Below are positions 1-64,000 of a DNA stretch of 64,000 nucleotides, piece by piece. The first letter of the stretch is position 1. Every line of letters begins with the position of its first letter. Below the pieces are notes generated by a model, which worked only from the letters and a program-made list of their open reading frames with translations, was not told where the DNA came from and made no database searches. Location of the stretch: assembly GCF_017357865.1 (NCBI RefSeq), contig NZ_CP060096.1, positions 186,001 through 250,000 of the forward strand. The letters run 5' to 3'. Source of the stretch: Aceticella autotrophica (lineage in GTDB: Bacteria > Bacillota > Thermoanaerobacteria > Thermoanaerobacterales > Thermoanaerobacteraceae). The translations under genes were made by a program, and so were the position numbers.

Positions 1-154
1 TGGAATAGTTTCAAAAGCAATGGAGAAGGGTTTGCTGCTAAATTGTATCGGTCATAATGTTTTAAGGTTTGTGCCACCCCTTATTGTGACAAAAGATGAA
101 ATAAATACCGCATTAAACATACTTGACGATGTACTGAGTGAAATGGGGATATAA
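1..154 (+). CDS. argD: Acetylornithine aminotransferase, C-terminal end (partial)
   Basis: The reading frame is open from the window edge to TAA at 152-154 and gives about 50 residues ending LNILDDVLSEMGI. The stretch LRFVPPLIVTKDEI is typical of the C-terminus of class III, PLP-dependent acetylornithine/ornithine aminotransferases. The enzyme makes N-acetylornithine in arginine synthesis. Its position 41 bp before argG supports argD over other class III aminotransferases. The catalytic part lies outside the window, so the call rests on the tail and on context. Confidence 0.8.
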   Translation, partial: GIVSKAMEKGLLLNCIGHNVLRFVPPLIVTKDEINTALNILDDVLSEMGI

Positions 155-195
155 AATGAATATAAAAATTATTGTGTTGTAAGGAGAGATGAAAA

Positions 196-1431
196 ATGTT
201 AGATGGTGAAAAAGTGGTTTTAGCATATTCCGGAGGGCTTGACACATCAGTTATAATTCCATGGCTTAAAGAAAACTACGGATGTGAGATTATTGCGGCA
301 TGTATTGATGTTGGGCAAGGGAGTGAATTAAAAACCGTAAGAGAAAAGGCTTTGGCAAGTGGTGCGGCTAAGGTATATGTAGAAGATGTAAAAGAGGAAC
401 TTGTTAAAGATTATATATTTCCAACTTTAAAAGCAGGTGCGGTATATGAAGGTAAATATCTTCTTGGTACATCCTTTGCAAGACCGTTAATTGCTAAAAA
501 GCTGGTGGAGATTGCTCACAAAGAAGGTGCAAAGGCGATAGCACATGGTGCTACAGGAAAGGGAAATGACCAGGTAAGGTTTGAGGTATCTATACATGCC
601 CTTGACCCATCACTTAAAATAATAGCGCCATGGAGAATCTGGGATTTGAAATCAAGGGAAGATGAGATAGAATATGCGAAGAAAAAAGGGATTCCTGTAT
701 CTGTTACTAAGGATAAGATATACAGCGTTGATAACAATATGTGGCATATAAGCCATGAAGGCGGTGACCTTGAAGACCCATGGAATGAGCCGAAAAGTGA
801 CCTTTATGATATGATAGTGCCTCCGGAAAAAGCCCCTGATGTTCCGGAATATGTCCTTATAGAATTCAAAAAAGGTATTCCTGTAAAAGTAAATGAGAAA
901 GAATTAAAGCCTGTTGAAATAATCGAAGAATTAAATAAAATAGCGGGTAGGAATGGAGTAGGCATAATTGATATTGTGGAAAACAGACTTGTAGGGATGA
1001 AATCACGCGGTGTTTATGAGACACCGGCTGGAACAGTGCTTTATTCTGCACATAAGGAACTTGAATATCTTGTACTTGACAAAGAAACAATGAGGTTTAA
1101 AGACATTGTTGCACAAAAATATGCTGACCTTGTCTATAATGGCTTATGGTTTTCACCATTAAGAGAAGCCCTTGATGCTTTTGTAGATAAGACACAGGAG
1201 AATGTTACAGGTATAGTAAAACTTAAATTATATAAAGGCAATGTGATAAATGCGGGTTCAAAATCTCCATATTCACTTTATAATGAGGAATTTGTAACAT
1301 TTGGGGAAGATGAAGTCTATAATCAAAAAGATGCGGAAGGATTTATTAATCTTTTTGGACTTCCTCTTAAAATTAAGGCATTAATGGATATGAATAGAAA
1401 GGATGATTTCAATGAAACTATGGGGAGGTAG
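196..1431 (+). CDS. argG: Argininosuccinate synthase
   Basis: This cytoplasmic enzyme joins citrulline and aspartate with ATP to form argininosuccinate, the penultimate step of arginine synthesis. The 411-residue protein has the usual family length. It carries the N-terminal PPi-loop AYSGGLDTS (about residues 10-18), followed by [11 protein letters not shown], and the family segments [13 protein letters not shown] and [19 protein letters not shown]. The ATG follows an AAGGAGAG ribosome site. The 3' end overlaps argH by 20 bp, so the two are probably translated together in an arg operon with argD. Confidence 0.97.
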
Positions 1432-2731
1432 GTTTAAGGGCGGTACGGATAAATTGATGGAGGAGTTTAATTCCTCCATTTCTTACGATATTAGATTGTT
1501 AAAGTATGATATACAAGGTTCAATTGCACATGCAAAAGGACTTAATAAAGCTGGGGTTTTGACAGACAGCGAATTTGAGTTGATAGAAAAAGGACTTAAT
1601 GCCATTATTGAAGAAACAGATATGAATAAAATACCAGATGACGAAGATGTCCATACATATGTTGAAAGGCTTTTAACAGAAAAGATTGGAGATGCGGGTC
1701 GAAAGCTTCATACAGGAAGAAGCCGCAATGACCAGGTAGCCACAGATGAAAGGCTATATTTGAGAGATGTTGTAAAAGAAATAAAAAATGATTTGAATAA
1801 ACTTATCAATGTATTAAATGAGCAGGCTGATAAGTATAAAGATATAATAATGCCGGGATATACACATCTTCAAAGGGCACAGCCTGTTACATTAGGGCAT
1901 CATTTTCATGCATATGTTGAGATGTTTAAGAGAGACCTATCAAGGCTTGATGATATGTATAAAAGGGTAAATGTGATGCCGCTGGGGTCTGGCGCACTTG
2001 CAGGAACAACCTTTGAAATTGACAGAAAATATGTTAGCTCACTTCTGGGGTTTGATGATATAACATTAAACAGCATGGATGGTGTCAGCGACAGGGATTA
2101 TATCATAGAATTTTTAAGTTTTGCATCTATTATTATGATGCATTTAAGCCGGTTCTGTGAAGAGCTTATACTGTGGTCAAGTAAAGAGTTTGATTTTATT
2201 GAATTGGATGACAGATATTCAACAGGTAGCAGCATGATGCCACAAAAGAAAAACCCTGATGCGGCAGAATTAATAAGGGGTAAAACCGGAAGGGTATATG
2301 GTGATTTAATAACGATATTGACGGTTATGAAGGGATTGCCCCTTGCATACAATAAGGATATGCAGGAGGATAAGGAAGCATTGTTTGACGGAATAGATAC
2401 ATTGGAAATATGTCTTAAGGTATTTACAGGCATGATAAAAACAGTAGATGTAAAGATTGATAACTTAGAAAGAGCCGCAAAACATGGATACATGAATGCA
2501 ACAGATTTTGCGGACTATCTTGTATCAAAAGGAATACCCTTTAGGAAAGCCCATGAAATTTCAGGTAAGGTGGTGCTACATGCAATAGATAAAAAATGTG
2601 CTATAGAGGATTTGCCGCTTTTGGAACTTAAAAAGTTCTGTGATGCTATAGATGTTGATGTTTATAATGCAATAGATTTAAAAAATACATTAAAAAAGAA
2701 AAAGACAATAGGTTCCCCAAGCGTTTCTTAG
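1412..2731 (+). CDS. argH: Argininosuccinate lyase
   Basis: This enzyme splits argininosuccinate into arginine and fumarate, the last step of the pathway. The 439-residue protein starts MKLWGGRF, the standard N-terminus of the family, so the ATG at 1412 is preferred over the in-frame ATG at 1403; GAAAGGATG lies just upstream. It has the fumarase/aspartase-superfamily signature [11 protein letters not shown] (near residue 277), [13 protein letters not shown] and the YTHLQRAQP segment. It overlaps the end of argG. No clear terminator follows before the DedA gene. Confidence 0.97.
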
Positions 2732-2850
2732 AGGTTTTTGGTGGAAATCCAGCAAAAAAAAACAGTATTTTAATCTGAATTTAATGTTTAAAATCCATAA
2801 TGGGTGTATAATTTAAGTATAATTTAGTAAAGTCATAAGGAGAGGATTTG

Positions 2851-3483
2851 ATGAGTTTAATTGTTAATTTAATTAATTTTATACTGCATATTGATAAATA
2901 TCTTGGCAATATTATACAGACATATGGATTTGAAACATATTTAATCATTTTTTTAATAATTTTTATGGAAACAGGGTTTGTTATAACGCCATTTTTACCC
3001 GGTGATTCTCTTTTGTTTGCGGCAGGGGCATTTGCTGCTATTGGGGCTCTTAATATTTTTGTACTTTTTATTGCAGTAGCGGCTGCAGCAGTTATTGGCG
3101 ATACCGTAAATTATCATATTGGTAAGATATTAGGTAAAAAGATTTATGAATCAGATACAAAGCTTATTAAAAAGGAGCATCTTGTAGAAGCACGGGATTT
3201 TTATGAAAAATATGGGTCATTGACAATTGTCATAGGAAGGTTTATTCCGATCATAAGAACCTTTGTACCATTTGTGGCAGGGGTAGGAGAAATGAATTAT
3301 TTCAAGTTTTTAACCTTTAATGTGATAGGCGGTGTTACATGGGCTGGTGTATTTACCTTTGGCGGATATTTTTTTGGAAATCTCGATATAGTAAAGAACA
3401 ATTTTGGCATTATTATGATTGCGATAATTGTAATATCTTTAGTTCCTGCGGTTATAGGGGTTTTGAAAAAGAGGGTTGCTTAA
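2851..3483 (+). CDS. DedA family membrane protein
   Basis: This 210-residue inner-membrane protein belongs to the DedA/VTT (SNARE-associated) family, whose members act in membrane-lipid homeostasis, some as undecaprenyl-phosphate flippases. Several hydrophobic segments are visible. The family motifs are present: ETGFVITPFLPGDSLLF near the N-terminus, GDTVNYHIGKILG, and GRFIPIIRTFVPFVAG with its conserved arginines. The ATG at 2851 sits 5 bases after AGGAGAGG. The adjacent TTG at 2848 is less likely. It is a single-gene unit closed by a terminator. Its precise substrate cannot be told from sequence. Confidence 0.9.
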   Translation: MSLIVNLINFILHIDKYLGNIIQTYGFETYLIIFLIIFMETGFVITPFLPGDSLLFAAGAFAAIGALNIFVLFIAVAAAAVIGDTVNYHIGKILGKKIYESDTKLIKKEHLVEARDFYEKYGSLTIVIGRFIPIIRTFVPFVAGVGEMNYFKFLTFNVIGGVTWAGVFTFGGYFFGNLDIVKNNFGIIMIAIIVISLVPAVIGVLKKRVA

Positions 3484-3495
3484 TATTTCATGTTT

Positions 3496-3530
3496 AAAAA
3501 AGCGGTTATTATTTTATAACCGCTTTTTTA
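3496..3530 (+). terminator. Intrinsic terminator after the DedA gene
   Basis: AAAAAGCGGTTAT pairs perfectly with ATAACCGCTTTTT across a short loop and ends in a run of T. It begins 12 bases after the DedA stop codon. Confidence 0.9.
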
Positions 3531-3611
3531 AAATTGCAATAATTTGTTGAGGAGTATATAATTATGTGATAAAATAGTTTTGTGAATATTAAGAGAGGTT
3601 GATTTATATCT

Positions 3612-4751
3612 ATGAATGATAATTTTAAACGATTGACCCCTGAAGAAGCACTTAAAATTGCTAACGAAAAAAAAAGAGGCAGGCTTAAGATATTTTTAGG
3701 CTATGCACCGGGTGTGGGAAAGACATATTCTATGCTGGACGAAGCAAATAGGAGGCTAAAAAGAGGTCAGGATGTAGTTATAGGATATTTAGAAACACAC
3801 GGCAGAAAAGGTACAGAGGAGAAAATCGGTAATATTGAAGTTATACCGAGAAAAAAAATTGAATATAAAGGCATTATGATGGAAGAAATGGACCTTGATG
3901 CTGTAATCAAAAGGCACCCGGAGGTTGCAATAGTAGATGAATTAGCACATACGAATGTACCCGGTTCCAAAAATAAAAAAAGGTATGAGGATGTTCAAGA
4001 AATTCTTGATGCCGGGATAGATGTATTAACAACTTTAAATATTCAGCATCTTGAAAGTTTGAACGATACTATAAAACAAATTACAGGCATAACAGTAAGA
4101 GAAACAATACCTGACAGTATCGTTGCGAATGCTGATGAAATTGAAATTATTGATGTACCTCCCGAAGCCCTTCAGAACAGGATTAAAAGAGGAGATGTTT
4201 ATGCGGCTGAAAAGATAGACCAGTGTCTTAAAAATTTCTTTAGGAAAGGAAATCTAAATGCACTTCGAGAACTGGTTTTGAGACAGACGGCAGATGAGGT
4301 TGATGAAGACCTTGAAGAGTACATGAAAGAGCAGGGTATCAATGATAATTGGCAAACAAATGAAAGGATTATGGTTTGCATAAGCCAGAACCCCCTTGCA
4401 AAAAAATTAATAAGACGAGGGCTTAGAAGAGCAAGAAGTTTCAAATGTGACTGGATTGTTGTATATGTTGAGTGCACAAACATATTTGCACCTAAATTAA
4501 CAAAAAAGGATAGGGAAATTTTGGAAGGTCATTTTAAGCTTGCAAAAGAACTTGGAGCCGAAGTTGTAACACTAAAGGGAAAAAGTGCTTCCGAAGAACT
4601 GCTGAGGTATGCCAATGAAAGACATGTCACGCAAATAATCATGGGACATTCAAATAGGTCTAAGCTTCAAACATTTTTTAGAGGGTCTACCCTTTTAAAT
4701 CTTATTAGTAAAGCAAAAAATATTGAAATACATGTCATACCATATATATAA
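3612..4751 (+). CDS. kdpD: Short KdpD: sensor and USP domains without histidine kinase
   Basis: The 379 residues correspond only to the cytoplasmic N-terminal half of KdpD. The KdpD domain holds a Walker A motif, GYAPGVGKT (about residues 30-38), then DELAHTNVPGS and GIDVLTTLNIQHLESLND. A universal-stress-protein-like domain follows from about residue 250 (ERIMVCISQNP... to IIMGHSNRS). The four membrane helices, GAF and kinase domains of a full KdpD (about 900 residues) are absent, and the gene ends cleanly at a terminator. Such short forms are known in other bacteria, and the USP part binds c-di-AMP in some Firmicutes. It is convergent with kdpFABC. I infer a potassium-signalling role that needs a partner kinase. 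Confidence 0.88.
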   Translation: MNDNFKRLTPEEALKIANEKKRGRLKIFLGYAPGVGKTYSMLDEANRRLKRGQDVVIGYLETHGRKGTEEKIGNIEVIPRKKIEYKGIMMEEMDLDAVIKRHPEVAIVDELAHTNVPGSKNKKRYEDVQEILDAGIDVLTTLNIQHLESLNDTIKQITGITVRETIPDSIVANADEIEIIDVPPEALQNRIKRGDVYAAEKIDQCLKNFFRKGNLNALRELVLRQTADEVDEDLEEYMKEQGINDNWQTNERIMVCISQNPLAKKLIRRGLRRARSFKCDWIVVYVECTNIFAPKLTKKDREILEGHFKLAKELGAEVVTLKGKSASEELLRYANERHVTQIIMGHSNRSKLQTFFRGSTLLNLISKAKNIEIHVIPYI

Positions 4752-4790
4752 AAAACTACCTATGCGAGTTATTTACATAGGTAGTTTTTT
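4750..4790. terminator. Bidirectional terminator between kdpD and kdpC
   Basis: AAAAAACTACCTATG pairs with CATAGGTAGTTTTTT. With A on one side and T on the other it can serve both the plus-strand kdpD and the minus-strand kdp operon, whose last gene ends at 4799. Confidence 0.9.
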
Positions 4791-4798
4791 TATAATAT

Positions 4799-5380
4799 TT
4801 ATTTTTTTAAGTCATCAAGGGCTGTGTTTAACATTAGAACGTTAACCCTCTTTTCTCCTAATATTCCAAATTGTCTTCCTGTTATATGACTGTTTACAAG
4901 TTCTTTAAGCTTTCCCTCAGATATACCTCGTATCTTTGCTATTCTTGGTATCTGCACATATGCGGCATCAATACTTATGTCAGGGTCAAGACCGCTGGCA
5001 GAAGATGTAATGAGGTCAGAGGGCACAGGCTGATTTTCCGGTATCTCATTTTCTTTACGTACCTGTTCTGATAATTTTTTAGCATCATCGATCAATGCCT
5101 TGTTTGTCGGACCAAGATTAGAACCTGATGAAGCTGTTGCATCATAACCATCTTTTCCTGCGGCTGATGGGCGTCCGTGAAAATAAGCGGGATTTTTAAA
5201 ATTTTGACCAATAAGTTTAGAACCGATTATTTTACCATTTTTTACTATCATGCTTCCATTTGCTTTATTATGAAATAATATCTGTGCGACACCGGTTACC
5301 GTAAGAGGATATATCAAGCCTAATAAGAGTGTCATCACGATTAAGAGCAATGCCGCTCTCAATGCTGTATTTTTAATCAT
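4799..5380 (-). CDS. kdpC: K+-transporting ATPase subunit C
   Basis: KdpC is the single-span accessory subunit of the high-affinity KdpFABC potassium pump. The 193-residue protein has one N-terminal membrane helix (about residues 8-32) and then the conserved segments GSKLIGQNF, YFHGRPSA, SGSNLGPTN, SASGLDPDIS and the C-terminal NVLMLNTALDDL. These match the family in order, and the length is normal. It is the last gene of kdpFABC, 27 bp after kdpB. Confidence 0.97.
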   Translation of the reverse strand: MIKNTALRAALLLIVMTLLLGLIYPLTVTGVAQILFHNKANGSMIVKNGKIIGSKLIGQNFKNPAYFHGRPSAAGKDGYDATASSGSNLGPTNKALIDDAKKLSEQVRKENEIPENQPVPSDLITSSASGLDPDISIDAAYVQIPRIAKIRGISEGKLKELVNSHITGRQFGILGEKRVNVLMLNTALDDLKK

Positions 5381-5407
5381 AGCTAAATTCTCCTTTCATA
5401 ATGTATA

Positions 5408-7459
5408 TTAATGTACGATACCAAGTGCTGTAATAATGATGTCAATTATTTTAATACCTATAAATGGTACAATCAAACCACCGACCCCATATATAAGCAT
5501 ATTTCTTTTTAATATGGTTTCTGAACCTAAAGGTCTGTACTTTACGCCTCTTAGTGCAAGAGGTATAAGTGCCACAATAATAAGGGCATTAAAAATGATG
5601 GCGGAAAGTATTGCACTTCCAGGTGTTTGTAAATGCATAATATTCAGCACATTCAACACAGGGTATGTTGTTGAAAAAATTGCGGGTATTATTGCAAAAT
5701 ATTTTGCGACATCATTTGCAATACTAAAGGTTGTAAGTGAACCACGGGTCATTAAAAGCTGTTTGCCTATCTCAACAATATCTATAAGTTTTGTTGGGCT
5801 TGAGTCAAGGTCAACCATATTACCAGCTTCTTTTGCTGCCTGTGTGCCGGAATTCATCGCAACACCAACATCTGCTTGTGCTAATGCCGGAGCATCGTTG
5901 GTACCGTCACCTGTCATCGCAACGAGGTGCCCTTTTGATTGATAATCTTTAATCAAAGCTAATTTCGTTTCAGGGGTTGCTTCAGCAACAAAGTCATCAA
6001 CACCAGCTTCTTTTGCAATTGTTGATGCGGTAAGAGGATTATCGCCGGTTATCATGACGGTTTTTATACCCATCTTTCTTAGTTCGGCAAAACGTTCTTT
6101 AATACCACCTTTTACAACATCTTTCAGATGTATGACGCCGAGGACATCTTTACCTTCAGCGACTACTAACGGAGTACCTCCGCTTTTAGCTATCTTATTT
6201 ACAGTATCCAAAACATTCTGAGGCATTGTTCCTCCAAGCTGTTCAACATAATTTTTAATAGCGTCAGATGCGCCTTTGCGGATTTCTCTACCCTTTATGT
6301 TAATACCGCTCATGCGTGTTTTTGCGCTAAAGGGGATAAATGTAGCCTCTGCTTCTGACAAATTACGTCCTCTGATACCATATTTATCCTTAGCAAGTAT
6401 TACAATGCTTCTGCCTTCCGGGGTTTCATCAGGCAGAGAGGAAAGCTGTGCTGCATCTGCTAATTGTTCTGGTGAAACACCATCTGCAGGTATAAATTCA
6501 CTTGCCATACGATTGCCAAACGTAATTGTACCTGTTTTATCAAGGAGAAGTATATCAACATCACCGGCAGCTTCAACAGCACGTCCGGACATTGCAAGGA
6601 TATTTCTCTTGACAAGCCGATCCATACCTGCTATTCCTATTGCGCTTAAAAGACCTCCGATAGTAGTTGGTATAAGGCATACAAGCAAAGCGATTAGCGT
6701 AGGTACTGATACCCTTGTGCCGGAATATAAGGCATAAGGTTCTAATGTCACCGTTACAAGTAGAAAGATAATGGTTAGTCCGATCAGTAATATATTTAAG
6801 GCTATTTCATTAGGTGTTTTCTGCCGTTTTGCTCCCTCAACAAGGCTTATCATTTTATCAAGGAATGAATGACCTGGGTCAGAGGAAATTTTGACCTTTA
6901 TCCAGTCTGATATTACCTTTGTGCCTGATGTTACAGAACTTCTGTCACCGCCGGATTCTCTTATAACAGGTGCGGATTCTCCCGTAATTGCACTTTCGTC
7001 TACAGAGGCAACACCTTCTATTACTTCACCGTCACCAGGTATGATATCGCCGGTTTCCACAAGTACAATATCACCCTTGCGAAGGCTTGAACCCGAAACA
7101 ATTTCTATTTTTCCGGCAGGTGTTAATTTTTTCGCTTTAACATCCTTTCTCATTTTTCTTAAAGTGTCAGCCTGTGCTTTTCCACGACCTTCTGCCAATG
7201 CCTCGGCAAAATTTGCAAATATTACGGTAAACCACAGCCAAACGGACAATTGTATTTCAAAAAGGGCGAGTGCGGTTTTTCCATCATAATAATCTCTTAA
7301 TGTGATAAGGGTTGTTAAAACTGCACCTATCTCAACAATAAACATAACAGGATTATGAAATTGAATCTTTGGATTTAATTTTTTGAAGGATTCTTTAATT
7401 GCTTCGAACAAAAGCTTTTTATCAGTTTTTGTATGTTTTTGTACTTCTTCATTTACCAT
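5408..7459 (-). CDS. kdpB: K+-transporting ATPase, P-type ATPase subunit B
   Basis: This is the ATP-hydrolysing P-type ATPase of the Kdp pump. The 683-residue protein shows the TGES actuator motif ([12 protein letters not shown]), the phosphorylated aspartate in DKTGTIT (near residue 306), the nucleotide-domain KGAS motif and the hinge [16 protein letters not shown]. Membrane segments lie at the N-terminus, in the middle and at the C-terminus ([21 protein letters not shown]). It lies between kdpA and kdpC, 15 bp downstream of kdpA. Nothing looks damaged. Confidence 0.98.
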
Positions 7460-7474
7460 AACTTATGCCTCCCA

Positions 7475-9172
7475 TTAAAATAATTTTCCTGTCATCATTA
7501 AAAGATGTTCAACGATTGGTCCAAGTGCAAGTGCAGGGAAAAAAGTCAATGCACCTACAATAAGTATTACCGAAATGAGCAGGAATGAAAACAACGGCGT
7601 ATCGGTAAAAAACGTACCTGAACTTACAGGAATTTGCTTCTTTTGGACCAAATTTCCTGCGATTGCCAAGGCGGGTATGATAACACCAAAACGACCTATC
7701 AGCATTGCTATACCTGTCGAAATATTATAAAAACATGTATTCGCATTAAGACCGGCAAAAGCGCTGCCGTTGTTGTTTGAAGAAGAGGCAAATGCATATA
7801 GAATCTCGCTTAACCCATGAGGACCGGGATTTAATATCGACGAAGTTCCCATTTTTGTTACTGTTGCAATGGCACTGAAAATCAAAACTGATGCAGCCGG
7901 CATGAGTACAGCCAAGATTGACATTTTCATTTCCAATGATTCAATCTTTTTGCCAAGGTATTCAGGTGTACGTCCCACCATAAGACCAACTATAAACACC
8001 GTTAAAAATACAAATATCAGTATTCCGTACAGTCCTGCCCCAACACCACCGAAAATAACTTCTCCGAGCATCATTTGAAGCATAGGCACAAGACCGCCAA
8101 GCGGAGTTAAGCTGTCATGCATTGTATTTACTGCACCGCAGGAGGCTGCTGTTGTTACCGTTGCAAAAAGAGACGAATTTGCTATGCCAAATCGGACTTC
8201 TTTTCCTTCCATTGCAGAGGGTCCTGATATGTTCAGATGAGCTATTGCAGGGTTTCCAAACCTTTCAGCACCGTATATTGTGCAAAGCATTATTATAAAT
8301 AAAACTAACATTGCACCAAAAAGAGCCCAGCCTTGTTTTTTGTTTTCCACCATTTTGCCGAAAGTATAGGTTAAAGCAGCCGGTATTGCAAGGATTGACA
8401 GCATTTCTATTAAATTTGTCAATGGAGTTGGATTTTCAAATGGATGTGAGGCATTTGCGCCAAAAAAACCTCCGCCATTTGTTCCCAAAGTTTTGATGGC
8501 TTCCTGTGAAGCCACAGGACCCATCGCTATTGTTTGACTGTTACCGCTTAATGTATGAATCGTAATATAAGGTGATAAATTTTGTATAACCCCCTGTTGA
8601 ACCAAAATCAATGCAAAAACAAATGAGATTGGAAGGAGGATGTATATAACACTTTTAGTAAGGTCAACCCAAAAATTTCCGATAGTTTTTGCAGTATGTC
8701 TGACAATACCACGTATTAAGGCGATTACAACCGCTATACCAGTTGCTGCAGATACGAAATTTTGAACTGTCAAACCCATCATCTGTGTAAAATAGCTCAT
8801 GGTAGATTCACCGCTGTAAGCCTGCCAGTTGGTATTTGTCATAAAGCTTACAGCCGTATTAAATGATAGGGAAGGAGCTACAGCACCAAATTTTTGGGGG
8901 TTAAAGGGAAGAAGTCCCTGCCATCTTTGGATAAGATATAATAGAAGAAATCCAAATAAATTGAACAATATAACAGCAGCCGCATATTCCTTCCAATTCA
9001 TTTCATTTTTTTCATCAATACCGATTATACGGTATATAAGTTTTTCTATTGGTTTTGCTATTGGGTCAAAAAATGTTTTTTTATCTGTAAAAACATTTGC
9101 CATATAGGCACCAAGAGGAATTGTTACAGCAACTAATAAAATTATAAAGATTAGCATTTGAATAATATCCAT
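7475..9172 (-). CDS. kdpA: K+-transporting ATPase subunit A (K+ channel-like)
   Basis: KdpA is the channel-like subunit that selects K+ in the KdpFABC pump. The 565-residue protein is strongly hydrophobic with about ten membrane spans. It keeps the selectivity-filter and neighbouring motifs [49 protein letters not shown] and [13 protein letters not shown]. Length and motifs are normal. The minus-strand start at 9172 has a GGAGG-type ribosome site upstream. Confidence 0.98.
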
Positions 9173-9210
9173 ATTTTTACCTCCTTAGAATTTGAAAATT
9201 AATTTTTTTC

Positions 9211-9300
9211 TTATATATCTTCTGCTTTGAATAATGCATACACCAAGTATATAAACATTGCCACTGCAATAATACCTCCCACTATAAATTCTATATCCAA
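9211..9300 (-). CDS. kdpF: K+-transporting ATPase small subunit F
   Basis: A 29-residue reading frame on the minus strand starts with TTG at 9300 and ends with TAA at 9211. It encodes one membrane helix with the KdpF-like core FIYLVYALFKAED. AAAGGGTG lies about 6 bases before the TTG, so translation is supported. KdpF stabilises the pump in the membrane. Its place as first gene of kdpFABC agrees. Confidence 0.85.
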   Translation of the reverse strand: MDIEFIVGGIIAVAMFIYLVYALFKAEDI

Positions 9301-9336
9301 TTTTTATCACCCTTTCTATTTCTTTTATTAACCATT

Positions 9337-9364
9337 ATTATATTCTTTTTAAAAAAATTCTCAA
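9337..9364 (-). promoter_or_regulatory. Probable sigma-A promoter of kdpFABC
   Basis: Read on the minus strand: TTGAGA (9364-9359), 16 bases, TATAAT (9342-9337). The transcript would start near 9330 and leave a leader of only about 30 bases before kdpF, too short for a c-di-AMP riboswitch. Confidence 0.6.
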
Positions 9365-9480
9365 ATATATATACATTATATTTAAAAGATTATCTTGCTT
9401 ATTAAAGACGATTATTCCAAACTATGTCTCTATTAAGATATTTTACTCATGTTTTCTAATTTAAATACAAGAATATGTTA

Positions 9481-9509
9481 TTGACTTTAAAGTATTACAA
9501 TTTTATACT
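9481..9509 (+). promoter_or_regulatory. Probable sigma-A promoter of the histidine kinase gene
   Basis: TTGACT (9481-9486), 17 bases, TATACT (9504-9509). The ATG of the kinase is 40 bases further on. The kdp promoter fires in the opposite direction from about 150 bp away. Confidence 0.65.
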
Positions 9510-9548
9510 ATGAGTATAACATAAAGTAAAAATTGAAAAGGAGTTATT

Positions 9549-11375
9549 ATGTTTAAAACATTAAAAGGTAAGATATCTTTTTTATATTTAATACTTGTAT
9601 TGCTTATTGCTGTTGTTGGATCAATCTCAATTTTTCACTTCTATAAATTAGAAAAAACAATTGACGGACTATTGGCTAATAGGTATAAAAGTATACAGGC
9701 GGCGACAAATATGAGGGGGGTAATAGATAACCAGAATAGTGCCTTACTTATTTATATATCTATTGATCAGGATAAAGGCATAGAGTTATTTAATGAAAAT
9801 ACCGGTGAATTTATAAAGTGGTATAATATCGAAACAAACAGCATAACGGAGCCCGATGAAAAGAAAATAGCGGAGAATATAAATAATGATTATAACAACT
9901 TTATAAAATCATTTTCAAAATTGCAGGAAATAAAAAACACTGAGGGTGCTAAAGGAGCTGTTGATTTTTATAATTCAAATATAATACCAAGTCTTAATAA
10001 AATAAAGGATGAGATAAAAACCCTATCACAGATGAATGAAGCCGCAATGTTTAAGGATGAAGAAGCCGCCACTAAATTCGGACAAAGTTCTCTGTATTTA
10101 ATAATGGAGCTTTCGGGATTGGCAGTTATTGGAGGATTCTTGATGTCTGTTTATTTTATAAATCGATTTTTAAGACCTTTAAATAAATTAACAGATTCAA
10201 TAAAAAATGTTAAAGCAGGGAATCTGGATTATAAGATAGATATAGAAACTAAGGATGAAATCGGTGAACTTTCCATTGAATTTTATAATATGACAAAGCG
10301 TTTGCAGCAGTATGAGCAAAGCACGCTTGGTAAATTAGTAAGCGAAAGGAACAAGTCAAATGCTATTTTGATGAGTATTCCCGATCCGATAATAGTGATA
10401 GACAATGATTATAAAATTACCATGATAAATAAGGCTTGTGAGAAGTTCTTTAATGTATCAAGCGAAAAAGCGATAAACAGGCATTTTCTTGAGATAATAA
10501 GGAATTCACAAATTTTCGAATATATTGTAAATGTATTAGAAAAAAATGAAACAAATAATGAAAAAACCGTATTATTTAAAATAAATAATGAATATTATTT
10601 CAATGTGATTGTAACGAAATTGACTGATACAGATGAAAATACAAATGGTGCAGTGATCGTTTTGAATAATATTACACATCTAAAAAAACTTGAAAAAATT
10701 AAAAGCGATTTTATAACAATTATTTCGCATGAATTCAAAACTCCACTAACATCCATAATAATGGGAGCCAGTATGATATTGAACGAAAGTTTGGGTGAAA
10801 TTAATGTTGGTCAGAAAAATGTAATAAATACGATAAAGAAAGAAAGCGAAAGGCTCTCAACACTTGTTGATGAACTTTTGCAGCTATCCAAGCTGGAATC
10901 TGACAAGTCTGTCTTTAACATACATCCATGTGCCATTGATGTAATAATTGACAATTGTATAAAGCCACTATATGAAATAGCAGAACAAAAAGATGTAAAG
11001 TTATACTATGAAGCAGATGAAAATCTGCCAAAGGTTATGGCAGACCCTGAGAAAATAGAATGGGTATTAAATAATCTTATTACAAATGCCCTAAAATATA
11101 CCTATGCTGGTGATGAAATATGTGTAAGTGCGTTTACAAAAAATCAAAAAATGTATGTATCGGTTAAAGATACAGGTGAAGGGATACCGGAAGAATATGC
11201 CGATAAGATATTTGACAAGTTTGTTCAGGTTAAAGGTCAGGATACTGAAGTAAGAGGAACCGGTTTAGGGCTTTATATAGTAAAAGAAATTATTAAATCA
11301 CATGGTGGAGAAATATGGTGTGAAAGCAAAATAGATGAGGGCAGCAAATTTACCTTTTATTTACCATTGGCTTAA
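9549..11375 (+). CDS. Membrane sensor histidine kinase (HAMP-PAS-HisKA-HATPase)
   Basis: The 608-residue protein has two membrane helices (about residues 10-30 and 178-200) flanking a helical extracellular region like four-helix-bundle sensors. A HAMP domain follows (about 200-255, including DEIGELSIEFYNM), then a PAS domain (about 265-380). The HisKA domain has the phosphorylated histidine in SHEFKTPLTS (near residue 394), and the ATPase domain has NNLITNALKYT, DTGEGI and GTGLGLYIVKEI. It is divergent from kdpFABC and 46 bp upstream of a response regulator. Context suggests it may take over the kinase role missing from the short KdpD. That link is inferred; its overall architecture is not that of KdpD. 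Confidence 0.9.
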   Translation: MFKTLKGKISFLYLILVLLIAVVGSISIFHFYKLEKTIDGLLANRYKSIQAATNMRGVIDNQNSALLIYISIDQDKGIELFNENTGEFIKWYNIETNSITEPDEKKIAENINNDYNNFIKSFSKLQEIKNTEGAKGAVDFYNSNIIPSLNKIKDEIKTLSQMNEAAMFKDEEAATKFGQSSLYLIMELSGLAVIGGFLMSVYFINRFLRPLNKLTDSIKNVKAGNLDYKIDIETKDEIGELSIEFYNMTKRLQQYEQSTLGKLVSERNKSNAILMSIPDPIIVIDNDYKITMINKACEKFFNVSSEKAINRHFLEIIRNSQIFEYIVNVLEKNETNNEKTVLFKINNEYYFNVIVTKLTDTDENTNGAVIVLNNITHLKKLEKIKSDFITIISHEFKTPLTSIIMGASMILNESLGEINVGQKNVINTIKKESERLSTLVDELLQLSKLESDKSVFNIHPCAIDVIIDNCIKPLYEIAEQKDVKLYYEADENLPKVMADPEKIEWVLNNLITNALKYTYAGDEICVSAFTKNQKMYVSVKDTGEGIPEEYADKIFDKFVQVKGQDTEVRGTGLGLYIVKEIIKSHGGEIWCESKIDEGSKFTFYLPLA

Positions 11376-11421
11376 AAAGGCAAGTTAATAAGTATCTGTA
11401 TGGATTTAGGAAAGAAAAGGG

Positions 11422-12018
11422 ATGAGAAATTACATGAAGCAAGTTCTGGTGGTAGATGACACTAAAAGCATCAGAATGCTTTTAAGCACATGCCTTCAAA
11501 TAGAGGGATATAAAGTTATAACTGCAAGAGACGGATATACGGCACTTAATTTATTTGATAGGGAAATCTTTGATTTGGCATTTCTTGATATAAAAATGCC
11601 TGAGCTTAGTGGTACCGAAGTTTTGAGAAGAATCAGAAATAAAGCAATAACAACACCGGTTATTATAATGACAGCTTTTGGAACAGTTAAAAATGCGGTG
11701 GAATGTACAAAAATGGGCGCTGTTGAATATTTAAAAAAGCCCTTTACCGCAGAAAGAATAAAAGATATTTTAAAAGAAATGGGAATTTCAAATATTGACA
11801 ATGGTTTTAATAATGAATTTGATAAAATGATTGAAGATATAAAAATATATATTAAACAACAACAATATATTACAGCGATTGAGCTGTTAAAGAAAGCAAT
11901 TTCATTAAGACCTTCAGATTACAGGGTTTACAAACTATTTAGTATTGCTTATAAATGTATAGGGAATTTAAATGAAGCTGCAAAGTTTTACAATGCTTTT
12001 AAAGAATTTAAAAAGTAA
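11422..12018 (+). CDS. Response regulator with TPR-like output, no DNA-binding domain
   Basis: Residues 5-122 form a receiver domain: acidic pair VVDD, phosphorylated aspartate D56 in FLDIKMP, T/A switch in IIMTAFG and K in LKKPF. Residues about 135-198 contain helices of TPR type (ITAIELLKKAISLRPSDYRVYKLFS, then CIGNLNEAAKFYNAFK). No winged-helix or HTH output domain is present, so it is not KdpE. It lies directly after the histidine kinase, its likely partner. The start at 11422 is preferred; an in-frame ATG at 11434 (MKQVLVVDD) is also possible. Confidence 0.85.
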   Translation: MRNYMKQVLVVDDTKSIRMLLSTCLQIEGYKVITARDGYTALNLFDREIFDLAFLDIKMPELSGTEVLRRIRNKAITTPVIIMTAFGTVKNAVECTKMGAVEYLKKPFTAERIKDILKEMGISNIDNGFNNEFDKMIEDIKIYIKQQQYITAIELLKKAISLRPSDYRVYKLFSIAYKCIGNLNEAAKFYNAFKEFKK

Positions 12019-12048
12019 ACAGTTTATGCTGAATTCAGCATAAACTGT
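12019..12048. terminator. Palindromic hairpin between convergent genes
   Basis: A perfect 30-bp inverted repeat, ACAGTTTATGCTGAA and its complement, directly follows the response regulator stop and runs into the last codons of the convergent pullulanase gene (stop at 12035). There is no long T run, so termination efficiency is uncertain. Confidence 0.6.
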
Positions 12049-14002
12049 ATAAAACCATGCCGCATATAGGCGGGACGGTAAGATTATCATTTTCAATTTT
12101 CCAATTACCTTTATCAATGGTTTCGATACCCGAATGCATATCATCTACAACAACCATCCAATCACTGTGCGGAAGTTTAATATTTATATTATTTTTGTTG
12201 GGATTATATACAACGGCTATATTACACCAATTGTCTCCTAAGGGTTTTCCCGACAAGACAAATGCCACTGTATTTGCAGGGCTTTCAATAAAATACAGGT
12301 TTTTCTTTACATTTTCAGCATCATTCATTCTAAAAGCCGGATGATGCCTCCTTAGATTGATAAGACCTTTATAATATTCAAATACATCTTTATATTTTGC
12401 TTTTCTCGACCAATCTATTTGATTTATCGTATCACCGGAATTATAAGTATTATTAATTCCCTGTTTTGTACGGAGCATTTCTTCACCACCTTGAATAAAG
12501 GGGATTCCTTGTGATGTGAGAATTATCATATTACAGAGTTTATCCATTTGAATACGTGTTTTCTCGTTGTCTTCCGGATTGCTTCTTGCAATTTTATCCC
12601 ACAATGTTAAATTATCATGGCATGAAACATAATTTATCGATTCAGATGGGTTTAATGCAAAATCCCTTATTACATCATTGTATTTTATACTTCCGACGAC
12701 ACCGCGCTTTATTTCATTTTCAAGTCCCATCTTACCTGTTGCGAAACCCTTTGAATCATCGTCAGGAAAACCCTTTATGGCATTTCTTATATTATCATTA
12801 TAAACCGCAACCGAAAGACCATACTGCCTGCCTTTGACAAATTGTTTATCAGGGGATAATGCGGATTGACCTCCTGCCCAAGGTTCACCATAAATCAAAA
12901 TTGATGGGTCAATATCATGTACCATTTTTTCGATTTCTTTTATTGTATCAATATCGTGTAATGCCATAAGGTCAAATCTAAAACCGTCAATATGGTACTC
13001 TGTAATCCAATATTTAAGAGAATCCAGTATCAATTTTCTCACCATGGGTCTTTCCGAGGCTGTTTCATTGCCGCAGCCGGAACCATTTGAATAACTGCCG
13101 TCAGGGTTATGGCGGTAAAAATATCCCGGTTCTACCATATCGAAGATGGATTTTTCTGTAATGAAGGTATGATTATAAACAACATCCATTATAATCCGTA
13201 TTCCTGCCTTATGAAGAGCTAATACCATTTCCTTTACCTCTTTAATACGTGCTGCCGGATTAGTCGGGTCTGTTGAATAAGAGCCTTCCGGCACAAAATA
13301 ATGGTAGGGGTCGTATCCCCAATTATATGCGCCTGCCAAGGTACAGGCAGGAATATCTTTTGGAATGTGATGAGGAATGTATCCCCAATCATAGTTTTCT
13401 TCTAATTCATTGACACTTTCAAAATCCTGTATCGGCAATAGATGTATATGTGTTATGCCAAGTTCTGTCAGATGAGAAAGTCCTGTTTTAATACCATCAG
13501 GTCCGGTTGTATTAATTTCGGTAAATGCCAAATATTTTCTTTTATTTTTAATACCCGAATCCGGGCTTGCTGAAAAATCCCTTACATGCATTTCATAAAT
13601 AACGGCATCGGTAGGTTTGTCAAAAGGGGGTTTTATGTCATTATCCCATCCCTCGGGATTTGTTTTGGAAAGGTCAATTACAACACCTGTTGTTCCGTTT
13701 ACGGTAAGAGCCTTTGCGTAAGGATCAACTGTTACAACAATATTCTTGTTTCTTATAATTTTATATGTATAGCTTACATTATCAAGATTTCCATCTATAT
13801 AGATGTACCATGTGCCGTTAATATCCTTTTTCATATCATAATCTTCTATAAGGTCATTTTTATATAATTGTAAAACAACTTTATCTGCTGTGGGTGACCA
13901 TAACCGGAATCCTGTACCTTTATATCCATAATTTGCTCCAAGGTCATTGCCTTCATATACAGGGTAATTTTCATAATCGATCAATCTTATATCGGCAAGC
14001 AT
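12035..14002 (-). CDS. pulA: Type I pullulanase
   Basis: The enzyme cuts alpha-1,6 bonds of pullulan and branched starch. The 655-residue protein has an N-terminal CBM48 domain (about residues 20-110, YKGTGFRLWSPTADKVVLQLY) followed by a GH13 barrel. The YNWGYDP motif marks type I pullulanases. Catalytic residues are visible: nucleophile Asp in GFRFDLM (near 341), acid/base Glu in GEPW (near 372) and the transition-state Asp in SCHDN. There is no signal peptide or SLH domain, so it is probably intracellular and acts on imported branched dextrins. Confidence 0.95.
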   Translation of the reverse strand: MLADIRLIDYENYPVYEGNDLGANYGYKGTGFRLWSPTADKVVLQLYKNDLIEDYDMKKDINGTWYIYIDGNLDNVSYTYKIIRNKNIVVTVDPYAKALTVNGTTGVVIDLSKTNPEGWDNDIKPPFDKPTDAVIYEMHVRDFSASPDSGIKNKRKYLAFTEINTTGPDGIKTGLSHLTELGITHIHLLPIQDFESVNELEENYDWGYIPHHIPKDIPACTLAGAYNWGYDPYHYFVPEGSYSTDPTNPAARIKEVKEMVLALHKAGIRIIMDVVYNHTFITEKSIFDMVEPGYFYRHNPDGSYSNGSGCGNETASERPMVRKLILDSLKYWITEYHIDGFRFDLMALHDIDTIKEIEKMVHDIDPSILIYGEPWAGGQSALSPDKQFVKGRQYGLSVAVYNDNIRNAIKGFPDDDSKGFATGKMGLENEIKRGVVGSIKYNDVIRDFALNPSESINYVSCHDNLTLWDKIARSNPEDNEKTRIQMDKLCNMIILTSQGIPFIQGGEEMLRTKQGINNTYNSGDTINQIDWSRKAKYKDVFEYYKGLINLRRHHPAFRMNDAENVKKNLYFIESPANTVAFVLSGKPLGDNWCNIAVVYNPNKNNINIKLPHSDWMVVVDDMHSGIETIDKGNWKIENDNLTVPPICGMVLYSLC

Positions 14003-14174
14003 CTCATATCAACTCCTTGAAATTGATTATATATTAAATATATTTTATTATCAATTCTATTTGTTTATTCTTTAAAATTATTTTAAAAAAATTTTTTGAT
14101 ACAAGAAGGAATTTGTAAATTATTGTAGAATTATATACTTGATATAGAAATTTTACCAAAAAAATTTTTATCGA
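14003..14174. other. AT-rich intergenic region between divergent pulA and cas6
   Basis: No gene is seen. A weak promoter candidate, TTGTAA (14113) with TATACT (14134) at a short 15-base spacing, points toward cas6. I cannot assign the pulA promoter with confidence. Confidence 0.4.
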
Positions 14175-14215
14175 GACATGTTATGGAACATTCATATGTT
14201 AATATAAAAATGGGG
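14175..14215 (+). promoter_or_regulatory. Conserved 41-bp element upstream of cas6
   Basis: The segment just before the cas6 ribosome site is 35/41 identical to 49073-49113. The second half (TATGTTAATATAAAAATGGGG minus its first base) is identical in both copies. It contains TTATGG, 16 bases, TATAAA, which looks like a promoter, but a start about 7 bases later would fall inside the ribosome site. The promoter reading is therefore unsure and the element may act otherwise. Confidence 0.5.
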
Positions 14216-14223
14216 GTGTTGAA

Positions 14224-14964
14224 ATGCGGGTAACGTTAGAATTTACCGGTGATAAAAATCTTTATCTTCCACTGCAGTACAATCATATTGTACAGGGATT
14301 TATATACAATCAGATGACGGACAGCGATTTCAGTGAATTTTTACATGACGAAGGATTCAAATATGAAAAAAGGCGGTTTAAATTATTTACATTTTCAAGG
14401 CTTGAGGGTGAATTCAGAATCATAAAAAGGGAAAATAAGATCATGATAAAGCCACCTTTCCAGCTTACTATTTCATCGCCGATAGATGAATTCATATTTG
14501 ATATTTCGAAGAATATGTTCAGAAAAGACTTCTGCAGCTTTAATAACCAAAGATTTCAACTAAACTCACTAAATATTGCAAATCCGCCGATATTTAAAGA
14601 TAAAACAAGGATAAAGTTTTTGTCCCCGGTTGTAATGTATACGACAATTGAGGAAAAGGGGTTAAAATACACGTATTATTATTCGCCTTGGGATGAAAAA
14701 TTCTCTGCATTGCTCTTAAATAATTTACTAAAAAAATATGAGCTTATTTATGGGGAAAAGCCAAAAAACCCGTATTTTAAACTTCACCCCCTGTGGGATG
14801 AAGATAATCGGTATCGAAAGATAATGAAGTACAAAAATAGTGTTGTAAAAGGTTGGATGGGCATATATGATGTAGAATGCAGCCCGGACTTGTTAGAAAC
14901 AGCCTATTATACGGGTCTTGGCTCTAAAAATCCGCAAGGATTCGGCTGCTTTGAAATTATTTAG
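14224..14964 (+). CDS. cas6: CRISPR endoribonuclease Cas6
   Basis: Cas6 cuts the pre-crRNA inside each repeat, leaving an 8-nt repeat-derived 5' handle on each crRNA. The 246-residue protein has the two-ferredoxin-fold layout and ends with the glycine-rich loop GLGSKNPQGFGCFEI (residues about 231-245), diagnostic of Cas6. The N-terminal LPLQYNHIVQGFIY, containing a histidine often placed in the active site, is also typical. It is the first gene of a type I-B operon; cas8b starts about 75 bp downstream. Ribosome site GGGGGTG precedes the ATG. Confidence 0.95.
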   Translation: MRVTLEFTGDKNLYLPLQYNHIVQGFIYNQMTDSDFSEFLHDEGFKYEKRRFKLFTFSRLEGEFRIIKRENKIMIKPPFQLTISSPIDEFIFDISKNMFRKDFCSFNNQRFQLNSLNIANPPIFKDKTRIKFLSPVVMYTTIEEKGLKYTYYYSPWDEKFSALLLNNLLKKYELIYGEKPKNPYFKLHPLWDEDNRYRKIMKYKNSVVKGWMGIYDVECSPDLLETAYYTGLGSKNPQGFGCFEII

Positions 14965-15038
14965 GGGGGTGAGACAATAAATTAAAACAAATAACTTTAT
15001 TAGTTTTTGTATTTTAATAAATTTTGGAGGTGATAAAA

Positions 15039-17009
15039 ATTATTGAGGGTATAGTACAAATAGGAGAAATCGTAAAAGAAAAGGATCCAATAAAAAATAA
15101 TATAGTAGAACTTTCTTGTGAAAAAGGTAACAAACCATTAAATGTTTTAAAATTTAATTTTTTATTAGAAGAAGATAGATTAGAAATAGATGTAAATGAA
15201 GAAATGAATGAAGATACTGCTTCTAAATATTTATATGTTGGCCGCATAGTTGGTAATAATCCACAGTGGTATGCTTCAAGCATTTCAAGCGATTATATTT
15301 TAACAGAAACAATATATAATTTGACAAAGATGGATTTTGGCGAAGAGCTGAACAAAAAACTAAAAGAAGTTTTTGAGAGGTTCTATATATCTATAGAAGA
15401 ATTAGAGCCAAAATACCGTTACGTTTTAGACTTAAGTAAAACAGATTTTAAAGGTCAATCAATAAAAGATTTATTTAAAAAAGTAAAAGAAGATAAAGAC
15501 AATGTCGGATTGCCTCCTAAAGACCTTGGAAAGAAATTTAGAAAGGCAATAAGCAAATATTTTGAAGAATATTTAAAAAATGGGAAAAATTTGAAAACTG
15601 AAGAAATTGGCTTATATACTATTTTTATTGATGGTAAATCTTTATCAAGTCACAAAGAATATATAAACGCTGCAATAGAATCAAAAAAACCTAATGTTAA
15701 AAAGAGTAAAAGCAAAAAAGGTGTTTGCAGTATATGTGGAAGTCCAAATGCGATTACTTTTGATTCTTCAAAGGCGAGATTTAAATTTTTCACTACAAAT
15801 CAAGTTATTTTTGCGAGTAGCTTTTCAATAAATAATTACTATAAAAATATGCAGATGTGTTCAGAATGTTTTTCTAAATATCAAGCAGGGGAAAATTATA
15901 TATCAAACAAGTTATCAACTAAGCTTGCAGCCTTCAATGTACTTATAATCCCACAATTTGTATATGGCAAGCCTGTTAGCAAATCAGATTTAGATCTTGC
16001 AACTGACAAGATAATAGATTCATTTAATACTGTGAAATCATATAAAGGTATTGAGAAATTAAGAGAGGAGATGGGTATATCTTTAGACCTTACAAATGAA
16101 AAAAGCTATTTTCTTTTAAATTTTGTTTTTTATGAACCTGTTCAACAAGCTACAAAAATTTTAAGACTTATAAAGGATGTTGACCCTTCAATTTTTGAAA
16201 GAGTAAGAGACGCATCAGAAAATGCTAAAAAATATGTTCAAGAAGCTTTAGGTGAAAAATATAGAAGTTTTATTACGTTAAGTACAGCATATTATATTAA
16301 TCCAGTAAGAGTTAAAAAAGGAAAGGCAGTGGAATATAGAGATGTACTTGAGACTTATGATGCTATACTTACAGGGAAACAGCTAAATAAAAGACATATA
16401 ATAGATAATTTGATCGATGGAATAAGAGTAATTAAATTTGAAAAAGATACTTACAATATAGATCCGAAAAAGAAAGATATAGAATTTTATCTTTTAGAAG
16501 CAAGTATGTATATTAGATTTTTGGAATATATGGGTTGTTTAAAGGAGGAAGAAGGATTGGACGTATCTCTATTAAAATTAGATGAAAATACTAAGAAATT
16601 TATTAAAAACATGAATTACAATGAACAAGAAACAGCAATGTTTTTATTGGGCTACTTAATAGGACAAATTGGAAATGCTCAATACAAAAAGATGCAAAAA
16701 GATACTCAAGAGAAAGGTGAAGGTACTCCCAATAAGCCAATACTTAATAAGCTTAACTTTAATGGTTTGGATAAACAAAAAATTGTAAGACTCACAAAAG
16801 ATGTTTTCAACAAGCTAAATCAAGAAAAGATATTACATTATAATGAAGTAATCTTTTATGAGATGAAAAGATTACTAGATTCAAATATCATAAACTGGAA
16901 ACTTAATAAAGACGAAAGTTTATTTTATGTACTTTCAGGGTATTCTTATACGACAGTAACAGCTATTTTAAAAGAAAAGAAGGAGGTTATATCAAATGTC
17001 AGTGAATAA
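15039..17009 (+). CDS. cas8b: Type I-B Cascade large subunit Cas8b, apparently with an ATT start
   Basis: Cas8b is the large subunit of the type I-B Cascade and takes part in PAM recognition. The protein has a four-cysteine zinc-finger-like element, CSICGSP (about residue 232) and MCSECFSK some 40 residues later, as in the TM1802/Csh1 group. At about 656 residues the length fits. A perfect GGAGGTGAT ribosome site at 15026-15034 lies inside the open frame, so the TTG at 15024 and GTG at 15030 cannot be the start. At the right distance the frame reads ATT ATT GAG GGT. The expected MIEG start would need ATG at 15039, where the sequence has ATT. It overlaps cas7 by 14 bp. Confidence 0.85.
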   Translation: MIEGIVQIGEIVKEKDPIKNNIVELSCEKGNKPLNVLKFNFLLEEDRLEIDVNEEMNEDTASKYLYVGRIVGNNPQWYASSISSDYILTETIYNLTKMDFGEELNKKLKEVFERFYISIEELEPKYRYVLDLSKTDFKGQSIKDLFKKVKEDKDNVGLPPKDLGKKFRKAISKYFEEYLKNGKNLKTEEIGLYTIFIDGKSLSSHKEYINAAIESKKPNVKKSKSKKGVCSICGSPNAITFDSSKARFKFFTTNQVIFASSFSINNYYKNMQMCSECFSKYQAGENYISNKLSTKLAAFNVLIIPQFVYGKPVSKSDLDLATDKIIDSFNTVKSYKGIEKLREEMGISLDLTNEKSYFLLNFVFYEPVQQATKILRLIKDVDPSIFERVRDASENAKKYVQEALGEKYRSFITLSTAYYINPVRVKKGKAVEYRDVLETYDAILTGKQLNKRHIIDNLIDGIRVIKFEKDTYNIDPKKKDIEFYLLEASMYIRFLEYMGCLKEEEGLDVSLLKLDENTKKFIKNMNYNEQETAMFLLGYLIGQIGNAQYKKMQKDTQEKGEGTPNKPILNKLNFNGLDKQKIVRLTKDVFNKLNQEKILHYNEVIFYEMKRLLDSNIINWKLNKDESLFYVLSGYSYTTVTAILKEKKEVISNVSE

Positions 17010-17715
17010 TAATGAAATTTTATACATTTATGATGCAAAACTTACAAATCCCAATGGAGACCCAGATGAAGAAAACAGACCAAGAATGGATTATGAAAGA
17101 GAAATAAATTTAGTTTCTGATTTAAGAATTAAAAGATATATAAGAGATTACCTACTTTTGAAGGGTCATGATATATTTGTGCGTTTAATAGATGACAAAC
17201 CGGTTACAGCGGATAAAAGAGTAAAAGATTTAAAAGATTCATCTAATGAATGGATATTAGAAAATTGGACAGATGTAAGAATGTTTGGTGCAACTATGAC
17301 GGTAAAGGGGGATAACAAAACCTTTATAGGTCCTATTCAGTTTAACTGGGGGTATTCATTAAATAAAGTAGAGCTTTTGGAAGCAAGTATAACTTCACAT
17401 TTTTCAAGTAGTGAAAAAGCAGCTCAAGGTACAATAGGGAAGGACTTTAGGGTTAAATATTCTTTAATTGCTTTTTCAGGAGTAATAAGCGGCAATAGAG
17501 CAGAAAAGACACTCTTAAAAGAAGAAGACCTTGATTTATTAGATGAAGCTTTAAAATATGCGATACCGAACTTGGCAACAAGGAGTAAAATAGGTCAATA
17601 TCCAAGGCTCTATATAAGAGCTGAATATAGTGATAAAGAAACAATTTTGGGGGATTTCAGGGATTATATTGAATTAAAGACTATTACTGTTAAACAGCAA
17701 GATATCACATCCTAA
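16996..17715 (+). pseudogene. cas7: Cas7 (Csh2 type), 5' part, interrupted by transposon
   Basis: Cas7 forms the crRNA-coating backbone of Cascade. The frame encodes 239 residues: 230 native ones (starting MSVNNNEILYIYDAKLTNPN, then GDPDEENRPRMD), one junction residue, then eight residues read from the transposon (VKQQDITS) and a stop. The insertion is at 17687/17688. Removing the transposon and one copy of the TATTAC duplication joins this part to 21087-21276 in frame and restores a 293-residue protein, the normal size for Csh2. The present product lacks the last 63 residues. Whether the truncated protein keeps any function is unknown. Confidence 0.93.
17688..17705 (+). repeat. Left terminal inverted repeat of the transposon
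   Basis: TGTTAAACAGCAAGATAT matches the inverted right end at 15 of 18 positions. It is directly preceded by the target copy TATTAC. Confidence 0.9.
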
Positions 17716-18032
17716 AAAATAGAGATTAAACAAGCTGACTTATCATAAAAAAGTATAAAGATTAAACAATCACTAAATATTATTTTTATTCAAAAATTCA
17801 CATTATACAATCTATAAGAACATATTATTCTAAAATCATAGTCCTATTGTTTTAAGAATATTCATTTTGGGGTTTTACGCTTTTTGGGTAAATGCCATCT
17901 TGAATGTACCTTCTCCCCCGGATTGAACCGGGAGAAAGTTGTTTTATGGCACCAACCCTCTCCGAAGTGCTCAGGTTGCACCCCTGCATTTCCCTATCCC
18001 CTCCGGAGAAGAAGATACACTCATACATACAA
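17716..18032. other. Non-coding left end of the transposon with structured GC-rich segment
   Basis: The stretch lies downstream of the transposon ATPase gene. From about 17880 to 18025 it is much more GC-rich than its surroundings and holds a hairpin (TTCTCCC...CCGGGAGAA near 17910-17936) and further self-complementary segments (CTCTCCGAAG, CTCCGGAGAAG). No open frame of note is present. It may be a structured RNA or end-binding region; no known RNA family is recognised. Confidence 0.5.
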
Positions 18033-18836
18033 TTACTCTGTAATATTTATATCGCTTTGAGCTCTAAATACTAGCTCGCCATTTATAGTTTTTTGACTTT
18101 CTTTAGCTCCTAATATCATTGACATTTCTGCAAGTAAATTAATTTTTCTTAAATATCCATTTGTGCTTGAATATATTAATTCAATTGCGTCATCAGTAAA
18201 TATTGTTTCATTGCAGTTTGCACATTTTAATCTGGATGTTATATATTCTTTTGTTTCATCTTTGTTTAAACCCTTAAATGAATAATTTAAAACTATTCGC
18301 TGCCTTAATGCTTCATGTGCTTGTCTATTCAACTGTATAATTAATTGTGTCTGTCCTGATAATATAAGTAATGCATAATTTTTTGTGTCCATGTCAAAAT
18401 TAAATATAATGCGTAAATCATCAAGGATTGAGTTGCTTATGAACTGAGCCTCATCAACGATGATAACGGGAGTTATGTTTTTTGAATGATAGCTTAATAT
18501 TACATCCTGTATCTGGCGAAACATATCGCATTTTCTATGCTTCGGTATTAATCCGAAGCCGTCGGACAAATACTTGTAAAAATCCATAACTGTAAGCGTT
18601 GATATCGGTATGTATACAACCTTGTACATATTAGGATTTAAAGAATTTACAAAGCATTTTAGTGTATATGACTTACCAGATCCAGGATCTCCTGTTATTA
18701 GCCCAAATCCTTTTTTGTCTTTTAAAAATTCTAATCTGCTCATTGCTTGTATATAATCCTGTGATTTGTAGTGATATTTTACATCACATTCTTTAGAAAA
18801 TGGATTAAAAGTTAATCCATAATATACATTGAACAT
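18033..18836 (-). CDS. Transposon AAA ATPase (TniB/ExeA-like)
   Basis: This 267-residue AAA+ ATPase probably acts as target-selection partner of the DDE transposase. Walker A is GDPGSGKS (about residues 47-54) and Walker B is VIIVDEAQFIS. The N-terminal FNPFSKECD is typical of ExeA/TniB-like proteins. The start at 18836 (MFNVYYG) is preferred because AAGGA lies 7 bases upstream. An upstream in-frame ATG at 18857 would almost touch the transposase stop codon. It is the last gene of the transposon operon. Confidence 0.85.
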   Translation of the reverse strand: MFNVYYGLTFNPFSKECDVKYHYKSQDYIQAMSRLEFLKDKKGFGLITGDPGSGKSYTLKCFVNSLNPNMYKVVYIPISTLTVMDFYKYLSDGFGLIPKHRKCDMFRQIQDVILSYHSKNITPVIIVDEAQFISNSILDDLRIIFNFDMDTKNYALLILSGQTQLIIQLNRQAHEALRQRIVLNYSFKGLNKDETKEYITSRLKCANCNETIFTDDAIELIYSSTNGYLRKINLLAEMSMILGAKESQKTINGELVFRAQSDINITE

Positions 18837-18857
18837 TGTTTTTCCTTCTTTCTTCAT

Positions 18858-20096
18858 TTACAAAGAAAAGTCTATTTCTTTTCTTCTTATCTTAGAATTA
18901 TCAATTTTGTTTACGGGATGTATTGTTTGCAAGAGTTTGCCGTCTTCACTAAAAATATATGCTTTATCAAGTGATTTTGGATAATATCGTATATTTACAT
19001 AATCACCGATATACTGCATTGGCACTTCAAATTTGACTTTTTCTATTGATACTGTGGCATCTTTAATTACACGCCTTTTGACTCTATAGAGAAATATGTT
19101 ATCAATCTCTTCTTTAGAATCTATGAATTTCATCGTGTCAGTATATTTAATGAATTTCTCTATGGGCTTCATATTTATTGATGAATGTACTGTTTGATGG
19201 TATATTCCTTCAATATATTTATTCAAGTTCTCATTCAATTCGTCTATGGAAGATATTTTCTGCCAATCAAATCCATACATCCATTGGTCTTTTAATGTTC
19301 TGAAAAACCTTTCAATTTTTCCTTTCGATTCTGGCGAATACGGTTCAGCATAACATAAAGACGTTCCTAATGATGCACATATTAAATGCAATTGTTCGCT
19401 TTGGAATACCTTGCCGTTATCAACAAATAGTTTTTTAGGAACACCTCTTTTTGAAACAGCTTTTTTGTATGCATCAATAAGTGATATGACATTATCTGTC
19501 TCATAAAATTCTGCATGTGTTATTAACCTTGATGAATCATCCAGAAAAGCAATAAGGTATGTCTTAATCTTCTTGCCGTTAATAACTAAGTATGGACCCA
19601 TAGATATATCAGATTGCCAGCAGTCATTAGGATACTCCATTTCAAAAGCTCTCCTGTCTTTTGTATTCAATGCTGATGTAGATATTTTAGTTTTTCGAAG
19701 ATATCTTTGGATTGTAGATAAGGATACCTTATCAAGGTCAATAAACTTTTTAACTAAAAGTTCCTGATAGATTGACTTAGCTGATCTTCTTGGATTATCA
19801 ACTTTTAGATTCTTAATATAGGCTTTAATGTCATCAGTTAAAACTCTTGAAGCACCTTTGTCGCATCTGCTTTTAGGATATAGACCTTCAAATCCATATT
19901 TTCTGTAACAGTAAAGCCATGTCTTAATTGTATTAGGAGAAAATTCTCTTTTACCTAACGAAGGCACATCATAAACCTTAGAAGTAATAACCTCCATATA
20001 TTCTTTTGCTGTTTCCTGAGTGTAATTTTCATTGATAAGCGGTGCTATCAAAGAAAATTTAAAATAAGCAATTTTTTGTTTAACATCATTATCCAT
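18858..20096 (-). CDS. DDE transposase (rve integrase core, TniA-like)
   Basis: The 412-residue protein has N-terminal helix-turn-helix segments (TIKTWLYCYRKYGFEGLYPKSR, SLSTIQRYLRKTKIS) and an rve catalytic core. The DDE triad is visible: D in CWQSDIS (near residue 169), D in KLFVDNGKVF and E in SPESKGKIERFFRTLK. A beta-barrel C-terminal domain follows. The frame is intact, so the element may still be active. The ATPase gene follows directly. Confidence 0.92.
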   Translation of the reverse strand: MDNDVKQKIAYFKFSLIAPLINENYTQETAKEYMEVITSKVYDVPSLGKREFSPNTIKTWLYCYRKYGFEGLYPKSRCDKGASRVLTDDIKAYIKNLKVDNPRRSAKSIYQELLVKKFIDLDKVSLSTIQRYLRKTKISTSALNTKDRRAFEMEYPNDCWQSDISMGPYLVINGKKIKTYLIAFLDDSSRLITHAEFYETDNVISLIDAYKKAVSKRGVPKKLFVDNGKVFQSEQLHLICASLGTSLCYAEPYSPESKGKIERFFRTLKDQWMYGFDWQKISSIDELNENLNKYIEGIYHQTVHSSINMKPIEKFIKYTDTMKFIDSKEEIDNIFLYRVKRRVIKDATVSIEKVKFEVPMQYIGDYVNIRYYPKSLDKAYIFSEDGKLLQTIHPVNKIDNSKIRRKEIDFSL

Positions 20097-20326
20097 TCTA
20101 AAAGCCTCCTCAATTATCTTTGAAAGTATTATTAACTGGATAATGATGGTGCATTCACAAATGTTATGTGGAGAAATAAAATGCGAATTAGATAAATTTA
20201 CATAGACAAATTCAGATTAAACATTTTTAATCGAATTAAAATAATTATACAGTCAAAAATAGCGATTAAATTATGATAAAATATGACTTTTGCAAAAAAG
20301 CAAAAAAAATCTACCAAGAATTAAGT

Positions 20327-20965
20327 CTAAACTTTTTTGAAAAAATGTACTTTCATCAAATCAAAATAGTGTAAATTAAACTTTACCTTTTCTTTTGTAT
20401 ATTTATAAATATTGCTTATCAAAGTTTTAGGTGATAAACTGTTCATTGTTTCAATGTATTCTTGAAAATTAGCAAAAAAGCTGTGAATATAATTCATAAT
20501 CGAGAGAAATCTCATTTTGAAATAACTGATATTTTGCTGTTTCACAAAAGACAAATTAAACTCTTTAATGATCTCATCAGCAACATATGTAGTGCCATGT
20601 CCATCGATAAATATTTTTTTCAAGGAAGTTAGAATAACAGATAAAGGATAGATGAAATATGGCACTAAAAAGTCCGGTATTAAAGCATGTGTTTTATGGC
20701 ATACAGGACAAATAACTCTTGCTATGGTAATATCTATGCAATTATTGTCGATAAAGACACCCCTGCAGTAATAGCCATGCCTGTGCAATTTACCGTTGTA
20801 ATTGCAATTAGGGCATCCAGATGGTGTATCTATGTACAAATATGATTTATTTTCGATATATTCATGTATATTTTTAATTGGAAAGGCTATAATTATCATT
20901 GTGACCTTTCTTGGGGAGGTAATTAATTTTACCGCCCCATTATTTTTTTCTATAATTGTAGGCAA
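20327..20965 (-). CDS. Transposon-associated zinc-ribbon protein (DUF6431-like)
   Basis: The 212-residue protein has a zinc-ribbon-like part: CPNCNYNGKLHRHGYYCRG (about residues 53-71) and CPVCHKTHALIPDFLVPYF. A helical region rich in aromatic and basic residues follows. Proteins of this kind accompany DDE-transposase/ATPase pairs in Firmicutes. I recall the family as DUF6431 but could not check it. It lies nearest the right end, 230 bp upstream of the transposase. A role in target choice or end recognition is a guess. Confidence 0.7.
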   Translation of the reverse strand: MPTIIEKNNGAVKLITSPRKVTMIIIAFPIKNIHEYIENKSYLYIDTPSGCPNCNYNGKLHRHGYYCRGVFIDNNCIDITIARVICPVCHKTHALIPDFLVPYFIYPLSVILTSLKKIFIDGHGTTYVADEIIKEFNLSFVKQQNISYFKMRFLSIMNYIHSFFANFQEYIETMNSLSPKTLISNIYKYTKEKVKFNLHYFDLMKVHFFKKV

Positions 20966-21062
20966 GATTAACCAATCTTATACATGGATATGAAAATTAA
21001 TTAACTTTACATAATGGATAAGGTTAAATTATTTTGCTTTTTATATCATTTTTTATATTGAA

Positions 21063-21080
21063 ATAATTTGCTGTATAACA
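21063..21080 (-). repeat. Right terminal inverted repeat of the transposon
   Basis: Read on the minus strand it begins TGTTATACAGCAAATTAT, the partner of the left end. The second target copy TATTAC follows at 21081-21086. Confidence 0.9.
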
Positions 21081-21086
21081 TATTAC

Positions 21087-21276
21087 AGACAGCATAAGAG
21101 ACATTAATGAATGCTCGCTGGAAATAGCTAAATTAGTTAGTTTGCTTAATGACAATAAGGACAAAATAAAAAATGTGCATTATTTTGTTGATGATAGGTT
21201 AGAGCTAAATCTTAATGGCGATAAAGTAACCTTTGAGGAGGCATTTAAAGGCTTACCACTAAAACAGGTAGATTAG
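21087..21276 (+). pseudogene. cas7: Cas7 (Csh2 type), 3' part cut off by transposon
   Basis: After the second TATTAC the frame continues the cas7 product: DSIRDINECSLEIAKLVSLL, then YFVDDRLELNLNGDK, FEEAFKGLPLKQVD and TAG at 21274-21276. This is the expected C-terminal region of Csh2-type Cas7, with 63 residues including the shared junction. There is no start codon and no ribosome site in front, so it is not expected to be made. cas5 begins 14 bp later, as in an intact operon. Confidence 0.93.
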
Positions 21277-21290
21277 GACGGTGACTTTTA

Positions 21291-22001
21291 ATGGTCATAT
21301 TCGATTTGTGGGGTAAATTTGCTCACTTCAGAAAATTTTATACAAACTCTTCTTCTTTAACTTATTCAGTTCCACCAAGAACAACAGTGGAAGGAATCAT
21401 AGCTGCTTTGCTTGGCTATGAAAGAGATACTTATTATGAAATATTAAATGCAGAAAATTTGCACGTAGCTGTTAGGAAGATGAGCAAAACAAAGAAAATA
21501 ATGCAATCTGTAAACTATATCAAGGCAACTAGTGCTGGAGAACTTCATTCTCCAAAACAGCATACACAAATCCCCTTTGAATTATTAGCTAGTGATGATA
21601 AAGTACGTTATAGATTTTACGTAACTCATAAAAATAAAGAACTATTAAGTAAAATCAATGAGCACTTATTTAAAAACAAACCTGTCTTCACCCTTTACTT
21701 TGGCAGTGCGCCTTTTACATGTTATATTGAATATGTTGGGAATGAAAAGTGGGATTGGATGGACAGTGATGATTTTCAAGATATTTTTACTGTCATACCA
21801 AGTGATAAGATTGAAGAAATAGATATTAAAAATATGAAAGGATATTTACTAAAAGAGAGAATGCCAAGGGATTTCGGAGAGGATAGAACAATAAAAGAAG
21901 TGACTACGTATGTTTATGAAGATGAGGGACATTTCATCAGAGTAAAGATTAATGGTAAATTTGTTAGACTTTCAAATGGGGAAAACATAATATTTATGTA
22001 A
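21291..22001 (+). CDS. cas5: Cascade subunit Cas5 (type I-B)
   Basis: Cas5 binds the crRNA 5' handle in Cascade, so it is the protein most directly affected by changed repeat ends in this array. The 236-residue protein has the N-terminal Cas5 signature FDLWGKFAHFRKFYTNSSSLTYSVPPRTTVEGIIAALLG in shortened view (residues 4-42) and the HTQIPFELL segment. The length is normal. It is separated from its own promoter by the transposon, so expression may be reduced unless a transposon-borne or local promoter is used. A GGACGGTGA-like ribosome site precedes ATG. Confidence 0.93.
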   Translation: MVIFDLWGKFAHFRKFYTNSSSLTYSVPPRTTVEGIIAALLGYERDTYYEILNAENLHVAVRKMSKTKKIMQSVNYIKATSAGELHSPKQHTQIPFELLASDDKVRYRFYVTHKNKELLSKINEHLFKNKPVFTLYFGSAPFTCYIEYVGNEKWDWMDSDDFQDIFTVIPSDKIEEIDIKNMKGYLLKERMPRDFGEDRTIKEVTTYVYEDEGHFIRVKINGKFVRLSNGENIIFM

Positions 22002-22014
22002 AAAGGTGATATTA

Positions 22015-24348
22015 ATGAAATTTTATTCTCACAGCAGGAAACAGCAAAAATATCAAAAATTATTATCTGATCATTTAAAAGAAGTAAAAAATTTATCAAT
22101 TGAACAAATTCCAGATGAATATAAGAAGGCTTATGAAATAATGGCACTATGCCATGATTTTGGGAAGTATACATCATATTTCCAAAAATATTTAGAAACT
22201 CAGAAGAAAACTTCTTTATCAAATCATGGATTTATTTCTGCTGTATTTGGAGGATATGCTGCACTTCAATATTATGGGGAAGAAAGTATTCTTCCCTTGA
22301 TCATTTATAATACTATACTTCATCATCATGGCAATTTAGAAAGTTTTTCGACAAATCTTCCTGTTAAATTCAAAGATGTATCTAGAAAAGATTTTCCTTT
22401 AAATGTACTAGATAAAATAGATATTTCCTATAAACAAATAGGAGATATGAGAAAGAATTTATTTTTCATAAGTCCTGATTTTGAAAAGTTAGGTTTGTTA
22501 AGAGAATTTGAACAGTTTATTAAGAAAGAAAATGTTATAGAGGATACATTAACTGTTCTTAAAAAACTAGATGCCTTATCTGTTAGGAATTTAAAATCAG
22601 AGGATAATTATTTTATCCATCAAATGCTTTATTCTGCTTTGATTTCGGCTGATAAGATAAGTGCATCAAACACATATATACCCGAAGAAATATATGTTAA
22701 TTATAAAACCTTAGATACGATTAGAGCAAGTAAATTTGGGGAACCAGAGAAAGATATAGATAAACTTAGAACAGAGATATTTAAAGTTGTTTTAGATAAT
22801 TTAGAGAAAAATTATGATAAATCAAAAATATTTTCTATTACTGCTCCTACAGGTACAGGTAAAACAATTACAGGCTTTTTTGCGGGTTTAAAGTTAAGTG
22901 AATTATTAGGGAATAATCGAAAAATAATATATTCATTGCCCTTTACTTCAATTATAGAACAAAACTATGATATATTAGTTGAACTTTTGAAAAAGCTTGA
23001 TAACTTTGAGGGGAATAGCAGCAGATATATAATCAAACACCATAATTTAGCAACAATAGAGTATGAGAGCGAATATAGGGACTATAAAAAAACGGAAGCC
23101 GAATTGTTAATAGAAAATTGGCAGAGCGGAATAATTGTTACAACTTTTGTCCAACTTTTAGAAACTTTGGTAGGAGCAAGAAATAGAATGTTAAAGAAAT
23201 TTAATGCTTTGAAAGGTTCAATTATAATACTTGATGAAATTCAAGCTATTGATATAAAGTATTTCCAATTAGTAGATTATATTCTAAAAAAAGCTTCTGA
23301 GTACTTGGATTTAAGAATTATAATAATGACAGCTACAAAACCAATGATTTTAAATGAAGCAGTTGAATTGCTTGACAATAACGAAAAATACTTTAGAATA
23401 TTTAGAAGGACAAAATTAATACCTAAAATACAAGAAATAACAATAGATTCCTTTATAGAAAGATTTAAGAAGGATTTGGAAGATAAATCTTACATGATAG
23501 TTTGCAATACAATTATGCAGTCATTAAAAATATATAAAGAATTAGATAAATTAGGTTTGAATAGAGAGATATTTTATTTATCTACAAACATAATTCCTTT
23601 GCATCGGAGAGAAAGGATTAAAGAGATAAAAAAAAGATTAAAAAATGAAAAGATAATACTTGTTTCAACCCAAGTAGTTGAGGCAGGAGTTGACCTTGAT
23701 TTTGATATTGTAATAAGAGATTTAGGACCTATTGATTCTATTATTCAGTCAGCAGGGAGATGTAATAGAAATAGCAGAAAGGAGATTGGTGATGTATATA
23801 TTTATTCTATAGTTGATGAAGAAAATAATCCTTTTGGCAAATATGTTTATGGGAATACATTAATGAATATATCAAAAGAAATACTTAAAAGATATGATAA
23901 TATCTTGGAAGAAAAATATTTTCAATTAATAAATGAATATTTTAATATGGTGATGCAAAACAAATCATCACAAGATTCACGGGAGTTTATAAAATCGATT
24001 GAGAATTTAGATTTTTCAGAAGGAGAATATTCTATAAACAGTTTTTCACTAATACAAAACAACCCGGGATACTTTGAGGCCTTCTTTATATACGATGATG
24101 AATCAGAAAATGTTTTTAAGAAGTATTTAAGTTTATCAACCATAAAAGATTTTAATGTTAGAAGAGAAAAATATTTAGAAATACAAAAAAATATAAAAGA
24201 TTATATACTTTCACTTCCTATAAAATATATTAATAATTTTCAACTAGACAAAGGTATTCCTTACTTACCTAAAGAAGGAGTAATAGACTTGTATGATTTT
24301 AAAACAGGATTTAGAAGAGATAAAGATGATAAATATATGATATTATAA
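22015..24348 (+). CDS. cas3: CRISPR nuclease-helicase Cas3 with HD domain
   Basis: Cas3 is recruited by Cascade to unwind and degrade target DNA. The 777-residue protein has an N-terminal HD nuclease domain (H47-D48 in MALCHDFGKY, later HHHG) and an SF2 helicase: Walker A APTGTGKT (near residue 277), DEIQ box, motif III MTATKP, then VSTQVVEAGVDLDFD and QSAGRCNR. The ATG at 22015 follows AAAAGGTGAT; an in-frame GTG at 22006 overlaps this ribosome site and is rejected. It is the last gene of the operon before the leader. The frame is intact. Confidence 0.95.
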   Translation: MKFYSHSRKQQKYQKLLSDHLKEVKNLSIEQIPDEYKKAYEIMALCHDFGKYTSYFQKYLETQKKTSLSNHGFISAVFGGYAALQYYGEESILPLIIYNTILHHHGNLESFSTNLPVKFKDVSRKDFPLNVLDKIDISYKQIGDMRKNLFFISPDFEKLGLLREFEQFIKKENVIEDTLTVLKKLDALSVRNLKSEDNYFIHQMLYSALISADKISASNTYIPEEIYVNYKTLDTIRASKFGEPEKDIDKLRTEIFKVVLDNLEKNYDKSKIFSITAPTGTGKTITGFFAGLKLSELLGNNRKIIYSLPFTSIIEQNYDILVELLKKLDNFEGNSSRYIIKHHNLATIEYESEYRDYKKTEAELLIENWQSGIIVTTFVQLLETLVGARNRMLKKFNALKGSIIILDEIQAIDIKYFQLVDYILKKASEYLDLRIIIMTATKPMILNEAVELLDNNEKYFRIFRRTKLIPKIQEITIDSFIERFKKDLEDKSYMIVCNTIMQSLKIYKELDKLGLNREIFYLSTNIIPLHRRERIKEIKKRLKNEKIILVSTQVVEAGVDLDFDIVIRDLGPIDSIIQSAGRCNRNSRKEIGDVYIYSIVDEENNPFGKYVYGNTLMNISKEILKRYDNILEEKYFQLINEYFNMVMQNKSSQDSREFIKSIENLDFSEGEYSINSFSLIQNNPGYFEAFFIYDDESENVFKKYLSLSTIKDFNVRREKYLEIQKNIKDYILSLPIKYINNFQLDKGIPYLPKEGVIDLYDFKTGFRRDKDDKYMIL

Positions 24349-24352
24349 AATA

Positions 24353-24406
24353 AAAATGTCGTCGACCTCCAATAACGTAAAAAATATGGGGGAGCGACGA
24401 CATTTT
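24353..24406 (+). terminator. Long hairpin between cas3 and the CRISPR leader
   Basis: AAAATGTCGTCG pairs with CGACGACATTTT, extended by CCTCC with GGGGG; the loop is AT-rich. T-rich sequence follows. It may end the cas transcript and separate it from the array promoter, or be part of the leader itself. Confidence 0.65.
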
Positions 24407-24430
24407 CATTTTTATTTTTTATAAAAAATA

Positions 24431-24532
24431 TTGACTTAATTGTGTTTTATGCTATAATTAAGTTGTAAGGTTGATAGCCATGGGAAATATAGAAAAAGAG
24501 ATATACTTTAATTTAGCCTTTTGAATGAGGGG
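24431..24532 (+). promoter_or_regulatory. CRISPR leader with strong promoter
   Basis: TTGACT (24431-24436), 16 bases, TATAAT (24453-24458) form a near-consensus promoter reading into the array, with a start near 24465. The leader ends GAATGAGGGG directly before the first repeat at 24533. These last bases matter: GGGG or AGGGG recurs in front of nine repeats inside the array and nowhere else there. Orientation is confirmed by the ATTGAAAC-type 3' ends of the repeats and by the decayed repeat at the far end. Confidence 0.85.
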
Positions 24533-27500
24533 GTTTTTAGCCTACCTATAAGGAATTTTGCTTTCCCTATTTCTACAATTAATTTACTAAATAAGGGGGT
24601 TTTTAGCCTACCTATAAGGAATTGGATACCTTTGTATTTGAACAAAATTTGCATTATTACTTCCTTGTTTTTAGCCTACCTATAAGGAATTGGATACTTC
24701 TAATCCCACATAGGTAGTTTAAGAACACTTTTTGTTTTTAGCCTACCTATAAGGAATTGGATATTTAGCAAAATATATATCAGGATTTATTTTATGGGGG
24801 GTTTTTAGCCTACCTATAAGGAATTGGCTAATTTGTCTCGTTTTTGAAGTTTTTTCTTTAGCCGGGGGTTTTTAGCCTACCTATAAGGAATTGCCTGTTC
24901 TGAGTCATTATCAAGCAATTTTTGACCAGTAGGTTTTTAGCCTACCTATAAGGAATTGCCTGTATTGTTTTGGAATGTTGGGTCGACATATGTCTGGGGG
25001 TTTTTAGCCTACCTATAAGGAATTGCTGAATTTCTGGAACATATCATTTTGCGAGACCTGACAAGTTTTTAGCCTACCTATAAGGAATTGCTGAAGATGA
25101 AGAAATTGAAAGAGGCATAGTAGCAGCGGGGGTTTTTAGCCTACCTATAAGGAATTGTTTGTTAAATCATTCTATATAATGGAAAGGAGTTGTCCATGTT
25201 TTTAGCCTACCTATAAGGAATTGTTTGATTTTTTTAAAGACTCCCTATAGAAACTATATCACAGTTTTTAGCCTACCTATAAGGAATTGTTTGCTTCCTC
25301 TTGTAACAAGATATAAAATAGCTCCGGGGGTTTTTAGCCTACCTATAAGGAATTGTTTCGTTGGAGGAGCTCCTACATATCCGCCATCGCCTCGCGTTTT
25401 TAGCCTACCTATAAGGAATTGTTTCTAGTATTCTTCTTGAAACCCGAGAAGACCCTGTTGAAGGTTTTTAGCCTACCTATAAGGAATTGTTTCGGTGAAA
25501 TAGGAAATTATCGTACATTGACAACTGAGGTTTTTAGCCTACCTATAAGGAATTGTTTCTTTGATTTTTCTCTTGTAAGCTTCTTTCCTCCTGTTCGTTT
25601 TTAGCCTACCTATAAGGAATTGTTTCACTATAATACAACTTATGCACCTAGCTTTACAACAGGGTTTTTAGCCTACCTATAAGGAATTGTTTCTTTTCTT
25701 CAGGAGAAAAAATATGAGTATGATTTTTTAGTTTTTAGCCTACCTATAAGGAATTGTTTCTGAGTTTAGCTCTCTCAAGTGACTACAATGGAGAAGGTTT
25801 TTAGCCTACCTATAAGGAATTGTTTCTGCGAGTGATACGGTCAGAGCGGCAATAGATGCAAGTTTTTAGCCTACCTATAAGGAATTGTTTCTTCTATCAC
25901 ATTAACTTTATCATTTATTAACAGCGGGGGTTTTTAGCCTACCTATAAGGAATTGTAGAATTCTGCCTGCCTTACTGCTTTTCTGTTTGCGGGGGTTTTT
26001 AGCCTACCTATAAGGAATTGTTACTCGAAACAACCCGATAGACATATGTTTCCGGTACACGTTTTTAGCCTACCTATAAGGAATTGTTACATATCCAAGG
26101 TATATCCGTATTTTATCGACATGAAAGGTTTTTAGCCTACCTATAAGGAATTGTTACATATATTTTCATCCTATAGCACCGCCTAATACTTTACGTTTTT
26201 AGCCTACCTATAAGGAATTGTTACTCTGGTCGTACACTTTAATATTGTTCAAATCAGTATCGTTTTTAGCCTACCTATAAGGAATTGTTACCACTCCCTT
26301 TAGATATTTTACCATTGCGGTAATGGGGGTTTTTAGCCTACCTATAAGGAATTGAAACAGGGGTAGGAGGAGGTGATAATAATGCCAGCAATACGTTTTT
26401 AGCCTACCTATAAGGAATTGAAACTCTTCGTCCAATTCAATTCCATACGTTAGGGCATGTTTTTAGCCTACCTATAAGGAATTGAAACTTATTGTCTGTT
26501 GCAGTGTTTGCAACAGCGCCTACATGTTTTTAGCCTACCTATAAGGAATTGAAACTATTCCTCCTTATAATTTTTTTTAGGCGTATCGGCTGTTTTTAGC
26601 CTACCTATAAGGAATTGAAACATTTATAAAGCTTCTCTGCCCAAGGCTTCATTTTACCGTTTTTAGCCTACCTATAAGGAATTGAAACGTGATGATCAGA
26701 TAAAAGCTGGAGAAGCAATGTTACGTTTTTAGCCTACCTATAAGGAATTGAAACATAGCTGACGGTAAACCGGTACAGGACGAGGCATTTGGTTTTTAGC
26801 CTACCTATAAGGAATTGAAACTGGATAAATTTTATACTGTTCAAGAAGTCGTTGAAATGTTTTTAGCCTACCTATAAGGAATTGAAACAGTTGTTAATCG
26901 TCTTTATGAACATGAAAAGCCACTCAGTTTTTAGCCTACCTATAAGGAATTGAAACTTTTCTATCTTGTGTTGTTCTTCTGCTGCTTCTTTTGGTTTTTA
27001 GCCTACCTATAAGGAATTGAAACAGCTTTGCGATCTGATTTTCTATTTTCTCAATTTCTTTGTTTTTAGCCTACCTATAAGGAATTGAAACTTTAATTTT
27101 TGATACATTTCACTATCAAAAATTTTTCTGTTTTTAGCCTACCTATAAGGAATTGAAACCTTTAAAAGTGATGGTACATTTGAATGTAGCAATGCAGTTT
27201 TTAGCCTACCTATAAGGAATTGAAACTTATAAAATTAAACCTGGCCAATTTGTAACATCTCTGTTTTTAGCCTACCTATAAGGAATTGAAACCTTTTTAA
27301 TACTTTTATTCTTTCCATTTTACATACCTCGTTTTTAGCCTACCTATAAGGAATTGAAACTGTAGAGAGCTTTCTTGGATTCTTCTTCTTTTTCTATGTT
27401 TTTAGCCTACCTATAAGGAATTGAAACGAAGCAAGCGATTGATCTTGCCACGCTTTCCGCAATGCGTTTTTAGCCTACCTATAAGGAATTGAAACCAACA

Positions 27501-28482
27501 TTTTTGCATGGTCGTCTTAAGGTTTACTGGTTTTTAGCCTACCTATAAGGAATTGAAACTTGAAAATATATTGTATAGTGAAGATTTAAAAATTAGTTTT
27601 TAGCCTACCTATAAGGAATTGAAACATTGCGCAGGTAATAACTGATACAAGTGGTAATATCGTTTTTAGCCTACCTATAAGGAATTGAAACTTACCCCAT
27701 CAACAGCAAGATTATATCCAATTTCATGTTTTTAGCCTACCTATAAGGAATTGAAACTAAATTCCTGAAACGGCATAAATGGATTTGGTCTTTGTTTTTA
27801 GCCTACCTATAAGGAATTGAAACATCATTAATTTCACTTTCCTTTCTTTTCTTTTTTATATAGTTTTTAGCCTACCTATAAGGAATTGAAACTTGTTTTT
27901 GTATGCCTTATTCTCTTACCAAATAAATGTTTTTAGCCTACCTATAAGGAATTGAAACAGACTTATTTTAAAGCGGGGCAACCTGTGAATTTAAGTTTTT
28001 AGCCTACCTATAAGGAATTGAAACTGTTGTTGTTGGCGTGTATACTGCTGCAAACCAACCGTTTTTAGCCTACCTATAAGGAATTGAAACTATTCTTTTG
28101 ACTGGACAAATTTTACAAATATTCTCAAGTTTTTAGCCTACCTATAAGGAATTGAAACAAAACATCTTTTACTCCTGTCACATTTGATATTTATAAGTTT
28201 TTAGCCTACCTATAAGGAATTGAAACCATGCACATACAATTTATTATCTTTTTTACAAATGTCGTTTTTAGCCTACCTATAAGGAATTGAAACTGTCCTA
28301 AGTCTTGTGAAACTTGTCGTACGGCTTTACGGTTTTTAGCCTACCTATAAGGAATTGAAACTCTTTTAATACTTGGTATAATTGTTGCTTTTGTTCCGTT
28401 TTTAGCCTACCTATAAGGAATTGAAACTAGGCAAAGCAAAAAATACTCATTTTGCCTATGCCCAGTTTTTAGCCTACCTATA
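24533..28482 (+). CRISPR. Type I-B CRISPR array, 60 repeats, with stepwise changing repeat 3' ends
   Basis: Repeat units of 30 bp begin GTTTTTAG and in the older part end ATTGAAAC; start-to-start distance is 64-69 bp and spacers are 34-39 bp. I count 59 full repeats and a last one cut after 18 bases (28465-28482). Repeats 28-59 (26329 onward) all end AAAC. Repeats 1-27 share only the first 25-26 bases; their last four bases are, from old to new, TTAC (repeats 23-27), TAGA (22), TTTC (13-21), TTTG (10-12), CTGA (8-9), CCTG (6-7), GCTA (5), GATA (2-4), and repeat 1 differs in its last five. Small frames inside the array are not genes. Confidence 0.98.
24595..26358 (+). repeat. Nine leader-marked repeats (GGGG or AGGGG in front) at the points where the repeat end changes
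   Basis: Repeats starting at 24599, 24801, 24868, 25000, 25132, 25330, 25930, 25995 and 26329 are preceded by GGGG; the first of these by AGGGG. No other internal repeat is. Each is the oldest member of its end-type group, and the next repeat toward the leader has a new end. With the extra bases each marked copy restores a 30-bp duplicated unit (4+26 or 5+25). At such junctions the true spacer starts right after ATTG (or ATT) and stops before the G run, giving 35-38 bp, the normal size. Confidence 0.93.
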
Positions 28483-28609
28483 GAAAGTGGAAGTCAGAAA
28501 AAAAGAGGTGAGAGGTCAGAAATTTAATTTTTTGATAGAAATTGAAATAAGTTCTGACATCTGACATCCGATTTCCGACTTTTGTTTAGTTTTCAAAATG
28601 TTATATCTC
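28483..28609. repeat. Palindrome-rich interspersed element truncating the array
   Basis: Directly after the cut last repeat comes GAAGTCAGA...GAGGTGAGAGGTCAGAAATTTAA (28490-28526), also found at 47794-47831 next to a dead IS110. About 25 bases later inverted versions follow (TTCTGACATCTGACATCC, then TTCCGACTTTT). It looks like a small non-coding mobile or palindromic repeat. Confidence 0.55.
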
Positions 28610-28710
28610 AAAACATAAAGAATGAATTTTCAAAGGGAATATTGTCCTTTGAAATTCAGATATATAAGGCAATACTAATTGCCAAAAATTAAAATAAGAG
28701 GAGGAAGAAT
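28610..28710 (+). promoter_or_regulatory. Conserved S-layer gene leader, copy 1
   Basis: About 100 bases before the ATG are shared with 32434-32534 and 59503-59601. Two small hairpins can form: TTTCAAAGG with CCTTTGAAA, and GGCAAT with ATTGCC. It ends with the ribosome site GAGGAGG. It is probably the 5' untranslated region of these mRNAs. No known riboswitch class is recognised. Confidence 0.6.
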
Positions 28711-31700
28711 ATGATTGAGATGCTTGTAGGTACAAAAAGACATTTTTCAAAGATATCAGCATTAATCATTGCGATATTAATGCTCATATCGAATATTGCA
28801 GCAACCGCTTTGGCTGCTCCGACAAATACAACAACAGCCAAACAATTTACAGACATCAAAGGACATTGGGCAGAAAAAGAAATAAATGACTGGATATCAA
28901 AAGGCTTAATTGCCGGCTACGAAGATAACACCTTTAGACCCGACAACTCCGTAACAAGAGCAGAATTCGTAACATTTACAGACAGAGTTTTTAACTTAAC
29001 ACAGACAACAGACATAACCTTCAAAGACGTAAAATCGACAGACTGGTTTTATAAAGAAATACAAAAAGCAAAAGCTGCAAATATTGTTTCAGGATATGAT
29101 GACAATACATTCAGACCAAACAACTTCATAACAAGAGAAGAAGCAGCAGCAATACTGACAAGGCTTTTAAAGCTTCAGAGTGTCACACAAGATGCATTAA
29201 AAGGCTTTAAAGATGCATCAAAGATTTCAAGTTGGGCTAAAGATGCTGTCAATACAGCCGTATACTATGGCTTAATAAAAGGCTATCCGGACAATACAGT
29301 AGGACCGGATAACCCAATAACAAGAGCAGAAACAGTTGTTATACTTGACAGGGCATTAAAACTCCAGCAAACACCAATACCATCACCAGCACCAACATCA
29401 ACGATCTATGACAAAGCAGGTACTTATGGTCCACAAACAGGCATGAACACAATTAATGGAGATGTAACAATCAGCGCAGCCGATGTAACATTACAAAACA
29501 CAACAATAAAAGGCAATCTCCTTATCAGCAAGGCTGTCGGAGATGGAAATGTAACACTTAAAAACGTCATCGTAGAAGGGACAACAACTGTAAATGGTGG
29601 TGGCGAACACAGCATAGTATTAGAAGATTGCACATTAGCGCAAATAATAGTAAACAAAGATGACGGAAAAATAAGGCTTGTTGCAAAAGGTGCAACAAAA
29701 GCAGATTCAGTAACATTACAATCGGGAGGAAAACTTGAAGAAGACAATGTAACAGGCAAAGGATTTACAGATGTAAGCATAGAAGGAACAAATACACAAG
29801 TAACACTAATAGGCAATTATGACAATATAAAAGTCAATGCACCGGGAGTATCAGTAGAAGTAGCAAGCGGAACGGTCAACAATTTAACCATAAGCGATAC
29901 TGCAAAAGATTCAAAGATTAATATTGATGACGGTGTAAAAGTCAGCGTTCTTGCAGTAAATGCAGCCGCAGCAATAACAGGAAAAGGTACGATAGAAACA
30001 GCAAACATCAATGCAAATAATGTTACAATAGAGCAAAAACCTACTAATACTAATATAGCATCAGGTATAACAGCCATAATAGGCGGTCAGAAAACTACAG
30101 GTTCGACATCATCGAATACTGGAAATAGCGGTGGTGGTTCATCATCAAATAGCGGAAGTGGTGGCGGAAGTAGTACAGCACCAACATCAACTATCTATGA
30201 TAAAGCAGGCACTTATGGTCCACAAACAGGCATGAACACAATTAATGGAGATGTAACCATCAGCGCAGCCGATGTAACATTACAAAACACAACAATAAAA
30301 GGCAATTTGCTTATAAGCAAGGCTGTCGGAGATGGAAATGTAACACTTAAAAACGTCATCGTAGAAGGGACAACAACTGTAAATGGCGGTGGCGAACACA
30401 GCATAGAATTAGAAAATTGCATATTAGAGAAAATAGTAGTAAACAAAGATGACGGGAAAATAAGACTTGTTGCAAGCGGTACGACAAAAGCAGATTCAGT
30501 AGTATTACAATCAGGTTCAAACCTTGAAGAAGACAATATAACAGACAAAGGATTTGCAAATGTAATTATTGATGGACCAATTCCTTCAGGTTCAGAAATA
30601 AGATTAATAGGTAATTTTGAGAATATAAGCATCAATGCGCCAGGAGTATCGGTGAAAGTAGAAAAGGGATTTGTTGGAAATGTTAGTGTAAGCGATACTG
30701 CCAAAGATTCAAAAATAGATATTGCAGACGGTGCAAAAGTTAGGACGCTTATAGTAAATGCAGCCGCAGCAATAACAGGAAATGGTATTATTGATGCTGC
30801 AAACATCAATGTAAATAATGTCATAATAGATAAAAAACCTGTTACAATGAATATTGCATCTGATGTGACAGCGATAATTGCCGGGGTAAAAACAGGAAAA
30901 ACAGGACCAATAGATACATCAACAGTAAATAATTCAACATACGCAAAACTATATGATGTTAGTACTGGAGTTGGTTCAAATGTTGTATATCTTATAGTTA
31001 AAAATATTAAAAAAGACATGAAGGTTTATGCATTGGTTAAATTGCCAACAGATACAAAACCAAGCATAGATGAAATAAAAAATAGAGGTAGTTATATGGT
31101 TATTAAACCGGAACAAGAAAAAGATTTATCGGCAACTGGTCCATATTATGCAAGTGCATATGCAAGTGACATATATGATTTAAATGGTAATGATTTAAAT
31201 GGAAATACTGAATATAAAATATACTATGTTGTGACAGATGAATATGGCAATCCTATAGACATAAACGGCAATAGCACATCTGGTGTTTCTGAATTTACTG
31301 TTAAGACATTACCAATTGATATTAAATCGAATATATCAAGTATATCAAGCTTTACTCAAGATTTATATGGAAATTTCAATATTACCATAAAAAATAATGT
31401 TTCGGGAATAACTTATAAGAATGTGACTGAAACATGTGAAATAATAGCATGTGAAGGTGCGCCTTTTGACAACAAGGATATTTCATTACAATATGACAAT
31501 AATGGTACTTGGTCAGATATACTTTTAAATAACAATGAATATATACCGGTATGTGATCGTGTTTATGGAGCTTTAAGTTCTACACAAGGTTTTACAATAG
31601 GAGATGGCTATAGTGAAACCAAAAATTTTAAAGTAAAAATTAACAAAGTAAATCATTATGTATTTGTTATATATATAAAAGATGAACAGGGTAATTTAAT

Positions 31701-32133
31701 AGGGGAATATGAACGTGGGATTTCGATAGAAGCGATTTCTTTTATTTCTACTGATATTGATAATATTATGCAGGGTCAAGAAAGTCAATTTACCGTAAAT
31801 GTCAAAGCAAACAATGTTTTAGATGATGTTTATGCACAATGCAAAGCAACGCTTACGGTATCAGATGCAACATATAGTAATGCTGCGGTTAGTAGTCTAC
31901 CAATCAACATTGCAATTGGAGATAATCCGGAGGTTAACTTTACTACAGACAGTAGTGGTGTTGTACTTTTCCCTCAAGACGGAATTAACATGAAACAATT
32001 AAATGATGGTATACAAATTCACTTTAAAACAACATTTGCAAAACCAGGAACTTACGCATTAAAGTTAGAATTTGAAGATAAACAAGGTAATACAATAGGA
32101 GGTTCTAAGACAATTATTTTTACAGTTAAATAA
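28711..32133 (+). CDS. S-layer-anchored protein: three SLH domains, two beta-helix-like modules, long unique C-terminus
   Basis: The 1140-residue secreted protein has a signal peptide (residues 1-36, cut after ALA) and three SLH domains (about 42-225; FTDIKGHWAEKEINDW, FKDVKSTDWFYKEIQKA, FKDASKISSWAKDAV) that bind cell-wall polymer. Two copies of a roughly 240-residue module follow (about 230-483 and 491-730), each starting IYDKAGTYGPQTGMNTINGD and rich in V/T/N/I repeats suggesting a beta-helix. Gly/Ser-rich linkers separate them. The C-terminal 400 residues look like fibronectin- or Ig-like beta domains and have no recognised function. Its first 1.4 kb is nearly identical to the next gene. 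Confidence 0.88.
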   Translation: MIEMLVGTKRHFSKISALIIAILMLISNIAATALAAPTNTTTAKQFTDIKGHWAEKEINDWISKGLIAGYEDNTFRPDNSVTRAEFVTFTDRVFNLTQTTDITFKDVKSTDWFYKEIQKAKAANIVSGYDDNTFRPNNFITREEAAAILTRLLKLQSVTQDALKGFKDASKISSWAKDAVNTAVYYGLIKGYPDNTVGPDNPITRAETVVILDRALKLQQTPIPSPAPTSTIYDKAGTYGPQTGMNTINGDVTISAADVTLQNTTIKGNLLISKAVGDGNVTLKNVIVEGTTTVNGGGEHSIVLEDCTLAQIIVNKDDGKIRLVAKGATKADSVTLQSGGKLEEDNVTGKGFTDVSIEGTNTQVTLIGNYDNIKVNAPGVSVEVASGTVNNLTISDTAKDSKINIDDGVKVSVLAVNAAAAITGKGTIETANINANNVTIEQKPTNTNIASGITAIIGGQKTTGSTSSNTGNSGGGSSSNSGSGGGSSTAPTSTIYDKAGTYGPQTGMNTINGDVTISAADVTLQNTTIKGNLLISKAVGDGNVTLKNVIVEGTTTVNGGGEHSIELENCILEKIVVNKDDGKIRLVASGTTKADSVVLQSGSNLEEDNITDKGFANVIIDGPIPSGSEIRLIGNFENISINAPGVSVKVEKGFVGNVSVSDTAKDSKIDIADGAKVRTLIVNAAAAITGNGIIDAANINVNNVIIDKKPVTMNIASDVTAIIAGVKTGKTGPIDTSTVNNSTYAKLYDVSTGVGSNVVYLIVKNIKKDMKVYALVKLPTDTKPSIDEIKNRGSYMVIKPEQEKDLSATGPYYASAYASDIYDLNGNDLNGNTEYKIYYVVTDEYGNPIDINGNSTSGVSEFTVKTLPIDIKSNISSISSFTQDLYGNFNITIKNNVSGITYKNVTETCEIIACEGAPFDNKDISLQYDNNGTWSDILLNNNEYIPVCDRVYGALSSTQGFTIGDGYSETKNFKVKINKVNHYVFVIYIKDEQGNLIGEYERGISIEAISFISTDIDNIMQGQESQFTVNVKANNVLDDVYAQCKATLTVSDATYSNAAVSSLPINIAIGDNPEVNFTTDSSGVVLFPQDGINMKQLNDGIQIHFKTTFAKPGTYALKLEFEDKQGNTIGGSKTIIFTVK

Positions 32134-32433
32134 TTACAATAATATGAAATGCAATGTGAGTAATTAATTATTTTAACTACAATATTTTATATTTATTAAT
32201 TCAATAAAACAGTTATTATTTGACATTAAGTGGATTTTAGGGGAGTTGATTTAGAACTATTACCCCTAAAATCCAAAATTATTATTAGTAAAAATTATAA
32301 TCATTTTTCAAAATTTCACAATTATGTGTAAGATTTAATTTGCAAAAATTTTAATTTCCAATAGTTTGGGCTGTAATTAACAATTACAAAGTAAATAATA
32401 TATATTGTCCAAAATTCTAATATAGAATTATTC
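32134..32433. other. Intergenic region with a strong hairpin
   Basis: GGATTTTAGGGG (32232-32243) pairs perfectly with CCCCTAAAATCC (32273-32284) over a 29-base loop. It may terminate the upstream gene, although no T run follows. Nothing else is recognised. Confidence 0.5.
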
Positions 32434-32534
32434 AAAACATAAAGAATGAATTTTCAAAGGAAATCTTGTCTCCTGAAATTCAGATATATAAGGCAATAGT
32501 AATTGCCAAAAATTAAAATAAGGGGAGGAAGAAT
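32434..32534 (+). promoter_or_regulatory. Conserved S-layer gene leader, copy 2
   Basis: Nearly identical to 28610-28710. The GGCAAT/ATTGCC hairpin is kept; the first hairpin is partly changed. The ribosome site is GGGGAGG. Confidence 0.6.
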
Positions 32535-35411
32535 ATGACTGAGATGCTTGTAGGTACAAAAAGACATTTTTCAAAGATATCAGCATTAATCATTGCGATA
32601 TTAATGCTCATATCGAATATTGCAGCAACCGCTTTGGCTGCTCCGACAAATACAACAACAGCCAAACAATTTACAGACATCAAAGGACATTGGGCAGAAA
32701 AAGAAATAAATGACTGGATATCAAAAGGCTTAATTGCCGGGTACGAAGATAACACCTTTAGACCCGACAACCCTGTAACAAGAGCAGAATTCGTAACATT
32801 TACAGACAGAAGCAACAACCTTACACAGACAACAGACATAACCTTCAAAGACGTAAAATCGACAGACTGGTTTTATAAAGAAATACAAAAAGCAAAAGCT
32901 GCAAATATCATTTCAGGATATGATGACAATACATTCAGACCAAACAACTTCATAACAAGAGAAGAAGCAGCAGCAATACTGACAAGGCTTTTAAAGCTTC
33001 AGAGTGTCACACAAGATGCATTAAAAGGCTTTAAAGATGCATCAAAGATTTCAAGTTGGGCTAAAGATGCTGTCAATACAGCCGTATACTATGGCTTAAT
33101 AAAAGGCTATCCGGACAATACAGTAGGACCGGATAACCCAATAACAAGAGCAGAAACAGTTGTTATACTTGACAGGGCATTAAAACTCCAGCAAACACCA
33201 ATACCATCACCAGCACCAACATCAACGATCTATGACAAAGCAGGTACTTATGGTCCACAAACAGGCATGAACACAATTAATGGAGATGTAACAATCAGCG
33301 CAGCCGATGTAACATTACAAAACACAACAATAAAAGGCAATCTCCTTATCAGCAAGGCTGTCGGAGATGGAAATGTAACACTTAAAAACGTCATCGTAGA
33401 AGGGACAACAACTGTAAATGGTGGTGGCGAACACAGCATAGTATTAGAAGATTGCACATTAGCGCAAATAATAGTAAACAAAGATGACGGAAAAATAAGG
33501 CTTGTTGCAAAAGGTGCAACAAAAGCAGATTCAGTAACATTACAATCGGGAGGAAAACTTGAAGAAGACAATGTAACAGGCAAAGGATTTACAGATGTAA
33601 GCATAGAAGGAACAAATACACAAGTAACACTAATAGGCAATTATGACAATATAAAAGTCAATGCACCGGGAGTATCAGTAGAAGTAGCAAGCGGAACAGT
33701 TAATAATTTAACCGTAAGCGATACTGCAAAAGATTCAAAGATTAATATTGATGACGGTGTAAAAGTCAGCGTTCTTGCAGTAAATGCAGCCGCAGCAATA
33801 ACAGGAAAAGGTACGATAGAAACAGCAAACATCAATGCAAATAATGTTACAATAGAGCAAAAACCTACTAATACTAATATAGCATCAGCTATAACAGCAG
33901 TAATAAGCGGACAGTCAACTACAGGTTCGACATCATCAAATAGCGGAGGCGGTGGTGGAGGTTCATCATCGAATACTGGAAATGGCGGTGGTTTATCATC
34001 AACAAATTCAAGCAATTCGGGTTTGACATCCTCGAATAGCAATAATAGCAGTGGAAGCAGTTCAAATAATAATACAAATACAGTTAAAAATGTAAAAGAT
34101 TTATACATGCTTGTTAAAAATGCTCTTAAAAAAAATAATTCAGATACAATTTATATGAGTTATGGTATGAAGTATAGTCAAACCATATATTTAGTTTTAT
34201 ACCATCATCCTGAACTTTATTATCATAATTGGTGGGATGCAGGTTATGATGAAAAAGGATATTATATAAAAATTTATTATGACAATAATTCTAAAATGAT
34301 GAAAGATCAAGCATATGCAAAAGCTAAAGAAATTATTGCACAAATTATAAAACCCGGTATGACAGACTTGGAAAAAGCAAAAGCGATACATGATTATATT
34401 GCATTAAATACTAAATATGATTCTGAAAATTTTATTAAAAATACTATTCCTCCAGAATCATATACTGCTTATGGTGTTCTTGTAAAAGGAACTGGTGTGT
34501 GTCAAGGCTATGCTGCTGCATTTAATTTATTAGCAAATATGGCAGGTATTGAAAGTTTGGGTGTTGTTGGAACATCTGAGGGTGGTGGTCATGCATGGAA
34601 CATGATAAAAATAAACGGAAAAGTTAGTTATCTTGATGTTACATTTGACAGTCGTGGAGATGGTAAGTCGGACTATATAAGATATGATTATTTTAATATA
34701 TCGGAACAGCAGATTTCTAAAGATCACTCTTGGGATAAAAATGATTTTTCAGAAAAATATTTTAAAGACAACTTTGAAGATGGCAATGTAAGTATTCCGC
34801 TATCAGTAAATATAATGTTGCTTGAAAATGATTATGAGATGGGGTCAAGGTCAATAAGAGATTTTATATTTACTGAAAGCCCAATAGATGCAACAATAAC
34901 AGCTATTTCAGATAATACGGATGTTGCAACAGTAACATATGCGACATGTGGTGGACATACTACGGTAACAGTGACTGGTGTAGGGCAAGAAGGTATTGCA
35001 ACTATAACAGTAAAAGCTCATAAAGATGGATATGCAGATGGTACCTATACATTTAAAGTTAATGCAATAGATACATGGCGATCTTTAAGCAATGAATCAT
35101 CACTCAAATCCGATTATCTTCTTTTTATTAATGCAACAAGATATAAAATAACGGTAAGTGATACAGTATATGCATGTGTAGTTACAGATAGGAATACAGC
35201 AATACCAGGAGATACGGTAACGATAAACATATGCGATATAAAGCCAGGATACCAATTAGAATCAATAACGGTGAAAGATAGCAGCGGGAGCCAAGTAGCA
35301 ACAACAGAAGTAATACCAGGACTGAAATATACATTTACAATGCCTGCGAAAGACGTAACAGTATCTACGGATATTAAAGAAGCAACACCGATATCAATAC
35401 TGACACCGTAG
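32535..35411 (+). CDS. S-layer-anchored transglutaminase-like protein
   Basis: The 958-residue secreted protein has a signal peptide, three SLH domains (to about residue 225), one beta-helix-like module (230-464) and a Ser/Gly/Asn linker. A transglutaminase-like domain follows (about 515-750). Its cysteine lies in GTGVCQGYAAAFN, histidine in GGHAWNMIKING and aspartate in YLDVTFD, the papain-like triad order. An Ig-like domain (about 750-850) and a repeat domain (PGDTVTINICDI, about 870-950) end the protein. It may crosslink or cleave peptides at the cell surface. The C-terminus stops abruptly and is followed by a remnant of another module. Confidence 0.85.
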   Translation: MTEMLVGTKRHFSKISALIIAILMLISNIAATALAAPTNTTTAKQFTDIKGHWAEKEINDWISKGLIAGYEDNTFRPDNPVTRAEFVTFTDRSNNLTQTTDITFKDVKSTDWFYKEIQKAKAANIISGYDDNTFRPNNFITREEAAAILTRLLKLQSVTQDALKGFKDASKISSWAKDAVNTAVYYGLIKGYPDNTVGPDNPITRAETVVILDRALKLQQTPIPSPAPTSTIYDKAGTYGPQTGMNTINGDVTISAADVTLQNTTIKGNLLISKAVGDGNVTLKNVIVEGTTTVNGGGEHSIVLEDCTLAQIIVNKDDGKIRLVAKGATKADSVTLQSGGKLEEDNVTGKGFTDVSIEGTNTQVTLIGNYDNIKVNAPGVSVEVASGTVNNLTVSDTAKDSKINIDDGVKVSVLAVNAAAAITGKGTIETANINANNVTIEQKPTNTNIASAITAVISGQSTTGSTSSNSGGGGGGSSSNTGNGGGLSSTNSSNSGLTSSNSNNSSGSSSNNNTNTVKNVKDLYMLVKNALKKNNSDTIYMSYGMKYSQTIYLVLYHHPELYYHNWWDAGYDEKGYYIKIYYDNNSKMMKDQAYAKAKEIIAQIIKPGMTDLEKAKAIHDYIALNTKYDSENFIKNTIPPESYTAYGVLVKGTGVCQGYAAAFNLLANMAGIESLGVVGTSEGGGHAWNMIKINGKVSYLDVTFDSRGDGKSDYIRYDYFNISEQQISKDHSWDKNDFSEKYFKDNFEDGNVSIPLSVNIMLLENDYEMGSRSIRDFIFTESPIDATITAISDNTDVATVTYATCGGHTTVTVTGVGQEGIATITVKAHKDGYADGTYTFKVNAIDTWRSLSNESSLKSDYLLFINATRYKITVSDTVYACVVTDRNTAIPGDTVTINICDIKPGYQLESITVKDSSGSQVATTEVIPGLKYTFTMPAKDVTVSTDIKEATPISILTP

Positions 35412-35487
35412 GTACAGGACCACCAAAGAGAGAAAGGATTAATTGTCTTGCTGTTAATCCTGATACAGGGACAGTATATGCAGAGTA
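35412..35487 (+). pseudogene. Remnant of a beta-propeller module
   Basis: Just after the stop of the previous gene another frame reads LAVNPDTGTVYAE and then TAG. This matches the propeller repeat of the protein at 59602 (such as LAIDPKTNTLYAA). It looks like a scrap left by recombination or deletion of a longer S-layer gene. Confidence 0.5.
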
Positions 35488-36194
35488 GAATGTTTGAAAG
35501 TAATATTTATAAAGCAATACCTATTCATTAGTCAATTTAATTTAAAGGGGTGTTGCAAACTACTTTAAAGTATTTTGCGATACAGCCTTTTTAATATAAA
35601 AAGGTTGTATAAGGTCGAAATTAAAAGTATAAATTGCAATAAGAATAAAAAGGCATAGCAAACAAGCCATTTTTTGATAACTTTTTAAAAAATTAAATAT
35701 TGAAGTAAGTGTTAAGGCTAAATAGCTGGCTTTATTTTATAGCCTTGAAGCTTGGCTAATAGTATAAGCTTATTCAACCGTAACCTCGCGTTTTCCGTTA
35801 ATTTTCTGCTATACTTTATGTTTTTAGTGTAAAATATAAATACAAAGAATTGCAGAAATAAAATACAAATAATAAAATTTTATTGCTACAATTAAAAGTA
35901 CGTTAAGGCAGTGATTATATTAATTTAAAGGTCATAGAAGGAAATTTATATTAAAAATACATTTTAAATAATTGATTTTCAGTTATTATCGTGTTATAAT
36001 TTTAATAGTCATAGCATAAACAATGCGATAAAAGGATATGTACCTTATTTCACAACTTTCATAACGCACACATCTTAAGGTGCTATTGATAGTATTCCCC
36101 AATATATAAAATATTATTTTCAAAACTTTTTCAAGTCAATATTCTTTAAAGAGTAAGATTTGAAAAATTATTTAAGAGAGGGTGAGATTTTTAT
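35488..36194. other. Intergenic stretch without recognised gene
   Basis: AT-rich, about 700 bp. It has small self-complementary segments (GGCTAAATAGC... with ...TATAGCC near 35718-35745). I see no convincing frame, riboswitch or Fur box. Confidence 0.5.
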
Positions 36195-37337
36195 ATGTTT
36201 GTTCGACAGAATAGGTATTCGATGTTTTTATTACTTCTAATCATGATTTTGTTTATTATTACTGGTTGCGGGACAACGACTCAAAAACAAACAACTGCAA
36301 ATGTTCAAGCGAAATCTGATAAAATCAGAGTAACAGATATGGCAGGAAGGAAGGTCAAAGTACCACTTAAAATAAATAAACTTATAGCATTGGGCTGTAC
36401 TTTAAGAGAAGTTGAATATTTAGATAGTTGTGATAAAGTTGTTGGTATTGAATATCGTGAAAATGCCAAACAAAGAGAAGGGGTTTTCCCATGCGGGAAA
36501 GACCTTCCATATTTGATTGCACATCCGGAATTAGGGAATCTTCCAGTGGTAAGTGCCGGTAATTCAATTAATTATGAAGAAATTGTCAAACTTAAGCCTG
36601 ATGTAATTTTTACTCCAGTGATACCAACTTACCAAGCAGAATTTCTTCAGATTAAAGTTGGTATTCCGGTGGTTATGGTTTATGCTGATCCTATTGGAAC
36701 AACAGAGCAGGATAAGCAATATTACGATTCGTTAAATTTAATGGGTAAGATACTCGGCAAGGAGAAACGTGCTGATGAGATTATTAAGATAATTACTGAT
36801 TATCAAAATGATCTAAAAAGCAGAACTAAATCCATACCAGACAATAAAAAGTTAAAAGTTTATATTGCCGGAAGGGCATTCTGTGGTTCTCAAGGTATTA
36901 CAGGAACAGACCCACACTGGCCTCCTTTTGAGTGGATTAATGCAAAAAATGTAGCATCTTTACTTTCCAATAAAGGAAAAAGTATTAATGTAGATAAGGA
37001 AAAACTAATAGATTGGAATCCAGATGTTATTTTTATTAGTGAAGCCTCTCTTTCAACAGTAATAAATGATTTGAAGGACCCTGCATACAAAAATATAAAT
37101 GCTGTTAAAAACAAGAAAATATATGGGGTACTTCCTTATTGCTGGTATGCTTATAATAAAGAAACAGCAATTGCCGATGCATATTATATTGGTAAAATAC
37201 TATATCCAGAAAAATTTACGGACATAGATCCTGAAAAAAAAGCAGATGAAATTTATCAAAACTTCGTAGGTAAACCTGTATATAAGGAACTCAAAGAACA
37301 ATTTGGCGGTTTTAAGGAAATAAAAGTCGGGCAATAA
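36195..37337 (+). CDS. ABC-transporter substrate-binding lipoprotein (FecB/BtuF-like)
   Basis: The 380-residue protein has a lipoprotein signal peptide with lipobox FIITGC (Cys near residue 25). The mature part has the helical-backbone binding fold of iron-siderophore and corrinoid binding proteins: VTDMAGRKVKVP, INYEEIVKLKPDVIFTP and LIDWNPDVIFISEAS. The ligand is probably a metal chelate. Its neighbours are a CooC-like ATPase and a Fur-controlled exporter/NRPS island, which favours an iron or other metal complex over B12. No permease gene lies beside it. Confidence 0.82.
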   Translation: MFVRQNRYSMFLLLLIMILFIITGCGTTTQKQTTANVQAKSDKIRVTDMAGRKVKVPLKINKLIALGCTLREVEYLDSCDKVVGIEYRENAKQREGVFPCGKDLPYLIAHPELGNLPVVSAGNSINYEEIVKLKPDVIFTPVIPTYQAEFLQIKVGIPVVMVYADPIGTTEQDKQYYDSLNLMGKILGKEKRADEIIKIITDYQNDLKSRTKSIPDNKKLKVYIAGRAFCGSQGITGTDPHWPPFEWINAKNVASLLSNKGKSINVDKEKLIDWNPDVIFISEASLSTVINDLKDPAYKNINAVKNKKIYGVLPYCWYAYNKETAIADAYYIGKILYPEKFTDIDPEKKADEIYQNFVGKPVYKELKEQFGGFKEIKVGQ

Positions 37338-37395
37338 TTAGTAATTTTTTATAAAAATAAGGAATTTTTTAAAATCAAATTTAGGAGGTAAAAAA

Positions 37396-38232
37396 ATGCC
37401 AAAATTAATTATTAGCGGTCGTGGTGGCTGCGGCAAAAGTACATTGATAACTTTATTAGCACAGAGGTTAGGAGAGGAGGGCAAGGTTTTAGTAATAGAT
37501 ACAGATGAATCCAATTTGGGTTTGAACGCAATGTTTGGCATTGAACCACCATCTGAAACATTATTAGATTATTTAGGTGGCAAACCTACAGTATCTAAAA
37601 AACTTATATCTATGCTGAAAACTCTTGCCCCCTCAAATGATGATGAGGCTTTTATGCCATCAAAGGAGCTTCGAGTTAGAATACAAAACGTGGAAAATGA
37701 GAAAATTAGCTTTTTTAAAGAGAGAATGGAATTGGATGAATTGCCGGAAAAATGTATTAGTAGAAAAGGGTCAGTAGCATTGTTAAGGAGTGGAAAAATT
37801 GAACATAGCATGGAAGGATGCGCCTGCTCAATGAATGCGGTTGCATTGGACTTTTTGAATCATTTAGTACTTAAAGATAGAGAATGGGTTTTGGTAGATA
37901 CCGAGGCTGGAATAGAGCATTTTGGGAGAGGACTTATAGGCGGAGCAGATGCTGTTATTATGGTAGTGGATCCATCATATGAAGCGGTATTACTTGCAGA
38001 AAAGGCGGCAAAATTGGCACATGAAGTAAATAAAGACTTTGGAGTAGTTTTAAATAAGGTAGATGATAAGACAGAACCTGCCTTAAAAGAAATGCTGATG
38101 AAGAAAGGTATTAAAATCAAAGGTGTAATACCATATTCAACTCAAATAGCCCACTCAAATATGTTAGGAGGATCTTTAGAAACAAAGACTGTTGAGCAAG
38201 AGCTTAATAATATAAAAAATAGTATTCAATAA
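37396..38232 (+). CDS. CooC/MinD-family ATPase
   Basis: The 278-residue cytoplasmic protein is a SIMIBI-class ATPase. The P-loop is the deviant form GRGGCGKST (residues 8-16), followed by VIDTDESNLGLN and VLVDTEAGIEHFGRG, typical of CooC, the nickel-insertion ATPase of CO dehydrogenase and its relatives. A CAC pair in EGCACSMNA (near residue 142) could bind metal. It follows the binding lipoprotein by about 58 bp and is probably co-transcribed. A role in metal or cofactor handling is likely; the client is unknown. A terminator follows. Confidence 0.8.
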   Translation: MPKLIISGRGGCGKSTLITLLAQRLGEEGKVLVIDTDESNLGLNAMFGIEPPSETLLDYLGGKPTVSKKLISMLKTLAPSNDDEAFMPSKELRVRIQNVENEKISFFKERMELDELPEKCISRKGSVALLRSGKIEHSMEGCACSMNAVALDFLNHLVLKDREWVLVDTEAGIEHFGRGLIGGADAVIMVVDPSYEAVLLAEKAAKLAHEVNKDFGVVLNKVDDKTEPALKEMLMKKGIKIKGVIPYSTQIAHSNMLGGSLETKTVEQELNNIKNSIQ

Positions 38233-38257
38233 GAAATATGAAAGATGCTATACCTAA

Positions 38258-38300
38258 TTTGTCCTTACTTTAATTAATTTGAAAAAGTAAGGACAAAAAA
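38258..38300 (+). terminator. Terminator after the CooC-like gene
   Basis: TTTGTCCTTACTTT pairs with AAAGTAAGGACAAA over a 12-base loop, followed by an A/T-rich tail. Confidence 0.75.
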
Positions 38301-38301
38301 T

Positions 38302-38330
38302 TTGAAATTTTAAAATGCTTTTTATATAAT
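38302..38330 (+). promoter_or_regulatory. Sigma-A promoter of the exporter/NRPS operon
   Basis: TTGAAA (38302-38307), 17 bases, TATAAT (38325-38330). A Fur-box-like sequence starts two bases after the -10 box. Confidence 0.75.
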
Positions 38331-38331
38331 A

Positions 38332-38350
38332 GAAAATGAGAATCAATATC
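38332..38350 (+). promoter_or_regulatory. Fur box
   Basis: GAAAATGAGAATCAATATC matches the classical 19-bp Fur box GATAATGATAATCATTATC at 16 of 19 positions. It covers the expected transcription start, so bound Fur would block transcription when iron is plentiful. Confidence 0.75.
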
Positions 38351-38399
38351 AAAAATATTAAAATTAGGTTTATCTTAAAAAAGGAGGAGAAACAAAACA

Positions 38400-39107
38400 A
38401 TGAGTATGTCTTCTATTTCTTTTGAATCAGTAAGCCGTGAATATATTGTTGGGGGGGAATCTGTTAAAGCATTATCAAATACCTGCTTCTCTGTAGAAGA
38501 AGGGCAATTTGCAGTGATTTTAGGACCGAGTGGTTCTGGGAAAAGCACTACCTTGAATCTTCTTGGAGGGATGGATCGTGTAACTTCTGGTAATATTATT
38601 GTGGATGGAAAAGATATTACAACCTTATCTGTCAGACAACTGACGAATTATCGAAGAGTGGATGTTGGTTTCGTTTTTCAGTTTTACAATCTTATTCCTA
38701 ATCTAAATTGTTATGAAAATGTTGATATTGCAGCTAAACTTAGCAGAAATCCATTAAATGCCAAAGAGGTATTAAATGCAGTTGGATTAGGAAAACGCAT
38801 GAAACATTTTCCGGCTGAAATGTCTGGAGGAGAATTGCAAAGAGCATCAATTGCACGTGCATTGTGTAAAAATCCTAAGCTTTTACTCTGCGATGAACCA
38901 ACAGGTGCTTTGGATAGCACAACTGGCATAATGATTTTAAGCCTTTTAAAACAAATGTGTCGTAAATATGGAAAGACTGTTATAGTAGTAACACATAATA
39001 CTTCTATTGCACCAGCCGCAGACCGAGTAATTCATTTAAAGGATGGATGTGTTATCAAAGTTGAAGATAATACTTTACCATTGTCGATGGAAAAGGTGGT
39101 ATGGTAG
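38400..39107 (+). CDS. ABC transporter ATP-binding protein (MacB/LolD type)
   Basis: The 235-residue ATPase has Walker A GPSGSGKST (about residues 41-49), Q-loop FQFYNLIPNLN, signature MSGGELQRASIARAL and Walker B LLLCDEPTGALD. This sequence style belongs to the MacB/LolD/FtsE group that works with FtsX-like permeases, here the next gene, which its 3' end meets. Placed under a Fur box and before an NRPS, it probably exports the peptide product. Ribosome site AAAGGAGG. Confidence 0.93.
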   Translation: MSMSSISFESVSREYIVGGESVKALSNTCFSVEEGQFAVILGPSGSGKSTTLNLLGGMDRVTSGNIIVDGKDITTLSVRQLTNYRRVDVGFVFQFYNLIPNLNCYENVDIAAKLSRNPLNAKEVLNAVGLGKRMKHFPAEMSGGELQRASIARALCKNPKLLLCDEPTGALDSTTGIMILSLLKQMCRKYGKTVIVVTHNTSIAPAADRVIHLKDGCVIKVEDNTLPLSMEKVVW

Positions 39108-39109
39108 AT

Positions 39110-41434
39110 ATGAAATATCTAATTAAGAAAATGTTTCGTGAGTTTTGGGATTTAAAAGTACAATTTTGTTCTGTATTTTTAATGGCTTTACTGGGGGTTC
39201 TAATTTATACCGGTATAGAAGGCACTTGGTTAGGGATGCAGAATGAAGCTGATATATGGTTTTCCAAAAGCAATTTGGCAGATGCATGGATTAGCGGGAC
39301 ATTACTTACTGATGAGGATTTAAGTAAGATTCATGATATTAGTGGGATTAAAGATTTACAAGCTTCCACAAATATACAAGCAAAACTAAAAAACAATGAT
39401 GGAAACAAAAAAGATGCCGATATGCAGCTTATATATAATGAGAAAAACATTATATCAAAGCCAACGATAATAACTGGAGAGGCATATGAACCTGATAAAA
39501 ATGGTTGTTGGATTTATCATGATTTTGCAAAAGAGCATGGAATAAAAGTTGGGGATGTAATTACTTTAACTGTGAATGGCAAAGAAAAAAAATTAACAGT
39601 GAATGGTACTGTTTTCAGTCCTGAATATATTAGTTATTTTGGCTCAAGTACTTCTTGGCTGCCTGATCATAAGCAATATGGTTATGCTTTGATATCCAGA
39701 AATACAATGAAAGATTTTTTAGCTCATTTTTATTACAATCAAATTAAAATAACTTGCTTTAAAAATGCTGATATGGCAAGGATAAAGGAGGATATTGAAA
39801 ATGCATTAGGGAACAAATATGTAGAATTTTTTGATCACTCGAATTGGGTGGGAATATCAAATTATATGAATAAAATTATACAAATAAAAAAATTATCTAT
39901 CATGTTTTCAATTATATTTCTTTTATTAACTTTATTGACAATGCAGACAACCATGAAACGTTTAGTAGAAACAGAGAGAACGCAGATTGGTATGTTAAAG
40001 GCATTGGGATTTCGAAACAGGCAAATATATTTTCATTATGCCCTTTATGGTTTTATAATCAGTTTAATTGGAAGTATTATCGGATATATTTTAGCTCCTT
40101 ATACCATTACTCCTACTTTGTTAATTCTTCAGAAAAAGTTTAATTCCATGCCAATATGGAGAGGGAAAAATTCTTGGATATCTTTTGCAGTGTTAATATT
40201 GATAGTTATTTGTTGTACCTTATCATCACTTCTTGGTAGTCGTAAAATTATTGGCAAAATGCCTGCTGAAACTATGCGTGATACGATGCCGAAGAGTGGA
40301 AAAGAAATTGCTTTAGAACGTATTACAGGATTTTGGAATATGCTTTCTTTTAAATGGAAATGGGTATTTCGTGATATGTCAAGGAATAAGGTTAGGACTG
40401 CGGTAAGTATTATTGGAATTTTAGGAAGTATGGTACTGCTGCTTGCAAGTTTTGGCATGCAAGATTCATTATTACATGCAAATCAATATATGTTTGGAAC
40501 ACAATATGATTATTATGCAAAAGCTATTTTATCTCCTGCTGCAACACAGGCTGACATAGAAGAATTATCTTCCAAGACACACCAAAATAGGCAATGGGTA
40601 GAAGAAAGAAGCATGGAAATTCGTACAGCAAAAAAACAAAAAACGGGAATTATTTCAATTTTAGAACCCGGGCTTTTTCTACATTTGCAAAACGAACAGG
40701 GTAATATTGTAGAACTGCCAGATGATAAAGTGGTTGTTTCACATAAGTTAGCAGAAGATATGGAAATTCATAAAGGTGATTTTGTTCAGTTCCGCATTAC
40801 TGGGAATTCAAATTATTACACAATGGAAGTTGGTGAGGTCGTAACTGCACCTACAGCTCAGGAGATTTACTTATCACGAAAAGCATGGGAAAATACAGGA
40901 GAAAGATTTCAACCGACAGCCCTATTGTTAGGGAATAATGATAATTTATATAATATAAAGAATTTACCTTATGTTAAAGAGGTAAGTACTTTAAAAGAGC
41001 AACTTAATGATGCTAATGAGATTCTAAACAGTATGAAAATGATAGCGATATTGTTGCTATTATCGGCTATATTACTTAGTATTATTGTTATCTATGATCT
41101 TGGTATTTTAAGTTTTACAGAGCGAAAACGTGAATATGCTACAATGAAGGTACTTGGCTTTTATAATAAAGAGATACGCGGAGTGTTATTCTGCGAAAAT
41201 ATTTTAAACCTTTTTATTGGTTGGATACTTGGAACATTTATGGGGCTTTACTTTTTAAAAATATATGTCCATACAATAACTACAATGACATTTGAGTATA
41301 CTCCGTTTCTTTCTGTGCATTCTTTTATATTTGCAAGTTGTATTATCATATTTTGTTCAATAAGTGTTAGCTTATTGATTAATTATAAAGTTCAAAAGGT
41401 TGACATGGTAGAAGCTTTAAAATCGGTAGAATAG
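39110..41434 (+). CDS. FtsX-like ABC transporter permease
   Basis: The 774-residue membrane protein has an N-terminal helix followed by a large extracellular MacB_PCD-like region, and two FtsX domains (about residues 260-390 and 640-774, for example MLKALGFRNRQIYFHYALYG and TMKVLGFYNKEIRGVLF). Membrane helices fit the FtsX pattern. The ATG at 39110 follows AAAGGTGG; an in-frame ATG at 39101 overlaps the upstream stop codon and is closer to the ribosome site than usual. It is the partner of the upstream ATPase. Confidence 0.9.
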   Translation: MKYLIKKMFREFWDLKVQFCSVFLMALLGVLIYTGIEGTWLGMQNEADIWFSKSNLADAWISGTLLTDEDLSKIHDISGIKDLQASTNIQAKLKNNDGNKKDADMQLIYNEKNIISKPTIITGEAYEPDKNGCWIYHDFAKEHGIKVGDVITLTVNGKEKKLTVNGTVFSPEYISYFGSSTSWLPDHKQYGYALISRNTMKDFLAHFYYNQIKITCFKNADMARIKEDIENALGNKYVEFFDHSNWVGISNYMNKIIQIKKLSIMFSIIFLLLTLLTMQTTMKRLVETERTQIGMLKALGFRNRQIYFHYALYGFIISLIGSIIGYILAPYTITPTLLILQKKFNSMPIWRGKNSWISFAVLILIVICCTLSSLLGSRKIIGKMPAETMRDTMPKSGKEIALERITGFWNMLSFKWKWVFRDMSRNKVRTAVSIIGILGSMVLLLASFGMQDSLLHANQYMFGTQYDYYAKAILSPAATQADIEELSSKTHQNRQWVEERSMEIRTAKKQKTGIISILEPGLFLHLQNEQGNIVELPDDKVVVSHKLAEDMEIHKGDFVQFRITGNSNYYTMEVGEVVTAPTAQEIYLSRKAWENTGERFQPTALLLGNNDNLYNIKNLPYVKEVSTLKEQLNDANEILNSMKMIAILLLLSAILLSIIVIYDLGILSFTERKREYATMKVLGFYNKEIRGVLFCENILNLFIGWILGTFMGLYFLKIYVHTITTMTFEYTPFLSVHSFIFASCIIIFCSISVSLLINYKVQKVDMVEALKSVE

Positions 41435-41465
41435 AAAATATTTTTAAAATATTAATTAACAATGG

Positions 41466-41510
41466 TATCCTTGAATTAGAATTTTTTCTTTAATTTAATT
41501 CAAGGATATC
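41466..41510. repeat. Inverted repeat after the permease gene
   Basis: ATCCTTGAATTA and TAATTCAAGGAT form a 12-bp stem with a T-rich loop. It may be a weak terminator or attenuator before the NRPS gene. Confidence 0.45.
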
Positions 41511-41524
41511 CAATAAAAAGGAGC

Positions 41525-43003
41525 ATTCCTTTAACAAATATTCAGTTAGCTTATTTGATGGGTAGAAATGAAAATTACGAGTTAGGTGGAGTATCAGCAC
41601 ATATTTATTATGAAGTAAATACTAAACTTGATATAGTAAGATTAGAAAATGCATTAAACAAAGTTATTGAAAATCAACCAATGCTTAGAGCTGTAATTGA
41701 TAAAAATGGCGAGCAAAGAATCTTATCAAAAGTACCATGGTATGTAATTGAAGTTTCTGATTTGCGAAAATTTGATGAGTTTCAGCGAAAACAATATATT
41801 ATGAATAAAAGAAAAGCTATGGTACATTATGTATTTCCACTTAATAATTGGCCAATGTTTAAATTTGAGATTTCAAGGCTATCGGATAATATAAATATTT
41901 TACATTTTAGTTTAGATCTTTTAATAGCAGATGGTAGTAGTATAGCAATATTACTAAAAGAATTATTAGCTTATTATTGGAATGAAAGTGAGCCAAAATC
42001 TATTCAAAATAGTTTCGAAGAATTTATATCGCAATTTTTAAAAGCGAAAAATGGTAAAACTTATTTAAGAGATAAAAACTATTGGATACGGAGAATGGCT
42101 GACTTTCCGTTAGCACCAGAATTACCATATAAATCAAAAAATAATATAATCAATCCTACATTTAATAAATTATTCTTTAAGATTTCTAACATACATTGGT
42201 CTGTTATAAAAGAAAAAGCAAATAAACATAATGTATCTCCCAATATTGTTATATCTACTATCTACGCTAAAGTATTGAGCTACTGGAGCAATCAAAGTAA
42301 ATTTGGAATCAATTTTACTATTTCAGGCCGAAGAAAAATAAAAAAAGATATGGATAAGATAATTGGGAATTTTACAACTATAATGCCAATTGAAATTTCA
42401 ATAGAACAATCAGGAATAAGTATATTTTGGGAGGAAGTTAAAAAAGTAAGATCTACTTTTAATAATACATATAAACATATGTCATATGATGGTATGGAAG
42501 TGTTAAGTTTAATTGCAAAACATCATAATTTAACAAAGGCAGCAGTAATGCCGGTTGTGTTTACAAGTCTATTGTTTGAGAATGCCATGTTTGATTCCAT
42601 AAAAGAAGTTGGTGAAATTGTTTACGATATTAGCCAGACACCTCAAGTATATTTAGAATGTCGGATTATGGAAGTCAAAAGTGAATTATGGATTAATTGG
42701 GATTTTGTTGAGGAGTTGTTTGATAAAGAAACGATTAATGAGATGTTTGAACAGTTTAAACGTATGATTATTCAATTAGCAACGACAGATGAAAACATAG
42801 ATAATGTACTAAAATTAAATGAAAAAGATAAAGAATTAATAGATAAATATAATAAAACGTATAAAGAAATACAAGAAACTACATTAGCACAATTAATCAA
42901 ACCTTCTTTTGAACGGTTTAAGGATAAGATAGCAGTAAAAGATAATACAAACAGCTTAAGTTATGATGAACTTGATAAACTTTCTGATGAATGCGGTATG
43001 TAA
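41525..43003 (+). pseudogene. NRPS fragment 1: heterocyclization domain and start of adenylation domain
   Basis: The frame begins with PLTNIQLAYLMGRNENYELGG, the usual start of a Cy (condensation/heterocyclization) domain, but no ATG precedes it; the first ATG (41555) is 10 codons inside. The Cy active motif DxxxxDxxS is present as DLLIADGSS (near 41910-41940). Cy domains join and cyclise Cys, Ser or Thr into thiazoline or oxazoline rings. From about 42880 an adenylation domain starts (LSYDELDKLSDE) and then breaks: about 130 residues of its core are missing and the frame shifts near 43000. Confidence 0.85.
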
Positions 43004-43436
43004 TACAATTATTGATGTTAATGAAAGATTTGAGATAGATAGCAAGGATAATTTTATTGGAATTTCTTCATTTTGTTTTGATTTATCCGTATATGATATT
43101 TTTGGAAGCATAAGTGTTGGAGCAACATTAGTATTAATTCCAGATGCCAGAGATATTTCTTATATTGTAGACACAGTAACAAAAGAAAATATAATAGTTT
43201 GGAATACGGTTCCTGCAATTATGGAGTTACTTTTAGATAGTCTAAATGATTATTATAGCAATACCTCATTAAAAAATGTTTTTTTAAGTGGAGATTGGAT
43301 TCCTTTGGATTTAAAAGATAAAATATGTGATTATTTTACCAATGCAAGGGTAATGAGTTTAGGTGGTGCTACAGAAGCATCAATTTGGTCAATATATACG
43401 GGTATCCTTTATCTAATCAGACTATATATGTATTAA
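43000..43436 (+). pseudogene. NRPS fragment 2: middle of adenylation domain
   Basis: In another frame the text resumes with NTIIDVNERFEIDSKDNFIGISS and SFCFDLSVYDIFGSISVGATLVL, the central adenylation region, and runs to SLGGATEASIWSIYT. At about 43398 it shifts again: about 16 residues expected between WSIY and the PLSNQTIYVLN segment are missing. The domain has thus lost two pieces and should not activate an amino acid. Confidence 0.82.
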
Positions 43437-45361
43437 ATTATAGAGGAGAATTATGCCCAATAGGTGTTAAAGGAGAATTATACATAGGTGGAAGGGGACT
43501 GGCAGTTGGTTATTTAAATAATGAAATGCAAACTAATAATAGTTTTATAATGCATCCATTTTTAGGGAGGTTATATAAAACAGGAGATTATGGTATTTTA
43601 AATAAAAAAGGATATATTGAATTTTTAGGAAGAAAGGATAATCAAGTAAAGATTAACGGATATAGAGTAGAACTTGGTGAAATAGAAAATACAATTAAGA
43701 AAAACAAAAAAATAAAAGAAGCAGTTGTTAGTGTGAATTTATTAAGCAATGGAAGCAATCAAATTGTAGCGTATATAGAACCTAAGGTAGTAGAAAAAGA
43801 GAAATTTAATAAAGAAACATGGAAAAGCATACTTAATGAATTAAATGAGATGAGCTTAATTTTACCAAACGAAATAACACCCGAAGAATATTTAAAAACA
43901 ATTAATTTATTGGAAAAAGTTAGTACAGAAAGTATAGGTAACATACTTTATAGAATATTAGGTGGAAATAACAAAAATTCACTGCTAAACATAAAGGAAT
44001 TTATTAAAGAGTATTCTTTAAGAGAACATTATTTAAAATTAATTAGACGATGGTTAAAAGAATTAACAAAAGAAGGCTGGGTGACTGAGTTAGATAATGA
44101 TACTTATAAATTTAATAGAGATTTGCCAGAAGATATTAATAAAAAAGAATTTAATAGGGTATTGGAACTAAACCAATCTAAGTTTTTCAAGGATTCTTTA
44201 GCTTTTATAAAGTTATGTAATGAAAATGCTATTCAAATTTTAAAAGGCGAAGAAACAGCGTTAAATTTATTATTTCCAAAAGGGATGTGGAATATAGCAG
44301 AAAATATGTATAGATATAATCCAATAGCAAAATATTATAATACTTTAGTTGTTAGTGCTGTTTCAGCATATATTAAAAATAGCAAAGGTAGAATAAAAAT
44401 ATTAGAAGTTGGTGCAGGAACAGGTGGTACAAGTGATAGTGTTCTAAAAGCCATAAATGTTATAAAGAACAAAAAGATAACTTATACTTATACTGATTTA
44501 TCAACATTTTTTACTGATGAAGCAAAAAGAATATTTGATAGATATAATTTTATAAATTATGGTTTATATAATATTGATGAAGAACCACAAAGCCAGGGAT
44601 ACAATTTGGAAGAATATGACATAATAATCGCGGCTAATGTTTTGCACGATGCTAAAAATATTTATAAAACTATGAATAATTTAAAATCATTGTTAAAACC
44701 AAATGGAGTAGTTATTATATTAGAAGCAATAGAAAATACAAGATTACAAATGGTTAGTGTGGCATTTATTGATGGATTTTCTTGTTATAATGATTTTAGG
44801 TCAGAAAAGAATGAGCCATTGCTTTCATTAGAACAATGGAATCAAGTGCTATTAGATTGTAAATTTGAAGAAATTAAATATTATCCCCTTAAAGATAATA
44901 AAGCTATATTCTATGGACAAGCAGTTATTATTGGGAGAAAGGGTGAAAAAAAAGATTATTTATCGCTTAAAGATATTGATATAATTAAATATAATATTAA
45001 AAACGAATTGCCACAATATATGATACCTAAAATATTTATTCAATTAGAGAAAATGCAATTAAATAGTAACGGTAAAATCGATAGAAAAAATCTTCCCAAA
45101 TTAAAAGAGGATATATTATATTATGACGAAATAATAAAACCTAGAAACGAAACGGAAGAAATTATTTATGATGCTTGGAAAAAAGTATTAAAAATAGATA
45201 ATTTTGGTGTTAAGGATAATTTCTTTACATTAGGTGGAGATTCCTTAAAAGCTATAAAAGTTATCTCATTATTGAGTGATAAGTATAATGTCAGTATAAA
45301 GGAAATATTTAAATGTACAACTATTGAAGAAATAGCCCAATTAATTAAAAATAAGAATTAA
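43395..45361 (+). pseudogene. NRPS fragment 3: end of adenylation domain with inserted methyltransferase, then carrier protein
   Basis: The frame carries PLSNQTIYVLNYRGELCPIG, YKTGDYG and GRKDNQVKINGYRVELGEIE (adenylation motifs). A methyltransferase domain is inserted (about 43800-44930; SAM motif EVGAGTGGTSD), as in thiazoline-forming siderophore synthetases. It then continues with the last adenylation motif NSNGKIDRKNLP and a carrier domain with the phosphopantetheine serine in LGGDSLKAIKV. With fragments 1 and 2 it forms one module Cy-A(MT)-PCP. The frame is long and intact, so a partial protein could still be made, but without a working A domain. Confidence 0.85.
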
Positions 45362-45442
45362 ATGATAGTGTGTTATAAGAAAAGTAAATTATAAAGATAT
45401 TTTATTGGAACTAAAAGCTGCGAGTAAAGGGGAAGAAATCAA

Positions 45443-46150
45443 ATGTGCAAAAATATATTGTTTTTAATTCCATATGCAGTTGTAAATTCTTCTATATATA
45501 ATGAATTAGAAAATGAATTAAATAAAAAATTGGTAAATACAGAGATTATAAAAGTAGAATTAAAAGGTCATGGACAAAGAAAAAATGAAGAACTATATGA
45601 TAGTATTGATCAAGCTTCAAATGAAATTATTAATTTTATAAGGCGTAAACAAAAGGGATCTAAGGTGTATATTTATGGACATTGTTTGGGTGCAATAATT
45701 GCTTATGATATTTACTCAAAAGTAAAAGAAGATAAAATTTTTAATATAGAAAAGCTTTTTCTTGGTTCAGTTAGTATGAATAGTAAAAAATTTAATTTTG
45801 ATGAGTTTGTAGATAACTATATTAAGAGTAATATAGAGAAGTTATTAAATAATGAAGATATCAAAATTAGTAATGAAATAATAAAACAAGCTTTAAAATA
45901 TAGTACTCCAATATTATATAAAGAGTATAGAATAATAGTAGAATATTTATCATCTAAAAAAGTAACATTTGATGAAAATATCATTTTAATCAACGGCAAA
46001 TTAGATATATGGTTTGATATTGATATAATAAAAAATTGTGTAAATGGATATGAATTTTCCAAACAATATTTTACAAGTGGAGGGCATTTTTATTTGGATA
46101 CATGTTGTAATGAGTTAGCAGATATATTATTAAGTGAAATAGATGATTAA
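45443..46150 (+). CDS. Type II thioesterase-like alpha/beta hydrolase with cysteine nucleophile
   Basis: The 235-residue protein resembles stand-alone NRPS thioesterases, which release products or clear stalled carrier proteins. The expected G-H-S-x-G elbow reads GHCLGA (about residues 76-81), so serine is replaced by cysteine. The catalytic histidine is likely in SGGHFYLD near the C-terminus. It follows the NRPS by about 80 bp. Cys-type thioesterases are known, so the change need not inactivate it. Confidence 0.8.
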   Translation: MCKNILFLIPYAVVNSSIYNELENELNKKLVNTEIIKVELKGHGQRKNEELYDSIDQASNEIINFIRRKQKGSKVYIYGHCLGAIIAYDIYSKVKEDKIFNIEKLFLGSVSMNSKKFNFDEFVDNYIKSNIEKLLNNEDIKISNEIIKQALKYSTPILYKEYRIIVEYLSSKKVTFDENIILINGKLDIWFDIDIIKNCVNGYEFSKQYFTSGGHFYLDTCCNELADILLSEIDD

Positions 46151-46163
46151 GGGGGAATAAGGA

Positions 46164-46727
46164 GTGGAATTAATGCCGAAATTTTCGATTCAAATCTGGA
46201 ATGGGTGGTGGTTTACATTGATTTATCTTTTCATTTTTCTATGTATCCCATTTTTACGGGAAGGTGCTTTTAAACGTTTATTTACACCAGCCAATCCGTA
46301 CAAAACATTTTGGGAAACGGTAAATTATAACATTTCTTTGGTTGCATGGATTGGTTCAGTCTTTTGCCCAGTGTTCATACCAGTTAATACAGGTACTATT
46401 TATTTTTATATCGGAATTTTCATCTATGTGATTGGCATGGTTTTATTTATCATAGCACTATACAATTATGTAACCGCGCCGCTTGACCAGCCGATTATTA
46501 AGGGATTATACTACTTTAGCAGAAATCCGATTTACGTTACATATGATATTATGTGGTATGGTGTGGGATTTACTGTTGGTTCATGGCTGTTGATTATAAT
46601 CCATACAATCGAAGCGATTACATGCCATTTTTTAATATTAGAGGAGGAAAGGTTTTGTCTGAAGAAATATGGAAGAGATTATCAAGATTATATGGATAAG
46701 GTGCCACGTTATATTAGGTTATGGTAA
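46164..46727 (+). CDS. Membrane methyltransferase of the isoprenylcysteine carboxyl methyltransferase (ICMT/PEMT) type
   Basis: The 187-residue protein has four to five membrane helices and the C-terminal pattern of this family: GLYYFSRNPIYVTYDIMWYGVG, then EAITCHFLILEEERFCLKKYGRDYQDYMDKVPRYI. These residues bind S-adenosylmethionine in ICMT relatives. It sits 13 bp after the thioesterase gene at the end of the Fur-controlled island. It may methylate the NRPS product or a lipid. Confidence 0.8.
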   Translation: MELMPKFSIQIWNGWWFTLIYLFIFLCIPFLREGAFKRLFTPANPYKTFWETVNYNISLVAWIGSVFCPVFIPVNTGTIYFYIGIFIYVIGMVLFIIALYNYVTAPLDQPIIKGLYYFSRNPIYVTYDIMWYGVGFTVGSWLLIIIHTIEAITCHFLILEEERFCLKKYGRDYQDYMDKVPRYIRLW

Positions 46728-46915
46728 TTGCATTGGTCTTGAATTAGAAAATAATAGAGTAGCCACCCTTAATTCTGCGTATATAAGGATGCCAGAACAT
46801 TTCAAGCAGGTAAGGCAGGTTATGACGATTCAGGTTTTATGACGAAGGAATAAGTAACGTTTTGAATTGGGATTTTTTATCTATATAATAATTAATAGTT
46901 CTAGCAGACTTTTGT

Positions 46916-47792
46916 TTAGTGTTTAGCAGCACTTTCATTATGACCTAGATACAGTCCTGCCCAAGAACACAAATAGGCAGTAGAGTAGAACTGTTCTATA
47001 TTCGTGCCGATTTCGGTTATTATTTGTTCTGCAGTTCTTCTTCCGACTCCAGGGATTGTATCCAGTAGAGCCAGGTCTTGTTCAAAAGAGAGTATTTGAT
47101 TTTTAATTTCTTCATCTAATTTTGCTATTTCTTCATCAACGTAATCAATATGTCTAAGCTGAATTTCCAGAAGCATCCTTTGGTGATGATTGATCAAGCC
47201 TTTTAAAGTGCGTTTTAGATCATCTATTTTATTTTTTAGCTTGCCTTGAGAAAGCGTAGCCAAGGTTTTGGGATTTTCTTCACCATTTATAATAGCCTCA
47301 AGTATAGAACGACTGGATGCTCCGTTGATATCAGAGACTACCGAAGACAGTTTGATATTAGCTCCTTCTAAAATCTTTTGTATGCGATTAAGTTCTCTTG
47401 ATTTTTCTTCAATAAAGCTTTTTTCTATAGCGGACAAGCTCGCGAAGTTCTCTTTGTTCACGATCTGGCATAAAGCTGCCTTGCAAAAGGCCATGTTGTA
47501 AGAGACTTGCTATTCACTCAGCATCTTTTTCATCAGTTTTTCTGCCGGGGACGTTTTTAATATGCTTAGCATTGACGAGTAGAATTTTAATATTCTCAAG
47601 CTCAAGGAGGTTGTAGATGGGTTTCCAATAATACCAGTACTTTCCATAGCAACAACAGAGCAAGCTTTGCTTTTAATAAATTCTTTTAATGTAATAAGGT
47701 CATCGGTCATGGTTGAAAAGGTGCGGATTTCTTTAGCTTCCGGTGTTATTATACAAGCTACGACGCTCTTTTTATGGACATCTAAAAAAAGT
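46916..47792 (-). pseudogene. Degenerate IS110-family transposase
   Basis: Read on the minus strand, the N-terminal part begins LDVHKKSVVACIITPEAKEIRTF (from 47792) and continues TMTDDLITLKEFIKSKACSVVAMESTG, the start of IS110/IS1111 transposases with their DEDD domain. The frame breaks near 47510. The C-terminal part (46916-47494) has the transposase_20 region LDTIPGVGRRTAEQIITEIG and FYSTAYLCSWAGL. The protein is broken by frameshifts and lacks its proper ends. Confidence 0.85.
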
Positions 47793-47831
47793 AGAAGTCA
47801 GATAAATAGAGGTGAGAGGTCAGAAATTTAA
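47790..47831. repeat. Second copy of the interspersed element found at the array end
   Basis: GTAGAAGTCAGATAAATAGA and the following GGTGAGAGGTCAGAAATTTAA match 28486-28526 almost exactly. It lies between the dead IS110 and the CARF gene. Confidence 0.6.
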
Positions 47832-47847
47832 GAGAAGGAGGTATATC

Positions 47848-49065
47848 ATGGAAACAGTATTGATTTCATTTATAGGAAAGGGCAGGACATCTGGAAATGG
47901 AAGTGGTTATATTAAAACAAAATATAAATTTGATGATAAATATACAAGTGATGAAACTGCATTTTTTGGTTCTGCTCTTTTCACATATCTAAAGTCAAAA
48001 AAACATAATATTGATAAATGGTTTATATTTGGAACAAAACAATCATCATGGTCTGAATTAGTATCATTATTAGATTCTAACCAACGAGATAAGGAAGTTG
48101 ATGATTTATATTATAAGGTTTTTGAGGAAGAGCAAAAGGGAATTAGTGATAAAATATTAAACAAATGGCAAGAATGTCTTAATAAATATATTGAAAGCAT
48201 TTGCCTAATTAAGGTTGATCCTATGGATTTTAAAGTATATGCCAATATGCTTTTAGAATTGCTGCCGGAAGATGAGATAAGTATTATATTTGATATGACA
48301 CATGCATTTAGATATATGCCTGTATTAATGGCATTTTCACTTATGTATGTTAATTGCTTTAAAAATTTTAAAGGAATAGATGTTTATTATGGTGCTCTTG
48401 AAATGGGTACTAATGATGAAAAACCGGTTGTAAAAATAGATTTTATAAATCAATTATTTTCACTTACAACTTCATATGAGATATATAAAAATTCAGGTTA
48501 TTTTCCTTCATTGCTTAAAAATATGGGTGTAGACGATAGTGAAGAAACCTATTTTAAACTTGAGATGAATAGGAGTATCAAGAGGGAAATTGAGGATTTG
48601 ATAAAAAAAATTGAGGAAGAAGAATTGGAAAACGGGGAAGGTTATATAAAAAAAGCAGCTTCAAATCTAAAAAATGAATTTAATAAAATGAATAAATTAA
48701 AATATTTAGATGAAAGGATGTTAGAAAGGGCAAATTTCTTTTATGAGAAAAAACAGTATTTGATTGCTATGACTTTACTATATGAAGCAATATTAGTTAA
48801 AGCAGAAAGGGTTTTTGAAATTAAGAGAGGACAAAATGAAACAAGAAATGATCATAATTCCAGAGTAAAAAGAGTAAAAGAAGAGATAAAATATAAACTA
48901 AATAAAAATCTTAAAGATACATTTAAAAACTTAGAATATGCAAGAAATAGTGCTGTACATGGAGAAGAGGCAAAATGCACACAAAATATTCTTGAATGTA
49001 AAAATAAATTTGATGAATTATTTTCTAACTCAAAAAAAGTTTATAACTCAATACCAGAAAATTAA
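47848..49065 (+). CDS. CRISPR-ancillary CARF-HEPN protein (TM1812/Csx1-like)
   Basis: The 405-residue protein belongs to the TM1812 family. An N-terminal CARF domain, which senses cyclic oligoadenylate, includes METVLISFIGKGR and the DxTH motif in FDMTHAFRYMP (near residue 148). The C-terminal HEPN domain has the RNase motif RNSAVH (near residue 367). In type III systems such proteins become RNases when bound by the signal. No type III effector is in the window. The ATG at 47848 follows AAGGAGG; the upstream in-frame ATG at 47812 lies inside the interspersed element and is rejected. Confidence 0.87.
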   Translation: METVLISFIGKGRTSGNGSGYIKTKYKFDDKYTSDETAFFGSALFTYLKSKKHNIDKWFIFGTKQSSWSELVSLLDSNQRDKEVDDLYYKVFEEEQKGISDKILNKWQECLNKYIESICLIKVDPMDFKVYANMLLELLPEDEISIIFDMTHAFRYMPVLMAFSLMYVNCFKNFKGIDVYYGALEMGTNDEKPVVKIDFINQLFSLTTSYEIYKNSGYFPSLLKNMGVDDSEETYFKLEMNRSIKREIEDLIKKIEEEELENGEGYIKKAASNLKNEFNKMNKLKYLDERMLERANFFYEKKQYLIAMTLLYEAILVKAERVFEIKRGQNETRNDHNSRVKRVKEEIKYKLNKNLKDTFKNLEYARNSAVHGEEAKCTQNILECKNKFDELFSNSKKVYNSIPEN

Positions 49066-49072
49066 GATTGGG

Positions 49073-49177
49073 GACATATTATGACATATCAATATGTTAA
49101 TATAAAAATGGGGATTTTAAAGGATATAACATGAGAAATAATTCAAAATGCGGATGAACTTTAAAACAAACTGCTAA
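49073..49177 (+). pseudogene. Relict of a cas6 upstream region
   Basis: Bases 49073-49113 are 35/41 identical to the element in front of cas6 (14175-14215). At 49148 a short frame MRMNFKTNC and stop follows, similar in style to Cas6 N-termini. It probably marks a former second cas operon that was deleted; the coding part is too short to be sure. Confidence 0.4.
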
Positions 49178-49236
49178 CGAATGAGTTTTCACTTTATCTA
49201 AAAAAGAAGTCAAATAAAAAAGAGGAGGTTTTTTGT

Positions 49237-49584
49237 ATGAAAATAGCATCTGGTATTATTTCATTAGTGTTTGGTGCTATAATTTTATTACAATCAGTAT
49301 TAGTAGGGGTTGGAGGTATTGTTATTGGTGAAGAAGCAACATCTCAAGGTGGAAGTGTTGGAATAGTAGTTGCTTTACTTTTTATTATAGGAGGGGCATT
49401 TGCTTTTGGATTACCTAAGGTTGCGATGATTTTTTCTATTATAGCTTGTATATTTGCTATTGCAGTAGGTTCAACGACAACATTTAAAGATATGACTATT
49501 TGGGGTATTTTAGCTTTAATACTTGCTGTTATAGAATATTTTGGAGGACGCAAAAAGAAATCAGAGTTGCCTCCTACTTCGTAA
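49237..49584 (+). CDS. Small membrane protein, unknown function
   Basis: The 115-residue protein has three or four hydrophobic helices (about residues 5-30, 42-60, 62-78 and 87-104) and a short basic tail GGRKKKSELPPTS. A GAGGAGG ribosome site precedes the ATG. I do not recognise a named family. It lies between CRISPR-ancillary genes, with which a functional link is not shown. Confidence 0.7.
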   Translation: MKIASGIISLVFGAIILLQSVLVGVGGIVIGEEATSQGGSVGIVVALLFIIGGAFAFGLPKVAMIFSIIACIFAIAVGSTTTFKDMTIWGILALILAVIEYFGGRKKKSELPPTS

Positions 49585-49617
49585 AAGTGGGCAAGGTAAA
49601 AGGAGACTGGTTAGAGA

Positions 49618-50049
49618 ATGAGATATTTTAAGCCTTTAGCGAGTATTTTAGTTGCAATAATAATTTATGTAGTGTTCAGAAGTAAAAATTTAATATTGTA
49701 TAAATGGATAGGGGTATCTACAAATTCAATTTTAATATTATTTAGCAGAAATATACAAAATAATAATTATTTTTTGAACTGGATTATCTATTCGCTGCCT
49801 GACGGATTGTGGTTATACTCATTAACAACAATTATGATATTGATTTGGAGAAATGAAGCTTCCAAAATTAAATATTTATTTATATATGTAGGATTTACAA
49901 TAGCAATATCACATGAATTGGGACAATTTTTACATATTTTTAGAGGGACTTTTGATGTGGGTGATATTGTTGCGTATATTATGGCAATTCTTTTTGCCTT
50001 AATAACAATAAAATTTAATGGAGGGGAAAAACATGAACAAAAAATTTAA
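49618..50049 (+). CDS. VanZ-like membrane protein
   Basis: The 143-residue protein has about four membrane helices. The order SLPDGLWLYSL, ISHELGQFLHIFRGTFDVGDIVAY resembles VanZ-like proteins, which usually show an ExxQ and a GxxDxxD-type segment in this region. The 3' end overlaps the next gene by 17 bp. Function is unknown. Confidence 0.6.
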   Translation: MRYFKPLASILVAIIIYVVFRSKNLILYKWIGVSTNSILILFSRNIQNNNYFLNWIIYSLPDGLWLYSLTTIMILIWRNEASKIKYLFIYVGFTIAISHELGQFLHIFRGTFDVGDIVAYIMAILFALITIKFNGGEKHEQKI

Positions 50050-50572
50050 AGTATTTTTTTCAATCTTAATTTTATCAGTATTTTTGCTTTTGTTGATAGG
50101 CAGTGGTGAATCAAATTCACCAACTAATAGTACCCAAAGCAATAATACAACTCAAAATGAAACTAAAAAAGAGCAGGTTAAACAATTTTATAATGTAGGT
50201 GAAACTGCAAAATTTAATGGGGCAGAAATGACTGTTACAAAAGTAGAAAAATCAAATGGTTCCGAATATGACAAACCTAAAGATGGTATGGAATTTGTTA
50301 TTGTTACTGTGAAAATAAAAAATGCAGGGAAAGATAAACTGTCATATAATCCTTTATATTTTAAGATGCAAAATAGCAAAGGACAGATAACCGATGAAAC
50401 ATTTTCGACTATAAATCAAAATACTGCACTTCAGTCTGGTGACCTTGCAATAGGTGGAGAAGTAGAAGGAAGTATAATATTTGAAGAACCAATTAATGAC
50501 CCGGGTTTGGTATTACAATATCAAGATAATATATTCAATAAAGAAGCCAAGCTGCAATTCAAACTTCAATAG
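50033..50572 (+). CDS. Secreted DUF4352-type immunoglobulin-like protein
   Basis: The 179-residue protein has an N-terminal hydrophobic segment (residues 4-24), a Thr/Asn-rich linker and a beta-sandwich domain of DUF4352 type (YNVGETAKFNGAEMTVTKVE, GMEFVIVTVKIKNAGKD, LAIGGEVEGSIIFEEP). Relatives are usually lipoproteins, but the expected Cys is missing: the site reads LLIGSGESN. It is therefore either membrane-anchored by its helix or released. ATG at 50033 follows GGAGGGG; the ATG at 50018 lies before this ribosome site. Confidence 0.75.
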   Translation: MNKKFKVFFSILILSVFLLLLIGSGESNSPTNSTQSNNTTQNETKKEQVKQFYNVGETAKFNGAEMTVTKVEKSNGSEYDKPKDGMEFVIVTVKIKNAGKDKLSYNPLYFKMQNSKGQITDETFSTINQNTALQSGDLAIGGEVEGSIIFEEPINDPGLVLQYQDNIFNKEAKLQFKLQ

Positions 50573-50684
50573 TTTCTTTGTAAGTGAGCCTTCAAAGGTA
50601 AAACTTTGTGGGCTTCTTTTCAAGATTAATCTATGAAATCTAAGCACATAAAATATTATCAATTTTAGAAGGAATGAATATTAA

Positions 50685-51107
50685 ATGAAGCAAATTAATT
50701 CTAAAAAAATGTTTTTAATTTTTTCTCACCAACTTACAGATTCGCAAAAGCAGGATGCATGCTTGAATTTAAATATTAGTGAATTTATATATTTGCCTGA
50801 TAACTTACAGAGAAAATGGTCAGATATTTCTCCTTATGAAGAAACTTTGGCTTTATTTTTGCAGGACTTGCTTGAATGGCTCAAACTAAATGCTAAAAAA
50901 GATGATTATGTTCTTGTACAGGGGGATTTTGGAGCGGTTTTTTTAGTTGTGGATTTTTGCTTTAAAAATGAGCTTGTTCCTGTTTATTCTACTACAAAAA
51001 GACAAATTGTTAATGAGCATATAATTGGAAGAGATGTTCAGGTAAGCAGGATGTTTAGTCATGTGAGATTTAGAAAATATGAGAGGTGGTATAGAAATGA
51101 CTGTTAA
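50685..51107 (+). CDS. csx20: Csx20-type ring nuclease
   Basis: The 140-residue protein matches the Csx20 pattern as I know it: MFLIFSHQLTDSQKQDA at the start, EFIYLPDNLQRKWSDI, then DDYVLVQGDFGAVFLVVDFCF, LVPVYSTTKRQ and HVRFRKYE at the end. Csx20 proteins have been described as ring nucleases that degrade cyclic oligoadenylate and so switch off CARF effectors. The gene overlaps the following CARF-HEPN gene by 11 bp, so signal sensor and signal eraser are translationally coupled. Confidence 0.8.
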   Translation: MKQINSKKMFLIFSHQLTDSQKQDACLNLNISEFIYLPDNLQRKWSDISPYEETLALFLQDLLEWLKLNAKKDDYVLVQGDFGAVFLVVDFCFKNELVPVYSTTKRQIVNEHIIGRDVQVSRMFSHVRFRKYERWYRNDC

Positions 51108-52410
51108 GTTTTTTTCATTTCTTGGCACAGGTTCTTACACTAAATGTAGATATAAATTTGATGATATTGAAAGTAGCAGTAGTTGCTATGTGCAGGAAGC
51201 CCTTATTGCTATTTTATTAAAAAAGAAAGTTGATTTAAAAAGCATATTTATTTTTAAAACCAAAGAAGCTACTGATACAAATTGGAATAAAAATAAGAAA
51301 TATCCATATGAGGCAGGTTTAGATGGAGTTCTAAGTAAATATGAAAATAAGCTTAGTATAAACCCAGTGGATATACCCTCAGGACAAAATGAAGATGAGC
51401 TTTGGGAAATATTCGATAGCGTTTCACAACAGATTGATGAAGGTGATGAAATAATATTTGATATTACACATTCATTTCGCTCACTTCCAATATTGGCATT
51501 GATTATCTTGAATTATGCTAAATTCGTTAAAAAATGTGAAATAAGAGGTATATATTACGGGGCAATAGAGGCGGTTGGTAAAGAAATAAAAGATATTGAA
51601 GAGAAAGATATAGCTCCTATATTTGACTTAACACCTTTTGTAAGACTGCTTGACTGGACTGTGGGTATCGATCGCTTTATAGAAACAGGTGATGCAAGGC
51701 ATATAAATCATTTAATGAAATTGGGCACTAAAGAGTTGCACCTTAAAGGTATGAAGGATGAGAGAAATATATTAAGTGACTTTTCGCAAAAGTTAGAAAA
51801 ATATACAAAAAATGTTGCTACTTGCAGAGGTAAAGAAATCTCTAATGGTGGATTAAAGCTGAAGGATACACTTGAAGACGCTGTAAGTATAGCAGATAAG
51901 GCATATATTAAGCCGATGAAACCAGTAATAGATAGGTTAAACGATAGATTTAAAAATTTTGATAATGATGAAAATAAAAACATGCTTGAAATAGTCAAAT
52001 GGTGCAGTGAACATAACCAGATACAGCAAGGATTTACAATACTTGAAGAAGGCATTATAAGTTATCTATGTGATAAATTTAGATTTGATAAAAATATTAA
52101 AAAAGATCGTGAAATAATTGAACAAGCTATATATATTAAACATAAGTCATTGCAAAAAGATAAAGATAAATGGAGAGAAAAAGCTAAAGAAAATGAAGAT
52201 GCAATTAAAAATATTTTAAATAAATTTAACGAAGAAAACGACAAAAATTTAATAAAGGTATTATATGAAGAAATAAAGCCCATACGTAACGATATCAACC
52301 ATGCTGGATATAATGAGGGGTCTATGGATGCTGAAAAATTTGAAACAAAGCTTAAAAATCTTATTGATAAGGTTAGAAAATATATTAACCAAAATTATGA
52401 TGTGAGGTGA
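51097..52410 (+). CDS. CRISPR-ancillary CARF-HEPN protein (TM1812/Csx1-like), second
   Basis: The 437-residue protein has the same design as the one at 47848: start MTVKFFSFLGTGSYTKCRYKFDD, DxTH motif in FDITHSFRSLP (near residue 122), YYGAIEA, and a C-terminal HEPN motif RNDINH (near residue 397). It is clearly diverged in sequence from its neighbour. ATG at 51097 follows GAGAGGTGG; the in-frame ATG at 51079 is upstream of this site. It is coupled to the Csx20 gene. Confidence 0.87.
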   Translation: MTVKFFSFLGTGSYTKCRYKFDDIESSSSCYVQEALIAILLKKKVDLKSIFIFKTKEATDTNWNKNKKYPYEAGLDGVLSKYENKLSINPVDIPSGQNEDELWEIFDSVSQQIDEGDEIIFDITHSFRSLPILALIILNYAKFVKKCEIRGIYYGAIEAVGKEIKDIEEKDIAPIFDLTPFVRLLDWTVGIDRFIETGDARHINHLMKLGTKELHLKGMKDERNILSDFSQKLEKYTKNVATCRGKEISNGGLKLKDTLEDAVSIADKAYIKPMKPVIDRLNDRFKNFDNDENKNMLEIVKWCSEHNQIQQGFTILEEGIISYLCDKFRFDKNIKKDREIIEQAIYIKHKSLQKDKDKWREKAKENEDAIKNILNKFNEENDKNLIKVLYEEIKPIRNDINHAGYNEGSMDAEKFETKLKNLIDKVRKYINQNYDVR

Positions 52411-52552
52411 TAATGTGTACATAAATTTTATAGATAAATCCAGTAAAAACAATTTTAAATGATAATATCCTTGAAAAAAACTATAAAAATAGTAAAGTGT
52501 GGTGTATACAAGACAAAAAAATATATCAATAAAGAAATATTAGATAAAAAAT

Positions 52553-52580
52553 TTGACATAAAAATAAAAAGTGATAAAAT
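52553..52580 (+). promoter_or_regulatory. Promoter of the first B12-riboswitch transcript
   Basis: TTGACA (52553-52558), 16 bases, TAAAAT (52575-52580). It lies about 37 bases before the riboswitch and just outside the segment duplicated at 54447. Confidence 0.7.
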
Positions 52581-52617
52581 AAAATCAAACAGTTGATTAT
52601 AAAAACAAAATACGAAA

Positions 52618-52774
52618 ATAACAGGTGTTTAATATCAAACTTAAAAGAGAAGTCGGGTGAAATTCCCGCGCGGTCCCGCCGTTGTAATGAGGAGCTGCCT
52701 TATATTATGTCACTGGCGAAAGCTGGGAAGGCGTAAGGCGGTGATGAGTCTAAGCCAAAAGAACTGCCTGTTAT
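52618..52774 (+). promoter_or_regulatory. Cobalamin (B12) riboswitch, copy 1
   Basis: The closing stem pairs ATAACAGG (52618-52625) with CCTGTTAT (52767-52774). The core has GAAGTCGGGTGAAATTCCCGC, the GGTCCCGCC segment and CACTGGCGAAAGCTGGGAAGG in order, and the B12 box AAGCCAAAAGAACTGCCTG. All fit the cobalamin aptamer. It controls the S-layer protein gene at 52910. Confidence 0.92.
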
Positions 52775-52849
52775 TTATATCTACAGCTGCTCTACGATGG
52801 ATAGAGGCTGCTTAAGTATCAGGTAATACTTATATTTACTTGTGCCTGT

Positions 52850-52890
52850 AAAGCCTCTTAGCAAAAAAAGTTAAGAGGCTTTAAATTTTT
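52850..52890 (+). terminator. Riboswitch expression platform terminator, copy 1
   Basis: AAAGCCTCTTA pairs with TAAGAGGCTTT, followed by AAATTTTT. An upstream AGAGGCT (52803-52809) can instead pair with AGCCTCT of the first arm, offering an antiterminator. This fits transcription shut-off by B12. Confidence 0.8.
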
Positions 52891-52909
52891 AAACAAGGGG
52901 AGGAAGAAT

Positions 52910-54439
52910 ATGATTGAGATGATTGTAGGTAAAAAAAAGCACTTCTCAAAGGTATTGGCATTAATCATAGCAATGTTAATGCTGATACCAAGTATTGCAG
53001 CAACTGCTTTAGCTGCCCCGACAAATACAACAACAGCCAAACAATTTACAGACATCAAAGGACATTGGGCAGAAAAAGAAATAAATGACTGGGCATCAAA
53101 AGGTCTAATTGCCGGGTACGAAGATAACACCTTTAGACCGGACAACTCCGTAACAAGAGCAGAATTTGTAACATTTACAAACAGAGCTTTTAACTTAACA
53201 CAAACAGCAGACATAACCTTCAAAGACGTAAACAAAGCAGATTGGTTCTACAATGAAATACAAAAAGCAAAAGCTGCAAATATTGTTTCAGGTTATGATG
53301 ACAATACATTCAGACCAAACAACTTCATAACAAGAGAAGAAGCAGCAGCAATACTGACAAGGCTTTTAAAGCTTCAGCCAGTCACACAAGATGCATTAAA
53401 AGGATTTAAAGATGCATCAAACGTTTCAGACTGGGCTAAAGATGCTGTCAATACAGCCGTATACTATGGCTTAATAAAAGGCTATCCGGACAATACAATA
53501 GGACCGGATAAGCCAATAACAAGAGCAGAAACGGTTGTTATACTTAACAGGGCATTAAATTTGCAACAAACACCAACACCTTCATACTCTGTATTAACAA
53601 ATAAAGCAATTGATTATCTTCATAATCAATTCACAAAAAACGGTGCATCTGATGACTCTTATAATGGAATAAATTCTTATACAACTTATATCCTAATGCA
53701 ATCAGGTGTAGATGTAAATACATGGTTGTATAACGGTAAAACCCTTCCGGATGCTATAATCCAGATTGCCAATGGTCATATTGCCAATTCTAAAACACCG
53801 GCAAAGGCATTAGCACAGGATTATATAGCTATGAAGGCTTTGGGCAAAACTGATATAGCAGATAAGCTTGCAAATATTCTTAAAAATAAACAAACTGATA
53901 AAGGATTTGATTCAGGTGAACTATCAATTTATTCAAATATGTTTGCTTATGATATTATGTTAAGAGCCGGTTCATCTGATGTGCTTAATGCAGTTTATGC
54001 CAAGGATTATATTTTAAGCACACAATGCACGGTAGCCGGTGATGCTTATGGAAGTTGGGGAACTACATGGAGTGGAACATATTATGCCGATTTTATGGCT
54101 ACAGCAGAGGCGGTAAGGTCACTTCATTATTTAGACCCCAATGGAAATGATCCTAATATACAAAAAGCTATTAAGGATGGTTTTGATTGGATGAAAAAAC
54201 AGCAAAAAGCAGACGGCAGCTTTGTAGCTGGTATGGATGATAACCTAATAGATGCTTCAGAAATGATTTTGACCGCAAAGGTACTTGGTATTGACCCTGC
54301 TTCGATAAAGAGCAGTGACGGCAAAAGTCCGGTAGATTATTTGTTGAATAATGCAATTAATCCGGATGGCAGTTTCGGTACATGCGCTAATGCCATGGAT
54401 GCTACATGGGTGCTTTCTGCACTGAACAGCTTAAAATAG
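52910..54439 (+). CDS. S-layer-anchored cobalamin-binding-like protein (SLH plus alpha/alpha toroid)
   Basis: The 509-residue secreted protein has a signal peptide, three SLH domains (about residues 42-222) and a helical toroid domain (about 228-509): YSVLTNKAIDYLHNQF, ALAQDYIAMKALGKTD, GSWGTTWSGTYYADFMATAEAV, DWMKKQQKADGSF and NPDGSFGTCANAMDATWVLSAL. The repeated aromatic-Gly-x-Phe pattern resembles the alpha6-alpha6 barrel of transcobalamin and intrinsic factor, also shared with prenyltransferase and terpene-cyclase folds. The B12 riboswitch in front favours corrinoid binding. It lacks the beta-helix module of its relatives. Direct B12 contact residues cannot be read from sequence. Confidence 0.8.
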   Translation: MIEMIVGKKKHFSKVLALIIAMLMLIPSIAATALAAPTNTTTAKQFTDIKGHWAEKEINDWASKGLIAGYEDNTFRPDNSVTRAEFVTFTNRAFNLTQTADITFKDVNKADWFYNEIQKAKAANIVSGYDDNTFRPNNFITREEAAAILTRLLKLQPVTQDALKGFKDASNVSDWAKDAVNTAVYYGLIKGYPDNTIGPDKPITRAETVVILNRALNLQQTPTPSYSVLTNKAIDYLHNQFTKNGASDDSYNGINSYTTYILMQSGVDVNTWLYNGKTLPDAIIQIANGHIANSKTPAKALAQDYIAMKALGKTDIADKLANILKNKQTDKGFDSGELSIYSNMFAYDIMLRAGSSDVLNAVYAKDYILSTQCTVAGDAYGSWGTTWSGTYYADFMATAEAVRSLHYLDPNGNDPNIQKAIKDGFDWMKKQQKADGSFVAGMDDNLIDASEMILTAKVLGIDPASIKSSDGKSPVDYLLNNAINPDGSFGTCANAMDATWVLSALNSLK

Positions 54440-54479
54440 ATATTATTCAAACAGTTGATTATAAAAACAAAATACGAAA

Positions 54480-54636
54480 ATAACAGGTGTTTAATATCAA
54501 ACTTAAAAGAGAAGTCGGGTGAAATTCCCGCGCGGTCCCGCCGTTGTAATGAGGAGCTGCCTTATATTATGTCACTGGCGAAAGCTGGGAAGGCGTAAGG
54601 CGGTGATGAGTCTAAGCCAAAAGAACTGCCTGTTAT
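54480..54636 (+). promoter_or_regulatory. Cobalamin (B12) riboswitch, copy 2
   Basis: Same elements as copy 1, with closing stem, core and B12 box intact. It begins 41 bases after the stop of the upstream S-layer gene. Confidence 0.92.
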
Positions 54637-54710
54637 TTATATCTACAGCTGCTCTACGATGGATAGAGGCTGCTTAAGTATCAGGTAATCTTATATTTAC
54701 TTGTGCCTGT

Positions 54711-54751
54711 AAAGCCTCTTAGCAAAAAAAGTTAAGAGGCTTTAAATTTTT
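54711..54751 (+). terminator. Riboswitch expression platform terminator, copy 2
   Basis: Identical stem to copy 1, followed by AAATTTTT. It would also end transcripts coming from the gene at 52910. Confidence 0.8.
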
Positions 54752-54770
54752 AAACAAGGGGAGGAAGAAT

Positions 54771-57700
54771 ATGATTGAGATGCTTGTAGGTACAAAAAAG
54801 CGGTTTTCAAAGATATCAGCATTAATCATTGCGATATTAATGCTCATATCGAATATTGCAGCAACCGCTTTGGCTGCTCCGACAAATACAACAACAGCCA
54901 AACAATTTACAGACATCAAAGGACATTGGGCAGAAAAAGAAATAAATGACTGGATATCAAAAGGCTTAATTGCCGGCTACGAAGATAACACCTTTAGACC
55001 CGACAACCCTGTAACAAGAGCAGAATTCGTAACATTTACAGACAGAAGCAACAACCTTACACAGACAACAGACATAACCTTCAAAGACGTAAAATCGACA
55101 GACTGGTTTTATAAAGAAATACAAAAAGCAAAAGCTGCAAATATTGTTTCAGGATATGATGACAATACATTCAGACCAAACAACTTCATAACAAGAGAAG
55201 AAGCAGCAGCAATACTGACAAGGCTTTTAAAGCTTCAGCCAGTCACACAAGATGCATTAAAAGGCTTTAAAGATGCATCACAGGTTTCAGACTGGGCTAA
55301 AGATGCTGTCAATACAGCCGTATACTATGGCTTAATAAAAGGCTATCCGGACAATACAATAGGACCAGATAACTCAATAACAAGAGCAGAAACAGTTGTT
55401 ATACTTAACAGGGCATTAAAACTACAGCAAACACCAATACCATCACCAGCACAAACATCAACGATCTATGATAAAGCAGGTACTTATGGTCCACAAACAG
55501 GCATGAATACCATTAATGGAGATGTAACAATCAGCGCAGCCGATGTAACATTACAAAATACAACAATAAAAGGCAATCTCCTTATCAGCAAGGCTGTCGG
55601 AGATGGAAATGTAACACTTAAAAACGTCATCGTAGAAGGGACAACAACTGTAAATGGCGGCGGCGAACACAGCATAGTCTTAGAAGATTGCACATTAGCG
55701 CAAATAATAGTAAACAAAGATGACGGAAAAATAAGACTTGTTGCAAAAGGTGCAACAAAAGCAGATTCAGTAACATTACAATCGGGAGGAAAACTTGAAG
55801 AAGACAATGTAACAGGCAAAGGATTTACAGATGTAAGCATAGAAGGAACAAATGCACAAGTAACACTAATAGGCAATTATGACAATATAAAAGTCAATGC
55901 ACCGGGAGTATCAGTAGAAGTAGCAAGCGGAACGGTCAACAATTTAACCATAAGCGATACTGCAAAAGATTCAAAGATTAATATTGATGACGGTGTAAAA
56001 GTCAGCGTTCTTGCAGTAAATGCAGCCGCAGCAATAACAGGAAAAGGTACGATAGAAACAGCAAACATCAATGCAAATAATGTTACAATAGAGCAAAAAC
56101 CAATTAATACTAATATGGCATCAGGTATAACAGCCATAATAGGCGGTCAGTCAAGTACAGGTTCGACATCATCGAATACAGGAAATGGATGCACAGTATG
56201 GATTGCTGTTGTAGGAATGAATGGTGAGTTACTTTTCAGCCCAAAACAGGTTACTATAAAACAAGATAATAAATGGGGTATAACTGCCCTTGGTGCACTT
56301 GATGCTACAGGTCTTTCTTATGATTCTACAAGTTCTGGATGGGTTAATTCAATTGAAGGGCAAGCCAACAAAGACCTTAGCGGATGGATGTATTCAGTAA
56401 ACGGGCAAGTTCCTATGGTTTTGGCTAATAAATATAATGTTAATACTGGAGATAAAATTATATGGTGGTACAGCAAAAGTATGGCTCAGTTACCTCCTTC
56501 TTGGGATAGTCTGACATCGACGCCGACACCGACGCCAACACCAACACCGACGCCAACACCAACACCGACGCCAACACCAACACCGACGCCAACACCAACA
56601 CCGACGCCAACACCAACACCTTCATACTCTGTATTAACAAATAAAGCAATTGATTATCTTCATAATCAATTCACAAAAAACGGTGCATCCGATGATTCTT
56701 ATAATGGTATAAATGCTTATACAACTTATATCCTAATGCAATCAGGTGTAGATGTAAATACATGGGTTTATAATAATCAAACTCTTCCGGATGCTATAAT
56801 CCAGATTGCCAATGGTCATATTGCCAATTCTAAAACACCGGCAAAGGCATTAGCACAGGATTATATAGCTATGAAGGCTTTGGGCAAAACTGATATAGCA
56901 AATAACATTATAAATATTCTTAAAAACAGACAAACTGATAAGGGATTTGACAACAATCTTTATTCAGATATGCCTGCTTATGATATTATGTTAAGAGCCG
57001 GTTCATCTGATGTGCTTAATGCAGTTTATGCCAAGGATTATATTTTAAGCACACAATGCACGGTATCCGGTGATGCTTATGGAAGTTGGGGAACTACATG
57101 GAGTGGAACATATTATGCCGATTTTATGGCTACAGCAGAGGCGGTAAGGTCACTTCATTATTTAGACCCAAATGGAAATGATCCTAATATACAAAAAGCT
57201 ATTAAGGATGGTTTTGATTGGATGAAAAAACAGCAAAAAGCAGACGGCAGCTTTGTAGCTGGTATGGATGATAACCTAATAGATGCTTCAGAAATGATTT
57301 TGACCGCAAAGGTACTTGGTATTGACCCTGCTTCGATAAAGAGCAGTGGCAAAAGTCCGGTAGATTATTTGTTGAATAATGCAATTAATCCGGATGGCAG
57401 TTTCGGTACATGCGCTAATGCCATGGATGCTACATGGGTGCTTTCTGCACTGAACAGCTTGAATCAAATACCAACACCGACACCGACGCCAACACCAACG
57501 ACATATGGAATAACGGTAAATAATGCAGTATATGCAAATGTATATGCAGACAAGCAAGAAGCGGCAGCAGGAGATACAGTGACGATAAACATAAGCAATA
57601 TACAGCAAGGATATCTGTTCAAATCAATAACGGTAAAAGATAGCAGCGGGAGCCAAGTAGCAACAACAGAAGTAAAACCAGGACAGCAATATACCTTTAC

Positions 57701-59243
57701 AATGCCTGCAAGTCCAGTAACAGTATCAGTAACTTTGGAAATTGGAATCAAGGTTAATATTGCTGTTGTAGGAAAATATGGCGAGTTACTCTTTAAACCG
57801 CAGCAGGTTACTATAAAACAAGATAATAAATGGGGTATAACTGTCCTTGGTGCACTTGATGCTACAGGTCTTTCTTATGATTCTACAAGTTCTGGATGGG
57901 TTAATTCAATTGAGGGACAAGCCAACGAAGGCCTTAGCGGATGGATGTATTCGGTAAACGGTCAAGTTCCCATGGTTTTGGCTAATAAATATAATGTTAA
58001 TACTACAGATAAAATTATATGGTGGTACAGCAAAAGTATGGCTCAGCCGCCCCCTACATGGGATAGTCTGGAATCAATAATAGGCAAGATAGGTGGTATG
58101 GTCTGGAATGATGTGAATGGTAACGGCATTCTGGATACCGGAGAGAATGGAATACAAGGTGTAACAGTACAATTACAAGATGCAAATGCTAATTTGATTA
58201 AATCTGTAACAACGGATGCTGATGGTAAATATTTGTTTGATGGATTAGCAGATGCGAGTTATATTGTTGTTGTGATACCGCCAAATGCAATGGAAGAAAC
58301 ATATGACGCAGACGGTAATAAGGATAATCTGTCAATAGTAAATATTACTACAAATGGGTATGCTTATCTTGACCAGAATTTTGGGTATATAAGCTTATAC
58401 TCTGTATTAACAAATAAAGCAATTGATTATCTTCATAATCAATTCACAAAAAACGGTGCATCCGATGATTCTTATAATGGAATAAATGCTTATACAACTT
58501 ATATCCTAATGCAATCAGGTGTAGATGTAAATACATGGGTTTATAATAATCAAACCCTTCCGGATGCTATAATCCAGATTGCCAATGGTCATATTGCCAA
58601 TTCTAAAACACCGGCAAAGGCATTAGCACAGGATTATATAGCTATGAAGGCTTTGGGCAAAACTGATATAGCAAATAACATTATAAATATTCTTAAAAAC
58701 AGACAAACTGATAAGGGATTTGACAACAATCTTTATTCAGATATGCCTGCTTATGATATTATGTTAAGAGCTGGTTTATCTGATGTGCTTAATGCAGTTT
58801 ATGCCAAGGATTTTATTTTAAGTACACAGTGCAAAGTAGCCGGTGATGCATACGGAAGTTGGGGAACTACATGGAGTGGAACATATTATGCCGATTTTAT
58901 GTCTACAGCAGAGGCGGTAAGGTCACTTCATTATTTAGACCCAAATGGAACCGACCCTAATATACAAAAAGCCATTAATGATGGTTTTGATTGGATGAAA
59001 AAACAGCAAAAAGCAGATGGTAGCTTTGCAGCCGGTATGGATGATAACCTAATAGATGCTTCAGAAATGATTTTGACCGCAAAGGTACTGGGTATTGACC
59101 CTGCTTCGATAAAGAGCAGTGACGGCAAAAGCCCGGTAGATTATTTGTTGAATAAAGCAATTAATCCGGATGGCAGCTTCGGTACATGCGGTAATGCATG
59201 GGATGCTACATGGGCGCTTTCTGCACTGAACAGCTTAAAATAG
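54771..59243 (+). CDS. S-layer-anchored transcobalamin-like protein with two DUF4430 and two toroid domains
   Basis: The 1490-residue secreted protein has a signal peptide, three SLH domains, a beta-helix-like module (about residues 230-465), DUF4430 (about 471-582, VWIAVVGMNGELLF to WWYSKSMAQ), a Thr/Pro linker (582-617), toroid domain 1 (618-898), a repeat domain (910-985), a second DUF4430 (992-1101), an SdrD B-like domain (1103-1206, GMVWNDVNGNGILDTGENG) and toroid domain 2 (1208-1490). In animal transcobalamin and intrinsic factor the helical barrel and a DUF4430-like domain enclose B12 between them. Here both occur twice behind a B12 riboswitch. I infer corrinoid capture at the cell surface. 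Confidence 0.83.
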   Translation: MIEMLVGTKKRFSKISALIIAILMLISNIAATALAAPTNTTTAKQFTDIKGHWAEKEINDWISKGLIAGYEDNTFRPDNPVTRAEFVTFTDRSNNLTQTTDITFKDVKSTDWFYKEIQKAKAANIVSGYDDNTFRPNNFITREEAAAILTRLLKLQPVTQDALKGFKDASQVSDWAKDAVNTAVYYGLIKGYPDNTIGPDNSITRAETVVILNRALKLQQTPIPSPAQTSTIYDKAGTYGPQTGMNTINGDVTISAADVTLQNTTIKGNLLISKAVGDGNVTLKNVIVEGTTTVNGGGEHSIVLEDCTLAQIIVNKDDGKIRLVAKGATKADSVTLQSGGKLEEDNVTGKGFTDVSIEGTNAQVTLIGNYDNIKVNAPGVSVEVASGTVNNLTISDTAKDSKINIDDGVKVSVLAVNAAAAITGKGTIETANINANNVTIEQKPINTNMASGITAIIGGQSSTGSTSSNTGNGCTVWIAVVGMNGELLFSPKQVTIKQDNKWGITALGALDATGLSYDSTSSGWVNSIEGQANKDLSGWMYSVNGQVPMVLANKYNVNTGDKIIWWYSKSMAQLPPSWDSLTSTPTPTPTPTPTPTPTPTPTPTPTPTPTPTPTPTPSYSVLTNKAIDYLHNQFTKNGASDDSYNGINAYTTYILMQSGVDVNTWVYNNQTLPDAIIQIANGHIANSKTPAKALAQDYIAMKALGKTDIANNIINILKNRQTDKGFDNNLYSDMPAYDIMLRAGSSDVLNAVYAKDYILSTQCTVSGDAYGSWGTTWSGTYYADFMATAEAVRSLHYLDPNGNDPNIQKAIKDGFDWMKKQQKADGSFVAGMDDNLIDASEMILTAKVLGIDPASIKSSGKSPVDYLLNNAINPDGSFGTCANAMDATWVLSALNSLNQIPTPTPTPTPTTYGITVNNAVYANVYADKQEAAAGDTVTINISNIQQGYLFKSITVKDSSGSQVATTEVKPGQQYTFTMPASPVTVSVTLEIGIKVNIAVVGKYGELLFKPQQVTIKQDNKWGITVLGALDATGLSYDSTSSGWVNSIEGQANEGLSGWMYSVNGQVPMVLANKYNVNTTDKIIWWYSKSMAQPPPTWDSLESIIGKIGGMVWNDVNGNGILDTGENGIQGVTVQLQDANANLIKSVTTDADGKYLFDGLADASYIVVVIPPNAMEETYDADGNKDNLSIVNITTNGYAYLDQNFGYISLYSVLTNKAIDYLHNQFTKNGASDDSYNGINAYTTYILMQSGVDVNTWVYNNQTLPDAIIQIANGHIANSKTPAKALAQDYIAMKALGKTDIANNIINILKNRQTDKGFDNNLYSDMPAYDIMLRAGLSDVLNAVYAKDFILSTQCKVAGDAYGSWGTTWSGTYYADFMSTAEAVRSLHYLDPNGTDPNIQKAINDGFDWMKKQQKADGSFAAGMDDNLIDASEMILTAKVLGIDPASIKSSDGKSPVDYLLNKAINPDGSFGTCGNAWDATWALSALNSLK
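56516..56622 (+). repeat. Tandem Thr-Pro coding minisatellite
   Basis: About 18 Thr-Pro pairs are encoded by repeats of ACACCGACGCCAACACCA type. It forms a stiff surface linker and may vary in length by slippage. Confidence 0.85.
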
Positions 59244-59502
59244 CTTGATTTAACATCTTAATAAAAGATAAACAAGCTTTGAGAAAATAGTTTGTAAAGG
59301 GAGATATGAAATCATATCTCCCTTTTTATAATAAAATTTCAGGAAAAACATATAGTAAAATTTGACTTTATTTAATAACATGATATAATAAATTGTGTTA
59401 TTACATATAAATTCATCTTAAATAATATTCAGAAAATCTTTTAACCGTTACATTGATTTTTTCTTTAATACAGCAATAAACTTATTTCTTAAAGTATTTT
59501 AT
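59244..59502. other. Intergenic region with terminator
   Basis: Only the terminator at 59296-59328 is recognised; the rest is AT-rich without a frame. Confidence 0.5.
59296..59328 (+). terminator. Terminator after the transcobalamin-like gene
   Basis: AAAGGGAGATATGA pairs with TCATATCTCCCTTT, followed by T residues. Confidence 0.9.
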
Positions 59503-59601
59503 ATAATAAAGAATGAATTTTTGGGGGAAATCTTGTCTCCTGAAATTCAGATATATAAGGCAATAGTAATTGCCAAAAATTAAAATAAGGGGAGGAAGAA
59601 T
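59503..59601 (+). promoter_or_regulatory. Conserved S-layer gene leader, copy 3
   Basis: Matches 32434-32534 except that the first hairpin arm reads TTTTTGGGGG. The GGCAAT/ATTGCC hairpin and GGGGAGG are kept. Confidence 0.6.
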
Positions 59602-62600
59602 ATGACTGAGATGCTTGTAGGTACAAAAAAGCGGTTTTCAAAGATATCAGCATTAATCATTGCGATATTAATGCTCATATCGAATATTGCAGCAACCGCT
59701 TTGGCTGCTCCGACAAATACAACAACAGCCAAACAATTTACAGACATCAAAGGACATTGGGCAGAAAAAGAAATAAATGACTGGATATCAAAAGGCTTAA
59801 TTGCCGGCTACGAAGATAACACCTTTAGACCCGACAACTCCGTAACAAGAGCAGAATTCGTAACATTTACAGACAGAAGCAACAACCTTACACAGACAAC
59901 AGACATAACCTTCAAAGACGTAAAATCGACAGACTGGTTTTATAAAGAAATACAAAAAGCAAAAGCTGCAAATATTGTTTCAGGTTATGATGATAATACA
60001 TTTAGACCAAACAACTCCATAACAAGAGAAGAAGCAGCAGCAATACTGACAAGGCTTTTAAAACTTCAGCCTGTTACACAAGATGCATTAAAAGGCTTTA
60101 AAGATGCATCACAGTTTTCAGACTGGGCTAAAGATGCTGTCAATACAGCCGTATACTATGGCTTAATAAAAGGCTATCCGGACAATACAGTAGGACCGGA
60201 TAACCTAATAACAAGAGCAGAAACAGTTGTTATACTTAACAGGGCATTAAACTTGCAACAAACACCAGCACAAACATCAACGATCTATGATAAAGCAGGT
60301 ACTTATGGTCCACAAACAGGCATGAATACCATTAATGGAGATGTAACAATCAGCGCAGCTGCTGTAACATTACAAAATACAACAATAAAAGGCAATCTCC
60401 TTATCAGCAAGGCTGTCGGAGATGGAAATGTAACACTTAAAAACGTCATCGTAGAAGGGACAACAACAGTCAATGGCGGCGGCGAACACAGCATAGTATT
60501 AGAAGATTGCACATTAGTGCAAATAATAGTAAACAAAGATGACGGAAAAATAAGACTTGTTGCAAAAGGTGCAACAAAAGCAGATTCAGTAACATTACAA
60601 TCGGGAGGAAAACTTGAAGAAGACAATGTAACAGGCAAAGGATTTACAGATGTAAGCATAGAAGGAACAAATACACAAGTAACACTAAAAGGCAATTATG
60701 ACAATATAAAAGTCAATGCACCGGGAGTATCAGTAGAAGTAGCAAGCGGAACAGTCAACAATTTAACCGTAAGCGATACTGCAAAAGATTCAAAGATTAA
60801 TATTGATGACGGTGTAAAAGTCAGTGTTATAGCGGCAAATGCAGCCGCGGCAATAACAGGAAAAGGTACGATAGAAACAGCAAACATCAATGCAAATAAT
60901 GTTACAATAGAGCAAAAACCTACTAATACTAATATAGCATCAGGTATAACAGCCATAATAGGCGGACAATCAACTACAGGTTCGACATCATCGAATACCG
61001 GGAATAGCGGTGGTGGAAGCAGTTCAACACCAGTATCGAAACCGACAAAACTATATGATGTTAATTTACTCCCGAGCGGTCCAAATTATATAGAATTTTG
61101 TTTTACTAATATAAAGCGGGTTATGAGAATTTATTCTATAGCTAAACTGCCAAGCGAAGCAAAACCGAGTATAAATGAAATAATTAGCAAAAGCAAAGGT
61201 TATGATAATCTTAAACCGGAATATCAATCAGCCTTAGTTAGAATAGATGGTTTAAATCCTAATACTGAATATAAAATTTACTACATAGCAACAGATGAAC
61301 ATGGGAATTTAATATCCGATATTTCAGAATTTACTGCAAAGACAACGCCTGCAAGTGTAAGCATTACTCCTTCAAAAGTTTACAGCGAAGTTTATATGTC
61401 TGTATATGAAATAAAAGATTTCACATTTAATATAAGTCCATCAGATGCAATTGTAACGGCTATTTCTGATAATACAAATGTTGCATCGGTATCAACCGAT
61501 GGGAATACCTTGACAGTTGCGGGAAAATCAACAGGTATAGCAAATATTACTGTTACAGCAAAAAAGGACGGATATTTAGATGGACAGTATAATTTTAAGG
61601 TTAATGTAATAAATCTGCAATGGCAAGCTGCCAATGGAGGATTACCATCAAGCGATATATATACTTCACTTGCTATCGATCCTGAATCTACAAATACAAT
61701 GTATGTTGGGACATATAACGGCATATACAAAACAACGGATGGTGGTACTACTTGGTCCAAATTAAATGGCGGTTTACCATCAGAAGTACGAATTTGTTCA
61801 CTAGCGATCGATCCAAAAAGTCCTAATATCATATATACCGGAACAGCAAATAATAATGGCATTTATAAGACAACAGACGGCGGTGCAACCTGGAGCAAAA
61901 TAGGCAATGAATTGCCGCAAGTATTGCGTATTCTTTCTCTTGCAGTTACACCTGATGCAAGTGCTTTATATGCTACGGTATATAATAATGTATACAAAAC
62001 AACAGATGGAGGCATTACTTGGAGTAATGTAAGCACAGGATTGCCAACAGCATGGATTACATGCCTTGCAGTTGACCCCAATAATTCCAATACCATATAT
62101 GCCGGAACAGACCATGGTCATGGTATATACAAAACGATAGATGGTGGTGTTTCATGGAACAGTGTAAGTAATGGGCTGCCGCAATCATCAGACGGGGCAT
62201 CAATCACTTCTCTTGCAATTGACCCAAATAACACGAATATAATATATGCTGGAACAGATGATGGACATGGTATTTATAAAACTATGGACGGCGGTATTAC
62301 CTGGAAAAGTATAAATACAGGGTTACCAACAAAAAACTTACAGATTACTTCACTTGCGATTGATGCTGCAACGGGAACATTATGTGCCTCCGGTTTTAAT
62401 GGAGACAACTTAAATGATATATACAGAACAACAAATGGTGGTGTTAGTTGGAGCAGTATAGGCAATGGATTACCATTGACATTTAGGACGTATTCGCTTA
62501 CAATTGATTCTAAGACAGGAATTCTATACGCAGCAACAAGTAACGGAGTCTATAAATTAGCGACAAGGGGTAATGGAAATAATCAGTTAACGGTAATGAT

Positions 62601-63807
62601 TAATCCAGATGGGGACTATGAAGGAGTGAATATTGCAACAGATGAATCAAAAGATTTTACATTTGCTGCAAATCCATCAGATGCTGTAATAACTGCTTCG
62701 TCAGATAACGAAAATATTGCTGGTGTAACATCTGAAGGGAATAAAGTAACGGTTACAGGCAAGACGGTAGGTACTGCAAATATTGCTGTCACAGCGAAAA
62801 AAGAAGGATATGCAGATGGACGATACAATTTCAAGGTTAATATCGTTAATTTACAATGGCAAGCCGTAAATAATGGATTGTCGGAAATAGCCACAACCGC
62901 TATTCCACTTGTGGCTCATACTACTGAGAACACAATATATATCGCTGTAAAGGACAGCGTTTATAAAACAACAGACGGTGGTGCTACATGGATAAGTGTG
63001 GGCAGTGGGTTGCCGGCAGGAAAGCAGATTTATTCGCTTGCTATCGATCCTAAGACAAATACGCTTTATGCTGCAACAAATAATGTTATTGATAGTGTAT
63101 ACAAAATAACAGAGGGTGGAACCATTTGGATGAGCGTAGGCACTGGATTGCCGTCTGGGGTATGGATCCGTTATATTGCAATAGACCCCGAAACAGGTAC
63201 GGTATATGCTGGAACAGGTAATTACAGTGGCACACGGGGCGTATTTAAGATTGCAGCAGGGGATTCTACTTGGAGCAATATAAGCAGCGGTTTACCGACA
63301 ACAGGAGTTTTCTCACTTGCATTTAATTCCAAAACAAATGAAGTATATGCCGGAACGGGAAGTGGTATATATAAAACAACAGATGGCGGTGTTACATGGA
63401 TAACAATTAATAACGGATTGCCGTCAAACAAATATGTCAATTCAATAGAAATCAATCCTGTTACAGGTACGGTATTCGCAGGAATAAAAAATGGGACAAT
63501 ATATAATATTTATAAAACAACAGATGGTGGTGTCAATTGGAGCAACATAAGCGACGGTAAATTGCCATCAAATGTACTAAATGCTCCTTTAGCTATTGAT
63601 TATAAAAATGGGATATTGTATGCTGCAATAAGTAATAATGTTTATAAAACGAAAGATAGTGGTGAAACATGGATTAAAGTCAGCAATACAGGTTGGCCTA
63701 CAAATGTAACAACAATTGATTCACTGATAACCGATTGTAACGGCATAATATATGCTGCTACAAAAAGTCCAAAGGTTGGCATATATAAATTTAATACAAC
63801 ACCATAA
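59602..63807 (+). CDS. S-layer-anchored protein with two beta-propellers
   Basis: The 1401-residue secreted protein has a signal peptide, three SLH domains, a beta-helix-like module (about residues 225-460), a fibronectin-like domain (475-585) and an Ig/Big-like domain (585-670). Then comes a propeller of BNR/sortilin type (670-990), a second Big-like domain (990-1085) and a second propeller (1085-1401). Propeller repeats read like SLAIDPKSPNIIYTGTANNNGIYKTTDGGATWSKI, with a recurring IYKTTDGGxTW core. Such repeats occur in glycan-binding or glycan-cutting (GH74-like) and assembly proteins. Catalytic residues cannot be assigned. Its 5' 1.4 kb nearly repeats those of the other S-layer genes. 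Confidence 0.85.
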   Translation: MTEMLVGTKKRFSKISALIIAILMLISNIAATALAAPTNTTTAKQFTDIKGHWAEKEINDWISKGLIAGYEDNTFRPDNSVTRAEFVTFTDRSNNLTQTTDITFKDVKSTDWFYKEIQKAKAANIVSGYDDNTFRPNNSITREEAAAILTRLLKLQPVTQDALKGFKDASQFSDWAKDAVNTAVYYGLIKGYPDNTVGPDNLITRAETVVILNRALNLQQTPAQTSTIYDKAGTYGPQTGMNTINGDVTISAAAVTLQNTTIKGNLLISKAVGDGNVTLKNVIVEGTTTVNGGGEHSIVLEDCTLVQIIVNKDDGKIRLVAKGATKADSVTLQSGGKLEEDNVTGKGFTDVSIEGTNTQVTLKGNYDNIKVNAPGVSVEVASGTVNNLTVSDTAKDSKINIDDGVKVSVIAANAAAAITGKGTIETANINANNVTIEQKPTNTNIASGITAIIGGQSTTGSTSSNTGNSGGGSSSTPVSKPTKLYDVNLLPSGPNYIEFCFTNIKRVMRIYSIAKLPSEAKPSINEIISKSKGYDNLKPEYQSALVRIDGLNPNTEYKIYYIATDEHGNLISDISEFTAKTTPASVSITPSKVYSEVYMSVYEIKDFTFNISPSDAIVTAISDNTNVASVSTDGNTLTVAGKSTGIANITVTAKKDGYLDGQYNFKVNVINLQWQAANGGLPSSDIYTSLAIDPESTNTMYVGTYNGIYKTTDGGTTWSKLNGGLPSEVRICSLAIDPKSPNIIYTGTANNNGIYKTTDGGATWSKIGNELPQVLRILSLAVTPDASALYATVYNNVYKTTDGGITWSNVSTGLPTAWITCLAVDPNNSNTIYAGTDHGHGIYKTIDGGVSWNSVSNGLPQSSDGASITSLAIDPNNTNIIYAGTDDGHGIYKTMDGGITWKSINTGLPTKNLQITSLAIDAATGTLCASGFNGDNLNDIYRTTNGGVSWSSIGNGLPLTFRTYSLTIDSKTGILYAATSNGVYKLATRGNGNNQLTVMINPDGDYEGVNIATDESKDFTFAANPSDAVITASSDNENIAGVTSEGNKVTVTGKTVGTANIAVTAKKEGYADGRYNFKVNIVNLQWQAVNNGLSEIATTAIPLVAHTTENTIYIAVKDSVYKTTDGGATWISVGSGLPAGKQIYSLAIDPKTNTLYAATNNVIDSVYKITEGGTIWMSVGTGLPSGVWIRYIAIDPETGTVYAGTGNYSGTRGVFKIAAGDSTWSNISSGLPTTGVFSLAFNSKTNEVYAGTGSGIYKTTDGGVTWITINNGLPSNKYVNSIEINPVTGTVFAGIKNGTIYNIYKTTDGGVNWSNISDGKLPSNVLNAPLAIDYKNGILYAAISNNVYKTKDSGETWIKVSNTGWPTNVTTIDSLITDCNGIIYAATKSPKVGIYKFNTTP

Positions 63808-63814
63808 AAACATG

Positions 63815-63853
63815 AAAGGGATAATTCCCAAAAGGGATTTATCCCACTTTTTT
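63815..63853 (+). terminator. Terminator after the propeller gene
   Basis: GGGATAATTCCC and GGGATTTATCCC pair around AAAA, followed by a T-rich tail. Confidence 0.8.
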
Positions 63854-63881
63854 AAATAAAACACTGGATTAAGGTGATAAT

Positions 63882-64000
63882 ATGGATATGAAAGTTACAG
63901 GTACACTTATGCAAAGTTATACCATATGCAAAAGACAGGTATGGCTTATGGCACATCAGATAATTCCTGACCAGGAGCACCCATTTATAGAGATGGGGCG
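63882..64000 (+). CDS. cas4: CRISPR adaptation exonuclease Cas4, N-terminal end (partial)
   Basis: The frame runs off the window after about 39 residues. VTGTLMQSYTICKRQVWLMAHQI with the first iron-sulfur cysteine in ICKRQVWL is typical of the Cas4 N-terminus. Cas4 trims and orients new spacers before integration. The ATG at 63882 or 63888 can be used, with AAGGTGAT in front. It suggests that cas1 and cas2 follow outside the window, about 35 kb from the array. Confidence 0.82.
   Translation, partial: MDMKVTGTLMQSYTICKRQVWLMAHQIIPDQEHPFIEMG

Follow-up and report, generated by a model that had tools for sequence, protein, structure and literature searches.

Two neighbouring forward-strand genes, ORF1 and ORF2, lie behind cobalamin riboswitches in the 64-kb window, by which we mean the whole stretch of DNA that was analysed (Table 1). 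Each encodes a protein with a hydrophobic N-terminal leader and three PF00395 SLH stretches, and the modelled toroid was predicted by AlphaFold2 to be a confident alpha/alpha toroid; against the Pfam squalene-hopene cyclase repeats, the window toroids scored only below the cut-off. Two DUF4430 domains (profile match 7.9e-30) are found in ORF2, interleaved with its toroids in the order DUF4430-toroid-DUF4430-toroid. The three toroids (T1, T2, and T3), with a nucleotide identity of 93-96%, are recent duplicates, and T1 shares 45% amino acid identity with a riboswitch-headed homologue in another genome (G049). The genome also encodes a CsaB pyruvyl transferase (wall-polymer pyruvylation; TIGR03609, 1.6e-96).

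Table 1. Features of the two riboswitch-headed SLH genes, with positions counted from the first base of the window.
Feature	Position	Strand	Details
Cobalamin riboswitch aptamer 1	52606..52785	+	RF00174, 105 bits, E 3e-25
Terminator hairpin and T-run, riboswitch 1	52849..52890	+	14-bp stem, -19.6 kcal/mol, z -6.1
ORF1	52910..54439	+	509 aa: signal peptide, three SLH motifs, a single alpha/alpha toroid; DUF4430 absent
Toroid T1 (ORF1)	53588..54436	+	95.5% / 92.9% nt identity to T2 / T3
Cobalamin riboswitch aptamer 2	54468..54647	+	RF00174, 105 bits, E 3e-25
Terminator hairpin and T-run, riboswitch 2	54710..54751	+	Hairpin and T-run
ORF2	54771..59243	+	1490 aa: signal peptide, SLH x3, spacer, DUF4430, toroid, Flg_new_2, DUF4430, SdrD_B, toroid
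SLH wall-anchor region of ORF2	54891..55448	+	PF00395, 8.7e-51
DUF4430 domain 1	56199..56512	+	PF14478; 89% aa identity to DUF4430 domain 2
Toroid T2	56625..57470	+	AlphaFold2 pLDDT mostly >90; Z 18-22 to toroid folds
DUF4430 domain 2, transcobalamin-type beta-grasp	57744..58076	+	pLDDT 96.7; haptocorrin Z 13.4
SdrD_B-like spacer domain	58086..58331	+	PF17210, 2.4e-22
Toroid T3	58401..59240	+	91% aa identity to T1

Both aptamers are complete, covering model positions 1-189 at a score far above the RF00174 gathering score of 31.5, and they are exactly the two cobalamin aptamers detected with Rfam in the window. The leaders of ORF1 and ORF2 differ by a single base over ~330 nt, and a strong terminator, made of a 14-bp hairpin and a T-run, stands ahead of both (hairpin alone, -19.6 kcal/mol, z -6.1). 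The window has five SLH genes whose leader sequences are nearly identical and whose cargo domains vary, and only the two with toroid cargo (2/5) have a riboswitch. The original prediction, made from the DNA letters, had described two adjacent SLH genes with toroid domains, the larger also with DUF4430 and each behind a full cobalamin riboswitch and terminator, and all of this was borne out; its statement that the larger protein holds two toroid-DUF4430 pairs is correct as a count of domains (two of each), but, because these are interleaved, a contiguous pair in the animal order of toroid then beta domain occurs only once in ORF2 (aa 619-1102).

The association with cobalamin riboswitches extends well beyond this genome. 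Across 81 sampled genomes of the phylum, a same-strand cobalamin riboswitch was found at most 10 kb upstream of 27 of 33 DUF4430 loci (once inside the cluster), or in 22 of 26 when counted by genome, against a chance expectation of ~0.6% per DUF4430 cluster. This linkage is not a product of chance, and it persists in many of the phylum's families. In other genomes, the gene with the three-domain combination of toroid, DUF4430, and SLH headed an ECF operon behind a riboswitch at 32/34 loci, and for the remaining two the gene start lies just 77 and 260 bases away from the end of a contig; counts in the relatives, which were picked by a pattern search for the DUF4430 motif, show context rather than frequency, and the 81-genome sample is the less biased of the two. 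DUF4430 also occurs outside B12 settings, since it is present in a Lactococcus lactis control genome with no cobalamin riboswitch match, and archaeal DUF4430-toroid loci are likewise without a riboswitch.

Within the whole genome, DUF4430 occurs at two loci only, both behind cobalamin riboswitches. The second, L012, has its own B12 riboswitch and the gene order DUF4430-EcfT-EcfAA-EcfS. In related genomes the surface gene itself heads such an operon, followed by EcfT, EcfAA, and EcfS; here the locus is split, with the surface genes lying apart from the transporter operon. By its match to PDB 6FNP (6fnp_A; 7.5e-8 for the single sequence and 7.8e-25 for the family profile), the L012 S component is identified as a homologue of CbrT, which transports cobalamin and cobinamide (PMC5997447). 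Other riboswitches in the genome precede the cob/cbi biosynthetic genes, cobN together with a gene for a binding protein, cbiMNQO, and the gene of an ECF S component, and the regulon can therefore be described as one of corrinoid and cobalt supply. As the host encodes a cob/cbi (B12) synthesis operon, scavenging is not obviously essential to it.

The proposed likeness to animal transcobalamin and intrinsic factor was recovered in structure searches. For the toroid-DUF4430 unit (aa 619-1102), the ten best Foldseek matches were haptocorrin, transcobalamin, and intrinsic factor, and DUF4430 domain 2 alone matched haptocorrin at Z 13.4 and transcobalamin/intrinsic factor at Z 11.6-12.2, with the next fold at 7.3. 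The two-domain AlphaFold2 model has a pTM of 0.62, and its mutual placing of toroid and DUF4430 is unreliable. With a deep DUF4430 sequence profile, ranks 2-4 went to intrinsic factor and transcobalamin, though with E ~0.3, and the argument therefore rests on the structure searches. A five-sequence profile of the whole unit retrieved mainly squalene cyclases from the PDB, and a toroid-only class profile had no transcobalamin among its matches up to E 1. Like the animal carriers, the bacterial unit begins with a toroid and ends with a beta domain, and the models match for both; unlike them, ORF2 contains several toroids, is anchored to the wall, has Flg_new_2 between toroid and beta domain, and lacks PF01122 (animal Cobalamin_bind), which was absent from the ORF1 and ORF2 profile matches up to E 1. 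A solved bacterial domain with the DUF4430 fold, RUMGNA_00854 of Ruminococcus gnavus (PDB 3u7z, Z 12.3), is titled 'putative metal binding protein' and differs in that its crystal contains just one small domain (96-97 residues) and no toroid.

Taken together, these observations make it quite probable that ORF1 and ORF2 serve as corrinoid-capture proteins anchored in the cell wall, with import via a CbrT-type ECF importer at low B12. Corrinoid binding by the toroid-DUF4430 unit is predicted from its architecture. At low intracellular cobalamin, the riboswitches would allow read-through, as expected from the standard order of aptamer then terminator, and the two proteins would be exported, with their SLH motifs holding them in the wall. 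Toroid and DUF4430 may then clasp cobalamin or related corrinoids between them in the manner of transcobalamin, an arrangement for which the architecture is seen and the binding is predicted. The cargo would probably be relayed by the membrane-anchored DUF4430 protein of L012 and taken in by the ECF importer with its CbrT-like S component. The earlier interpretation of these proteins as a corrinoid trap is supported by indirect tests: riboswitch control, the transcobalamin fold, phylum-wide linkage, and the conserved CbrT-type ECF operon all agree.

It is also conceivable, though unlikely, that the ligand of the surface proteins is cobalt, cobinamide, or some other precursor instead of finished B12, and that they supply synthesis or salvage. 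The host's cob/cbi operon, cobN, and cbiMNQO, all preceded by cobalamin riboswitches, would fit such an economy, as would the title of 3u7z, the nearest solved bacterial DUF4430-like structure, and the fact that cobinamide is also a CbrT substrate (PMC5997447). However, in the linked operon the S component belongs to the CbrT type and not to CbiM, and the two-domain architecture is the one found in carriers of whole corrinoids. We regard as very improbable the idea that the toroids are enzymatic, as terpene-cyclase or carbohydrate-active barrels at the surface that merely fall within the B12 regulon. The lone toroid is best matched in both structure and sequence by squalene-hopene and drimenyl cyclases (terpene cyclases Z 21.6 vs B12 carriers Z 18-19), and sugar epimerases and mannanases also stand high among its matches. 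A structure nearer to prenyltransferases or terpene cyclases, with an active site and no B12 pocket, had been named beforehand as evidence against corrinoid capture; the nearness is real for the lone toroid, but in the window toroids the DxDD acid motif is replaced by DFMA/DFMS, with Met in place of the catalytic middle Asp, and on this ground terpene cyclization is rejected for these copies. The proteins are, moreover, exported, SLH-anchored, and fused to DUF4430, with a B12 transporter co-located in relatives. That they are structural S-layer proteins or adhesins whose riboswitch was incidentally copied along with a modular SLH family, as the five paralogues with their shared leaders and different cargo might suggest, is just as improbable, and incidental control is rejected on the restriction of riboswitches to the toroid-cargo paralogues (the internal SLH control) and on the linkage conserved across the phylum.

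The core idea of corrinoid capture by such proteins is already published: Burroughs et al. 2007 (PMC1796856) predicted that surface proteins combining toroid and beta-grasp domains scavenge B12 and gave rise to animal transcobalamin. That paper makes no mention of riboswitches, SLH domains, or S-layers; new here are the riboswitch statistics, the SLH anchor, the CbrT link, and the split locus in a genome with a B12-synthesis operon. Experimental precedent was not found in the open-licence literature, which returned only the 2007 prediction and a same-year companion review and in which a subscription paper could be missed. Outer-membrane bacteria use BtuG and BtuB to collect scarce corrinoids; for the thick Gram-positive wall, the literature searched gave no experimentally described route. 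With riboswitch linkage and CbrT homology, what was a prediction from domains becomes a specific transport system that is easy to test, and the view that the animal B12 carrier architecture was inherited from such bacterial surface proteins is strengthened. On balance, we lean towards a widespread Gram-positive import route—a multi-toroid wall protein, a membrane-anchored DUF4430 relay, and a dedicated ECF-CbrT, all riboswitch-controlled—that would be the present-day bacterial equivalent of animal transcobalamin and perhaps its origin.

BtuG of Bacteroides has a beta-propeller fold. Like the proteins described here, it is exposed at the surface, captures B12 ahead of a transporter, and is encoded in B12-transport loci (PMC6143338); it differs in fold and anchor, being a lipoprotein (PDB 3DSM) that partners the outer-membrane transporter BtuB (PMC6143338). 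The toroid and SLBB proteins of Burroughs et al. share export, the fusion of a toroid to a beta-grasp domain of transcobalamin type, and predicted B12 scavenging, and are often accompanied by CbiO/CbiQ genes and by another protein of this kind (PMC1796856). Linkage to an ECF operon likewise holds in the relatives, whereas the ECF genes of this genome occupy a separate riboswitch locus, and the bacteria of the 2007 survey usually lack key B12 synthesis enzymes (PMC1796856), in contrast to the cob/cbi operon found here. For the membrane step, the nearest known system is ECF-CbrT of Lactobacillus delbrueckii (PDB 6FNP), where a term search of the paper (PMC5997447) turned up neither a surface capture protein nor a DUF4430 partner; the transporter in this genome comes with EcfT and EcfAA genes of its own, and the two systems share a homologous S component, encoded here in the linked operon.

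Ahead of each of ORF1 and ORF2, two neighbouring forward-strand genes for SLH proteins with export signals, stands a complete cobalamin riboswitch closed by a strong terminator hairpin, as originally predicted; the two leaders differ by one base across ~330 nt. Each protein carries three SLH motifs (Pfam), with one alpha/alpha toroid domain in ORF1 and two in ORF2 (DNA identity among all three, 93-96%), and ORF2 adds two DUF4430 domains (PF14478), one SdrD_B and one Flg_new_2 (Pfam). The expectation of two toroid-DUF4430 pairs in ORF2 holds by domain count, but because the domains alternate DUF4430-toroid-DUF4430-toroid, the order of the animal carriers (toroid, then beta domain) is contiguous only once.

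Cobalamin riboswitches and SLH genes in the window
Feature	Position	Description
Cobalamin riboswitch 1	52606-52785	Rfam, 105 bits
ORF1	52910-54439	509 aa; preceded by riboswitch 1
Cobalamin riboswitch 2	54468-54647	Rfam, 105 bits
ORF2	54771-59243	1490 aa; preceded by riboswitch 2
SLH paralogue	28711-32133	Cargo: none recognised except SLH
SLH paralogue	32535-35411	Cargo: transglutaminase-like domain
SLH paralogue	59602-63807	Cargo: BNR/sortilin-like propeller

The predicted structure of ORF2 residues 619-1102 (AlphaFold2, 28 sequences; mean pLDDT 87, pTM 0.62) is a transcobalamin-type two-domain unit. Its ten best PDB matches were all haptocorrin, transcobalamin or intrinsic factor (Foldseek, E 1.6e-8 to 2.0e-6), in alignments of ~500 columns that therefore cover both domains, bearing out the proposed resemblance of barrel plus DUF4430 to these carriers. 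The alternative, that the toroid is nearer to cyclases, was borne out in part: when it is taken alone, terpene cyclases match it best (Z 21.6, rmsd 3.2, 251 residues; VIA-align), against Z 17.7-18.8 for B12 carriers, but the window toroids lack the class II terpene-cyclase DxDD motif and have DFMA or DFMS at that place. The toroid fold is common, so this match tells little about function. By contrast, the match of the DUF4430 domain modelled by itself (pLDDT 96.7) to the B12-carrier beta domain is specific: Z 13.4 to haptocorrin (rmsd 1.8, 91 residues), 11.6-12.2 to transcobalamin and intrinsic factor and 12.3 to bacterial 3u7z, versus 7.3 or less for the next beta-grasp proteins. In this model, a beta-hairpin after the helix (strands 45-47 and 53-56) lies where Burroughs et al. 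(PMC1796856) placed the transcobalamin-specific hairpin contacting B12.

All five SLH genes of the window are nearly identical at their start, in both signal and SLH sequence, and the three paralogues in the table share a leader and a chitinase-like spacer with differing cargo; they are a modular surface-protein family spread through recent duplication. Scanning the window with a riboswitch model gave no further cobalamin riboswitch, even at E 10, so the riboswitch tracks the toroid cargo, not the SLH module. SLH anchoring requires CsaB, which the genome encodes. The three SLH genes at 52910-63807 sit among CRISPR-associated genes, with two TIGR02221/DxTHG proteins upstream (47812-52410), and Cas4 and Cas1b directly downstream (L013:1883-3369); a CRISPR-DR2 array occupies 26329-28427. 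By eye, adjacent frames at 41555-45361 resemble non-ribosomal peptide synthetase pieces (condensation, adenylation, methyltransferase, carrier-like), apparently split across three ORFs and followed by a thioesterase-like gene.

The genome (2.27 Mb, single contig, of which the window is 186001-250000) has seven cobalamin riboswitches, two of them in the window. Of the rest, one precedes the cob/cbi biosynthesis operon, one a substrate-binding protein close to cobN, one an ECF S component accompanied by a radical SAM gene, and one cbiMNQO; the last precedes a DUF4430-EcfT-EcfAA-EcfS operon, the only DUF4430 locus besides the window. The S component of this last operon is homologous to CbrT (PDB 6FNP; 7.5e-8 for the single sequence and 7.8e-25 for a profile of 17 sequences), which imports cobalamin and cobinamide in proteoliposomes (PMC5997447), and ORF1 and ORF2 share their riboswitch class with this transporter. 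After its genes comes a beta-propeller protein of SBBP/PQQ-like type, either secreted or anchored in the membrane (L012:7592-8797), which is a possible second corrinoid-capture protein; BtuG of Bacteroides is likewise a B12 binder at the surface. Elsewhere (L010:2749-4311), downstream of the riboswitch-controlled S component, comes a radical SAM protein that resembles HydE/BioB but scores under the family cut-off; the two possibly serve lower-ligand transport and synthesis. Shortly beyond the window end and soon after Cas1 (L013:3743-4666) lies a gene for an AcsV-like protein of corrinoid activation, with a partial-length match to NF040756; it is consistent with corrinoid need.

The operon is conserved in relatives: in five, found by toroid search, a toroid-DUF4430-SLH gene lies directly 3' of a riboswitch and, as far as the stretch taken extends, is succeeded by another exported protein of DUF4430 type and by ECF genes. 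The pair was also looked for behind B12 riboswitches in other genomes, as suggested: 34 of 80 species loci encode a protein that combines toroid, DUF4430 and SLH, 32 of them with a riboswitch, and in the two exceptions the contig ends 77 and 260 bases away from the gene start. Since these loci were picked by motif, we additionally sampled 81 genomes of the phylum (DUF4430 in 26, cobalamin riboswitches in 78). Among 33 DUF4430 clusters, 27 had a riboswitch on the same strand, at most 10 kb upstream or, for one of them, within the cluster itself, against a chance expectation of ~0.6% per cluster; the genomes being related, the binomial P is indicative only. DUF4430 also occurs apart from B12 riboswitches, in Lactococcus lactis (a control genome) and in archaeal loci, so the fold by itself is no proof of ligand. 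In methanogens and Archaeoglobi (L056, L059-L061, L066, L067, L069, L076), riboswitch-free DUF4430 and toroid proteins are adjacent or fused.

We consider ORF1 and ORF2 to be, quite probably, corrinoid-capture proteins. B12 would switch the genes off through the riboswitch, corrinoid would be held between toroid and DUF4430, and a membrane-anchored DUF4430 protein may relay it to the transporter. Bacterial toroid-SLBB surface proteins with CbiO/CbiQ neighbours were described in 2007 by Burroughs, Balaji, Iyer and Aravind, who predicted B12 scavenging and transfer to animals (PMC1796856); their text mentions neither riboswitch, SLH nor S-layer, and the open literature searched yielded no experiments following it up. 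ORF1 and ORF2 are a further case of this known, so far predicted kind, with stronger evidence than we found in print. Unlike the auxotrophs stressed in 2007 (PMC1796856), the host has a cob/cbi operon, so it may benefit through salvage, a cheaper supply or the recovery of precursors.

Follow-up and report, generated by a model that had tools for sequence, protein, structure and literature searches.

Two identical cobalamin riboswitch aptamers around an S-layer gene of Aceticella autotrophica: the second is apparently promoterless and probably reached by read-through

Two consecutive S-layer-type genes of Aceticella autotrophica are each preceded by a cobalamin riboswitch, and the question raised by this locus was whether the second riboswitch has a transcription start of its own or is reached by transcription from the upstream gene. 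All coordinates refer to the window, i.e., the whole 64,000-nt stretch of DNA that was analysed, and all features of the locus lie on its + strand. The two aptamers (copy 1, 52606 to 52785; copy 2, 54468 to 54647) were identical RF00174 covariance-model matches (105 bits against a gathering score of 31.5, E 3e-25, model positions 1 to 189 of 189 covered), and they were separated by 1,682 nt containing gene 1 (509 aa). Each aptamer belonged to an identity tract composed of the leader plus the first 12 nt of the following gene: (i) 52585 to 52921 (337 nt) at gene 1 and (ii) 54447 to 54782 (336 nt, without the promoter) at gene 2. The leaders were 100% identical for 243 nt (52585 to 52827 and 54447 to 54689), and identity resumed past a single 1-nt deletion, with zero substitutions across the tract and the first coding mismatch at 52922. 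The −10 hexamer of copy 1 ended at 52580 and the tract began 4 nt on, which agreed with the sequence-only reading that the leader had been duplicated from just after the −10 box; that reading had correctly recognized a copied leader but had ended it at 54770, the base before the gene 2 start codon, while the identity actually ran 12 nt into the gene.

A chance repeat was ruled out by the identity over 336 nt, and an assembly artefact was judged unlikely because the copies differed by one base, their flanks differed, and the genome was a single 2.27-Mb contig. Seven RF00174 matches were found in this genome, including one in the leader upstream of a CbiM gene (C1:2221450 to 2221635), which was 79% identical to the copy 1 leader; a scan of the genome contigs for the leader core gave no match. 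Identity maintained by constraint without recent copying was rejected, since the cbiM paralogue was only 79% identical and the segment before P1, the same in copies 1 and 2, differed in the cbiM leader. Transposase-like ORFs, recognized by eye (L068, 12755 to 14121), lay immediately beside the cbiM leader, which is the closest paralogue of the two leaders in the window.

Both copies appeared to carry a complete expression platform. In copy 1, the fold placed a P13-like hairpin after the aptamer (52784 to 52810), conserved in the cbiM leader and predicted to sequester the 5′ arm of the antiterminator; the predicted antiterminator, from the nascent RNA fold, paired AGAGGCU (52803 to 52809) with AGCCUCU (52852 to 52858), and it was followed by an intrinsic terminator at 52849 to 52883 (14-bp stem, −19.6 kcal/mol). 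In copy 2, the counterparts were a predicted antiterminator at 54665 to 54719 (nascent-segment fold) and an intrinsic terminator at 54710 to 54744 (scan plus fold). The 1-nt deletion of copy 2 sat in the antiterminator loop, reducing it from 9 to 8 nt (−24.0 versus −23.1 kcal/mol in the nascent segment), and by folding both platforms were intact, with terminator and antiterminator predicted to be mutually exclusive in each. Because the nascent RNA folded into the antiterminator and the full RNA into the terminator in both copies, both look like functional OFF switches in these models. The terminator tail was U-poor (UUUAAAUUUUU), which was counted against reading the locus as a single transcription unit.

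The two copies differed in what stood before them. Copy 1 was preceded by the promoter TTGACA-16-TAAAAT with an extended −10 (TGA) at 52553 to 52580 (11 of 12 consensus positions), the strongest promoter-like site of the consensus scan in 52300 to 54900. The promoter block TTGACA...GTGATAAAATAAAATCAA was kept in the paralogous cbiM leader, where the stretch between the start site and P1 had diverged; the block missing at copy 2 is thus a conserved promoter and the copy 1 layout the ancestral one, and the loss of this block coincides exactly with the boundary of the duplication. Promoter strength was scored with one approximate sigma-A matrix over −120 to +15 of each riboswitch. The scores were 13.9 for copy 1, 13.9 for cbiM, and 12.38, 12.4, 12.4, and 14.94 for the remaining four; a score as high occurred in no more than 0.07% of 3,000 coding windows for each of these six and in none for copy 1. 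Copy 2 scored 5.84, a coding-background value that 45% of the same windows attained. The riboswitch of the DUF4430-ECF locus (L072) scored 6.4 with a window of −120 to −5 and 14.9 with −120 to +15, since its promoter overlaps the first model positions, while copy 2 stayed at 5.84 in both.

No + strand promoter-like site was listed by the consensus scan in 54400 to 54500, and the best + strand site within 52910 to 54771 scored 9.0 (at 53516), whereas the gene 3 and gene 1 promoters scored 13.7 to 13.9. A weak junction candidate seen by eye, TAGATA-17-TATAAA (54437 to 54465), matched 9 of 12 positions and had no T at −7. A strong transcription start between 54400 and 54480, named in advance by the sequence-only reading as the observation that would speak against it, was sought by sequence and not found; its claim that the second riboswitch has no promoter of its own gains support from the score of copy 2 and from the missing promoter block.

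The junction between the genes was equally bare. The gene 1 stop codon occupied 54437 to 54439 and leader copy 2 began 8 nt after the stop; the 7 nt in between (54440 to 54446) held neither a terminator, by hairpin scan, nor a promoter match. The only other nearby hairpin of the scan (54393 to 54409, 5 pairs) lay inside gene 1 and had a poor T tail. Downstream of gene 2, a probable intrinsic terminator at 59296 to 59325 (−19.1 kcal/mol, z −5.9, then U; unlisted by the consensus scan) would end a two-gene unit. A third SLH gene (gene 3, 59602) was considered as a further member and rejected, because it followed this probable terminator and had its own promoter at 59362 (11 of 12); no RF00174 match was found at gene 3.

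We therefore favor, with a probability of roughly three in four, the reading that 52587 to 59325 forms one B12-repressed transcription unit with the single promoter at 52553 to 52580, in which copy 2 would be reached by read-through. That copy 2 probably acts on read-through from the gene at 52910, as had been proposed from the sequence, is consistent with the promoterless copy 2, the terminator-free junction, and the short-gene/long-gene order seen in relatives (see below).

The comparison was extended to 56 homologous loci. A same-strand RF00174 match stood upstream in 48 of them, with ORF(s) of >70 aa between riboswitch and gene in 11 of the 48; the remaining eight comprised six with at most 500 bp of upstream DNA to search plus two true misses (L086 and L092). 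A same-strand EcfT homologue was found in 44/56 loci, and EcfT together with an EcfA ATPase in 40/56; in the window's genome, the DUF4430-EcfT-EcfA-EcfS set stood apart, at a locus that has its own riboswitch (L072, see above). The two Desulfofundulus loci (L084 and L085) displayed the order riboswitch, riboswitch, short SLH/alpha gene, long alpha/DUF4430/SLH gene, DUF4430 protein, EcfT, EcfA, and EcfS, and the L084 short gene shared 52% identity with gene 1 across 286 residues (alpha domain). This short-gene/long-gene order stands in one operon behind a single riboswitch region, which supports the read-through reading.

Other riboswitch pairs fell into contiguous and gene-separated ones. Contiguous pairs, with no real gene inside, occurred at L084, L085, L104, L106, L109, L113, L117, and the cbiQ/cbiM locus L078: the second copy had no promoter match in 8/8 (scores at most 6.54), and the first copy reached at least 10 in only 4/8 (other lineages), so that, with the first promoter missed by the matrix in half of them, a missing match counts as weak evidence outside the window's genome. 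Two same-strand RF00174 matches within 2.5 kb occurred in 5/61 genomes. The four other gene-separated pairs were as follows: (i) riboswitch–cobA–riboswitch–btuF in G004 (second promoter 12.31, inside the aligned duplicated stretch); (ii) the same order in G008 (12.31); (iii) riboswitch–cobA–riboswitch–ABC in L093 (11.62); and (iv) riboswitch–GrdA/DUF5940–riboswitch–SSF/GrdB in G047 (L082), whose second copy scored 2.53 without a promoter match. The second copy thus had its own promoter in three of the four, L082 being the exception. The window locus resembled G004 and G008 in having two cobalamin riboswitches (90 to 93% identical there) split by one gene, as also in L093, but differed from all three in that their second riboswitch owns a promoter; it resembled G047, where the second riboswitch starts 20 nt past the upstream stop codon, but the genes there were of glycine/betaine reductase type. 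The window locus, as judged from these sequences, shares its gene-separated layout with other pairs of its family and its putatively promoterless second switch with contiguous doubles. In two same-family genomes, a parallel duplication was represented by cobA and btuF riboswitches (L081, 6049 to 7313; L080, 7382 to 8543) that are 90 to 93% identical and each have a promoter, retained in G004 inside the aligned stretch.

These comparisons bear on three alternatives to a single read-through unit. A cryptic or alternative-sigma promoter in the last part of gene 1 or in the junction would make the locus two separately transcribed riboswitch genes; the clear promoter before each riboswitch in G004 and G008 (12.3 at the second) speaks for it, as do the moderate site at 53516 and the weak junction sites, but copy 2 scored inside the coding background against at least 12.38 for the genome's six other riboswitches, and the promoter block ended where the duplication did, so we hold this unlikely. 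The terminator-free position of copy 2 directly past the gene 1 stop also suits a role mainly as the B12-dependent terminator of the gene 1 message rather than in control of gene 2, gene 1 having no other terminator; yet the copied tract includes a ribosome-binding site and the gene 2 start codon, as in a 5′ leader, and with the two roles compatible in any case, this explanation was given very little weight.

Copy 2 might instead be a recent duplication relic, either inert or lowering gene 2 expression without useful regulation, and liable to loss by recombination between the 336-nt repeats. Leaders without substitutions beside coding sequence that differs by 8 to 20% in patches point to recent copying or conversion, and the comparison set included no second genome of the window's genus that could show conservation. 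Against a relic stand the intact aptamer and platform of copy 2 and the recurrence of double riboswitches in this gene family, at 8 of the 48 loci with an upstream riboswitch; such an origin without function seems rather improbable to us, and the single unit with read-through into copy 2 is retained as the preferred reading.

The origin of the second leader could be traced in part. The 5′ coding sequence of gene 2 nearly matched that of gene 3 for about 180 nt from the start, whereas the leader and the initial 12 coding nt of gene 2 were those of gene 1; a gene-3-like 5′ coding sequence behind a gene 1 leader indicates that the leader was copied onto, or converted before, a gene-3-like SLH gene without the promoter. 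Recombination would accordingly have placed the transcribed leader, but not the promoter, in front of gene 2. Since direct repeats now flank gene 1, recombination between them would delete gene 1 and put gene 2 directly under the promoter. At least six SLH-type genes with a common ribosome-binding site and start region were noted (28711, 32535, 52910, 54771, 59602, and G000:C1:358044), only two of which carry a riboswitch; SLH domains were checked for 52910, 54771, and 59602. The patchy identity suggests ongoing gene conversion among SLH-type genes.

Several other features lay in the same window: (i) a CRISPR array with 32 listed RF01315 repeats at 26329 to 28427 (− strand), flanked by an ORF cluster and an SLH gene; (ii) two TIGR02221/DxTHG CRISPR-associated ORFs plus a Csx20 gene (47812 to 49065, 50685 to 51107, and 51079 to 52410) directly upstream of the riboswitch locus; and (iii) overlapping ORFs in different frames at 41555 to 45361, the last of which (43385 to 45361) started inside an NRPS-type adenylation domain, so that this gene may be frameshift-split.

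The products of the two riboswitch genes were compared at the domain and structure levels. Gene 1 (52910 to 54439, 509 aa) encoded three SLH domains plus an alpha/alpha-barrel resembling the transcobalamin alpha domain, and no beta (DUF4430) domain was found by Pfam. Gene 2 (54771 to 59243, 1490 aa) encoded three SLH domains, two DUF4430, one SdrD_B, and two alpha/alpha-barrel domains. SLH (PF00395) gave three stretches in each of genes 1, 2, and 3, and Pfam at E 0.01 listed DUF4430 but no vertebrate B12-binding family on the gene products. The alpha/alpha-barrel model (mean pLDDT 94.5) aligned best with terpene cyclases by VIA-align (Z 20 to 21), with intrinsic factor, haptocorrin, and transcobalamin at Z 17.7 to 18.2. 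The AlphaFold model of the gene 2 alpha+beta region (residues 619 to 1102) had a mean pLDDT of 85.8, with low values in the linker. Searched against the PDB by Foldseek, it gave transcobalamin, haptocorrin, and intrinsic factor in all 13 top places (E 2.7e-8 to 8.2e-6), while VIA-align again placed cyclases above haptocorrin (21.6 vs. 19.1); the haptocorrin alignment spanned both domains at 12.4 Å rmsd, so the domain placement differs. An identity of the alpha domain as a terpene cyclase is disfavored by the Foldseek result for alpha+beta and the riboswitch/ECF context, though VIA-align ranks cyclases higher (21 vs. 18). The gene 2 product, as modelled, had the transcobalamin-type architecture, an alpha/alpha6-barrel plus a beta domain.

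On these models, genes 1 and 2 probably encode S-layer-anchored relatives of transcobalamin that capture B12. From the Foldseek matches and the riboswitch/ECF context, of which the context is the stronger evidence, we infer that B12 or another corrinoid is captured at the cell surface on behalf of an ECF transporter. The likeness to the vertebrate carriers transcobalamin, haptocorrin, and intrinsic factor lies in the gene 2 alpha+beta fold; unlike them, the window proteins are bacterial and SLH-anchored, with a Flg_new_2-type domain between alpha and beta. With Bacteroides BtuG, as described in the available text of PMC6143338, they share a riboswitch-controlled uptake locus and a surface-exposed B12-binding protein (B12 binding being BtuG's and only predicted here), but BtuG is an outer-membrane lipoprotein, and that text states that no BtuG homologues were found outside Bacteroidetes. 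In the literature searched, which did not include most subscription journals, no paper was found that links S-layer homology to a cobalamin riboswitch, transcobalamin-like proteins to ECF, or transcobalamin to the S-layer in Firmicutes, and none, within the text available for search, on DUF4430 in bacterial B12 uptake. SLH proteins with transcobalamin-like alpha and DUF4430 domains (L084 to L139) almost always had a cobalamin riboswitch upstream and usually ECF genes nearby, and this family may be a B12-capture module of many anaerobic Firmicutes.

Riboswitches in series are themselves known. According to the accessible portion of the tandem-riboswitch review PMC9481103, 26 AdoCbl doublets were counted as pseudo-cooperative, and tandems were accepted only without an intervening ORF, gaps of >300 nt being excluded; PMC12452182, in the part available, counts only riboswitches in one intergenic region. 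The window pair resembles the pseudo-cooperative tandems of the former (TPP, AdoCbl, and others) in having two complete like riboswitches in series, each with its own aptamer and terminator, and a steeper response would likewise be expected; it differs in the complete 509-codon gene between them, which places it beyond the no-ORF, <300-nt definition. As far as these criteria are given there, like switches in series are an established principle, and neither survey covers the gene-separated form with a single promoter. No report of a gene-separated, single-promoter pair was found in the literature searched, again one without most subscription journals.

In the proposed arrangement, the order would be promoter, riboswitch 1, gene 1, promoterless riboswitch 2, gene 2, and probable terminator. 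With adenosylcobalamin bound, the post-aptamer hairpin would form, the antiterminator would be blocked, and the terminator would stop RNA polymerase; without ligand, the antiterminator would form and the polymerase would continue. A polymerase that started at the gene 1 promoter would meet one B12-sensitive terminator before gene 1 and a second before gene 2; with a read-through f at each, independent of the other, expression would follow f for gene 1 and about f squared for gene 2. Repression of gene 2 would then be steeper and deeper, in line with the tighter or graded switch predicted by the sequence-only reading, with the gene 2/gene 1 ratio falling as B12 rises: as an arithmetic example with invented values, a drop of f from 0.8 to 0.02 gives 40-fold for gene 1 and 1,600-fold for gene 2.

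A broader picture can be put forward only tentatively. The locus might be a one-promoter, two-step ladder of B12 starvation, in which moderate starvation would let transcription pass the first riboswitch and yield the short S-layer B12-binder, and the large multi-domain one would be made only in deep starvation, once both are passed; the ladder would have arisen by recombination moving a leader without its promoter, gene-separated pairs would be an uncounted class excluded by definition from tandem surveys, and the proteins would be S-layer-anchored bacterial transcobalamins feeding an ECF transporter.

If the single-unit reading is true, riboswitches could work inside a transcription unit as terminators under ligand control and determine in what ratio a single promoter yields two proteins; in addition, a leader could spread between genes as a promoterless module. 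The locus would also offer a natural test of identical switches in series: on a single RNA and at equal ligand concentration, gene 1 would report one switch and gene 2 two of them multiplied. The encoded proteins, for their part, point to a riboswitch-controlled S-layer family with a transcobalamin fold, beside ECF transporters in many anaerobic Firmicutes.
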